Shown: positions 1 to 36,161 of the stretch, piece after piece
Layout of the letters: the number at the start of each line of letters is the position of its first letter
Numbering within the stretch: position 1 is the stretch's first letter
IMG/VR virus record: IMGVR_UViG_3300037847_000424
Span: 1-36,161 of that record
DNA length: 36,161 bases
Origin: a virus
Direction: 5' to 3' (one strand)
Notes under the pieces: generated by a model
Database searches by the model: none
What the model was told of the DNA's origin: nothing
Seen by the model: only the letters and a program-made list of their open reading frames with translations
Made by a program: the position numbers and the translations under genes

Positions 1-174
1 CACCAACGCCACTGCTAATCCGACTGACGTTGCTGTGGCAGCCAACAAGCTACTGGCAGGCACGAGCAACAGCATCAATGCGGTCAGTTTCACAGACGAT
101 CTTGAGTTGGATGCCAGTGACTCTGCTGCCACAAAGATCAAAGCGGCAGCCACACTGATAGGTGGCAAGTCCAG
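1..174. repeat. Terminal redundancy, left copy
   Basis: Identical to 35988-36161 except at two positions (G64 versus C36051; T88 versus C36075), both third codon positions in Thr and Ser codons and both silent. This closes the molecule to about 35,987 bp. A functional direct terminal repeat would normally be identical, so the mismatches favour overlap of two population variants at the ends of a circular assembly. Confidence 0.9.
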
Positions 175-718
175 CGTCACTGCTGACTCCTCAGATGAGT
201 TACTTATCAAGGACGCAACTGACGGTGCGCTGAAGCGAGCAACTGCTCAGTCTGTGGTGCAAAGCCAGGTAGCCACCACAGGCACGAGCGGAGTTGTCCG
301 AGTGTCTAGTGCGTCCAAGCTGATAGATGTCTCCAGTGCAATCACTGCTGATGTGGTGGGCATCACTACTGCGGCACCGATGCTGGCCAAGGCTTTTGTT
401 GAGTTTACGAGTAACTCGACCAACGGAGCGCAAACGATCACAAACTCATTCAACCTGACTAGCCTGACGAGAACCAGTGCGGGAGTTTATGACATTCTGT
501 TTGATACTGATCTGCCTAGTGACAAATACGTCATGATTGCCACAGCGCACTACCTAAACGGCGGCAGCGATGACTATCAGTTGTACGGCAGGATTACATC
601 TAAAGCTACTCCGACTGGTGCTGGTTGTACGGTTAAGTTTGGTGCTTACAGTGACATCAACGCTCTGAGAGACCCAGACGGTTTGGCCACGCTAGTCTTC
701 TACGGACTCACATCATGA
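2..718 (+). CDS. Tail fibre-like protein, 3' part (gene wraps from 35743)
   Basis: The reading frame is open from the left edge and is the same frame that leaves the right edge of the window, so this is the C-terminal part of a 320-residue protein starting at the ATG at 35743. The segment begins with low-complexity Ala/Asn/Thr-rich sequence (AVAANKLLAGTSNS), as in collar regions of marine phage fibres. It ends with a compact domain of about 100 residues (from roughly FVEFTSNSTNGAQTI to the terminal VFYGLTS) rich in beta-prone residues, probably a receptor-binding or trimerisation tip. The stop codon overlaps the ATG of the next gene (ATGA). The fibre role is inferred from composition and from its place between holin-like and adaptor genes; no enzyme motif is visible. 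Confidence 0.75.
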   Translation, partial: TNATANPTDVAVAANKLLAGTSNSINAVSFTDDLELDASDSAATKIKAAATLIGGKSSVTADSSDELLIKDATDGALKRATAQSVVQSQVATTGTSGVVRVSSASKLIDVSSAITADVVGITTAAPMLAKAFVEFTSNSTNGAQTITNSFNLTSLTRTSAGVYDILFDTDLPSDKYVMIATAHYLNGGSDDYQLYGRITSKATPTGAGCTVKFGAYSDINALRDPDGLATLVFYGLTS

Positions 719-1887
719 CTCTAAGCGATATTGCCAACTACGTCTGCAACCTGGTCAACAAGACTGATGACACCAGCAAGGCCAGGTGCAAAGAGTTTAT
801 CAGGCAACATCACGAGAACATCATCAACTCCGGTCTGTGGCGGGAGACGCTTGATGTAGAGCAGACCACACTGCCGTTTGATGGCAGGATCACACAAATC
901 ATACTCGACGATGGCGGCACAGGATACACCTCCGCACCCACTGTTGGTTTTTCAGGTGGTGCTGGCAGCGGGGCTACTGCTGCTTCTGAGCTTGGTGGCG
1001 GTGCTGTTAGCCGGGTCTACATCCAAAACTCAGGATCAGGCTACACCTCAGCACCTACGGTGACATTCACAGGTGGGGCTGGATCGGGTGCATCCGCAAC
1101 TGCTGTTGTGTCTGAGTTGGCAGACGAGATGGTTTGCCCACAGAAGTTTGAGACGATACTTGGCATCAGCTACAACGAGCAGAACCTGCTACCTACGCAA
1201 CTGATTACCGAGTTCATGACTGACCCGGAGAGTTTCAAGAATGATGCACACACTGCTCAGTTTAGCGTTATTGATAGTTCAGGCATCAACTTTGATCCTG
1301 CTTATGGTGCTATTGAGTTTCTGTCCTCAGACAGTTCTGACAACGGTAAGCAGATCACGATTGTTGGCGAGCTATACGGACAGGAACTGACAATGCAGAA
1401 GGAGACGGTGACACTTGCAAGTTCAGTCACCACCACCAACACCTGGTCAGCAGTTCACTCGATAAGTAAGGAGACAACAGCAGGATATGTCCAGGTGCGT
1501 AGTGCGTCAGACAACAGCAAGTATTTCTTTTGGCCCGAGTGGGAGAACGTCAGCAAGTTTCAGCGGGTTAAGTTCTTCGACAAGCCAAACTACTCCGCTG
1601 ATGCCCCGGTCAATCTGTACGTCATTGGCAAAAAGAAAATTCAGCCGATGGTGGGTGATTACGACTCGGCAATGATCAGCGGCATTGACAACGTGCTGAT
1701 ACACTTTGCGACAGGAGACATGCTCAAACGCAGCAGGCAGTTTGGCAAAGCGCAGTTGGAGATACAGCAGGCCAACTCGCTGATGCAGGTGGTGCGGGAT
1801 CAGGAGAATAACCAGTCAGCCAAGGAGACTAGGTTGATACCTGACGCATACGGCATGGGCTATTCTCGCGATGACTTTGGATTTTAG
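715..1887 (+). CDS. Head-tail adaptor (gp4/gp11-like) with inserted GYTSAPTV repeats
   Basis: A 390-residue protein whose ATG overlaps the previous stop, which suggests coupled translation. The N-terminal part (MTLSDIANYVCNLVNK...CKEFIRQHHENII, residues 1-37) and the C-terminal helical part (residues about 300-390, with a DMLKRSRQFGKAQLE stretch) look like the helical core of podovirus neck/adaptor proteins that sit below the portal. Between them lie two glycine-rich repeats, GGTGYTSAPTV (67-77) and GSGYTSAPTV (107-116), each followed by a GGAGSGA stretch. This repeat type is usually seen in phage fibres and adhesins. The following gene is the hub/nozzle-like protein, which fits a connector operon. 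The adaptor call rests on order and overall character rather than a diagnostic motif. Confidence 0.6.
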   Translation: MTLSDIANYVCNLVNKTDDTSKARCKEFIRQHHENIINSGLWRETLDVEQTTLPFDGRITQIILDDGGTGYTSAPTVGFSGGAGSGATAASELGGGAVSRVYIQNSGSGYTSAPTVTFTGGAGSGASATAVVSELADEMVCPQKFETILGISYNEQNLLPTQLITEFMTDPESFKNDAHTAQFSVIDSSGINFDPAYGAIEFLSSDSSDNGKQITIVGELYGQELTMQKETVTLASSVTTTNTWSAVHSISKETTAGYVQVRSASDNSKYFFWPEWENVSKFQRVKFFDKPNYSADAPVNLYVIGKKKIQPMVGDYDSAMISGIDNVLIHFATGDMLKRSRQFGKAQLEIQQANSLMQVVRDQENNQSAKETRLIPDAYGMGYSRDDFGF

Positions 1888-1890
1888 TTT

Positions 1891-3582
1891 ATGCCGGTCT
1901 ACTACAATGACGGACTTGACGATGCGGTGGTCTATGATCGCCAGGCAAGTTTCGTTGGTGGCCAGATCAGCAACTTCCGCGAGAACCTCCTAAACGAGTC
2001 CCAGGCTGAACTGCTGAAAGACGTTGATGCACCTAAGAACGGTGTACTCAAAAGCAGGAGAGGGTTCCACAGGTTCGCTAATCTACTTGGCAGTACGTCC
2101 AACTCTACAAACGTCCAAGGCATAGCTTATTTTGACACTGACGCGAAAGAGGCGTTGATCGTCTTCGTCAACGGTAAGATTTACTCGATTAACTCAAGCG
2201 GCACAGTTAGCGATATTGCATCTGCCGCTGTGAAGGTGAACAGCACCACCGCAAGAGTCTACACCGCCCAGGTGGCAGACAAATTGTTCTACACTAGCCA
2301 CAACGGCAATGACCGCATCGGACAGATTGTGTGGGACACTAGCTCATCTGCGTTTGTGGTGACTGAGTTTCCTGCTGCACCGACAAACTCCAAGTACATA
2401 GTCAGCAACAACTTTCGAGCGTTCGCATACCAACCCAGCGATGATCAGATATACGTTTCTGATATCTTGGCACATGCTGCTCACGGCACCCCACCGTTCC
2501 CAACAGGCAATGCGTTCAAGGTTGGCCTTGGTGACCCGGTGACTGGGTTGGCAAGCTGGGTAGGTTTCAACGTGGTGGTGTTTTGCAAGAATAGTTGCTA
2601 TGTGGTGGACACAGCACCAGTGCCAGCAACGAGTGGCGCGTCTACCCCGGCAGCTTCCACGTTTAAGATCAGAACAATCTCAGCCTCCACAGGTTGTGTG
2701 GCTCATGGCTCGATAGCGCAGGTAGGTGAAGACTTGTTCTTCTTATCGCGAACAGGAGTCAGATCGATCAGACGCACGATGGAGGAGAACATGGTGGCAA
2801 GTGACGTTGGAGTCATCAGCTACCCGATCCAAGATGTTGTCGATAAGATCAACTGGGCAAAAGTCGAGAATGCCACAGCAGTCTTTTGGAACAATCGCTA
2901 CCTGCTTTCAGTGCCAACCGGCACCAGTGAGGTCAACGACACCACGCTATGCTACAACACCAACACATCGAGTTGGACAGGTGTTTGGCGGGGCAAGATT
3001 ACAGACAATCTTTTCGATTCTGGAGTTAAGACAAGCCAGATTAATCCGTATCAGTTTGCGGTGACGCAGTTCAGCGCAGGCAAGCCTTACCTCATCAATC
3101 TGGACAAAGTTGGCAACCCACTACAGTTCCGCGATTTTGTTGAAGACATCAACCTGGTGGACACTGACTTCATGGACTTTTCCACAACTTCCTACACTCC
3201 GACAGAGTGGGAGGTCATCACCCGCGCATTTACTTTTAATGAGCAGGTGACAACCAAGGACGGGGAGTTCGTTGAGTTTGAGTTTGATCGCAGCAACGCA
3301 GAGGTAGACATCGGCATCATTCTTGACGGTGCCGAGGAGCAGAATCTAGCTACCAACCTGGTGACCGGAACAGGCAACCTGAAGCTGGACTTCACACTGC
3401 CAGCAACGCTTGGCAGTCCGTTACTGAAACGATTCCGCTACTCGCTAACGCAGTACCCAGAGTTCCGCGAGTTGCAGTTTAGCTTTCGGGAGACAACTGG
3501 GGCTACTTCGTCCAGTCGCTACCTCGCGCTGCGCTCAATCCACGCAGGAGGTTTTTTGAACAGTGTGGGGGTGGAATCATGA
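1891..3582 (+). CDS. Tail hub/nozzle-like protein
   Basis: A 563-residue, beta-rich protein. Its N-terminus contains GGQISNFRENLLNESQ (23-38) followed by a KSRRGFHRF stretch (54-62). This layout is typical of podovirus tail hub, nozzle or packaged-DNA stabilisation proteins, where the protein starts with a Gly-Gly-Asn/Gln-rich stretch and a 'GVL.SRRGF' motif and continues as a beta-propeller-like fold. The remainder is Ser/Thr/Val-rich with repeated short strands and no enzyme motif. It starts three bases after the adaptor stop and its own stop overlaps the next ATG (ATGA). In the virion it would lie below the adaptor and close the tail tube. The family assignment (T7 gp12 or P22 gp10-like) is inferred. 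Confidence 0.6.
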   Translation: MPVYYNDGLDDAVVYDRQASFVGGQISNFRENLLNESQAELLKDVDAPKNGVLKSRRGFHRFANLLGSTSNSTNVQGIAYFDTDAKEALIVFVNGKIYSINSSGTVSDIASAAVKVNSTTARVYTAQVADKLFYTSHNGNDRIGQIVWDTSSSAFVVTEFPAAPTNSKYIVSNNFRAFAYQPSDDQIYVSDILAHAAHGTPPFPTGNAFKVGLGDPVTGLASWVGFNVVVFCKNSCYVVDTAPVPATSGASTPAASTFKIRTISASTGCVAHGSIAQVGEDLFFLSRTGVRSIRRTMEENMVASDVGVISYPIQDVVDKINWAKVENATAVFWNNRYLLSVPTGTSEVNDTTLCYNTNTSSWTGVWRGKITDNLFDSGVKTSQINPYQFAVTQFSAGKPYLINLDKVGNPLQFRDFVEDINLVDTDFMDFSTTSYTPTEWEVITRAFTFNEQVTTKDGEFVEFEFDRSNAEVDIGIILDGAEEQNLATNLVTGTGNLKLDFTLPATLGSPLLKRFRYSLTQYPEFRELQFSFRETTGATSSSRYLALRSIHAGGFLNSVGVES

Positions 3583-4028
3583 AGCTGAAGTCGCCAAGTC
3601 CCTCACCGGAAGTTTTGCAGCAGGTGTTTGGTGCAGCATCGCTAGGTGACAACGATGCGTATGACTACATGCGTCTTTGGATCAAGGCTACCAGGTTGAT
3701 AGATGACCTGTTTGACGAGATTGATGACTGGGCTGAGGAGAAGACATACCAACTCGCACAGACGCTTCTGGTTGACCTGCCTGCTAACAAATTTTTCCAC
3801 GCACATTCTTCTGCTTTATTGCCTCACCACCTCACCGTGCTGAACGCATGGCGAGATAGCAACGAGTGGAAGAAGTCCGAGGAGAAACCTAAGCAACTAC
3901 ATGCACATGTCATATGCGAGCAAACGGCAGATATCTTCATCTTGGTGAGTTATCTGACTGGAGGATACGAGAACATGAGAAACAACAGTTTGAAGATACG
4001 AGAACTATTCTTGAAGGAGGAATTTTAG
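3579..4028 (+). CDS. Hypothetical protein in tail/ejection operon
   Basis: 149 residues, not recognised. It is predominantly helical and rich in charged and aromatic residues (IDDLFDEIDDWAEEKTYQL, residues about 41-59), with a C-terminal stretch HVICEQTADIFILVSYLTGGYENMR. It has neither a signal peptide nor a clear membrane segment. Its ATG overlaps the stop of the hub-like gene and its stop directly abuts the ATG of the next gene, so it is part of one tight late operon. A minor virion protein or a tail/ejection assembly chaperone is possible but unsupported by motif. Confidence 0.75.
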   Translation: MKLKSPSPSPEVLQQVFGAASLGDNDAYDYMRLWIKATRLIDDLFDEIDDWAEEKTYQLAQTLLVDLPANKFFHAHSSALLPHHLTVLNAWRDSNEWKKSEEKPKQLHAHVICEQTADIFILVSYLTGGYENMRNNSLKIRELFLKEEF

Positions 4029-4880
4029 ATGGGAGGTTGGTTCGATTCTGGAGACGCACCTGATCCACCAAATGTAGCAGGTGCCAACGAGGCAGGAGTC
4101 TGGGCTGACGCTAAGACTTTAGGCATCAGGAAGCTGATTGCTAACGCAGCAAAGTTTGGCAAGAAGATCACTCTGAAGGTTCCAAGCTTTGACGCAAAAG
4201 GCAACAAGACCGGAGAGGAGGAGGTCACTTATGACTTCTCTGGCTTCAGCGACATGGATGCCACCAAGGCCGACCTAGATTTTGCCGCAGAGTCAGCAGA
4301 CAAGATGGCTGCCACGATGCTCGATGTGCAGAAGAAGTACGGCAAAGACTTCATCACGCAACGCATGGAGGAACTGAAGGCAGCCGATCCAACAGGCTAC
4401 GAGGTAAGGCAGATGCTTGGTGAGGCAGCCAAAGAAGACTTGGCACTTGGCACCCAACTCTCACCGGAGATGAGGAACCAGGTTGAGCAGCAGGAGAGGT
4501 CAGCGCAGTTAGCCCGAGGGAACATCTACGGATCAGCACCTGCTGCCGCTGAGGCTATGGCAGTCGGTGACGCAGGATTTCGCATGAGGCAACAACGCCT
4601 GGCGAATGCTGCATCATTCCTAAGCGGCACAACGCCGGTCAGTCAGTTTGGCCAGATCAGCGGAGCGCAGGGAGGAGCATCACCGTTTAATCCGGTAGGC
4701 ATTCAGTCAGGATTAACGCTGAACCCCAACGCAGGTGCCCAGGGTCAGCAGTTTGCGATGAACACGTTTAACCAGCAGATGAACTATGCGGCTAACCAGC
4801 AACCGATAGGCTATCAGCTTCTCGGGCTAGGGACAGGAGTAGCCGCAGGTAAGATTACAGATAAACTTTTAGGGCCATAG
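4029..4880 (+). CDS. Internal virion (DNA ejection) protein, small
   Basis: 283 residues starting immediately after the previous stop, preceded by the good ribosome-binding sequence AAGGAGGAA. The middle is a long helix (KMAATMLDVQKKYGKDF, ...QRMEELKAADPTGYEVRQMLG), followed by an Arg/Gln/Ala-rich stretch (LARGNIYGSAPAAAEAMAVG...FRMRQQRLANA, roughly 160-195) and a Gly/Gln/Asn-rich tail with a hydrophobic end (YQLLGLGTGVAAG). Position and composition match the small internal core/ejection proteins of podoviruses, which leave the capsid with the genome and help build the trans-envelope channel. It is followed by a second and then a giant internal protein, the usual order for an ejection set. 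The assignment is inferred from context and composition. Confidence 0.6.
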   Translation: MGGWFDSGDAPDPPNVAGANEAGVWADAKTLGIRKLIANAAKFGKKITLKVPSFDAKGNKTGEEEVTYDFSGFSDMDATKADLDFAAESADKMAATMLDVQKKYGKDFITQRMEELKAADPTGYEVRQMLGEAAKEDLALGTQLSPEMRNQVEQQERSAQLARGNIYGSAPAAAEAMAVGDAGFRMRQQRLANAASFLSGTTPVSQFGQISGAQGGASPFNPVGIQSGLTLNPNAGAQGQQFAMNTFNQQMNYAANQQPIGYQLLGLGTGVAAGKITDKLLGP

Positions 4881-4884
4881 AGAC

Positions 4885-6522
4885 ATGAGCGCAGGATCAG
4901 CATTTGCAGCAGGACTAAGATCAGGGCAAGCCATCTACGACAGTGCCGTCAGGAACGCGATGGCGCGGAAGCGTTTGGATATGGCGCGGACAGAGTTCAA
5001 GTACCAGCAGGAGAGAAGGAAACAACTGGTCGAGGACGAGGTTTCTGCCACGAATGCGTTTGGCAAGTTGGTGGACTATCTTGGTGCAGGAGAGTTGGAC
5101 TTTAAGCAACCACAGGACAGAGAGACCTACCTGAACATACTTGCAACGGTTGAGCCTGAGATCAGCAGAGACCCGGCTACGTTCAAGAGATATGAAGCTT
5201 TCAAGAAGACGTTCGAGGAGAAGGAGAGTCTGCCGATATTCCGCGATCAGCAACGGAAGATAGCCAACATCGGTCTGACTTGGGACATCAACAACCCAGG
5301 AATGCCTCGCCCAGTTGTCAAAGACGATGAAGGCAACGTCACCGGAGAGGACACAAACAAGATGCGCTTCGACAATGACAAGATTGAGGCAGAGAGGCAG
5401 CGTCAACTGAAGGACATCGAGTTTGGAGGTGGAGGCATGGAGAGATTCTTTGGCTCGAAGCCAAGCAACCTGTCACCTGGACTGCGGGAGAGGTACATCA
5501 TAAGCCGCAACAACTATTTTGATAAGATCAAGTCAGGTGGCAACACTGATGACATAGTGCAGGCTTCGTATGTCTGGGATGAGGCACCAAGCCAAAGCGA
5601 GTCGGAGAGTCTGGACAAGTTTAAGTTCACATCTGACAGGATAGCTGAGTTGAAGACTGAACTTGAGGGAGAAGCTACCGGGCCGATAATAGGCATTATC
5701 AGGAGTGCCAATCCGTTCGATGAGAAGGCTAGGCTAATTAAGGCACAGATCACAAAGATCATACCCGGCTTGGCGCGAGGAGTATTTGGCGAGGTTGGAG
5801 TTCTGACTGACCAGGATGTTGCGATGTACTCTAGGACAATCGGGAACCTAACAACCCCGGAGGAAGTCAACGAAACGCTGACCAAGGCAGCTATGGACAT
5901 GGTTGCACGAGGCTTTGAAGACAAGTTGGTCACGATGGCAAAGAACAGAAAGAATGTTTCTGGCTATCTTGACACTCTCAAAGACATCAAAGCAAAGCGT
6001 TCAGCAGTTGTTGGAGAAGAAGAAGCACCTGCCGCAAGCGTTGAGGTTGATGAGCTACAACTAACCGATGATGGCAAACCAGTCATCAGCGAAGAGTTGG
6101 TGGAGCAGATGCGATCCACAGGTGCAGACATAGTCGAGGTGACTGATAAGTCAACCGGCACTAAGCGCAAGATCAAGATCAACAGAGTTAAAGCGCCTGC
6201 ACCACAGGCACCTGCTGTTCCAACACCAAACCCACCCGCAGAACCTGTGGACAAAGCTTTTGATGCTTTGTTTGGCCCTGGCTCGATAGACGCAACCCAG
6301 TCTGAAGCGACTACTGACGCGAGAGACAGGAAGCAGCAGATTCAAGACAGGCTAAAGCTTCTTAGAGAACGCTTGAGCGAGTTGCCATCACCTCCGAGCA
6401 TTCAGCCTTCGTATGCTCCAGTAAGCCCTAGAATATCTAAGGCTGACAAAGACACAGCAGCACAGAGGAGAATGATACTAAAGGCTATCAAGAAGAGTGA
6501 GGCTGAACTGAAAAAACTCTGA
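4885..6522 (+). CDS. Internal virion (DNA ejection) protein, medium
   Basis: 545 residues. The N-terminus is Ala-rich and helical (AFAAGLRSGQAIYDSAVRNA) with coiled-coil character over the first 60 residues. A central stretch around residues 285-330 (KIIPGLARGVFGEVGVLTDQD, then MYSRTIGNLTTPEE) is a pattern I associate with internal or ejection proteins of podoviruses. Residues about 430-460 form a Pro/Ala linker, and the C-terminus is a charged coiled coil. The stop overlaps the start of the giant polyvalent gene (TGATGG). The protein probably sits in the capsid core and is ejected with DNA. No enzymatic motif is visible. Confidence 0.6.
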   Translation: MSAGSAFAAGLRSGQAIYDSAVRNAMARKRLDMARTEFKYQQERRKQLVEDEVSATNAFGKLVDYLGAGELDFKQPQDRETYLNILATVEPEISRDPATFKRYEAFKKTFEEKESLPIFRDQQRKIANIGLTWDINNPGMPRPVVKDDEGNVTGEDTNKMRFDNDKIEAERQRQLKDIEFGGGGMERFFGSKPSNLSPGLRERYIISRNNYFDKIKSGGNTDDIVQASYVWDEAPSQSESESLDKFKFTSDRIAELKTELEGEATGPIIGIIRSANPFDEKARLIKAQITKIIPGLARGVFGEVGVLTDQDVAMYSRTIGNLTTPEEVNETLTKAAMDMVARGFEDKLVTMAKNRKNVSGYLDTLKDIKAKRSAVVGEEEAPAASVEVDELQLTDDGKPVISEELVEQMRSTGADIVEVTDKSTGTKRKIKINRVKAPAPQAPAVPTPNPPAEPVDKAFDALFGPGSIDATQSEATTDARDRKQQIQDRLKLLRERLSELPSPPSIQPSYAPVSPRISKADKDTAAQRRMILKAIKKSEAELKKL

Positions 6523-9500
6523 TGGCTGACACACTGAAACCTGATCCGAGTAGAATAGCTCGCCGGTTGTCATCCTCGACAACTGGGGGTGAAGAAGTTT
6601 TCGAGTATGATCTCCTAGATTACGAACCTCAGCCTCTGCCAGAAACTGAGGAGGTCGAGTACGAGGAGGTCATCGACTACATCGACAGAACCGGCGAGAA
6701 GGTTCAGGTGCCTGTCTACAACGAGTCAGGCAAAAAGATTTACAGACCCACCTACAACGAGCAGGGAGTCATGACTCATGACGAGCGTGGCATCATGACG
6801 TTCGACGAGTGGAAGCGCAAAAGCGAGGAAGGCGTTGACTGGTGGCCGATAGCCAAGGAGGCAGTCGCTGGGTTGGCCCGAGGCTTCACCAAAATACCTG
6901 GCAAGATTGAGAAGGAAGGCTTCATGGAGGCATCTGCCAACATACCTGAGTCATTCCTAGCAGCCACAGAAGGACTGAAGTTGATCGGTGGAGGTGTTGG
7001 CAGATTTGTAGCTAAACCGTTCCGCAGTGATGAGGAGGAGGATGCTGCTGAGTACGCTGCCTACAAAGAGTTCGGCAATCAAATCTTTAGGCAGCTTGAG
7101 CTACGCAAATCGCGCATGGGCGATGTGGCTAGGTTGTTTGGTGCTGAAGACCTGGCTGCCGTTTACGATGACGGCATTGACCCGGAGATAGCTGACTCTC
7201 TCAGCCTGATCTTCGACCCAACCTACCTAGTCGGTGGAGGCTTGGTGAAGGTTGGTGCGGCAGCAGCAAAGCAGGCACCCAAGGTCACCAACAAGTACGC
7301 AAAGAAGCTGATCGAGGCAGCCGGTAAGGCAGCAGAAACACAAGCGGCAAAACAAGTTGGTGAGTTCCTAGCCAAGCCGGTCACATCTACTGTTAGCGGG
7401 ATTGGCACAGGAGTAGAGAAGGTTGGCCGAGGTGTGCAGAAGGTAGGTGAGGCAGGTGCTAAATTTGCTGAGAAGGCACCTAAGACTGCAAAAGCAGCAC
7501 AGATGGCAGTTGGTGCAGGCACTGGTGCTGTGTTGGCACCAGAAGGTCAGGAACTGACTGGTGCGCTTGGTGGTGCATTTGGAGGCAAGGTTGCACTTAG
7601 CTCAAAGGCAGTCACCGGCTTAGGCGAGAAGATCGAGAAGAACGCACAACGCCTTGGAGGAGCAGCACAAGCCGCAAAGATCAACTCACTACGCACTAGC
7701 GGTCTGGGCACAGTCGCCAAGATCAGGCCGATGCGCGAGGAGGTAGCCAAGCAGTTTGTCACCTTGGACAACCGAGTAGCGAACAGGTTGCTATCTGAAG
7801 CAGGCAAGTTGGCTGACACTGCTTTGATAGGTGCAGGCATGGGGGCAGGGATAGGTGCCTTCATGCCGTATGACCCAACGAACCCTGGCTACATTGCAGG
7901 CATGGCACTGGGCACGCTGGCGGCACCTGCTGGCATGTACTCAGCGGAAGCACTGAACCAACTCGCCAGAGTCGAGTTAGCCAAAGGTGCCGTACCTGAT
8001 GCCGGGCTGAGGTTGCGTCTGAAGGAGACTCCGATGCACAAACTGGCATCTGAGGCAGTGGTAAAAAGATTTATTTCAGCATTACCTGAGCAGCAACGAG
8101 TGAGGTTTGTTGACCCGGATCGAGGTCTGTCAGTTGCTGACCTGGCCAACCAGGCTGAGGCAGTTGATTTGTTTATGGGCGCGATGCGCGACAAAGGCAA
8201 AGACGTTAATTTCTTTATCGGCAACACACCTGAGATACTTGAGAAGACAGGAGGAACTGCCAGAGAAGGTGTGGCAGGTTTCTATGACCCGGACAGCAAT
8301 ACAGTCTTTGTAAACACAGACGCAGAGACTCCAAGCTTCACACTGTTTCATGAGCTATTCCACCCCACAGAGAGGTGGAGTGCGATGCGTAAGGACATCG
8401 ACGCAGACACAGGTGAGACAGTTAAGTCTGATCCGCTACAAGACATTCAGACTGACCTAGCACAGACTATCTTTGGCACCTACGGGCCAGACGGTGAGGT
8501 GATTCAGCCTGGACTCTACAGCAAGAAGGACATGCTGAGTTTTGCTGATCAGTACAACAGCAGACTGTACCCAGACCTATCTGCCAAGATCAAAGAAGTT
8601 GAGGCAGCGATTGAGGCTGAGAAGAAGAAGACTTTACCGGAGATCGATGGCATCGAGCCACCAGAGACACCGGAGATGAGGTTGCTAAACCGCGAGCTTG
8701 AAGAACTGCAAACTAGGCAGGAAGACAACCAGAAAGAGTTGGCAGCATTTGACGCACTGCCAGACGCTACCAAGCGCGACTACATGGCGAGGGAGTTGAT
8801 GTCCGACTACTTCGCAATGTTTGGCGAATCAGCTAGGCACGGCATCATCCGCAAGGCCAGAAACATCACGCTCAAGAAGGATTACTTCAAAGACAAGTTC
8901 CTCGGCATGAACATCGACAGGCTGAAGATGGCAACGCTGGGCAATCTGCGAAAGTTGCTTGAACGGTCTGGAGTAGAGTTTGACCTGGCAGGCAATCCGC
9001 GAGGAGAGATGACTGCCACAAGTGCGCTGTTCAAAGACCGAAAGACTGGTCGCGAGTTGGTCATGTCACCACAGATTGAACACCTCATCGCGCAGTACAT
9101 CACGGAGAAGGACAAGCTAGTCAACCGAGTTTCTGAGACTGACGATGTAGGTGGCTCAGAGATTACGCTCAACGCAAAAGACGTTCTCAAGAAAAACCCG
9201 GACGGCACACCTAAGATACCAGAAGCTGAGATCAAACGGTGGGCAAGTAGCGGGTGGCTCAAGACTGACAAAGAAGGCAACGTACTCAACTCGACAGGTG
9301 GCAGGTGGCAGCCCGGACAAAGACCGGCATTCACAACTGCGAGAGAGAGAACGCGCATGGACAAGAACCGAGTTGCGGCACTTGTCACTGCGCTAACTCC
9401 TGTCACTGAGAAGATTGCTGAAGGTGACCCAGGATCACTCACAGTCAAAGCGAGAGAGACGGCTGACGGTGGCACAAACTTTAGAGGCAGCTACTTCGAC

Positions 9501-12500
9501 GAGCAGCAGATGGATGCCATCATGGCAACGCCTGACGATGTCATTCATCCTGACCTCAAGTCAGTCATCAAGACGATGAACGATGCTATCAAAGAAGGCA
9601 AAGGCGCACCGTTCCTCGCTGACTACTGGAAGGCAATCACAGGGCGAGGATATGACTCCAAGGCTCGGATGAAGGTTCAGCTATTCACGCCTATCGGTAT
9701 GCAGATCAGCAGTGCCGGGAACTTCAATGCGACAGTCTTCAATATCGGCTATTTTGAGAACAAGATAAACAGGTGGCTAGGTCAGGCAGGTAAGAAGAAG
9801 TTTTGGTCAGACTGGGCTGACGCAGATGGCAGAGTGGATGTGGACAGTTTCCGCACTGACATGATGGAGCTTCTCAAGACTCACTACGAGAATGATCCGT
9901 CTAAGAAGTTTCCAGAAGGCATGAAGAAGGAGAAGCTTTACTCGTTCCTCGGAGTAAAGCCAGAAGACCTGAGCCGCAAGGACTGGAACAGGGCGGCTAA
10001 AGATTTTAAGTTATTCATCAGTCTGAGATTTGACAGGATGAAGGATGTCACTCGTGGCATGGGTGACAACTTCCCGGTCAACTACTACAAGGCAAAGCAG
10101 AGGTTCATGCCAGCAACAGCAGAACCTCGCCCCGCGCAAGACAAGCTAGGTTTCTTCAGCCGGGTGGAGCAGGTGGCTAGTGGCAACAAGATACCCAACC
10201 GAGGAACAGGTGAGCAGATGCTTGCCACTATAGCCAAGCAACCTGGAGTGAAGCAGGAAGAGATTGCGTGGTTGGGGCTGGAGGATTTCCTGAGAGGCAA
10301 GAAGCAGGTCACCAAGGATGAGCTTGTGGAGTTCATCCGCGAGAATGACGTTCAGCTTGAGGAGACGATGCTGGCTGAAGGCGTTTCACAAGCAGATCGA
10401 GATGCTTTAGTTGATGATTATGTGTCCAGAGAATCTGACAAGTTCCAGATTCTGTATGATGAAAGTGAGAAATCTTATCTCACTTATGATGACATTGACG
10501 GCAAGCCTCTAAGAAACCCGGATAGTGGCGAGTTGATAAAATACGGTGATCCTGACACGGCTATGGACGAATTAAAGCTCATGCTGGAGAGGGAAGCAGT
10601 AGATATGTATTCCCGCATGACAGACAGTGAGTTAATGCGGGATTTTGGCAGAGAAGGAGAACCTACCAAGTACCAAGAGTACCAACTCCCCGGAGCAGAA
10701 CCTGGGAGCTACCGTGAGTTGTTGCTGAGGTTGCCTGAGACTGAAGAGAAACCTAGAGATGTGTTAGGTGAACCAAAAAAAATCCCAGCTTCTGAAAGTT
10801 ACACTTATGTAGACCAACCCGAGGTTAGTCATGTCTTGCGCTATAATAAAGATTACGAGATTGCTGTTTTAGACAACGGAGACTATTGGGTGATGATGAT
10901 GAACGATGACTCGGTGGTAAAAGACTTATCTTCTGCTGAGAGTGTACTTGCTGATTATTTGGTCTCTGAGGAAGGTCAGTCATCTAAAAACACGTTCCGC
11001 TCATCACACTTTAGCGAGCCAAACATCCTCAGCCACGTTCGTTTCAATGACCGCACCGGGCCAGATGGAGAAAAGATTTTGTTCTTGGAGGAGTTGCAGA
11101 GTGACTGGCATCAGGAAGGCAGGAAGCTTGGGTATGCAAGGCCAGAAATAAGCAAGCTTCCCGAGGGATATTATGCGTTCCAGAAAGATGATGGCACTTG
11201 GGCAGTTACACACACAAGCAGTCCAGACAAGACTGAGGTAGCGGTTGGCTCAAACGAAGGCGAGGCAGTATCTAACGCTATCAACAAATACAACGAGGTG
11301 AGGAGGTCAGAACGAGGCACTGTCCCAGACGCACCGTTCAAATCCTCCTGGCACGAGTTAACGCTGAAGCGGATGCTGCGCTATGCTGCTGAGAACGGCT
11401 ATGACAAGTTGGCATTCATAGACGGCAAAGAGACTGCTGACCGCTATGACCTGAGTAAGAGAGTAGACAAAGTTGCCATATCTGACGATGAGACCGGCAA
11501 CCTGACAATCACCGCAGATGACTCTCTCATTGCCAGTGACGTTGAGCCAAATCAGCTAGAGAGATATGTAGGCAAAGAAGTCGCACAAAGAGCGTTGCAG
11601 AGTATCGAGGATACCAGTCCAGACATGAGCGGCAACAGAACAACAGTGCTGACTGACTCTGACCTCAAAGTCGGTGGACAGTGGGCATTCAACTTGTACG
11701 ACCGCATGATCCCGCAGTTCCTCAACAAGTACGGCAAGAAGTTTGGTGCCAAGGTTGAGGACTTTAGCACATCAATCCCAGATGAGCCGTTTCTGCCCCG
11801 AGATAGCACTTTCAAAGCCATCGACATCACACCGCAGATGCGCGGTGAGGAGGGCGTGCTGGGTGGGCAGGTTAGGTTCATGCCTGGCATTGAGCGGGTA
11901 GCCAACAACGAACCTGGACTTGCTGCTGAGACGGTCAAGATCAGGCCAGGTGCGCTTGACGGTGTGAGGTTCATGCCGGGAACGAAAGTTCCCAAGATCA
12001 CGCTGGAGAAGATAGTCGAGTCTGATCCGTTCATCATCACTGCCGACTCGATGGCTGACATGACCTACACAGTGCCAGACTCAGGTGTGGAGATAAAACT
12101 GCACGGTGGCCCGATGTTCTCCTACAGACCTGGTAGGGCAGTCTGGGCATCCAACAAAGGTGCCGCATCGAGGATCGGCAACTTCGTTGAGCGCACAGGT
12201 CAACGCTTTGCGCTCATCATGCTACAGAACGGCACTAACCACGCTAAGAATAAGAGCATGGGGCAAGTGTTCGTTGAGGAGTTGAAGGCTAGGTCAGGCG
12301 CAAAGAAGATCAAGCAGGGAGACCTCAAGAAGATGCTGAAGTTTGCTAGTGACCGCGCTGGGCTAGAAAAGCCGATCAAGAACCTAGCTGAGTTGGAGGA
12401 CTTCTACGCATTCTGGGACTGGGACACACGAGGCAACTTCTTCAAGACGTTTGGGCTGGTTAGGACACCGATAGGCGATCCAAAGAAGGCAGGCTTTTTT

Positions 12501-12863
12501 GACTACAACCAGATTGTCAGAGACACAACTCAGCCTGAGTTCCTAGACAAGCCAACCGGCACAATAGTTGGTGCCATCGAGTTTAAGAGTGGCAAGAGAT
12601 TCTCCGCTGAGGAACTTGGAGCAGAACCGCACAGCAGTTATGACACGATGCTGGAGGGCAGAGGTGTTGGATTATTTAAGAATCCACCACACATCAGCGA
12701 TGTGCTTGATGCGCCTGAGAGCCAGAGGTCAGTGTTCACACTACAAAAGAGACTTTCATCTCCCAACAGACTGAGGGAGGCAGCAGATGCTGAGAAGAAG
12801 CTGAACGCAATCCGCAGACACAGAAACAAGAATGCCGTCAGGAATACCAAAAAAGCACAATAG
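6522..12863 (+). CDS. Giant polyvalent internal virion protein with HExxH metallopeptidase motif
   Basis: 2113 residues, by far the largest gene. An acidic N-terminus (1-100) is followed by Ala/Gly-rich helical and hydrophobic segments (about 230-480, including several GAGTGA-type stretches) that could insert into membranes. A zincin motif HELFH lies at 610-614, and E758 in RELMSDYFAMFGE is a plausible third metal ligand. A domain with FLEELQSDWHQ (about 1520-1530) and FIDGKETADRYDLS (about 1632-1645) is of a type recurring in large phage polyvalent proteins. A basic C-terminal domain closes the chain. The tetrapeptide RFMP occurs at 1194, 1785 and 1816, apparently at module boundaries, and may mark linkers or cleavage sites. 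By place and size it is a core protein injected with the DNA; the peptidase might degrade host wall proteins, host defences or the protein itself. Architecture is seen; functions are inferred. Confidence 0.75.
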   Translation: MADTLKPDPSRIARRLSSSTTGGEEVFEYDLLDYEPQPLPETEEVEYEEVIDYIDRTGEKVQVPVYNESGKKIYRPTYNEQGVMTHDERGIMTFDEWKRKSEEGVDWWPIAKEAVAGLARGFTKIPGKIEKEGFMEASANIPESFLAATEGLKLIGGGVGRFVAKPFRSDEEEDAAEYAAYKEFGNQIFRQLELRKSRMGDVARLFGAEDLAAVYDDGIDPEIADSLSLIFDPTYLVGGGLVKVGAAAAKQAPKVTNKYAKKLIEAAGKAAETQAAKQVGEFLAKPVTSTVSGIGTGVEKVGRGVQKVGEAGAKFAEKAPKTAKAAQMAVGAGTGAVLAPEGQELTGALGGAFGGKVALSSKAVTGLGEKIEKNAQRLGGAAQAAKINSLRTSGLGTVAKIRPMREEVAKQFVTLDNRVANRLLSEAGKLADTALIGAGMGAGIGAFMPYDPTNPGYIAGMALGTLAAPAGMYSAEALNQLARVELAKGAVPDAGLRLRLKETPMHKLASEAVVKRFISALPEQQRVRFVDPDRGLSVADLANQAEAVDLFMGAMRDKGKDVNFFIGNTPEILEKTGGTAREGVAGFYDPDSNTVFVNTDAETPSFTLFHELFHPTERWSAMRKDIDADTGETVKSDPLQDIQTDLAQTIFGTYGPDGEVIQPGLYSKKDMLSFADQYNSRLYPDLSAKIKEVEAAIEAEKKKTLPEIDGIEPPETPEMRLLNRELEELQTRQEDNQKELAAFDALPDATKRDYMARELMSDYFAMFGESARHGIIRKARNITLKKDYFKDKFLGMNIDRLKMATLGNLRKLLERSGVEFDLAGNPRGEMTATSALFKDRKTGRELVMSPQIEHLIAQYITEKDKLVNRVSETDDVGGSEITLNAKDVLKKNPDGTPKIPEAEIKRWASSGWLKTDKEGNVLNSTGGRWQPGQRPAFTTARERTRMDKNRVAALVTALTPVTEKIAEGDPGSLTVKARETADGGTNFRGSYFDEQQMDAIMATPDDVIHPDLKSVIKTMNDAIKEGKGAPFLADYWKAITGRGYDSKARMKVQLFTPIGMQISSAGNFNATVFNIGYFENKINRWLGQAGKKKFWSDWADADGRVDVDSFRTDMMELLKTHYENDPSKKFPEGMKKEKLYSFLGVKPEDLSRKDWNRAAKDFKLFISLRFDRMKDVTRGMGDNFPVNYYKAKQRFMPATAEPRPAQDKLGFFSRVEQVASGNKIPNRGTGEQMLATIAKQPGVKQEEIAWLGLEDFLRGKKQVTKDELVEFIRENDVQLEETMLAEGVSQADRDALVDDYVSRESDKFQILYDESEKSYLTYDDIDGKPLRNPDSGELIKYGDPDTAMDELKLMLEREAVDMYSRMTDSELMRDFGREGEPTKYQEYQLPGAEPGSYRELLLRLPETEEKPRDVLGEPKKIPASESYTYVDQPEVSHVLRYNKDYEIAVLDNGDYWVMMMNDDSVVKDLSSAESVLADYLVSEEGQSSKNTFRSSHFSEPNILSHVRFNDRTGPDGEKILFLEELQSDWHQEGRKLGYARPEISKLPEGYYAFQKDDGTWAVTHTSSPDKTEVAVGSNEGEAVSNAINKYNEVRRSERGTVPDAPFKSSWHELTLKRMLRYAAENGYDKLAFIDGKETADRYDLSKRVDKVAISDDETGNLTITADDSLIASDVEPNQLERYVGKEVAQRALQSIEDTSPDMSGNRTTVLTDSDLKVGGQWAFNLYDRMIPQFLNKYGKKFGAKVEDFSTSIPDEPFLPRDSTFKAIDITPQMRGEEGVLGGQVRFMPGIERVANNEPGLAAETVKIRPGALDGVRFMPGTKVPKITLEKIVESDPFIITADSMADMTYTVPDSGVEIKLHGGPMFSYRPGRAVWASNKGAASRIGNFVERTGQRFALIMLQNGTNHAKNKSMGQVFVEELKARSGAKKIKQGDLKKMLKFASDRAGLEKPIKNLAELEDFYAFWDWDTRGNFFKTFGLVRTPIGDPKKAGFFDYNQIVRDTTQPEFLDKPTGTIVGAIEFKSGKRFSAEELGAEPHSSYDTMLEGRGVGLFKNPPHISDVLDAPESQRSVFTLQKRLSSPNRLREAADAEKKLNAIRRHRNKNAVRNTKKAQ

Positions 12864-13089
12864 CCCGAGGCGCATCCGCAAAGGCGAACCAGGCTACGGC
12901 AAGAAGAAGTTCGTGGTGAATGCCAAACAGGGCGACCAGACCAAGGTCATCCGGTACGGTGATGCCAACATGGAGATCAAGCGCGACAGCCCAGCGAGGA
13001 AGAAGTCATTTCGCGCTAGGCACGGTTGCGACAAAAATCCTAAACCTAGCAAGATGACCGCAAAATACTGGTCATGCCGCAACTGGTGA
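12832..13089 (+). CDS. Small basic conserved phage protein (SPRRIRKGEPGYGKKK type)
   Basis: 85 residues, strongly basic. It has an N-terminal MPSGIPKKHNSPRRIRKGEP stretch, a central KVIRYGDANMEIKRDSPARKKSFRARH part and a C-terminal KMTAKYWSCRNW. This pattern recurs in many marine phage genomes as an uncharacterised protein, as far as I remember. The ATG at 12832 lies inside the end of the giant gene (32-base overlap) and gives the N-terminus expected for the type. Cys50-class residues (HGCDK and WSCRNW) could bind metal but do not form a complete finger. A nucleic-acid- or capsid-associated role is possible; function unknown. Confidence 0.8.
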   Translation: MPSGIPKKHNSPRRIRKGEPGYGKKKFVVNAKQGDQTKVIRYGDANMEIKRDSPARKKSFRARHGCDKNPKPSKMTAKYWSCRNW

Positions 13090-13090
13090 C

Positions 13091-13915
13091 ATGAGAAAGA
13101 AAGGTGGACAAAGATTGATGGAGATGGCCAGACGGTCATCTGAGCCGGTTGTCGAGGTGACAACGGTCAAGCGATACACAGACAGTGACCGCTTCAAGCC
13201 ACGGTTGGCAGAGATGCCAGATGCGTTTGATGCGGATCAGTCTGTTCCAGCCCCACCGGCACCTGGTCGAGATGATCTGATCGGTGGCATGTTTCCGCGA
13301 CTGACTGCTGCTGCCGATCTGCTTGGTAAGATCAGAGACAATGTCCAAGACAAGTACACCAAGTCCGAGCTAAAGAAGCTCGATGAGGATGTCCTAAGCG
13401 GCACTTTGGACAACGTGATGGTCAAGCAACTGACTGACATCGAGCAACTGCTTTCTGGTGGCAACCTACAGAAAAACTTGGCCCCAGTTCGCGCCAGGAT
13501 CGACAAACAGAACCTGCGGAATGATGTCATAGCGCAGAAAGACCTAAATGCCGTGGAGGAGGCTTTGCGGGCCAAAGAGACTGACATCCGCAAAAAAGTC
13601 ATGTCTGAGCGTCCTGAGACTAAGGAGGAGATGGATGAGCGACTTGAGCGAGACCTGATGGCAGCACAAACGCCGATTGAGGCATTCACGAACGAGCGCG
13701 AGTTGCAGGCATTAGTCAGGCAGTTGGGACTGGAGATGCCAAACGAGGAGGAGGTCAATCTGCTGGAGGACATGGCTGACACCTACAAGAAGTTCGCCGG
13801 GGTGGACAGGTCAGTGCTTCAGTTGTGGGTGGCGATCCACAAGCCAGAGATGGACGAGGCATTCAACACCTACCTAGCTGAGAACTTTGGAGATGCCGAA
13901 AGCACTGAAGAATAA
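13091..13915 (+). CDS. Hypothetical helical protein
   Basis: 274 residues, not recognised. After a basic N-terminus (MRKKGGQRLMEMARR) and a Pro-rich linker (residues about 50-60, PAPPAPGRDD) the rest is highly charged and helical, with coiled-coil-like runs (KYTKSELKKLDEDV; AVEEALRAKETDIRKKV; KEEMDERLERDL). There is no membrane segment or signal peptide. It begins two bases after the stop of the small basic protein and closes the long structural/ejection block, just before the hairpin at 13922-13948. It is likely a virion-associated or late-assembly protein, judging only from operon membership. Confidence 0.75.
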   Translation: MRKKGGQRLMEMARRSSEPVVEVTTVKRYTDSDRFKPRLAEMPDAFDADQSVPAPPAPGRDDLIGGMFPRLTAAADLLGKIRDNVQDKYTKSELKKLDEDVLSGTLDNVMVKQLTDIEQLLSGGNLQKNLAPVRARIDKQNLRNDVIAQKDLNAVEEALRAKETDIRKKVMSERPETKEEMDERLERDLMAAQTPIEAFTNERELQALVRQLGLEMPNEEEVNLLEDMADTYKKFAGVDRSVLQLWVAIHKPEMDEAFNTYLAENFGDAESTEE

Positions 13916-13921
13916 GTTGAG

Positions 13922-13948
13922 GAGAGCCGCGAAGAAGCGCGGACTCTC
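13922..13948 (+). other. Hairpin between late operon and nuclease gene
   Basis: GAGAGCCGCG (13922-13931) pairs with CGCGG-A-CTCTC (13938-13948) around the loop AAGAAG, giving ten base pairs with one bulged A. No T-run follows, so it is not a canonical intrinsic terminator. It may be an RNA processing or stability element, or a weak terminator at the end of the structural operon. Confidence 0.6.
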
Positions 13949-13962
13949 GGGGGATAGATTAG

Positions 13963-14373
13963 ATGCCTACGTCTACGGATCGCTGGGAGCAATCAAGAGC
14001 GGGAGAAGCAGGCGAACTTCTAATCGCCGCAAAACTCGTTGAGTTGGGCTTTGATGTCTACTGGGCTGCCAACCAGAATAGCCACGACTTTGACCTAGTC
14101 AGTCACTTCCAAGGCAAGCTGAACCGCATTCAGGTCAAAACCAGGTCAATCCCTCGCAAGTTGCGGATCGGCCAGGATGTCAAAATCGACGGTGGCAAAA
14201 ATTTCAAAAACTACGATTTTCTTATTTGCCACCTAATGCATCATAATGCTACCTACGTCCTGCCTGCTGAGGCTGCCAAGACAAAGAACATCAGTTTCTA
14301 CCCGGACGGTCTGACAGATAGAGGCGAGGGTCGATATGAACAGTATCGCGATGCCTGGCACCTGCTCAGATAG
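13963..14373 (+). CDS. PD-(D/E)XK endonuclease-like protein
   Basis: 136 residues. The N-terminal part has the classic fold signature: E18 in GEAGELL, followed by an amphipathic helix (AAKLVELGFDVYWA), then D44 in HDFDL, and Q57-V-K59 in RIQVKT. This matches small PD-(D/E)XK nucleases related to Holliday-junction resolvases and to restriction-type endonucleases. The rest (YDFLICHLM...ATYVLPAEAAK) fits the remaining core strands. It lies directly before the attachment region and is separated from the late operon by a hairpin, so it may belong to an early or integration-linked transcript. A role in recombination-intermediate cleavage is likely, though DNA degradation or defence is not excluded. 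Confidence 0.75.
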   Translation: MPTSTDRWEQSRAGEAGELLIAAKLVELGFDVYWAANQNSHDFDLVSHFQGKLNRIQVKTRSIPRKLRIGQDVKIDGGKNFKNYDFLICHLMHHNATYVLPAEAAKTKNISFYPDGLTDRGEGRYEQYRDAWHLLR

Positions 14374-14382
14374 TTGGTTAGC

Positions 14383-14409
14383 GCATGGTGAGTTTGTGGG
14401 GAGTTTCAG
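14383..14409 (+). repeat. 27-bp direct repeat, copy 1
   Basis: Perfectly identical to 14647-14673. The two copies flank the tRNA-like attP core at a centre-to-centre distance of 264 bp. Read in frame this copy would encode HGEFVGSF followed shortly by a stop, the same peptide present in the gene at 14633. It may be an integrase arm-type site or the relic of a local duplication. Confidence 0.85.
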
Positions 14410-14420
14410 CAGATAAGCGC

Positions 14421-14438
14421 GGAAACGAGATTGTTTCC
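14421..14438 (+). repeat. Inverted repeat GGAAAC/GTTTCC upstream of attP core
   Basis: GGAAAC (14421-14426) and GTTTCC (14433-14438) are perfect complements around GAGATT. It lies 25 bases upstream of the tRNA-like core. It could be a protein-binding site of the intasome or a transcript hairpin; the sequence alone does not decide. Confidence 0.5.
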
Positions 14439-14464
14439 TAGAGAAAAAGCCAAGTAGACAAGTA

Positions 14465-14519
14465 TTCAAAATCCGCTTCTTTCACGAGAGTGTGGGTTCG
14501 AGTCCCTCCACTGGTACCA
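14465..14519 (+). other. Putative attP core: 3' half of a tRNA-Leu(CAA) gene
   Basis: The stretch reads as a class II tRNA from the anticodon loop to the CCA end. The anticodon loop is TTCAAAA with anticodon CAA at 14467-14469, and the 3' anticodon strand is TCCGC (14472-14476). A 14-15 base variable arm folds as TTCTT/GAGAG. The T arm is GTGGG-TTCGAGT-CCCTC (14492-14508, one T-T mismatch). The 3' acceptor strand is CACTGGT, followed by discriminator A and CCA (14517-14519). No matching 5' half (acceptor ACCAGTG or anticodon strand GCGGA) is present upstream, so it is not a functional tRNA gene. A tRNA 3' half beside an integrase is the classic form of attP, and integration would restore the host tRNA. 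The type is well established; this instance is inferred. Confidence 0.8.
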
Positions 14520-14524
14520 TAGCT

Positions 14525-14537
14525 TTTCCTCAGGAAA
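14525..14537 (+). repeat. Palindrome TTTCCT-C-AGGAAA
   Basis: A perfect 6-bp inverted repeat around a single C, just downstream of the attP core. With the inverted repeats at 14421-14438 and 14572-14585 it makes the attachment region unusually dense in dyad symmetry, which is consistent with bound integration factors. Confidence 0.5.
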
Positions 14538-14571
14538 TCTTCTTCTTTCCTAACTAAACAACAACAAAAGC

Positions 14572-14585
14572 GGATCATCTGATCC
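14572..14585 (+). repeat. Palindrome GGATCA-TC-TGATCC
   Basis: A perfect 6-bp inverted repeat with a 2-base centre, between the attP core and the GGTGAC repeats. It is a plausible operator or accessory site for an integration/excision protein. There is no T-run, so it is not a terminator. Confidence 0.5.
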
Positions 14586-14604
14586 TCCTGTGCTACTCAG
14601 CAAA

Positions 14605-14640
14605 GGTGACATGTGGTGACATGTGGTGACATATGGTGAC
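14605..14640 (+). repeat. Four GGTGAC iterons with exact 10-bp period
   Basis: GGTGAC occurs at 14605, 14615, 14625 and 14635, within repeated units GGTGACATGT, GGTGACATGT, GGTGACATAT and GGTGACACAC. A spacing of about one helical turn places all copies on one DNA face. Their location between the attP core and int suggests arm-type integrase sites or excisionase sites. GGTGAG also occurs inside both 27-bp repeats. Confidence 0.8.
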
Positions 14641-14914
14641 ACACAAGCATGGTGAGTTTGTGGGGAGTTTCAGATTCTGCGACAAAGCCATGAAAGAAAA
14701 CCAAGAAGAAGTATGCTGCTTTTGCGGCAAGATGTTTGAGCGTTGGACAGACTACACAGGTGAAAGCCAAGCGTGGTTCTGCCGGTATGAGTGCGGGTAT
14801 GACTTTGCCTGCGAGACGATGAGGGATAGCACAGATGTCTTCATCGATGAAGCGCGACAAATAGCTAAGGACTGGTACGAAAACCCAAAGAATCCGCTAA
14901 ATAAAAAAAATTAA
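14633..14914 (+). CDS. Small Cys-rich (zinc-binding-like) protein
   Basis: 93 residues, not assigned to a family. It contains CCFCGKMF near residues 28-35 and WFCRYECGYDFAC near 48-60, an arrangement compatible with a zinc-binding knuckle. The C-terminus is charged (EARQIAKDWYENPKNP). The ATG at 14633 falls within the last GGTGAC iteron; an in-frame ATG at 14690 (MKENQEEVCCFCGK) would keep the whole Cys cluster and is a serious alternative start. The first residues, HGEFVGSF, are encoded by the 27-bp repeat. A role as an accessory regulator near attP/int is possible, but this is only positional inference. Confidence 0.55.
   Translation: MVTHKHGEFVGSFRFCDKAMKENQEEVCCFCGKMFERWTDYTGESQAWFCRYECGYDFACETMRDSTDVFIDEARQIAKDWYENPKNPLNKKN
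14647..14673 (+). repeat. 27-bp direct repeat, copy 2
   Basis: Perfect copy of 14383-14409, lying just after the GGTGAC iterons and inside the small Cys-rich reading frame. See copy 1 for interpretation. Confidence 0.85.
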
Positions 14915-14933
14915 CTTTTTTACAGTTTGTGGC

Positions 14934-14988
14934 TTGACGGTGGGTGTACACCCGTGTACATACACCCCCCAGACGGTGACCGTACACC
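14934..14988 (+). promoter_or_regulatory. int promoter with three overlapping palindromic operators
   Basis: TTGACG (14934-14939) and TACATA (14957-14962) are separated by 17 bases, a sigma-70-like arrangement. The spacer contains the perfect palindrome GGGTGTACACCC (14942-14953). The -10 lies inside GTGTACATACACCC (14954-14967), and a weaker GGTGACCGTACACC follows at 14975-14988. A protein bound to these sites would directly block the promoter. The same motif recurs near 16115, 17011 and 21991. The promoter and repression are inferred from sequence only. Confidence 0.65.
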
Positions 14989-14998
14989 GCACAAAGCC

Positions 14999-16090
14999 AT
15001 GAACGAAATACAGATACCAGGCAACCGAGCCGTCCAGCAAAAGCTGAAGAAGACCGGGCGAGGTTGGTTCTCCTACCGGCTGCGAGTAGTAGCTAGGAAG
15101 ATCGACAAGTTCCTCAAAAGCAAAGCCGACAACAAGTTCGACGCTGCCGAGGACATCCGCGACCAGATCGCCAAACTCAACCAACCTACCGAGGCACCTG
15201 CTGTGGTGGCTACCGGCGAGTTGATGAACTGGCGGCAGATATACGCTGAGTTGGACGCACACAGCGACAACGGTGATCACCAGATCAGGTCAGCCAAGTC
15301 TGGCATGAGCAGGATCATCAAAGGCATCGGTGACACTCTGGACAACTACCCGCACGAATGCACAGTAGATCGTGTTGAGAGTTTTTTTGAGAAAGTCATC
15401 AAGACCGGCAAGACTCCTGATGCCAAGCTGAAGTTGGAGAAGAAGCTGAATGTCTCTTTGCGGCAGGCTAAGTACGGAGTGTTCAAGCGGAGCATGTTGA
15501 AGTACTACACGATCCGCGAAGACTTTAACTTCACCAAGCTGAAGGTGAAGCGATATAAGCCCGAGAAGTACCGCAGCCCACAGGATGATCGCCACCTGCG
15601 CTGTGACAAGTACATGCGAGATGTGGTGAAACACGAAGACCCGATGGTCTATGGTTACTACCTCATCATGCGAGTGTCAGGTCAGCGCAACATCGAGGTC
15701 ATCAACGCCAAGCGTTGCAACTTGCTGGAGGACTGCTTTGTGAATGACCGCATCGTGAAGAAGAAGAACGAGGTGGCTCGACAGATACCGTACCCGGAAA
15801 GCTTCACCGAGGAGGATAGGCAGTTTCTGCTTAACTTAAATCCTGACGGTGACACAGTGCTGACTGGCACCGACTGGGAGATGGAGCAGGGCTACGGCAA
15901 GCGTCTGAACGCATACTTAAAGCCGTTTGGCTTTACTGCCTACAAGCTTCGCAAGGAGTGGGCAAGCCAGGTGCTGGCGAGCGGAGTGCCGCTGGAGGCA
16001 GTCGCTGAGATGCTGGGTAACACAATCCAGATTCTGCTGGATCACTATGTCGATACCGGCAAGCACAAGATTAAGCTACAGCTAGGATAG
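14999..16090 (+). CDS. int: Tyrosine recombinase (phage integrase)
   Basis: 363 residues from the ATG at 14999. The frame is open further upstream to a TTG at 14927, but the promoter at 14934-14962 makes the ATG the likely start. A basic N-terminus (KLKKTGRGWFSYRLRVVARK) resembles an arm-binding or leader segment; a SAM-like core-binding domain lies at about 75-180 and the catalytic domain at about 190-355. Active-site candidates are R230 (SGQRNIEV), K256 (KKKNE), R318 (YKLRKEW) and the nucleophile Y350 (LLDHYVD), nine residues after N341 in LGN. Two canonical histidines appear replaced: HxxR is Y315-K-L-R, and LGH is LGN. The enzyme would catalyse integration at the tRNA-Leu attP 480 bp upstream. 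It is regulated by the promoter/operators just upstream. Confidence 0.9.
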   Translation: MNEIQIPGNRAVQQKLKKTGRGWFSYRLRVVARKIDKFLKSKADNKFDAAEDIRDQIAKLNQPTEAPAVVATGELMNWRQIYAELDAHSDNGDHQIRSAKSGMSRIIKGIGDTLDNYPHECTVDRVESFFEKVIKTGKTPDAKLKLEKKLNVSLRQAKYGVFKRSMLKYYTIREDFNFTKLKVKRYKPEKYRSPQDDRHLRCDKYMRDVVKHEDPMVYGYYLIMRVSGQRNIEVINAKRCNLLEDCFVNDRIVKKKNEVARQIPYPESFTEEDRQFLLNLNPDGDTVLTGTDWEMEQGYGKRLNAYLKPFGFTAYKLRKEWASQVLASGVPLEAVAEMLGNTIQILLDHYVDTGKHKIKLQLG

Positions 16091-16107
16091 AAGTAATGCG
16101 TTTTTGT

Positions 16108-16152
16108 TTGACAACGTGTACACGAGTGTTGACATTTGGTGGGTACACACCA
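16108..16152 (+). promoter_or_regulatory. Promoter-like and operator region before first RHH gene
   Basis: Two TTGACA elements (16108-16113 and 16129-16134) flank the perfect palindrome CGTGTACACG (16115-16124), and the imperfect palindrome TGGTGGGTACACACCA follows at 16137-16152. The palindromes share the GTGTAC core of the int operators. Neither TTGACA has a strong -10 at 17 bases, so the exact promoter is uncertain. Its position upstream of a DNA-binding protein gene suggests autoregulation. Confidence 0.5.
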
Positions 16153-16190
16153 GTGTCTGGGGAAGCACTTGTGTGCGAGAAAGCCAAAAC

Positions 16191-16385
16191 ATGCCAGGAC
16201 AACGGCACCCCAACAAAAAGCAATTAACTGTGTGGCGACACGAGAAGGACATGGACGTTCTGCGTGAGGTCGCCAAACAAAACGACATATCTATGTCAGA
16301 ACTGATGGAGATTCTCATTGAAGACTTTCAAGATAAAAAGAAAGCTGATCAGGCTAAGTACCTGAGAGATAAACGAAAAGACTAA
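16191..16385 (+). CDS. Ribbon-helix-helix (Arc/CopG-like) regulator 1
   Basis: 64 residues from the ATG at 16191. The frame extends upstream but would run through the promoter/operator DNA. The sequence fits the ribbon-helix-helix fold: a strand (KQLTVWRHEKD), helix A (MDVLREVAKQND), a turn with S34 and helix B (SMSELMEILIEDFQDK), then a basic tail. RHH proteins bind palindromic operators as dimers of dimers, with the strand in the major groove. The palindromes at 16115-16124 and 16137-16152 directly upstream, and related ones before int, are natural targets. No CI-like repressor is found in the genome, so this may be the lysogeny regulator. The fold call is fairly secure; the target is inferred. 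Confidence 0.75.
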   Translation: MPGQRHPNKKQLTVWRHEKDMDVLREVAKQNDISMSELMEILIEDFQDKKKADQAKYLRDKRKD

Positions 16386-16430
16386 CCTGGGACACCGGAT
16401 GTCTCACTAAGCATTAGATAATTAACAGGG

Positions 16431-16967
16431 ATGGACAAATTAGAACTAAAGCTGCGCGAGTCGCAGCATCAAGAAGAAGAGAACAACGCATCAATCTTGC
16501 GTAGTATCTATGACAAAGTCACACAAACGCCTTGGTGGGCTAAAGCAATAATTCTGCTTTTGCTTATTAATGTCTGTTCCACAGGTGTTCATTTGTGGCG
16601 TAAATATGAAAACCGCATTTTTAGCAAAGCTCAAATTTCGTTTTGGAAAGCTGCCGCTTTGGCATCGCAAGGAGAAACTGACAAGATGAACATAGCTTTG
16701 AACGAGATGGCTACTGCACCCGCTTTTAAGAACAAGCAAAAGTTGCGAGACAGATATACTGACATAGCTGAGAACGAGTTTCCTGAAATGTTCTATGACG
16801 CATACATGGCTAGGGTGCTGTTGGTGGAGACACCTGGTGGAATAGACAGTCTTAACAGAGCGTTGAACGCTGCGTCTAAAAACCCAGAAGCTTGGAAGCT
16901 TTTCCTCGACAGCCAAAATGACGAGAACACAGCAATTAAGGCTGACATAAAGACAACTATTCGCTGA
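16431..16967 (+). CDS. Single-pass membrane protein, possible lysogenic accessory gene
   Basis: 178 residues. An acidic, Gln/Glu-rich N-terminus (1-34) is followed by one transmembrane segment (about WAKAIILLLLINVCSTGVHLW, residues 36-56), then a soluble helical domain rich in Ala, Asn and Lys with TPR-like spacing (SFWKAAALASQGETDKMNIAL, SLNRALNAASKNPEAWKLF). No family is recognised. It sits between two RHH regulator genes and is followed by a terminator, making a small independent unit in the regulatory region. Such placement is typical of cargo genes expressed from prophages, for example superinfection exclusion or envelope modification. That role is inference; the topology is visible. Confidence 0.75.
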   Translation: MDKLELKLRESQHQEEENNASILRSIYDKVTQTPWWAKAIILLLLINVCSTGVHLWRKYENRIFSKAQISFWKAAALASQGETDKMNIALNEMATAPAFKNKQKLRDRYTDIAENEFPEMFYDAYMARVLLVETPGGIDSLNRALNAASKNPEAWKLFLDSQNDENTAIKADIKTTIR

Positions 16968-16981
16968 GTAGTTTTTTTCCC

Positions 16982-17010
16982 ACAGGTGTACGTCCACCTG
17001 TTTTTATTTT
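16982..17010 (+). terminator. Intrinsic terminator after membrane protein gene
   Basis: ACAGGTG (16982-16988) pairs perfectly with CACCTGT (16995-17001) around the loop TACGTC, followed by TTTTATTTT. This is a good rho-independent terminator. The hairpin also contains GGTGTACGTCCACC, a relative of the operator palindromes, so the site could have two functions. Confidence 0.75.
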
Positions 17011-17027
17011 GAGGTGTACATACACTC
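17011..17027 (+). promoter_or_regulatory. Operator-like palindrome before second RHH gene
   Basis: GAGGTGTACATACACTC lies three bases before the ATG at 17030. It is nearly identical to the second int operator (GTGTACATACAC is shared exactly). Binding here would block transcription or translation start of the RHH gene, consistent with autoregulation. No clear -35/-10 pair is visible. Confidence 0.6.
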
Positions 17028-17029
17028 AC

Positions 17030-17185
17030 ATGACAACAGAACTAGAAGAAGCAAAAAAACAAAAAAAGATATCGTGTCACTTCAAGCTGACACCGTGGCA
17101 CAAAGCCAAACTTGAGCGAATTGCCAAAATTGCCAGAAGAGACATGACCAGCATCGTTGAAGAATTAATCGAAAAAGCCAAATGA
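17030..17185 (+). CDS. Ribbon-helix-helix regulator 2 (51 aa)
   Basis: A short gene of 51 residues beginning MTTELEEAKKQKKISCHFKL. The strand (KISCHFKLT), helix A (PWHKAKLERIAKIAR), turn (RDM) and helix B (TSIVEELIEKAK) match the minimal RHH repressor fold, close in size to Arc. It follows the operator-like palindrome at 17011-17027 and its stop overlaps the ATG of the RlpA-like gene (ATGA), so the two are translationally coupled. It is a second RHH protein distinct from the one at 16191; the two may compete for the same operator family. Partner or toxin-antitoxin roles are possible, but no toxin-like neighbour is evident. Confidence 0.7.
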   Translation: MTTELEEAKKQKKISCHFKLTPWHKAKLERIAKIARRDMTSIVEELIEKAK

Positions 17186-17541
17186 AGACAATCACAGCAA
17201 TACTAAGCGCGGCAGTGTTCTACTGGGTCACTAGCCAACCATACGCAGAGCAACCCAGAGTCACTGCCAGTTGGTATGGAGAGAAGTACCGAGGCAACAC
17301 CTGTGCAGACAACAAGACAGTGTTTGATCCTGACGATCCGACACTGGCAGCCCACCGCACACTGCCGTTTGGCACCAAGGTCAAGGTGAGCATTACGAAG
17401 GATAAGTTCATCGTGGTGACAATCGTGGATCGTGGGCCGTTCGTAAAAGGCAGAGAGATCGATCTGAGCAAGGCAGCATTTGCCAAGCTTGCTGACACCC
17501 GCGCAGGTCTGATCCAGGTCAAGCTGGAGGTGCTGAAGTGA
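17182..17541 (+). CDS. RlpA-like double-psi beta-barrel cell-wall protein
   Basis: 119 residues with an N-terminal signal sequence (MKTITAILSAAVFYWVTSQPYA, about 22 residues), then a compact RlpA-like barrel. Key motifs are ASWYGEKYRGNTCA (29-42), AAHRTLPFGTKVKV (56-69), the acidic VDRGPF (82-87) and GREIDLSKAAFAKL (90-103). RlpA proteins are lytic transglycosylases acting on denuded peptidoglycan or wall-remodelling factors. The order of motifs and length are normal for a minimal RlpA domain, with no SPOR domain. Export by the host Sec pathway is expected. It could be the phage lytic enzyme or a lysogeny-expressed wall modifier: it is coupled to an RHH gene and an Xis-like gene rather than to the holin-like cluster near 35000. 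Confidence 0.85.
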   Translation: MKTITAILSAAVFYWVTSQPYAEQPRVTASWYGEKYRGNTCADNKTVFDPDDPTLAAHRTLPFGTKVKVSITKDKFIVVTIVDRGPFVKGREIDLSKAAFAKLADTRAGLIQVKLEVLK

Positions 17542-17699
17542 GAGAGTATCTAACAGCACAGCAGGTGGCCGATCTGCTATCCACAACGCTTAGGACAGTC
17601 AGGCGCAACATCCAGAAAGGCAGGTTGAAGAGCAGTCGAGTAGGAGGCTTGCGGAGAGTTGCTGTGGAGGATTTTGAGAAGTTTGCCAGAGGACGCTGA
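17538..17699 (+). CDS. Excisionase/MerR-type HTH DNA-binding protein (53 aa)
   Basis: A 53-residue gene starting GTG at 17538 inside the stop of the RlpA-like gene (GTGA). The sequence follows the winged-HTH pattern of the HTH_17/excisionase family: REYLTAQQVADLL (2-14), TLRTVRRNIQKGRL (17-30), and RVGGLRRVAVEDFEKFARG (34-52), the 'R.GG..RV...D...F' wing. Such proteins bend DNA at att sites or act as small transcription regulators. In a phage with an integrase and arm-type repeats, excisionase is the leading hypothesis, although it is 1.4 kb from int. It abuts the methyltransferase gene. Confidence 0.75.
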   Translation: MREYLTAQQVADLLSTTLRTVRRNIQKGRLKSSRVGGLRRVAVEDFEKFARGR

Positions 17700-18754
17700 T
17701 GTGGATACTACCAAAACAACTCATCTCAGCTTCTGCGCTGGATACGGAGGCATTGATCTCGGACTCCAGCGAGTTCTCCCAAGTTGCAGAACAGTCGCTT
17801 ATGTGGAGATCGAAGCCTTCGCAATCGCGAACCTGGTCGCAAAGATGGAAGCGGGAGACTTGGATGCGGCACCTGTCTGGACGGACATTAAGACATTCCC
17901 AGCAGAACCGTTTCGCGGCCTGGTGGACATCATCTCTGGTGGCTATCCGTGCCAACCGTTCTCAGCAGCAGGTAGCCGACTCGGCACAAAAGACCCAAGA
18001 CACCTCTGGCCGTTTCTACGCAGAGCAATACGAGTTATTCAGCCCGGAAGAGTGTTCCTCGAAAACGTCGAAGGACACATCTCGCTTGGACTCTCCACAG
18101 TTATCAGCGACTTGGATGAAGATGGTTATCGAGCAACGTGGGGAATATTTAGCGCGTCTGAAGTCGGAGCAAGCCACCAGAGAAAGAGAGTCTTCATCAT
18201 GGCCGACTCCGTGCGCGAGGGATCACAAAGACAGTGGGGAGAATGTGGATTACGCGAAGGTGGCGAAGAAGCACAAGTTGTCGGGAGTTGTTCAGCTTTG
18301 GCCAACTCCAGATGCGTCAATAGAGAAGTTTCGACTGAGCGGCAACAGTCAGCAAAGCCGGTCTTTGGAAGCAATGAGCAGGAGAGGAGAGCTTTCCCCG
18401 CCAGACCTGGAGAGCAGCAATTCGACTGGGAAGAACCCCGCACGGTGGCCGACACCAAAAGCAAACAATCCGTCATCAACGAGGAAACCGGGCACAGGAG
18501 GCAAAGAGTTGTCGCAGGAGGCAAAGAACTGGGCGACACCGGAGGCACAGAACCAAACCGGCTACCAGACAAAGAACGGACAGGTCTTTCCAAGGTTGGG
18601 GAGTCAGACAGCGGGAAAGCTAAACCCAAGCTGGGTGGAGCAACTGATGGATGTACCAGTACTTTGGACGCAACTGCCAACAGAGTGGACAGACTCAGAC
18701 TGCTTGGCAACGGAGTTGTGCCAGCAACAGCAGCAAAAGCATGGACAGTTTTAA
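17699..18754 (+). other. Long alternate reading frame inside methyltransferase gene (WPTP/WATP repeats)
   Basis: A frame of 351 codons beginning ATG at 17699 runs open in frame +1 relative to the methyltransferase. Its first third looks random, but from about residue 104 it contains organised sequence: GRFYAEQYELFSPEECSSKT, EYLARLK, WPTP at 168, 201 and 250, WATP at 278, and LNPSWVEQLMDVPVLWTQL near the end. WPTP-type repeats followed by a 'LNP.WVE.LM..P..W' ending are, from memory, recurrent in phage methyltransferase loci. Hence this may be a genuinely overlapping gene, or the original frame of the recognition region joined by frameshifting. A real start within the conserved part (for example ATG 18116) is possible. 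Expression is not demonstrated. Confidence 0.4.
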
Positions 18755-18783
18755 GCAAAAGATTTGAGCACTATGAGAGTTGA
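17701..18783 (+). CDS. C5-cytosine DNA methyltransferase
   Basis: 360 residues from the GTG at 17701, one base after the previous stop. Upstream in-frame starts would overlap the HTH gene. Conserved motifs are in order: I (FCAGYGGIDLG, 11-21), IV with the catalytic Cys (GGYPCQPFS, C84), VI (FLENVEG, 119-125), VIII (GASHQRKRVFIMA, 156-168) and X (LRLLGNGVVP, about 332-341). It transfers a methyl group from SAM to C5 of cytosine in a short DNA target, probably protecting phage DNA from host restriction. The region between VIII and X (about 170-330), which should hold target recognition, is low-complexity and polar (Gly, Glu, Arg, Ser-rich). The same DNA is open in a second frame with more regular motifs (see next entry). 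The catalytic half is intact. Confidence 0.88.
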   Translation: MDTTKTTHLSFCAGYGGIDLGLQRVLPSCRTVAYVEIEAFAIANLVAKMEAGDLDAAPVWTDIKTFPAEPFRGLVDIISGGYPCQPFSAAGSRLGTKDPRHLWPFLRRAIRVIQPGRVFLENVEGHISLGLSTVISDLDEDGYRATWGIFSASEVGASHQRKRVFIMADSVREGSQRQWGECGLREGGEEAQVVGSCSALANSRCVNREVSTERQQSAKPVFGSNEQERRAFPARPGEQQFDWEEPRTVADTKSKQSVINEETGHRRQRVVAGGKELGDTGGTEPNRLPDKERTGLSKVGESDSGKAKPKLGGATDGCTSTLDATANRVDRLRLLGNGVVPATAAKAWTVLSKRFEHYES

Positions 18784-18997
18784 TCTAGGAGAACTAAAAC
18801 AAATCACAAACACCAAGAAGCGACTAGGTGAGAACGCAGACTACAAGTTTGTCATCATGAATGTGGACGGCAAGGAGACCGGCTTCATGTTTACAGACAG
18901 AGAGTTGGAGGCACCAAGACGCAGGGCAGAAGTACAGCGGGAGGATGCACCCAAGAAACGCAACTTCTGGCAGAGAGTGTTTAAGAAGCGCAAGTGA
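18773..18997 (+). CDS. Small hypothetical protein
   Basis: 74 residues from the ATG at 18773, overlapping the end of the methyltransferase by 11 bases. The sequence starts MRVDLGELKQITNTKKRLGE, continues with a probable strand pair (YKFVIMNVDGKETGFMFTDREL) and ends strongly basic (PKKRNFWQRVFKKRK). No family is recognised. The basic tail suggests nucleic acid or membrane-surface contact. The stop overlaps the GTG start of the nuclease gene (GTGA), so it is probably co-translated with the replication/recombination genes. Confidence 0.65.
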   Translation: MRVDLGELKQITNTKKRLGENADYKFVIMNVDGKETGFMFTDRELEAPRRRAEVQREDAPKKRNFWQRVFKKRK

Positions 18998-19338
18998 ACA
19001 GCAGGAGCAAAGGCGCGAGAGGAGAACGCATGTGGCGAGATCAGCTACGAGAAGCAGGCTTCAAGGCTATCCGAGGCTGCCAGCATTCAGCGAGAGATGC
19101 TGACGGCACAGAGGCACCTGATGTGATCTGCCCTAGCCTTCCAGGCATCCACCACGAGGTGAAGTTTGTGGAGAAGCTGAACGTGCAGAATGCGATGGAT
19201 CAGGCGATCAGGGATGCCAAGGAGCATCAGATACCTGTGGTGGCGCACAAGAAGAAGAACTGCGATTGGCTAGTGACTGTGCGAGCAGATGACTGGTTTC
19301 GCATCATAAGAGAATCAGATTTAGTAACAGAACAATGA
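18994..19338 (+). CDS. PD-(D/E)XK nuclease, Hjc/VRR-NUC-like resolvase
   Basis: 114 residues, GTG start overlapping the previous stop. Motifs: E11 in GARGERMW, RGCQHS (27-32), D43 in APDV, and E55-V-K57 in HHEVKF, followed by a Q-containing helix (NVQNAMDQAIRDA) and PVVAHKKKNCDWLVTVRADDW. This is the compact layout of archaeal-type Holliday-junction resolvases and phage relatives, which cut branched recombination intermediates. It lies upstream of an ssDNA-binding-like protein and a RecB-like exonuclease, forming a recombination module. It may resolve branched DNA before packaging. Catalytic residues all appear present. Confidence 0.8.
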   Translation: MNSRSKGARGERMWRDQLREAGFKAIRGCQHSARDADGTEAPDVICPSLPGIHHEVKFVEKLNVQNAMDQAIRDAKEHQIPVVAHKKKNCDWLVTVRADDWFRIIRESDLVTEQ

Positions 19339-19463
19339 GCTACGATTACGACGATGATTACCGCGAGTGGGAAGACGAGTGCAGAGACTGTGGGCGTACA
19401 TTCACCAACGAAGGCACTGGCATAGATTGCCCACACTGCGAGGAGGACGGTGATGATAATTAA
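19335..19463 (+). CDS. Zinc-ribbon micro-protein (42 aa)
   Basis: A short gene, ATG at 19335 overlapping the previous stop (ATGA). The 42-residue product begins MSYDYDDDYREWEDECRDCG and contains two CxxC pairs, CRDC and CPHC, 15 residues apart, the mark of a rubredoxin-like zinc ribbon. The rest is strongly acidic. Such micro-proteins often act as subunit-binding regulators. Its position between a nuclease and the ssDNA-binding-like gene suggests a link with recombination. The coupling and Cys pattern support it as a real gene. Confidence 0.6.
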   Translation: MSYDYDDDYREWEDECRDCGRTFTNEGTGIDCPHCEEDGDDN

Positions 19464-19470
19464 CGAATTT

Positions 19471-19568
19471 TGGCAGGCCCGGTTTCTAGGTGGTTCCGAT
19501 CCAGCCTGCCGTCCCCAACCTGCTTTTCTTGGCTTTGACAGGTTGGGGAGAATTTCCACGTTTGGAAA
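19471..19568 (+). ncRNA. Structured intergenic stretch, three consecutive hairpins
   Basis: Hairpin 1: GGCAGGC (19472-19478) with GCCTGCC (19504-19510), a perfect 7-bp stem enclosing TTCTAGGTGGTTCCGATCC. Hairpin 2: TCCCCAACCTG (19512-19522) with CAGGTTGGGGA (19539-19549), a perfect 11-bp stem with a 16-base loop. Hairpin 3: TTTCCA-CGTT-TGGAAA (19553-19568). The region fills the gap before the ATG at 19588 and has no T-run, so it is not a plain terminator. A cis-regulatory leader of the ssDNA-binding-like gene or a small RNA is possible. Folding is seen; function is inferred. Confidence 0.5.
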
Positions 19569-19587
19569 AACAACAAATAGATAACAG

Positions 19588-20103
19588 ATGATAATAGCAA
19601 ATAGCACAGGATACGAACTGGCACCGGCAGGCACACACAACGTGGTCTGCGTGGATGTCATTGATTGTGGTGAAGCATACGGCATTGAGCCTGATCCCAA
19701 GACCGGGATGAGGTTGGTGCCAGGTGCCACCGAGGACAGAAAGCCACAAGCCAAAATCAGGTTTGTGTTTGAGTCAGAGAAGAAGATGGCTGACGGCAGG
19801 CCGTTCCAGATAGATCGCATGTTTGGTGCGACACTGTCGGATCAAGGCCACCTGAAGCCGTTCTTGGACGCTTGGGGCATCGAGTTGGAGATGACTCCAC
19901 AAGGCCCGGACATCGCAAAGTCGGTCATCGGCAAGACTGCCTTGGTGAACATCATTCACCGCGATGACAAGTGGGCCAACATCAGTAGCATCATGCCTGG
20001 CCAGGTGGAACTGAGTCCGTCAGGTGACTATGACGGTGCTGGGACTAGGGAGCGCATGAAGGCTGCCTACGAGAAGAGACAGAACGAAAACGCTCCGTAC
20101 TGA
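19588..20103 (+). CDS. Phage ssDNA-binding-like protein
   Basis: 171 residues. The N-terminal part (ELAPAGTHNVVCVDVIDCGEA, residues 10-30) and the core (KIRFVFESEKKMADGRPFQIDRMFGATLSDQGHLKPFLDAWG) followed by a small beta-barrel-like stretch (VIGKTALVNIIHRDDKWANISSIMPG) fit a family common in phages as an ssDNA-binding-like recombination factor next to an exonuclease. The C-terminus is charged and flexible (TRERMKAAYEKRQNENAPY). Its stop overlaps the ATG of the exonuclease gene, and the two would work as a pair. It follows a structured leader at 19471-19568. The assignment is by pattern and neighbourhood. Confidence 0.6.
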   Translation: MIIANSTGYELAPAGTHNVVCVDVIDCGEAYGIEPDPKTGMRLVPGATEDRKPQAKIRFVFESEKKMADGRPFQIDRMFGATLSDQGHLKPFLDAWGIELEMTPQGPDIAKSVIGKTALVNIIHRDDKWANISSIMPGQVELSPSGDYDGAGTRERMKAAYEKRQNENAPY

Positions 20104-20915
20104 TGATCATCCCACTGCCAAAAGAGAAAAACTCAGGCCCGAGTCAGCACTGGTACAACATGCAGGCTGAGGCTTGTCACTGGCAGGAGGATGGCAAACC
20201 AACAACACTCAGGCACGCTAGGAAGCAAAATTTGGTTCCTAGTGTGTCGAGTGTGTTGGGTGTGATAGAAAAGCCACAACTGACCAAGTGGAAGGCTGAC
20301 GAGATGGTGCGTCATTGCCTCCAGAATCCTCATGTAGAGGGAGAACCAGAGCGGGACTACATCAACCGCATCCACGGTGCTGCCAAGAGCAGTAAGAGCG
20401 AAATCCTAGAGTTTGGCACCAGAGTCCATCACGGCATCGAGATGTACAACCTGGGCACCTACGATGAGCAGGAAGACCCGGACATCTTTCCGTATGTAGA
20501 GACCTACATCAGGTGGGCACAGAAGAACGTCAAGAAGGTCATCTCAGCAGAGAAGACGGTTGTTAATAAGAAGCTAGGCTATGGCGGCACAATCGACCTG
20601 GTGGCTGAACTGAAGAACCAGCGCGGGGTGACAATCATCGACTACAAGACACAACGCTGGGCTGCCGATAAAAAGCCTAGTTTCCACGAAAGCTGGGCAT
20701 GGCAACTGGCGGCATATCGTAAGACGATGAGGCCAAACCCGCACTGCCTCAGCTTGGTGATAAGTGCTACTGAGCCAAGACCGATCATTGAGCGATGGTG
20801 GTCTAAGTCGGAACTCCAGACAGCCTGGAGGTGCTTCAACGGTGCGAGGACAGTGTGGCAGGAGAGCAGGGACTACAGACCTAAATATGAGTCTGATCAA
20901 CAAGGCAATATCTGA
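20103..20915 (+). CDS. RecB/Cas4-like PD-(D/E)XK exonuclease
   Basis: 270 residues. Nuclease motifs are clear: GTRVHHGIE (105-113, His at 109/110), E150 in SAEK, the GYGGTIDLVAEL motif with D165, and IIDYKT (178-183, D180 and K182), followed by QLAAYR (201-206). This is the RecB-family order seen in lambda-exonuclease-like and Cas4-like phage enzymes. It would degrade one strand to create tails for annealing. It overlaps the ssDNA-binding-like gene by one base, and both lie in the early replication/recombination block. An associated annealase is not recognisable, so the upstream protein may serve that role. Confidence 0.85.
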   Translation: MIIPLPKEKNSGPSQHWYNMQAEACHWQEDGKPTTLRHARKQNLVPSVSSVLGVIEKPQLTKWKADEMVRHCLQNPHVEGEPERDYINRIHGAAKSSKSEILEFGTRVHHGIEMYNLGTYDEQEDPDIFPYVETYIRWAQKNVKKVISAEKTVVNKKLGYGGTIDLVAELKNQRGVTIIDYKTQRWAADKKPSFHESWAWQLAAYRKTMRPNPHCLSLVISATEPRPIIERWWSKSELQTAWRCFNGARTVWQESRDYRPKYESDQQGNI

Positions 20916-21114
20916 GGAGGAGGCTAGGGAGAGAGGTGGAGTAGCCATCTCGTTTCCCTGCCGTAATGTCGATGAACTATGGATAATCAAGAACATGATA
21001 GCCGACCTGGACAGAGCCGGGGAGGAGTGGGTGGTGGTGAAGACTGTCCACAAGACACACAGCAAGAGAGGCAGCTTCGAGACACCAGCACTGGAACTGT
21101 GGAAACTAAACTGA
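20887..21114 (+). CDS. Small hypothetical protein
   Basis: 75 residues from the ATG at 20887, overlapping the exonuclease by 29 bases. A much longer upstream extension of the frame would lie wholly within the exonuclease gene and looks like shadow sequence. The sequence is amphipathic helix plus strand (INKAISEEEARERGGVAISF, then LWIIKNMIADLDRAGEEWVVVKTVHK). No family is recognised. It lies between the exonuclease and the DnaA-like gene, so it is probably part of the replication operon. Confidence 0.6.
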   Translation: MSLINKAISEEEARERGGVAISFPCRNVDELWIIKNMIADLDRAGEEWVVVKTVHKTHSKRGSFETPALELWKLN

Positions 21115-21449
21115 AGGCATATCCAGACACTCCACCTGAGAGTAGACGTAGGCTGAAACTGCTGACAGAAGCTGCCTGTGAGTTCTGGGATATCCCCAGA
21201 GAAGACTTACTTGGCAGAAGTCGCAAGTATGACATCGTCTGGCCAAGATCGGTGTGCATGGTCATTAGCCAGGAGGCAGGATACTCATCCACAGCAACCG
21301 GCAAATACTTCAACAGAGATCACGGCACTGCGCTACATGCCAAGAAGACAGTTTCCGATCTCAGAGACACCAGAGAGGCGTACAATCAGCAGTACAGACA
21401 GTTTGTAGATTTTGCTAAAAAATACATATCTAAGCGTATGCAACCATGA
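21099..21449 (+). CDS. DnaA domain IV-like DNA-binding protein
   Basis: 116 residues from the GTG at 21099; an ATG at 20979 would overlap the previous gene almost completely. The core resembles the DnaA C-terminal helix-turn-helix domain: AACEFWDIPREDLLGRSRKYDIVWPRS (about 25-51) then VCMVISQEAGYSSTATGKYFNRDHGTALHAKKTVSDL, whose RDHGTALHA corresponds to the box-recognition signature RDHTTVLHA of host DnaA. It lacks an ATPase domain, so it may place the host replisome at a phage origin. The AT-rich repeat tract follows within 10 bases. Near-consensus DnaA boxes lie at 21285 (TCATCCACA) and 20978 (TATGGATAA, reverse). Confidence 0.8.
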   Translation: METKLKAYPDTPPESRRRLKLLTEAACEFWDIPREDLLGRSRKYDIVWPRSVCMVISQEAGYSSTATGKYFNRDHGTALHAKKTVSDLRDTREAYNQQYRQFVDFAKKYISKRMQP

Positions 21450-21638
21450 ATAACTGCAAGAAACTTAAAAAACTGCATTTAGTACTTACTGAAGATCAGT
21501 CACTTAGGTGCATTTATTTCCTAATAATAGCTATAGTAGCTATATAGCTATAATGCTTAATAGACATATACTTAAGTATTTAAGCTATTAAGCATATTAA
21601 GCACTATAGCACTATAGCATTATAGCTAATACCCCGAT
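21450..21638 (+). other. AT-rich repeat tract: candidate replication origin
   Basis: The most AT-rich stretch in the window. TAGCTATA is repeated at 21528, 21537 and 21545. ATGCTTAATAG (21553-21563) and CTATTAAGCAT (21585-21595) are perfect inverted repeats enclosing the palindrome ATACTTAAGTAT (21568-21579). ACTATAGC at 21603 and 21611 and ATTATAGC at 21619 repeat with 8-bp period. Such DNA melts easily. Together with the neighbouring DnaA-like gene it is a strong candidate origin. No convincing long gene is present; a possible 33-codon frame at 21446-21547 runs into the repeats. Confidence 0.6.
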
Positions 21639-21980
21639 ATGAAGATTCTAAACAGCAAAGATGCCTACTCCTACAAACTCCAACTGGAGCAGGTGCGTGA
21701 GCAGATGAGGATGCTGGAGGAGAACGGCATCTACGATGTGGCTGGCAACCGCATTAGGAAGGAAGACCAGGAGCAGTACCGGCAACTGAAGCGCATGGAG
21801 CATCACCTGCGACAGTTGGCGAGTGGGATCGAAAAGCCAAAGCCGTTTGCGGCAGAGAAGACGGTGGAGAAGAAGGACACCAGGCCAAGGCTGACAGATG
21901 AGCAGAGGCTAGAGATGGCTAGAAAGCTCTCTGAGGTACGAAAGCACCTTGGCCGCTGTGCTGACACTCTGGAGAAGTAA
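21639..21980 (+). CDS. Hypothetical coiled-coil protein
   Basis: 113 residues, not recognised. Strongly charged and helical: LQLEQVREQMRMLEENGIYD, then EDQEQYRQLKRMEHHLRQLASG, a Lys/Pro linker (EKPKPFAAEK) and a helical end (EQRLEMARKLSEVRKHLG). Coiled-coil multimerisation is probable. No Cys pairs or membrane segment. It is the first gene after the AT-rich tract. Confidence 0.65.
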   Translation: MKILNSKDAYSYKLQLEQVREQMRMLEENGIYDVAGNRIRKEDQEQYRQLKRMEHHLRQLASGIEKPKPFAAEKTVEKKDTRPRLTDEQRLEMARKLSEVRKHLGRCADTLEK

Positions 21981-21990
21981 AAACGTCTCT

Positions 21991-22008
21991 GAGGTGTATG
22001 TACGCCTC
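21991..22008 (+). promoter_or_regulatory. Operator-like palindrome GAGGTGTATGTACGCCTC
   Basis: A near-perfect 18-bp palindrome (a single T-G mismatch in the pairing) matching the family at 14942, 16115 and 17011. It lies 18 bases before the ATG at 22026. It could be an operator of the same regulator, or a short hairpin at the end of the previous gene; there is no T-run after it. Confidence 0.5.
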
Positions 22009-22025
22009 AAGAAAGGCATATAGCG

Positions 22026-22253
22026 ATGAAGCGAGTGAGAGTGATAGCGAGATACGGAGATGGAGATGCTGAGATTGACGCTTTGCTGGAGAGGCAGGCA
22101 CTGCGTAACGGTGGCAGGAGACGCATCTTCCTGAAGGAGCTACAGACTGATTGTCCTTACACAAGAGAGAGAAGGATGTTTCTGCCTCCAAGAGAACTGT
22201 GCGCTGACTCCAGCCACAGGAGTTGGGATGGCTACAACTGGGAGAGAGTATGA
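22026..22253 (+). CDS. Small basic hypothetical protein
   Basis: 75 residues, Arg-rich (MKRVRVIARYGDGDAEIDAL, RQALRNGGRRRIFLKELQTD), ending with aromatic residues (SWDGYNWERV). No family or motif is recognised. It follows an operator-like palindrome and precedes the structured RNA candidate, so it may be under the same regulator as int and the RHH genes. Confidence 0.55.
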   Translation: MKRVRVIARYGDGDAEIDALLERQALRNGGRRRIFLKELQTDCPYTRERRMFLPPRELCADSSHRSWDGYNWERV

Positions 22254-22263
22254 ATGACTTTTA

Positions 22264-22350
22264 TGCAACCGGGCCAACTTCAAGTCCGCTCCCTCAGCGG
22301 CTATGTGTTCTAATGGTTACTGACAGTAATGGTTGAGAGGCCCGGTTGCA
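22264..22350 (+). ncRNA. Structured RNA candidate upstream of TerS
   Basis: TGCAACCGGGCC (22264-22275) and GGCCCGGTTGCA (22339-22350) form a perfect 12-bp closing stem. Inside are CCGCT-CCCTC-AGCGG (22286-22300) and TTACT-GAC-AGTAA (22317-22329), giving a three-way junction-like fold. AATGGTT also occurs twice within it. No convincing protein frame covers it. It may be a regulatory leader of the terminase genes, an RNA acting in packaging, or a DNA packaging site with dyad symmetry. Folding is visible by base pairing; function unknown. Confidence 0.6.
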
Positions 22351-22367
22351 GAATTTGGTAAAAACTT

Positions 22368-23180
22368 ATGGCAGTCAAAAAAGCACAACGTAAGAAGGCA
22401 ACGAACAAGCCTCCGGTGCCTGGCAAGGTGGTCAAGCTAACCGAGGATGAGATCGTCGAGAGAAAGGCAAAGCTGGATGAGCTTTACAACGCTCCGGTAC
22501 AGATGCCTGCATCAGTATTCAGCGCAAGAGCGGATCAGGAGAGCAAGCTGGGAACAGGCAAGAAGACAGGCAGGAGGACAGGTTACACGCCTGATAGGGT
22601 GGAAGCATTCCTGAAGAATGTCAGGTCAGGTCTTCCGGTTTTGCGAGCAGCAGCACTAGCTGCCATACCGAAGTCGAACTTGTATGACTGGGCAAAGAAG
22701 TACTCTGACTTCTCGGATGCAATCCAGCAGGCAGAGACAGAATACCAAGCTTTTGCGCTAGGAACGGTCAATGATGGCATAGCTAACGGAGACGGTCATT
22801 TGGCCATGAAGCTACTGGGAGCGAGGTTCTCCGACGAGTATGCGACAAGCAAGAAGGTTGATGTTCGCAACCACAGGATCGAGTCCAGCATCAGTGCAGA
22901 TCAGCTAATGAATCTCCAGTCAGTCAGGCTGAATACGGATGTTGTATCCGCAGCGAATGTGATTGAAACGGAAGAACCAGAAGCATCTGCTGCGAAACTC
23001 ACCACAGACCCACCAGACAATGACGGTTCTGCTGAGAATGAGGGTGGGGGCACCCCACAGTCGGGGGGTGGTCATCACAACACCCCACCCCCAACTAAAC
23101 CCTCCCACACGGGGCTTTCTTCAGGCACTCCAGCAGACGCTACTTCAGACACCCAGCAGGATGAGCAAACGCAGCAATAA
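22368..23180 (+). CDS. terS: Terminase small subunit
   Basis: 270 residues. A basic N-terminus is followed at about 65-110 by a helix-turn-helix-type domain (GYTPDRVEAFLKNVRSGLPVLRAAALAAI, PKSNLYDWAKKYSDF), the pattern of small terminase DNA-binding domains, and a helical oligomerisation part (DAIQQAETEYQAFALGTVND...HLAMKLLGARF). From about residue 195 the tail is low-complexity (Gly, Thr, Pro, Gln-rich). TerS recognises the packaging site and regulates TerL. It precedes a kinase and small genes before TerL, instead of adjoining TerL directly. The identity rests on HTH pattern and context. Confidence 0.7.
   Translation: MAVKKAQRKKATNKPPVPGKVVKLTEDEIVERKAKLDELYNAPVQMPASVFSARADQESKLGTGKKTGRRTGYTPDRVEAFLKNVRSGLPVLRAAALAAIPKSNLYDWAKKYSDFSDAIQQAETEYQAFALGTVNDGIANGDGHLAMKLLGARFSDEYATSKKVDVRNHRIESSISADQLMNLQSVRLNTDVVSAANVIETEEPEASAAKLTTDPPDNDGSAENEGGGTPQSGGGHHNTPPPTKPSHTGLSSGTPADATSDTQQDEQTQQ
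23045..23092 (+). repeat. G/C-rich hairpins inside the end of terS
   Basis: TGGGG-GCA-CCCCA (23045-23057) and GGGGGTGG (23064-23071) with CCACCCCC (23085-23092). They fall in the low-complexity coding region. Packaging sites often lie inside or beside terS, so this is one candidate; G-tract secondary structure alone could also explain it. Confidence 0.4.
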
Positions 23181-23213
23181 CAGCACTTTGAGGCTGGTGG
23201 CAGGTACGCGCAC

Positions 23214-23243
23214 CAGACACCTTATCAGACACCTAATCAGACA
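23214..23243 (+). repeat. Three CAGACA(C) repeats, 12-bp period
   Basis: CAGACAC at 23214 and 23226 and CAGACA at 23238, in the non-coding gap between terS and the kinase gene; a related CAGACACC lies within the end of terS. Iterated sites beside terS are possible binding sites for TerS (pac) or for a regulator. Confidence 0.5.
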
Positions 23244-23246
23244 GTC

Positions 23247-23780
23247 ATGCTAATCGGCATCAGCGGCAAGAAGCGCAGCGGCAAGGATACTGTCGGAGCG
23301 ATGGTGGTGGAGTGGCTGACGGAGCATGGCTTCGATGCGGCACAGGTGGCATTTGCGGATCAGCTAAAGGATGAGGTGGCTGAGGCTACCGGCGTAAACC
23401 GCAGGATGCAGGAGATGGACAAGGAGAGGTGGAGGCCTATCTTGCAGTGGTGGGGGGTGGAGTTCAGGCGGCACTACTTTGGTCAGGATTACTGGGTGAG
23501 CAAGATGACACAGAAGCTACTGGCGATGGACGAGGATGTTGCTGTAGTGACAGATGTCAGGTTCAGAGATGAGGCAGACTTCATCCGGGCTAGTGGTGGC
23601 TTTGTGGTGCGCGTGGAGAGAGAGACAGGTTTGCAGGATGGTCATAGTAGCGAGACTGACCTTGATGGCTACAGCGGGTTCCAGACTACTCTGAGCAATG
23701 ACGGCACACTCGATGAGTTGGAGGAGAAGGTGTTCTGCTTCATGAGCCAGATGCATGATCTTGAGATGGTTGCAGTATGA
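23247..23780 (+). CDS. Deoxynucleotide monophosphate kinase-like protein
   Basis: 177 residues. The P-loop is MLIGISGKKRSGKDTVG (residues 1-17), followed by VAFADQLKDEVAEATG, a layout typical of phage dNMP kinases related to T4 gp1. A central VAVVTDVRFRDEADFIRASGGFVVRVERE (about 98-126) corresponds to the strand-helix unit with conserved D and R, as in other phage dNMP kinase-like proteins. It would phosphorylate dNMPs to support nucleotide supply for phage DNA synthesis. It lies between terS and small genes upstream of terL. The substrate is not determined. Confidence 0.8.
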   Translation: MLIGISGKKRSGKDTVGAMVVEWLTEHGFDAAQVAFADQLKDEVAEATGVNRRMQEMDKERWRPILQWWGVEFRRHYFGQDYWVSKMTQKLLAMDEDVAVVTDVRFRDEADFIRASGGFVVRVERETGLQDGHSSETDLDGYSGFQTTLSNDGTLDELEEKVFCFMSQMHDLEMVAV

Positions 23781-24001
23781 CGCCTCCACCCCCAGTCCAT
23801 ACGTTTATCCTGACCTGCAACCGTGGCGGCAGGTGGTACCGGCTGAAGGCGGTTTGTTCCGCCAGTGGCATGGAGACTCGGGTGCAGTTGAACTTTGAGC
23901 CTGACGAGGAGTTTGAGGAGTTTGTGGATGAGTGGAGGATGCAGTGCATGGAGGAGTACGAGCATGAGACTGGGCTGGATGTGACTATTGAGGAGGAATG
24001 A
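23777..24001 (+). CDS. Small acidic hypothetical protein
   Basis: 74 residues, ATG overlapping the kinase stop (ATGA). It has a Pro-rich start (MTPPPPVHTF), a short basic strand region (NRGGRWYRLKAVCSASG) and a strongly acidic helical end (FEPDEEFEEFVDEWRMQCMEEYEHETG). No family recognised. Coupled on both sides, so probably real. Confidence 0.65.
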   Translation: MTPPPPVHTFILTCNRGGRWYRLKAVCSASGMETRVQLNFEPDEEFEEFVDEWRMQCMEEYEHETGLDVTIEEE

Positions 24002-24237
24002 CAGTCTTCGCGAGGCAGAACGATGATGGCACCTGGCGTTTGTGGACGAATAGCTTTGGCACAGATGCTCCTGCTGGCACGAGGTTGAACCGTGGTGGCG
24101 TTTTTCCGTATGAGACACTTGGAGATCACCCAACGGAGCAGGAGGCCAAGGTGGCGGCAGGGAGGCTTCAGGTGTACTGGGATGACAGAGAGAAGGCTTT
24201 GATAGCCAACAGAAAGCGGAAGCACAGGTGGCAATAG
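23998..24237 (+). CDS. Small hypothetical protein
   Basis: 79 residues, ATG overlapping the previous stop. It starts MTVFARQNDDGTWRLWTNSF and ends in a basic helix (EKALIANRKRKHRWQ). A beta-rich small domain is likely. No family recognised. Overlaps the next gene by 10 bases. Confidence 0.65.
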   Translation: MTVFARQNDDGTWRLWTNSFGTDAPAGTRLNRGGVFPYETLGDHPTEQEAKVAAGRLQVYWDDREKALIANRKRKHRWQ

Positions 24238-24686
24238 ACAGAGACGAACAGCAGTGCGTGGATATCGTTCTAGCCAACCACCCAGGCGATGAGTGGGTAT
24301 ACACCAACGAGAGATACAGCTATCTTGACGGTTTGTTCGTGCGTGGTGGAGTTATTAAGGCGGTGGCAGAGATCAAGACGCGAGAGTGCAAGTTTGGCAC
24401 CTACCGCAAAGAGTTGATGACCTGGAACAAGATGGAATCAGGGCAGTGGGCCGCAAAAAGCTTCAAGTGTCCGTTCTACTTGTTCAGCTACCACCCGCTC
24501 AGTGATCTGGTTGCCGCTTATCAGATCACAGACAGTGAAGGCAATTTTATCAGACCGTACCAAGTAGGAGATTATGTCGGAAACAGAACAAAACACGACA
24601 AAACGCAAGTCAGCAGGAAAACAGTCTGGGTCGAAAACCAAGACCCAAGTATCCTCAAGAGATGCGGATTGCGATGTATTTACTGA
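24228..24686 (+). CDS. PD-(D/E)XK nuclease-like protein upstream of TerL
   Basis: 152 residues, GTG at 24228. YLDGLFVRGGVIKAVAEIKTREC (32-54) carries D34 and E48-I-K50, the central PD-(D/E)XK signature, with a preceding helix (DEQQCVDIVLANHP) and a following one (YRKELMTWNKMESG). Next come strands (CPFYLFSYHPLSDLVAAYQI). This is the fourth PD-(D/E)XK-type protein in the window. Its last 113 bases overlap the start of terL. It could trim or cut DNA during packaging or degrade host DNA. Motif presence is clear, function inferred. Confidence 0.65.
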   Translation: MAIDRDEQQCVDIVLANHPGDEWVYTNERYSYLDGLFVRGGVIKAVAEIKTRECKFGTYRKELMTWNKMESGQWAAKSFKCPFYLFSYHPLSDLVAAYQITDSEGNFIRPYQVGDYVGNRTKHDKTQVSRKTVWVENQDPSILKRCGLRCIY

Positions 24687-26025
24687 GAAGTACCTCGGGC
24701 TAAAGCTGTATGACTGGCAGAAGAAAGTTCTGCTTGATCTAAGTCAGCCCGGTGCCCGAGTAGCACTGAAGGCAGCTAACGGCAGTGGCAAAACTGCCAT
24801 GATCGCCGCACCCGCTGCGCTGTGGTACGGACTCATCTATCCTGGCTCGATTGTCATCACAACGTCAGGAGTCTATCGCCAGGTGAAGGAGCAGATGTGG
24901 CCACAGATTCGGGCACTAGCCAGCAAGGTTGCCGGGTTGGGTATGCAGATCAACCAGACAGATTTGACGATGGACAACGGCAGCAGGATTCTAGGTTTTG
25001 CTACTGATAGCCCAAACCGCTTTGAAGGTTTCCACGGTAATGTTTTTATATGCCTCGATGAGTGTAAATCGATTGATGAAACGCTATTCGAGGCAGTAGC
25101 TAGGATTCAGCCAAGCCGCATTCTGGCGATGAGTTCTCCGGGTGGAACTACTGGTAAGTTTTACAAAATCTTCAGCAAGGAGCAGAAGTGGTGGAAGCTG
25201 CACACCGTCACTGCGTTTGACTGTCCACACATCAAGCAGAGTTGGATAGAGGAGCAGATGGAGATGTGGGGCAAAGACCACCCGCTGATCCGCTCAATGA
25301 TATTTGGTGAGTTTCAGGAGACAAGCGGAGAAGGCTTAGTGGTGCCCTGGGACACGTTGATGCAGTGCCTCGATAGTCCACCCAACAAAGAAGGTCATGA
25401 GGTGGTGGCGGCATGTGACTTTGCAGCAGCAGGCGATGAGTCTGTGTTCTGCATGAGAGTAGGCAACAAGATCACCAAGCTAGTTGCCTGGCGAGAGGCA
25501 AATACGATGGCAGGTTGTGCCCGGTTTGCTTTGGAGTTTGAGAAGGCAGGCTTAAAGCCTGAGCAGATATTTGGTGATGCAGGTGGGCTAGGGTTGCCGA
25601 TGTGCCATCAGCTTGCAGAGATGGGGTGGCCGATCCACCAGGTGAACTTGGGCGGCAGAGCGCATGACCCGGATCGCTACACCAACCGTGGAACGGAGAT
25701 GTGGTTTGAAGCTGCCAGACAGATAGACCGCTGTGAGGCTATCCTGCCAGATTGCGAGATTCTGCATAGTCAGTTGACCACCAGAAGAGTAGCCACCAGC
25801 AAAACCGGCAAGTTGAACCTGGAGAGCAAGAAGGAGATGAAGTCGAGAGGCTTTAGTTCTCCTGACCGCGCAGATGCGCTGGTGATGGCGATGGCAAGCT
25901 TCTCAGATCAGTACATGTGGGAGAAGCGTTGGCAGCCTGACCTGGAGGAGGTCTTGGAGGCAGGGATGGCAGAGTGGTCAGGTGACCACAAGCTGAGGGA
26001 AAGCATGGGGCTACACACAGGATGA
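24574..26025 (+). CDS. terL: Terminase large subunit
   Basis: 483 residues. The ATPase part has Walker A KAANGSGKT (66-74), Walker B FICLDE (158-163) and a coupling motif MSSPGG (186-191). The nuclease part has CDFAAAGDES (281-290, D282), FGDAGGLG (333-340, D335) and SPDRADALVMA (429-439, D434), the RNase H-like triad. The ATG at 24574 follows an AGGAG stretch. TerL drives DNA translocation into the prohead through the portal and cuts the concatemer. The overlap with the upstream nuclease gene is long but the start is supported by the ribosome-binding site. Portal, scaffold and capsid genes follow after two small genes. Confidence 0.95.
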   Translation: MSETEQNTTKRKSAGKQSGSKTKTQVSSRDADCDVFTEKYLGLKLYDWQKKVLLDLSQPGARVALKAANGSGKTAMIAAPAALWYGLIYPGSIVITTSGVYRQVKEQMWPQIRALASKVAGLGMQINQTDLTMDNGSRILGFATDSPNRFEGFHGNVFICLDECKSIDETLFEAVARIQPSRILAMSSPGGTTGKFYKIFSKEQKWWKLHTVTAFDCPHIKQSWIEEQMEMWGKDHPLIRSMIFGEFQETSGEGLVVPWDTLMQCLDSPPNKEGHEVVAACDFAAAGDESVFCMRVGNKITKLVAWREANTMAGCARFALEFEKAGLKPEQIFGDAGGLGLPMCHQLAEMGWPIHQVNLGGRAHDPDRYTNRGTEMWFEAARQIDRCEAILPDCEILHSQLTTRRVATSKTGKLNLESKKEMKSRGFSSPDRADALVMAMASFSDQYMWEKRWQPDLEEVLEAGMAEWSGDHKLRESMGLHTG

Positions 26026-26216
26026 GCATACTACAGACAATCAGGTTAATACTGGAAATACTGAAAGAAACACTTGGCTATGGCAAAAAAGCAGAAAAAC
26101 GCAAACTTGAGCAGGATGTTGAGGATCGTGCTACTGACAAGCTTGACTGGATTAGGATGCGGATGCGCGACCAGCATCAAGTTGGACGCGACGAAGAGAC
26201 TGATCCTAAACAATGA
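26022..26216 (+). CDS. Small protein, possible inner-membrane spanin partner
   Basis: 64 residues, ATG overlapping the terL stop. The N-terminal 20 residues (MSILQTIRLILEILKETLGY) are hydrophobic to amphipathic; the rest is highly charged (KKAEKRKLEQDVEDRATDKL). This resembles a small Rz-like i-spanin, but the hydrophobic part is weak for a true transmembrane helix. The lipoprotein gene at 26080 is nested in another frame, as in Rz/Rz1 pairs. The call is tentative. Confidence 0.5.
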   Translation: MSILQTIRLILEILKETLGYGKKAEKRKLEQDVEDRATDKLDWIRMRMRDQHQVGRDEETDPKQ

Positions 26217-26334
26217 GCGTGGATTCCAAGATGCCTACATGGCATCACCGCAGGCGAAGAAGTTTGTGGAAGACGCACTTGAGCAGATAGTCGAGTACGA
26301 GAGACAGTTAGAGAAGAACAGCATAGGCAAGTAA
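26080..26334 (+). CDS. Putative lipoprotein, possible outer-membrane spanin
   Basis: 84 residues from the ATG at 26080, beginning inside the 26022 gene. A basic start (MAKKQKNANLSRMLR) leads into a hydrophobic stretch (IVLLTSLTGLG) and a lipobox-like end with Cys27 and Cys29 (GLGCGC). The remainder is a soluble helix (FQDAYMASPQAKKFVEDALEQIVEYERQLEK). A nested lipoprotein gene following a small charged membrane-like protein is the hallmark of spanin pairs that fuse the two membranes at lysis. A terminator follows at 26369-26395. Confidence 0.55.
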   Translation: MAKKQKNANLSRMLRIVLLTSLTGLGCGCATSIKLDATKRLILNNERGFQDAYMASPQAKKFVEDALEQIVEYERQLEKNSIGK

Positions 26335-26368
26335 CAGCACCGCCTGAAAAAATTGCCAAACTCAGCAG

Positions 26369-26395
26369 AGACGCATCACAACGGTGCGTCTTTTT
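26369..26395 (+). terminator. Intrinsic terminator before portal operon
   Basis: AGACGCATC (26369-26377) pairs with GGTGCGTCT (26383-26391), nine base pairs with one G-T, around the loop ACAAC and followed by TTTTT. It separates the packaging/lysis genes from the portal block. An upstream extension of the next gene would run through this hairpin, which supports its start at 26401. Confidence 0.85.
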
Positions 26396-26400
26396 GCGTC

Positions 26401-26604
26401 ATGAAGCTATCAGGCCAACTTGAGTGCTTCTGCTCTGACATCGAGAAACTGGTGGCTAGGTACCAAGAAGAGTTCGACCTGGACGATGCCTCATTGATCG
26501 GTGGCCTCCAGATGTACTCCTGCCTGATGTCACTGCAAGCACTGGGATATTTGCTTGAGGATGACGATGAGGAGGATGACGAGGAAGACGATTATTCTGT
26601 ATGA
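26401..26604 (+). CDS. Small acidic hypothetical protein before portal
   Basis: 67 residues from the ATG at 26401, chosen because upstream starts lie inside the terminator. Sequence MKLSGQLECFCSDIEKLVAR, a helical core (FDLDDASLIGGLQMYSCLMSLQALGYLL), then a strikingly acidic tail (EDDDEEDDEEDDYSV). No family recognised. The stop overlaps the portal ATG, so it is translated with portal. A head-assembly role is possible. Confidence 0.65.
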   Translation: MKLSGQLECFCSDIEKLVARYQEEFDLDDASLIGGLQMYSCLMSLQALGYLLEDDDEEDDEEDDYSV

Positions 26605-28490
26605 AATCGCGTGAGCAGCTAAACGCATCAGTACTTCAAGACCTGGCAGATCGTAGCGTGTGGGACACCCGGCAACGGATGTTCTACGAAATGCGGCACC
26701 ACGGTCTGAGGAGAAGGAACAAGCCTTGGCCCGGTGCCAGTGACGTACACTTTCCGCTGGTAGACACAACGATCAGCGAACTGAAGCCTGCCTACTTTCA
26801 GCAGTTATTCGCCACAGACCTCATCGCTCAGTTTATCCCCACCACACCGCAGGTAGCCGAATACACAACTGCTGCCGCTCAGTGGTTTGACCACAGGCTG
26901 AAACAACGCACTAACCTGGAGACTGAGGTGCTGAGTGCCGTGGACGCAATGCTGGTGAGTGGCACCGGCATCATGAAGGTGCTTTGGGACGCAAAAGCTA
27001 AAAAACTAAATTATTTCAGCATTGATCCTCAGCACTTCGTTGTTCCGGGTTGGACTCGGAGCATCGAGGAGGCAGACCGAATTTGTCACATCAGCGTTTA
27101 CTCGTTGGACTCATATCGCAGGCAGAAACACCTGAATCAAGACCCGGAGGTCATTAGCCAGATATCTGGCAGCTACAACAACGATGCCGGTGATATGGAC
27201 ACCGAGTACACCAAGTTTGAGCGTGAAGGTCTGACGTTTAGCGATGACGAGAAGATCATCGTCTGGGAGGTGTATTTCCGCGATGAGAAGACTGGCGAGT
27301 GGTGCATTTGCACATTCTCGCCAACTCAGCCTGAGATTGATTTACGCCCGATGATGAAGGTGCCGTACAAGCACGGCAAGCCACCGTTCATCGCTTTTCC
27401 TTACGAAATCAAAGACCCAGGATTCTACAGTCCACGAGGAGTAGTTGAGCTACAAGCCACGATGGAGGCCGAGCTTACTAAGCTGATGAACGAGAAGAAT
27501 GACTGCATGACAGTCTACAATCGTCCGCTATTCCGCGCTGAGAGAGACATGCCAAACACCGGCAATCTCCGCATGACACCTGGCAGCATCCTGCCGTTTG
27601 GCATTCAGCCGGTGGCTCATCAGTCACCTCCGATCTCGTTCGATACACAGATGAACATCGTGCGGGAGTTAGCCCAGAACCGGGTTAGCACACCTGACTT
27701 TGGCCTGACGCAAACACTCCAGAACACTGAGCGCAGGACGGCAACTGAGATTCAGGCTATCGGTGGCTTGTACCAGCAGAGCAGTGATTTGCGGATGCGA
27801 ATCTTCCGCATAGCACTGGGCAAACTCTACCGGATGAGTTGGTCTCTACTGCTTCAGTACGACAAGACTAGCCTGGACTACTGGTACCTCGACACTGCCC
27901 AGCAGATACCCCAGGAGGCACTGCACGAGAACTACGGCATCCAGCCAACTGGCAGTGCGGACGGAGTCAACAAGCAACTGCTGATGCAGAAGGCAGTCAC
28001 TCGTTTTCAGATGTTTACGAATGATCCGTTCATCAATCAAGGCCAACTACGCAAGAGCATCTTGGAGTCGGATGACGCAACTCTGGTCAAGCGTTTGTAC
28101 CAAGACCCGATGGATCAGCAGGCAACACAAGCCGAGGATCAGGCCAACGAGATCACGTTTCTGCGCTTAGGTTTTCCGGCAGTAGTCAAGGACTCCGATG
28201 ACCACATGGTGCATATCCAGACGGTGGTCAACTACATCCAAAGCAGAGCAGACACAGGTGCCGCACCTGAGCCAGCAGAGGGTCAGATGCTGGAACAGCA
28301 TATCGTTCAGCACCTGGAAGCATTGAAGGAGGCAGACCCCAAGACCGGCAAGCAGGTTGAGGGAGAACTACAGAAATTATTCGCGCAGATGCAACAGGCA
28401 GCCGCGCAAGTAGCAGAGCAAGATGTTCAACAAACTGAGGAGATTCCTGACAACGTGGAGAACATTCCGGCAGGTGCCGGAGTGGGTTGA
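26601..28490 (+). CDS. Portal protein
   Basis: 629 residues. The N-terminal signature WPGASDVHFPLVDTTISELKP (about 43-63) followed by the AYFQQLFATD stretch is typical of podovirus portal proteins. The central part contains the wing/stem-like region (TMEAELTKLMNEKNDCMTVYNRPLFRA), the clip region, and a helical crown (NRVSTPDFGLTQTLQNTERRTATEI). The C-terminus is Gln/Ala/Glu-rich. The portal forms the dodecameric ring at one capsid vertex through which TerL packages DNA. Located directly before a small gene, scaffold and capsid, as expected. Confidence 0.88.
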   Translation: MKSREQLNASVLQDLADRSVWDTRQRMFYEMRHHGLRRRNKPWPGASDVHFPLVDTTISELKPAYFQQLFATDLIAQFIPTTPQVAEYTTAAAQWFDHRLKQRTNLETEVLSAVDAMLVSGTGIMKVLWDAKAKKLNYFSIDPQHFVVPGWTRSIEEADRICHISVYSLDSYRRQKHLNQDPEVISQISGSYNNDAGDMDTEYTKFEREGLTFSDDEKIIVWEVYFRDEKTGEWCICTFSPTQPEIDLRPMMKVPYKHGKPPFIAFPYEIKDPGFYSPRGVVELQATMEAELTKLMNEKNDCMTVYNRPLFRAERDMPNTGNLRMTPGSILPFGIQPVAHQSPPISFDTQMNIVRELAQNRVSTPDFGLTQTLQNTERRTATEIQAIGGLYQQSSDLRMRIFRIALGKLYRMSWSLLLQYDKTSLDYWYLDTAQQIPQEALHENYGIQPTGSADGVNKQLLMQKAVTRFQMFTNDPFINQGQLRKSILESDDATLVKRLYQDPMDQQATQAEDQANEITFLRLGFPAVVKDSDDHMVHIQTVVNYIQSRADTGAAPEPAEGQMLEQHIVQHLEALKEADPKTGKQVEGELQKLFAQMQQAAAQVAEQDVQQTEEIPDNVENIPAGAGVG

Positions 28491-28770
28491 TCCACCTGAG
28501 TGGAGTAACGAACACGCTGCCAAGTTGCAGCAGTTTCTCAGGAGTGAAGTAGGGAGTAACCTACAGCACCACCTGAGAAACTTGCATATTACTAATTGCG
28601 ACAGGCTAATCTCAGCCCCAGCAGATTTGCATTACCAGGCAGGTCAAGCTGCCGGGTTCAAAGCCGCACTGGCAACCATAGACGGTTTAGCCACAGTGAG
28701 GCAGCAACCCGAGGAGGAAGTCACAGGAGTGACGGATGACCTGGAATGGCTGAGGCAGCCTGCAAACTAA
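28423..28770 (+). CDS. Small conserved head-module protein
   Basis: 115 residues, ATG at 28423 overlapping the portal end by 68 bases; a GTG at 28474 (after FRQ) is an alternative start. Core: WSNEHAAKLQQFLRSEVGSNLQHHLRN followed by HYQAGQAAGFKAALATIDGLA. This pattern, a small helical protein between portal and scaffold, is recurrent in phage genomes without assigned role. The C-terminus ends DDLEWLRQPAN. It may be a minor head or scaffolding-associated factor. Confidence 0.7.
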   Translation: MFNKLRRFLTTWRTFRQVPEWVDPPEWSNEHAAKLQQFLRSEVGSNLQHHLRNLHITNCDRLISAPADLHYQAGQAAGFKAALATIDGLATVRQQPEEEVTGVTDDLEWLRQPAN

Positions 28771-28773
28771 TTT

Positions 28774-29724
28774 ATGTCTGAAACGACGACAGAAGCACCT
28801 AGCCAGGTGACAAGCGAACGCGAGCAACTGCTATCCGCATTGGCTGACGCTGATGCAAGCGCGTTTGACTTAACTGCGAACAACATCTCGATGCCGCAGG
28901 TCGAGAAACCTAGTCAGGAGTCTGCCAAGGAGGAAGACACCCCAGAAGAAGAAGCGCCGGAGCAACCGGCTGAGGAAAAGCCCGAGGAGACACAGGAGGA
29001 GGAAGAACCCAAGTCCAAGTACTCCCGAGCTAAAAAGTCACAGGATCGAGCCAACAAATCCTGGCGTGAAGTCAACGAGGCTAAGGCTGCCTTGAAGAAA
29101 GAACGCGAGGAGTTGGAGGCTCAAAAGAAGGCGTACCAGGATAGCCACGAGAAGAGTCTTGAGGAAATCCAGCAACGCACCAACACCAGTCGCTACTCAC
29201 CCGAGGAGTATGAGTCTATAGCTCAGGAGTTCGAGGATGAGGGCGATCATGCCAACGCTGAGGCAGCCCGGAAAGCTGCCAAGCAGGCCCGGCAAACCGC
29301 AACTGAGCAGGAGCAGAAAAAACAACAAGCCGAGTTTGTGTCCAAGTGGGACACCAACTGGAAACAGGCTACTGCTACTCACAAAGACCTGAATGACCAG
29401 GAGAGTGAACTGTTCAAGATGGTTGGCCAACTGTTGGAACGTAAACCTGTGCTGACTCAATACCCGGAAGGCATTACAGACGCAGTAGAAGCTGCGGATA
29501 TGTACCTGAAAGCTAACCGCGCTTCTGATCTGGAAAAACAGGTCAGTGACTTGAAAAAGCAGGTCGCTGAGTATGAAGAGAAACTAACACTGAACGGTAG
29601 CCAACCTGGAGGCACGATGCAGATAGAGTCATTCGATAAACTTTCCGCTGATAGGCAGCGAAACGAGTTATTGAAGGCGATGTCTAATGCAGACGAGTCC
29701 GGGGTTGGTATGTTCGCAAATTAA
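28774..29724 (+). CDS. Scaffolding protein
   Basis: 316 residues. Very acidic N-terminal half (EEDTPEEEAPEQPAEEKPEE, about 50-75), then long coiled coils (SWREVNEAKAALKKEREELEA; ADMYLKANRASDLEKQVSDLKKQVAEYEEKL, about 240-270) and a short ordered tail (FDKLSADRQRNELLKAMSNADE). The composition, length and place directly before the major capsid gene are characteristic of phage scaffolds, which chaperone prohead assembly and leave. No protease motif is visible here. Confidence 0.85.
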   Translation: MSETTTEAPSQVTSEREQLLSALADADASAFDLTANNISMPQVEKPSQESAKEEDTPEEEAPEQPAEEKPEETQEEEEPKSKYSRAKKSQDRANKSWREVNEAKAALKKEREELEAQKKAYQDSHEKSLEEIQQRTNTSRYSPEEYESIAQEFEDEGDHANAEAARKAAKQARQTATEQEQKKQQAEFVSKWDTNWKQATATHKDLNDQESELFKMVGQLLERKPVLTQYPEGITDAVEAADMYLKANRASDLEKQVSDLKKQVAEYEEKLTLNGSQPGGTMQIESFDKLSADRQRNELLKAMSNADESGVGMFAN

Positions 29725-29734
29725 CTAAAATAAC

Positions 29735-30721
29735 ATGGCTACAGGATTAACCAACACAACGAATAATGGCGCAGATGATGTCAAAAATTCGTTACAAACT
29801 TACTTCGATAAGAAGCTACTGGAGCAGACTCTCAAGAACATCGTTCTTGATCAGTTCGCATATAAGGCACCTCTCCCCGCTAAGATCGGCAGCAAAGACG
29901 TAAAGTTCTTCCGCTACCCAGAGAGTGACACCACAGACATCGACGCATTGACAGAAGGCACCGCGCCTGCGGCAGCAGACTACAAGCGTCTGGAGCTTGA
30001 AAGCGTGTCCTGCACACTGACTCAGTACGGTCAGGTCGTAGGTATCACCGACTTGCTCAGTGCGGTTGAGTTGTTCAACCACATGGAGCAGGCAACGATC
30101 CAGAACGGACAGGACGCTGCGCTCAAGGTTGACGAGATTCTCCGCAACAAGTTGGGAAGCGATGTCACCGGCAAGCAGAAGCGTTTTGCCGGTGCCGCAG
30201 CAGGAGGAGCATATGGCGATGTCGGTGGAACTGATGACGCGATGACTGCGCTCGACATTCTCGATGCCAGCACCAACCTCCGAGTCAACAACGCTCGCAC
30301 GAGCAATGGTTACTTCACTGCCGTCATGGCACCTGAAGTCGCTCGTGACTTAATGAATGATGATGACTGGTTGGAGGCAAGCAAGTACGGCGATGTGGAT
30401 CAGCTTTATCGCGGTGAAGCAGGTCGCTACATGGGGGTTCGTGTCGTCACGACTACTAATCCGTTCCGTTCCAACGCTCAGTACACCTACAATGCTGCTG
30501 GAACTAAGTTCTCCACATTCGTTGTGGGTGACCAGGCTTATGGTGGCGTGAACTTGTCCACGATGAGTGCCTACTCACCGAAGATGATCATTAGCCAGGG
30601 AGCAGATAAGTCTGATCCGTTGGCTCAGTTGACCACGGTTGGATTCAAGTTCTACTACGGATGTGAAGTTCTCCAAGCTTCTCACCTGGTAGAAATCTAC
30701 TCGGTCACCAACTACAGCTAA
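29735..30721 (+). CDS. Major capsid protein, N4 gp56-like (HK97 fold)
   Basis: 328 residues. The stretch LTQYGQVVGITDLLS (95-109) with the preceding KFFRYPE (57-63) is the signature of the N4 gp56 family of HK97-fold capsid proteins. The remaining sequence fits the A-domain and P-domain (NGYFTAVMAPEVARDLM; GRYMGVRVVTTTNPF; MIISQGADKSDPLAQLTTVGFKFYYG). No delta domain precedes, in keeping with a separate scaffold. A hairpin directly follows the stop. It is the main shell protein, in hundreds of copies. Confidence 0.9.
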   Translation: MATGLTNTTNNGADDVKNSLQTYFDKKLLEQTLKNIVLDQFAYKAPLPAKIGSKDVKFFRYPESDTTDIDALTEGTAPAAADYKRLELESVSCTLTQYGQVVGITDLLSAVELFNHMEQATIQNGQDAALKVDEILRNKLGSDVTGKQKRFAGAAAGGAYGDVGGTDDAMTALDILDASTNLRVNNARTSNGYFTAVMAPEVARDLMNDDDWLEASKYGDVDQLYRGEAGRYMGVRVVTTTNPFRSNAQYTYNAAGTKFSTFVVGDQAYGGVNLSTMSAYSPKMIISQGADKSDPLAQLTTVGFKFYYGCEVLQASHLVEIYSVTNYS

Positions 30722-30727
30722 TTAACA

Positions 30728-30756
30728 AGCCGGGGAGGTTAATAGCCTCCCTGGCT
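30728..30756 (+). terminator. Hairpin after major capsid gene
   Basis: AGCCGGGGAGG (30728-30738) pairs with CCTCCCTGGCT (30746-30756), eleven pairs with one G-T, loop TTAATAG. It is followed by ACTTTGCTTT rather than a full T-run, so it is likely a partial terminator that reduces expression past the capsid gene. Confidence 0.65.
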
Positions 30757-30766
30757 ACTTTGCTTT

Positions 30767-31039
30767 ATGCCTAAAGTTGAAATACCGCTGACCGCTCTGC
30801 AAGTTGCAGACGAGGAAGGCGTGATGGTCGCCCCCGAGGTGGGTGATGCTGTTAGCTTCACAATAGACGGTTCTGTGGAATCGCTGGGCGATGAGTTCGC
30901 CACAGTAGAGATGCAGACGGTCAACGGTGAGCCAGCATACCCGGAGGAGGTAGAAGAGACAGTCACTGAAGTCGAGGCGCCGTCCAGAGATGAGATGGTT
31001 GCCGCGATGGAGGAAATAGATCAGGCAGGAGGATTATAA
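30767..31039 (+). CDS. Small acidic hypothetical protein
   Basis: 90 residues, starting MPKVEIPLTALQVADEEG, rich in Val, Glu and Asp; a beta-rich core (VSFTIDGSVESLGDEFATVEMQ) and an acidic helical tail (EEVEETVTEVEAPSRDEMV). No family recognised. Placed right after capsid and its terminator, it may be a head-decoration or minor capsid protein. Confidence 0.65.
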   Translation: MPKVEIPLTALQVADEEGVMVAPEVGDAVSFTIDGSVESLGDEFATVEMQTVNGEPAYPEEVEETVTEVEAPSRDEMVAAMEEIDQAGGL

Positions 31040-31042
31040 GAT

Positions 31043-31336
31043 ATGAGTACTAAAAATGTAGGTAACCCGCTTCAAGGCCGAAGGCTGAAGGGCGGCAATA
31101 GCGGTCAAGAACCGATTGCGATTAAAGCAAGTAACGGTGATACCACCACAGCACAGTCTGCTACTCCGTTCTTGGAGTTCACTAACGCAAAGATCGACGG
31201 TACAGACAAGGACGGTAGCACCAACTTAACTAAGTATAATGTTGATAGTCTTACTCCTGGCGCAAGTGATGTTCAGGGAGTGTTGATAAGCATAAACTCA
31301 GTTAAGTACTGGATACCTGTGTTTAAGGCTGACTGA
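31043..31336 (+). CDS. Small hypothetical structural protein
   Basis: 97 residues. Gly/Asn/Thr/Ser-rich and probably beta-structured (FLEFTNAKIDGTDKDGSTNL...VQGVLISINSVKYWIPVF), with a basic start (KNVGNPLQGRRLKGG). No family recognised. In the head/tail accessory operon after capsid; the stop abuts the next start. Confidence 0.6.
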   Translation: MSTKNVGNPLQGRRLKGGNSGQEPIAIKASNGDTTTAQSATPFLEFTNAKIDGTDKDGSTNLTKYNVDSLTPGASDVQGVLISINSVKYWIPVFKAD

Positions 31337-31596
31337 TGCCTCTAGTTGAGTTCAAGAATCACGAGACGGGGGAGATCAAGGAGTTCTTGGTCTCCTCCGA
31401 CCTCGATAATTTTAGCGATGGCACTGGCACCTGGGCAAAGCTTGAGGTGCCAACGAGTTTCGCCATCGGAGGTATGCGCCAGGCACCGTCTCAGTCAGAG
31501 ATGATCAAGCGCGGCTACCACCGGCAAGAAAACTCTAAGAAAGGCTGGAGGAGCGAGTTCAGCCGACAAAAAGTAAAAAAGATTTGGGGATTATAA
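31336..31596 (+). CDS. Small hypothetical protein
   Basis: 86 residues. A beta-like start (MPLVEFKNHETGEIKEFLVS) and a basic C-terminus (RGYHRQENSKKGWRSEF, KVKKIWGL). No family recognised. Overlaps the previous stop by one base. Probably a minor head or connector protein. Confidence 0.6.
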   Translation: MPLVEFKNHETGEIKEFLVSSDLDNFSDGTGTWAKLEVPTSFAIGGMRQAPSQSEMIKRGYHRQENSKKGWRSEFSRQKVKKIWGL

Positions 31597-31599
31597 ACG

Positions 31600-31953
31600 A
31601 TGGCAAGACAGAATGATGCACTAGCCAACTTTGGCACAACAACTAACGAGGAATTAAGCGTTTCAACTGGGGCATCGACCCCCACAGGCTTAAGTGATGA
31701 GTGTTCACCTGCGTTTCTGCTGATCCAGAACGTAGGCACTACTCCGGTGTTCTATAGGTTGGCTAATTTTGCCAGTGGTGCAGGTGCTTGCAGCACAACA
31801 AACTACACCGGCATTCTGGCAGCCTGCACAGCAGATGAGGATGGCACTGGTGGAGTGATTAGCTTTTCTGGTTATACCGGAGGTATCAGCTTCCGAGTCG
31901 CAAGCGGCACAGGCAAGGTGAACGTAAGCCACAGCGGCAGATTGGGGGATTAA
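31600..31953 (+). CDS. Small hypothetical beta-rich protein
   Basis: 117 residues. Thr, Ser, Gly and Ala-rich with repeated strand-like segments (FLLIQNVGTTPVFYRLANFASG; VISFSGYTGGISFRVASGTGKVNVSHSG) and several Cys (Cys37, Cys66, Cys78). It resembles a jelly-roll or decoration-type protein and precedes the LamG-type fibre gene. No family recognised. Confidence 0.6.
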   Translation: MARQNDALANFGTTTNEELSVSTGASTPTGLSDECSPAFLLIQNVGTTPVFYRLANFASGAGACSTTNYTGILAACTADEDGTGGVISFSGYTGGISFRVASGTGKVNVSHSGRLGD

Positions 31954-31956
31954 GCA

Positions 31957-34161
31957 GTGGGCATAGCCAACATAATTAACAACTCCACCACAACTAGTGG
32001 CGGGGAGATCGTCCGCGAGTTAGTTAATAGCTCAGACGGCGCGGGTCTGCATTTTGATGGTGCGGCGGGAAACATCGACATTGCCTCGCCGCCAGATTTG
32101 GGAACGAAGTTTTCGTTTGAGTATGTTATTAAAGCCGACTCTTTCGGCTCGGCTTACAGTATCATAACCGACTTTGGGACGAGCGGTAGATTTCAGTTCG
32201 GCTCGTTTTCGGCTAACTCATACAACCTTGGCATCTACGATACTGGCGACCGAAACTTTGGCGTCAAAGTCTTGGACGACTTGAAAGTTCATCATCTCGT
32301 TTTGACCGTCGATGGAACTTCGGCCAAGCTGTACGACAACGGAAATGAAGTCGCGACAGCAACAGTTGGTTCGCCCACAATAGACAGTTGCACGGATGCG
32401 AAAATTGGCAAAGACGTTGGTGCGGCCAGTGGCTTTTTTAATGGAACAATTTACCGCTGCCGATTCTGGAACAAGACACTTGAGCCGGATGAGGTGAGGA
32501 CAGCGTTCGAGCGGGCAGACGTTGATTTTGCTGACCAGTATGGTGACGCAGCTAACGTAATTACTACCGCAGCTTGGAAAAACTGGGGAACGAATCAAGC
32601 CGACACCGGAAACGACACTAACGACCGAGCCACCTTCAATAGCAATTACGGCACTTCTGGCCCTACGCTTGGCTGGGGAATATCTGGCACACCTATTAAT
32701 ATAAGCGTTGCGAGCAATGTTCTGACGTTTAGTGCGACATCCGATGGACAAGGCATACATTACGCGCTGCCAGCAGGAACTTTGGTCGCTGGCAAAAAAT
32801 ATCGCCTTACCATTGCCACTGGTGCGATAACCGGAAGTGCTAAAGCCAGACTTTATAGTTCAGCCGGATATGTAGATGTTAGTCTTGCAGCGTCTAAGAC
32901 AAATTTTTGCGATTTCACCGCACCGGCAGGAGCAATTCAGTATTTTTATATTCACTTGTTTGGAGGCACTGGTGCATCACCGGCATCAATTCAATTAAAC
33001 GCAGCAAGCGTCTCAAATAATTTTGTTCAAACCGGCTGCGTCTCCGACTACGACCTAGCATTTGCAAACCCAACGCAATCGCGAATGGTGCAAGACCGAA
33101 GCGGCGCAGCGGATGGCACGACAAGCGCAAGCGGCGTGTCGCAAGTTCAGCCGGTGGTTCAGTTGAATGCCGCCGCAGCACGAATCGGAACCACTCAAGC
33201 GACTCCTGCGGATAATCAGCTAATAGTTGGTGCGGGGAGTGGCTCGGCTCAAGCTGATGCTGATGACATAATTTTAACGAACGGCAGTTCGGTGAATGCT
33301 GGCATCACTTTTAACACTCCGAGTGCTGGCGGTTATCTGTACTTTGCAGACGGCAATGAGAATGACGACCTTTATCGCGGGTTTATAAAATACGTTCACA
33401 GCGGCAACGCTATGGAGTTTGGAACGAATGCTGTTTCTCGTCTCGCCATATCCAGCACCGGCGCGGTAGATATATCTGGCCCAGCGAGTCACGCGACTGC
33501 GTTGACGGTTGGCAATTCCACTGGCGGGACTGAACTTCAAGTCATTCCGAAAGAGAACGAAAGCATTACGCTGAACTCGACCGAAGGTTCAACGGCACAC
33601 GCATTGATTTTGGCCACCGGAGGCACTCCTAGACTGACAGTAGCCAGCACCGGCTTGGCCACTTTCGCCAACGGCATAGCGTTGCAGACATCACCGACGA
33701 ACCCAGATGCAACTGCTGGCGAAGCCTACACGTTAGACAAATACGAGACAGGAACTTGGACGCCTGTCTATGCCCCAAGTTCGGGTACATTTGCTACGAT
33801 GGATATGGATGTTCTGAGTGCTAAATATACTCGGATAGGGAATACGGTTCTAGTTCAAGCCACCATCAGAACAGATGATGTCGATATTACTGGTGGTTCT
33901 GGCGTTTTACGAATTAACGGTTTGCCGTTCCCCGTCGCGGGAAGTGGTGCTTACGGAACAGTATATATTGGTGAGGCAGGTTCGTTTGCGTCGAGTAAGT
34001 TCCCGTGTGCTGGTTATTGCACAGTTAGTGCGTCTCACATAACGCTAACAAAACTGAGCGGAGTTGCGGGTAGCATTTTGGGCGCGGGAGTTGATTCATT
34101 AACAACAGGCACAACGGCGAACCAAAACTCACTCATTTTTGCAGCACAATACACAGCTTAA
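31957..34161 (+). CDS. Tail fibre / adhesin with LamG-like domain
   Basis: 734 residues, GTG at 31957. Residues about 30-190 look like a concanavalin/LamG jelly-roll (LHFDGAAGNIDIASPPDLGTKFSFEYVIKAD ... LVLTVDGTSAKLYDNGNEVAT ... FFNGTIYRCRFWNKTLEPDEV), a carbohydrate-binding fold common in fibres. Next come strand-rich linkers, a Gly/Ser-rich repeat area (about 400-560), and a C-terminal domain with TGTWTPVYAPSSGTF and TRIGNTVLVQATIR, typical of receptor-binding tips of marine phage fibres. It has codon use unlike its neighbours (more GCG, TCG and CGA), suggesting acquisition from elsewhere. It likely binds host glycans. Confidence 0.7.
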   Translation: MGIANIINNSTTTSGGEIVRELVNSSDGAGLHFDGAAGNIDIASPPDLGTKFSFEYVIKADSFGSAYSIITDFGTSGRFQFGSFSANSYNLGIYDTGDRNFGVKVLDDLKVHHLVLTVDGTSAKLYDNGNEVATATVGSPTIDSCTDAKIGKDVGAASGFFNGTIYRCRFWNKTLEPDEVRTAFERADVDFADQYGDAANVITTAAWKNWGTNQADTGNDTNDRATFNSNYGTSGPTLGWGISGTPINISVASNVLTFSATSDGQGIHYALPAGTLVAGKKYRLTIATGAITGSAKARLYSSAGYVDVSLAASKTNFCDFTAPAGAIQYFYIHLFGGTGASPASIQLNAASVSNNFVQTGCVSDYDLAFANPTQSRMVQDRSGAADGTTSASGVSQVQPVVQLNAAAARIGTTQATPADNQLIVGAGSGSAQADADDIILTNGSSVNAGITFNTPSAGGYLYFADGNENDDLYRGFIKYVHSGNAMEFGTNAVSRLAISSTGAVDISGPASHATALTVGNSTGGTELQVIPKENESITLNSTEGSTAHALILATGGTPRLTVASTGLATFANGIALQTSPTNPDATAGEAYTLDKYETGTWTPVYAPSSGTFATMDMDVLSAKYTRIGNTVLVQATIRTDDVDITGGSGVLRINGLPFPVAGSGAYGTVYIGEAGSFASSKFPCAGYCTVSASHITLTKLSGVAGSILGAGVDSLTTGTTANQNSLIFAAQYTA

Positions 34162-34162
34162 T

Positions 34163-34435
34163 ATGGCATTAGAAAAAATAACAGAAATTGGCGAGATGAA
34201 CGTGGGTGCAAACTCCGTCATTTCGGTTCGCACAGATACCGTCATCAAAGACGATGGTGCAGAAGTCAGCCGCAGTTTTCACCGGCACGTTGTCGCACCG
34301 ACAGACGATATAAGCGGCGAAGATGCGAGGGTGCAAGCGGTTGCTAACTCACTTTGGACTGACGAGGTGAAGGCAGCATATACCGCAAGTCTACCGGCAG
34401 AAGAACCGGCGGCAGCAGGATCTAGCGAGGAGTAA
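34163..34435 (+). CDS. Small fibre-associated hypothetical protein
   Basis: 90 residues from the ATG at 34163; an upstream extension would run into the fibre gene. MALEKITEIGEMNVGANSVI, then a beta part (VRTDTVIKDDGAEVSRSFHRHVV) and an Ala/Glu-rich tail (AEEPAAAGSSEE). Codon use resembles that of the fibre gene before it. Such small genes after fibres are often assembly or chaperone factors, but none is recognised. Confidence 0.6.
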   Translation: MALEKITEIGEMNVGANSVISVRTDTVIKDDGAEVSRSFHRHVVAPTDDISGEDARVQAVANSLWTDEVKAAYTASLPAEEPAAAGSSEE

Positions 34436-34438
34436 TTT

Positions 34439-34780
34439 ATGTTTAGCATTAACACAACACCCACAGAGTCGCTTAACGCATCTCGCGTGGACATCAGCAT
34501 TAACTCCGGTGTGGAGTTCGGAATGCAGTTCAGTCTTGCCTGTTATGCCAAGGTGACGGTGGAAGGCGAAGAGGCTTGGAGCAGTTCACCGATCTTCAGC
34601 TCGCTTCTAAATGTAACAGGAGCAACTTGGGACGCTTGGGGGTCAGATGTGTCGGATCAAGAATATATCGGCAATCTCGCATTAGTCCAACTGGGCCTCA
34701 CTAGGGCACCTGCCGGGGAGGCACCAGAAGCACCTGAAGCACCTGCTGAAGAAACAGAAGAGACTCCTGCTGAGGAGTAG
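34439..34780 (+). CDS. Small hypothetical protein
   Basis: 113 residues. A beta-rich start (MFSINTTPTESLNASRVDISIN, FGMQFSLACYAKVTVEGEEAW) and an Ala/Glu/Pro-rich tail (EAPEAPEAPAEETEETPAEE) much like the tail of the previous gene. No family recognised. Probably a fibre or tail accessory. Confidence 0.6.
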   Translation: MFSINTTPTESLNASRVDISINSGVEFGMQFSLACYAKVTVEGEEAWSSSPIFSSLLNVTGATWDAWGSDVSDQEYIGNLALVQLGLTRAPAGEAPEAPEAPAEETEETPAEE

Positions 34781-34800
34781 TCAGTCCGCTGGGGGGATGA

Positions 34801-35103
34801 GTGGACACAGAGACAATCAAAGACCTGGGGGCACCAATCGCCATGACAGTAGCAATGAGCTACTACATTTGGCGAATGACTCAATTTCTTTTGACAAGTC
34901 TCACCGACTCTCTAGCAGAGAACCGGGAAATTCTGGTGAAGCTCATTGATTCTATAAATGCCATCAAGTCAGACCAGACAAGCCGCATTTGCGAACTCGA
35001 GCAAAGAGTCGCGGAGATTAGGGAGCAACATCGCAATTACAATAATCTGCTTGTGGGCAGTCGCGGTGGGGATCGGATGCAGCAACCTCGGAGCGATTCG
35101 TGA
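34801..35103 (+). CDS. Membrane protein with coiled coil: holin (BhlA-like) or i-spanin
   Basis: 100 residues, GTG at 34801. One transmembrane segment (about 9-32, LGAPIAMTVAMSYYIWRMTQ) is followed by a coiled-coil region (LTDSLAENREILVKLIDSIN, ELEQRVAEIREQHRNY). This resembles BhlA/UviB-type holins, and equally Rz-like i-spanins. A lipoprotein-like gene at 34958 overlaps it by 146 bases in another frame, an arrangement typical of spanin pairs. It lies in the small membrane-protein cluster at the end of the late operon. Confidence 0.6.
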   Translation: MDTETIKDLGAPIAMTVAMSYYIWRMTQFLLTSLTDSLAENREILVKLIDSINAIKSDQTSRICELEQRVAEIREQHRNYNNLLVGSRGGDRMQQPRSDS

Positions 35104-35209
35104 CGTAAGATTGGGCTTCACAGGCTTCGAGATCGAGACCTGGGAACCGGAGGAATACAAGTTTGGTGAGTGGCAGAGAAGCACCAACGGAGTGTGGAAC
35201 AGGAGATGA
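34958..35209 (+). CDS. Membrane/lipoprotein-like protein nested with 34801
   Basis: 83 residues, ATG at 34958, overlapping the previous gene in a different frame. After a polar start (MPSSQTRQAAFANSSKESRR) a hydrophobic segment (IAITIICLWAVAVGIGC, 25-41) ends with a Cys in a lipobox-like context. The remainder (FTGFEIETWEPEEYKFGEWQR) is polar. This is compatible with an o-spanin-like lipoprotein or small lysis membrane protein. The long polar N-region is unusual for a lipoprotein, so the start may be different. Confidence 0.5.
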   Translation: MPSSQTRQAAFANSSKESRRLGSNIAITIICLWAVAVGIGCSNLGAIRDVRLGFTGFEIETWEPEEYKFGEWQRSTNGVWNRR

Positions 35210-35358
35210 ATTTCGATGATATCAAGACGGCTATTGCGTCAGTTGTTGGGATCGGCAACTGGATGGTGCAGATTGATCTCATCCTCAAGGTTGGCATCAG
35301 TGTCGCCAGCCTGATTTACATAATTTTGAAGATACGACAGCTACTTAAAAAACAATGA
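35206..35358 (+). CDS. Small single-TM protein (50 aa), holin-like
   Basis: 50 residues from the ATG at 35206, preceded by AGGAG and overlapping the previous stop; an upstream start in the same frame would overlap the previous gene. MNFDDIKTAIASVVGIGNWM is followed by a transmembrane helix (IDLILKVGISVASLIYIILK) and a basic end (IRQLLKKQ). Small one-helix proteins in this location are common in marine phages and may act as holin components. Confidence 0.6.
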   Translation: MNFDDIKTAIASVVGIGNWMVQIDLILKVGISVASLIYIILKIRQLLKKQ

Positions 35359-35498
35359 GCTTATACAAGAACATACACGCGAAGCGGAAACGCATTAAGT
35401 CAGGCAGCGGAGAGAAGATGAGAAAACCTGGGAGCAAAGGCGCACCAACCGCTAAAGCTTTTAAGAAGGCAGCAAAAACAGCAAAGAAGAAGTATTAA
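35355..35498 (+). CDS. Small basic conserved phage protein (47 aa)
   Basis: A short gene, ATG at 35355 overlapping the previous stop (ATGA). The product begins MSLYKNIHAKRKRIKSGSGE and continues KMRKPGSKGAPTAKAFKKAA, with very many Lys and Arg. This 'MSLYKNI.AKRKRI..GSGEKMRKPGSKGAPT' pattern is recurrent in marine phages, as far as I recall, with no known function. It could bind nucleic acid or be virion-associated. It lies between two membrane proteins. Confidence 0.75.
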   Translation: MSLYKNIHAKRKRIKSGSGEKMRKPGSKGAPTAKAFKKAAKTAKKKY

Positions 35499-35499
35499 T

Positions 35500-35733
35500 A
35501 TGTGGAAAAGTAAGACAGTATATGCAGGACTAGCTGGGATCGTTTCCAGCTTTGGTTTGTATATGTCATCGGAGCTAAGTCTCGCGGAGTTTCTCCAGGT
35601 GGCAGTACCAAGCCTACTCGCGATCTTCCTGAGAGCCGGGGTACAGAAAAGCACAGATGCGGCTCAACTAGCAGCAGAAGCTGCGAGCAGTGTCACACCT
35701 GCACCCAAGAAGAAGGCAGCTAAGAAAGCTTAG
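35500..35733 (+). CDS. Putative holin
   Basis: 77 residues. MWKSKTVYAGLAGIVSSFGLYMSSELSLAEFLQVAVPSLLAIFLRAGVQ contains two hydrophobic segments (about 8-24 and 30-47) separated by a short polar turn, then a polar Ala/Lys-rich tail (PAPKKKAAKKA). The 'W.SKTV.AGLA.I' start and 'LLAIFLR.GV' end are typical for small phage holins. Holins form pores in the inner membrane to time lysis. Directly before the fibre gene at 35743. Confidence 0.75.
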   Translation: MWKSKTVYAGLAGIVSSFGLYMSSELSLAEFLQVAVPSLLAIFLRAGVQKSTDAAQLAAEAASSVTPAPKKKAAKKA

Positions 35734-35742
35734 GAGGCAATC

Positions 35743-36161
35743 ATGCCAGACATCAGCACCACACAATCATTTGCAGATGGTGATACCGTAACGGCAGCCA
35801 AGCTGAACAACATCATTGCAGGTGCATCGATCACCTCCGGTGCAGTCACAAACGCCAAGCTTGCTACTGACGCAGTTGAGTTGGACAACATGGCAAACAA
35901 CTCGGTGGACACTGCTGAGTTGGTTAACAATGCTGTACAGAACAGCAAGCTGGAGACGATGGCGGCCAAGACGGTCAAGGCCAACGCCACCAACGCCACT
36001 GCTAATCCGACTGACGTTGCTGTGGCAGCCAACAAGCTACTGGCAGGCACCAGCAACAGCATCAATGCGGTCAGCTTCACAGACGATCTTGAGTTGGATG
36101 CCAGTGACTCTGCTGCCACAAAGATCAAAGCGGCAGCCACACTGATAGGTGGCAAGTCCAG
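35743..36161 (+). CDS. Tail fibre-like protein, 5' part (continues at position 2)
   Basis: ATG at 35743 preceded by TAGGAGGCA, a strong ribosome-binding site. The 139 codons present run off the right edge and, through the 174-base terminal overlap, continue to the stop at 718 for a total of 320 residues. The N-terminus (MPDISTTQSFADGDTVTAAKLNNII) and the following 'AKLATDAVELDNMANNSVDT...LETMAAKTVKANATNATANPTDVAVAAN' are classic collar repeats of marine phage tail fibres (AVT.AKLA..AV...KL). It is the second putative fibre besides 31957. Confidence 0.8.
   Translation, partial: MPDISTTQSFADGDTVTAAKLNNIIAGASITSGAVTNAKLATDAVELDNMANNSVDTAELVNNAVQNSKLETMAAKTVKANATNATANPTDVAVAANKLLAGTSNSINAVSFTDDLELDASDSAATKIKAAATLIGGKS
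35988..36161. repeat. Terminal redundancy, right copy
   Basis: Matches 1-174 with two silent substitutions (C36051 versus G64; C36075 versus T88). See the left copy. It shows circular closure of the genome. Confidence 0.9.

Follow-up and report, generated by a model that had tools for sequence, protein, structure and literature searches.

In the window, by which we mean the whole 36,161-nucleotide stretch of viral DNA analysed here (IMG/VR record IMGVR_UViG_3300037847_000424), a gene encoding domain IV of DnaA and no other part of that protein is followed by an AT-rich tract and by a gene for a small coiled-coil protein, p21639. This gene order is fixed among relatives of the phage. The tract contains a rigid 55-bp element and a hypervariable dyad whose arms covary, and the combination of tract and p21639 is mutually exclusive with a primase-helicase that is encoded by sister phages. 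We see an even chance that positions 21099–21980 constitute the replication-start module of a temperate tailed phage that has neither helicase nor primase of its own. The DNA binding, origin activity and helicase recruitment that such a module would require are predicted from sequence comparison and structural models.

A DnaA protein consisting of domain IV

The gene for the DnaA domain IV protein (hereafter DnaA-IV; 21099–21449, + strand) begins with a GTG codon at 21099 and ends with a stop codon at 21447–21449, giving a product of 116 amino acids. The only credible family to which this protein can be assigned is Bac_DnaA_C (PF08299), the DnaA domain IV family, of which it is a member; the match spans profile positions 5–69 of 69 and scores 49.8 bits against a gathering cut-off of 31.5 (E = 3.4 × 10−13). 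A Pfam scan found no AAA+ or DnaA_N match in the 116 residues, and the protein thus lacks the AAA+ domain (domain III) and the domain I that define a full DnaA. As a control, the same profile library detected all three domains in a chromosomal DnaA (L138). The AlphaFold model, computed with 27 relatives, has a pLDDT of 88.5, and Foldseek places it 1.0 Å from the DNA-bound DnaA DNA-binding domain of Mycobacterium tuberculosis (3pvp) and 1.3 Å from that of Escherichia coli (1j1v); the nearest solved chains are DnaA without exception. E-values and model confidence are by themselves no proof of function. The residues expected to contact DNA are conserved: R42 and H75 are invariant in the alignment of 27 relatives, and the domain IV fold assigns them the roles of minor-groove arginine and recognition-helix (HTH) histidine. 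In our alignment they correspond to R399 and H434 of E. coli DnaA. Residues 73–81 have the sequence RDHGTALHA. These results bear out the original prediction, which had described a DnaA domain IV-like protein with an RDHGTALHA-like box-recognition motif and without an ATPase domain, and which had proposed structure prediction as one check; the DnaA-like fold on which it depended is indeed the one predicted.

The phage protein shares its fold with bacterial DnaA domain IV (E. coli 1j1v, M. tuberculosis 3pvp) to about 1 Å and keeps the same arginine and histidine, but domains I–III are missing, and with them the ATPase, the filament and the helicase contact; the canonical box is also absent from the adjoining tract. 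Stand-alone DnaA-IV proteins, encoded near a nuclease and annotated as initiators, are already known from HTVC010P-type pelagiphages such as Greip and HTVC203P, in which the gene is close to both a nuclease and an annealing protein, and from the DnaA C-terminal proteins of uncultured Caudovirales. DnaA is listed in all HTVC010P-related genomes (PMC6811365). A search of BFVD returned 39 DnaA-IV models at E ≤ 1 × 10−3, many of them named DnaA C-terminal. The proteins of the pelagiphages and uncultured Caudovirales are about 25–30% identical to that of the window, and their loci have no comparable AT-rich element right after the gene. A literature search, confined largely to non-subscription journals, found no paper reporting a tested function for any phage-encoded DnaA-IV. 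Two sets of database matches were rejected as mis-filed records: the Acinetobacter ‘phage’ matches are chromosomal dnaA genes beside dnaN, recF and gyrB, and the Salmonella matches are annotated as bacterial DnaA. The sole return from a genome scan for proviruses that might point to a host was the chromosomal dnaA of a Marinilabiliaceae MAG.

DnaA-IV is the last gene of a recombination-type operon on the + strand. The upstream end of this operon is a RusA-like or PDDEXK_15 resolvase-like gene (18994–19338; phrog_244, E = 2.7 × 10−18; PDDEXK_15, E = 5.5 × 10−6, slightly below the cut-off). It is followed by a small conserved gene (19588–20103; phrog_862, of unknown function, E = 3.2 × 10−4) with a relative of 28.5% identity in the pelagiphage Baldr, where it adjoins a nuclease, a helicase and a primase. 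Next come a PD-(D/E)XK nuclease of the phage exonuclease type (20103–20915; PF12705, E = 2.3 × 10−6; phrog_298, E = 4.3 × 10−25) and a 75-amino-acid gene, ‘sm’ (20887–21114), which overlaps the start of the DnaA-IV gene and has homologues both in the p21639 clade and in the primase-helicase sisters. Directly after the tract, p21639 (21639–21980, + strand; found on 39 contigs) encodes 113 amino acids that AlphaFold models as three helices (pLDDT of 76.7), and a comparison of this coiled-coil fold with the PDB gave no match below E = 1. By analogy, p21639 is a candidate partner of DnaA-IV, comparable to a helicase recruiter. Farther downstream, the terminase small subunit gene (terS; 22368–23180, + strand; phrog_4102, E = 3 × 10−14) forms the border of the interval that holds the primase-helicase in the sisters. 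An inverted repeat (GCAACCGGGCC ... GGCCCGGTTGC) at 22254–22367, in the gap that separates terS from the gene at 22026, is possibly a terminator or a TerS site.

A rigid element and a covarying dyad

The tract occupies the 189 bp between the stop codon of DnaA-IV and the next start codon (21450–21638), and has an AT fraction of 0.71. As had been proposed, the most AT-rich DNA comes right after the DnaA-IV gene: the most AT-rich segments of 50, 100, 150 and 190 bases in the entire window are inside or overlap the tract, and the best 100 nucleotides, at 21512, reach 0.76. The nested inverted repeats described earlier are also present, with arms of up to 24 nucleotides, and the tract folds as single-stranded DNA with a z-score of −4.2. 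The sequence TAGCTATA occurs five times in the tract, summed over both strands, and ACTATAGC three times. Excess 8-mers number 28, compared with 5.3 ± 3.1 in dinucleotide shuffles, which is a difference of seven standard deviations that none of 2,000 shuffles reached; the count of the top 8-mer is also significant (P = 0.0025). GC skew was uninformative: the contrast at fourfold sites was not significant at the tract (P = 0.10), and its best position, 18.5 kb, gave P = 0.46.

The tract could also be an origin that is opened by host DnaA or another host factor, with the phage DnaA-IV acting not as the initiator but as a competitor or regulator that, for example, occludes the host oriC or times the early–late switch. 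The protein has the DNA-binding part only, as a dominant-negative DnaA would, and in sister phages its inheritance is separate from that of the tract. However, the tract contains no exact DnaA box (TTWTNCACA), a consensus from which the box of the host may differ. Boxes with one mismatch (TTATCCACA) number 17 across the window compared with 5.7 expected (none of 100 shuffles reached 17), but they are scattered without a cluster at the tract and the nearest, at 21285, is within the DnaA-IV gene. We consider a host-opened origin quite unlikely.

The most constrained part of the tract is a 55-bp element at 21471–21525 on the + strand (AACT ... ACTTAGGTGCATTTATTTCCTAAT, with the core ACTTARRTGCATT), which aligns without gaps in 24 relatives and is present as a single copy per genome. 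In the window, its PWM scores 29.5 at the element and 5.6 at the next best site. A 23-mer pattern of the element was found in at least 26 contigs among 2.9 million viral contigs, once in each and always in the same position; all 26 were already in our set of relatives, and the L030 contig has the motif yet was not returned. A direct repeat with a spacing of 35 inside the element, seen in the window, was not outstanding among relatives and was set aside.

Adjoining this element is an AT-rich hypervariable dyad (21524–21631), in which short repeats (TAGCTATA, ACTATAGC and GCTTAATA in the window) form complementary arms. The repeat unit differs between clades, being TAGCTATA, TAATAGTA, TATACGA or AAGCTTA. 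The mean pairing energy is −30.7 kcal/mol between the arms of a single genome and −12.3 kcal/mol between arms from different clades; the arms therefore covary, and complementarity has been kept during sequence turnover. The dyad is weak in L126, L118 and L100 (z of about −0.2 to −0.8). In the close clade, + strand RNA folds of the dyad are strong (z of −4 to −8) and, with terS about 700 bp downstream, this could indicate a structural or processing element with no part in initiation, such as a pac site or an RNA hairpin that signals RNase III processing or attenuation. G–U pairs account for 52 of 858 dyad pairs on the + strand and 73 of 877 on the − strand, and the fold is not clearly stronger on the + strand, which argues against selection at the RNA level; no Rfam family matched the tract (best E = 0.062). 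Given that the transcribed strand has neither an excess of G–U pairs nor clearly stronger structure, we read the dyad as selected at the DNA level, and we hold a processing or packaging signal to be very unlikely.

The original prediction had named TAGCTATA and ACTATAGC as iterons. Repetition beyond chance in the tract is upheld, but the reading of the repeats as iterons specific to DnaA-IV is not supported, as repeats and protein have been exchanged independently. The DnaA-IV proteins of L131 and L129 are 97% identical and their 55-bp elements are identical, whereas their dyads share almost no 6-mers (Jaccard index of 0.05). Conversely, the window shares its dyad with L079 and L085 (0.73–0.76) although the proteins are 48–53% identical, and its nearest DnaA-IV protein, that of L086 (58%), is accompanied by different dyad repeats (0.15). 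Protein identity and dyad similarity correlate over all pairs (Spearman’s ρ = 0.70), as they would through shared descent alone, and pair counts from so few clades are not independent. Because the dyad repeats do not track DnaA-IV, the 55-bp element is, judged from these comparisons, more likely than the repeats to be the binding site of the protein. The window is also mosaic relative to L081 and L083: DNA identity is 51–92% from the nuclease to DnaA-IV (20103–21449) and mostly 90–98% in the flanks, it recovers within the tract, and 22000–22290 is a second replaced patch.

Relatives and primase-helicase sisters

When IMG/VR was scanned with the DnaA-IV alignment and with p21639, about 39 distinct contigs were recovered, all of which are metagenomic and many short. 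The order of DnaA-IV, tract and p21639 is the same in the window and in about 35 other phage contigs, wherever the sequence extends far enough. Tract length ranges from 159 to 523 bp with a median AT fraction of 0.69, and in almost all relatives no part of the retrieved locus, or hardly any, is richer in AT than the tract; the clearest exception is L135, which has the tract of 523 bp. Conservation of the tract had been suggested as a check, and it takes the form of a fixed gene order across these roughly 35 contigs and, in the aligned tracts, of a rigid 55-bp part and a variable dyad part. Two relatives, L131 (2513–2885) and L137 (1672–2029), have a second, divergent DnaA-IV-like gene farther downstream.

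Pfam and PHROG scans of nearly all proteins of the window recognized no polymerase, helicase or primase, and six-frame searches for PF13481, PF03796, PF01807 and PF00476 were also empty, in agreement with what had been claimed for this genome. Sister phages (L065, L071 and L142–L156), the large terminase subunits of which are about 56% identical to that of the window, encode a primase-helicase of 672–690 amino acids that combines an AAA_25 ATPase with a DnaG-type CHC2 zinc finger and is located in the same interval between ‘sm’ and terS. These sisters have neither p21639 nor an AT-rich tract after DnaA-IV, and no primase-helicase was found among the p21639 phages searched. In a terminase-related Akkermansia phage, Chambord, the corresponding place is taken by a DnaB-like helicase.

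The sisters retain the DnaA-IV gene behind the nuclease, without the tract. As this gene is common to both groups, it is the tract together with p21639 that is exclusive with the primase-helicase, and the DnaA-IV gene itself is ruled out as a replacement for that enzyme. The exclusivity is the strongest indirect indication of a replication role for the tract and p21639. The sisters likewise provide the strongest evidence that DnaA-IV can act without the tract.

Other regions of the window provide context for the phage. Overlapping frames at 17659–18783 and 17699–18754 both match DNA methyltransferase families (C5 methylase PF00145 in one and phrog_1008 in the other), and the sisters L065, L144 and L151 have a comparable pair of frames. 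A 2,113-amino-acid protein (6522–12863) with a single weak PHROG match (endolysin region, 1495–1644) is likely to be a large virion-type protein of the particle interior. About 174 bp at one end of the contig (1–174) recur imperfectly at the other (35988–36161), within a tail-fibre-like gene, which suggests that the contig is complete or almost so. This repeat reflects either the overlap of two strain variants in the assembly or a tail-fibre segment that is present twice. A tRNA 3′-end sequence (CACGAGAGTGTGGGTTCGAGTCCCTCCACTGGTACCA) within 14374–14632, just upstream of a tyrosine integrase gene (14927–16090), is likely to be the attP of a temperate phage that integrates into a tRNA gene. The presence of an integrase, and of dyads in the AT-rich tract, could suggest that the tract is itself the attachment site. 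However, a tRNA end upstream of the integrase gene is the usual attP arrangement, whereas the tract lies at a distance of 5 kb and does not adjoin the integrase in relatives; we give this reading almost no credence.

A possible replication start or transcription switch

In the replication-start model, DnaA-IV would bind the DNA adjacent to its gene, more probably at the 55-bp element than at the variable repeats. The neighbouring AT-rich dyad would then melt or extrude hairpins, and its sequence would be free to change provided that AT-richness and self-complementarity are retained. p21639, in place of the primase-helicase of the sisters, would help to bring the host replicative helicase, after which the host replisome, if captured in this manner, might copy the phage DNA. 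In phage lambda, O, ori and P line up an origin-binding protein, AT-rich origin DNA and a further protein, and the host replisome is used; O reads the iterons. The locus described here likewise has a candidate origin binder, AT-rich DNA and possibly a partner protein side by side; it differs from lambda in that the folds are unrelated, the turnover of the repeats is independent of the protein and p21639 is a putative helicase binder. The conserved domain IV fold with its base-contact residues, and the recombination-type neighbours in the operon, favour the model, as do the constant gene order, the AT maximum at the tract, the single-copy element, the covarying dyad, the exclusivity with the primase-helicase and the helicase genes of Chambord and Baldr. 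Several observations count against it. DnaA-IV is without domain I and the ATPase, the helicase-loading parts of DnaA, which leaves no known loading route; the tract is in the natural position for a promoter of the packaging operon; sisters have DnaA-IV without a tract; the repeats are not tied to the protein; TTWTNCACA is missing; the GC-skew contrast at the tract is not significant; and some relatives show a weak dyad.

Its main rival is that DnaA-IV is a transcription activator similar to GafA or GafY, the 55-bp element is the promoter or operator of an operon of p21639, terS and the large terminase gene terL, and the dyad lies in the 5′ leader or marks a transcription boundary. GafA and GafY of gene transfer agents belong to a phage-derived system, have a DnaA-like DNA-binding domain and act upstream of terS (PMC9638019); GafA of RcGTA binds 75–125 bases upstream of that gene, and in most Hyphomicrobiales homologues a small separate DnaA-like gene precedes gafA (PMC9638019). 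The tract is directly upstream of an operon that leads to terS, a fixed-length element would suit a promoter as well as an origin, and DnaA-IV has been kept by sisters that encode a primase-helicase themselves, as a regulator would be. However, the sigma-like and central domains of GafA and GafY are absent from the window’s protein, for which an activator function is putative, and Pfam and PHROG searches, which weak homology could escape, found no GafA-like sigma-like domain or partner in the neighbouring genes. The tract has no sigma-70-like match, and a long covarying AT-rich dyad is not required for a promoter. Moreover, no comparable tract is seen in sisters that carry DnaA-IV, and activation leaves unexplained why the tract and p21639 are exclusive with the primase-helicase. 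On balance, we judge an activator to be rather unlikely.

Phage proteins consisting of DnaA-IV were already known; what is new here is the coupling of such a protein to a rigid element, a covarying dyad and the coiled-coil p21639. For the temperate phage group as a whole, we tentatively propose, while thinking it somewhat improbable, a two-protein mode of initiation without a phage ATPase, in which DnaA-IV would act on a dedicated element and a drifting, self-complementary AT-rich dyad and a coiled-coil protein would recruit the host helicase, replacing a primase-helicase of the phage. In environmental phages, the name ‘initiator’ is commonly given to proteins that consist of DnaA-IV alone, and this group offers a sharp test of that annotation through its single-copy, fixed-length 55-bp element, its natural swaps of dyad and protein and its primase-helicase sisters. 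The outcome could show how replication starts without a phage helicase, primase or polymerase, or that late-gene switches have been misannotated as initiators.
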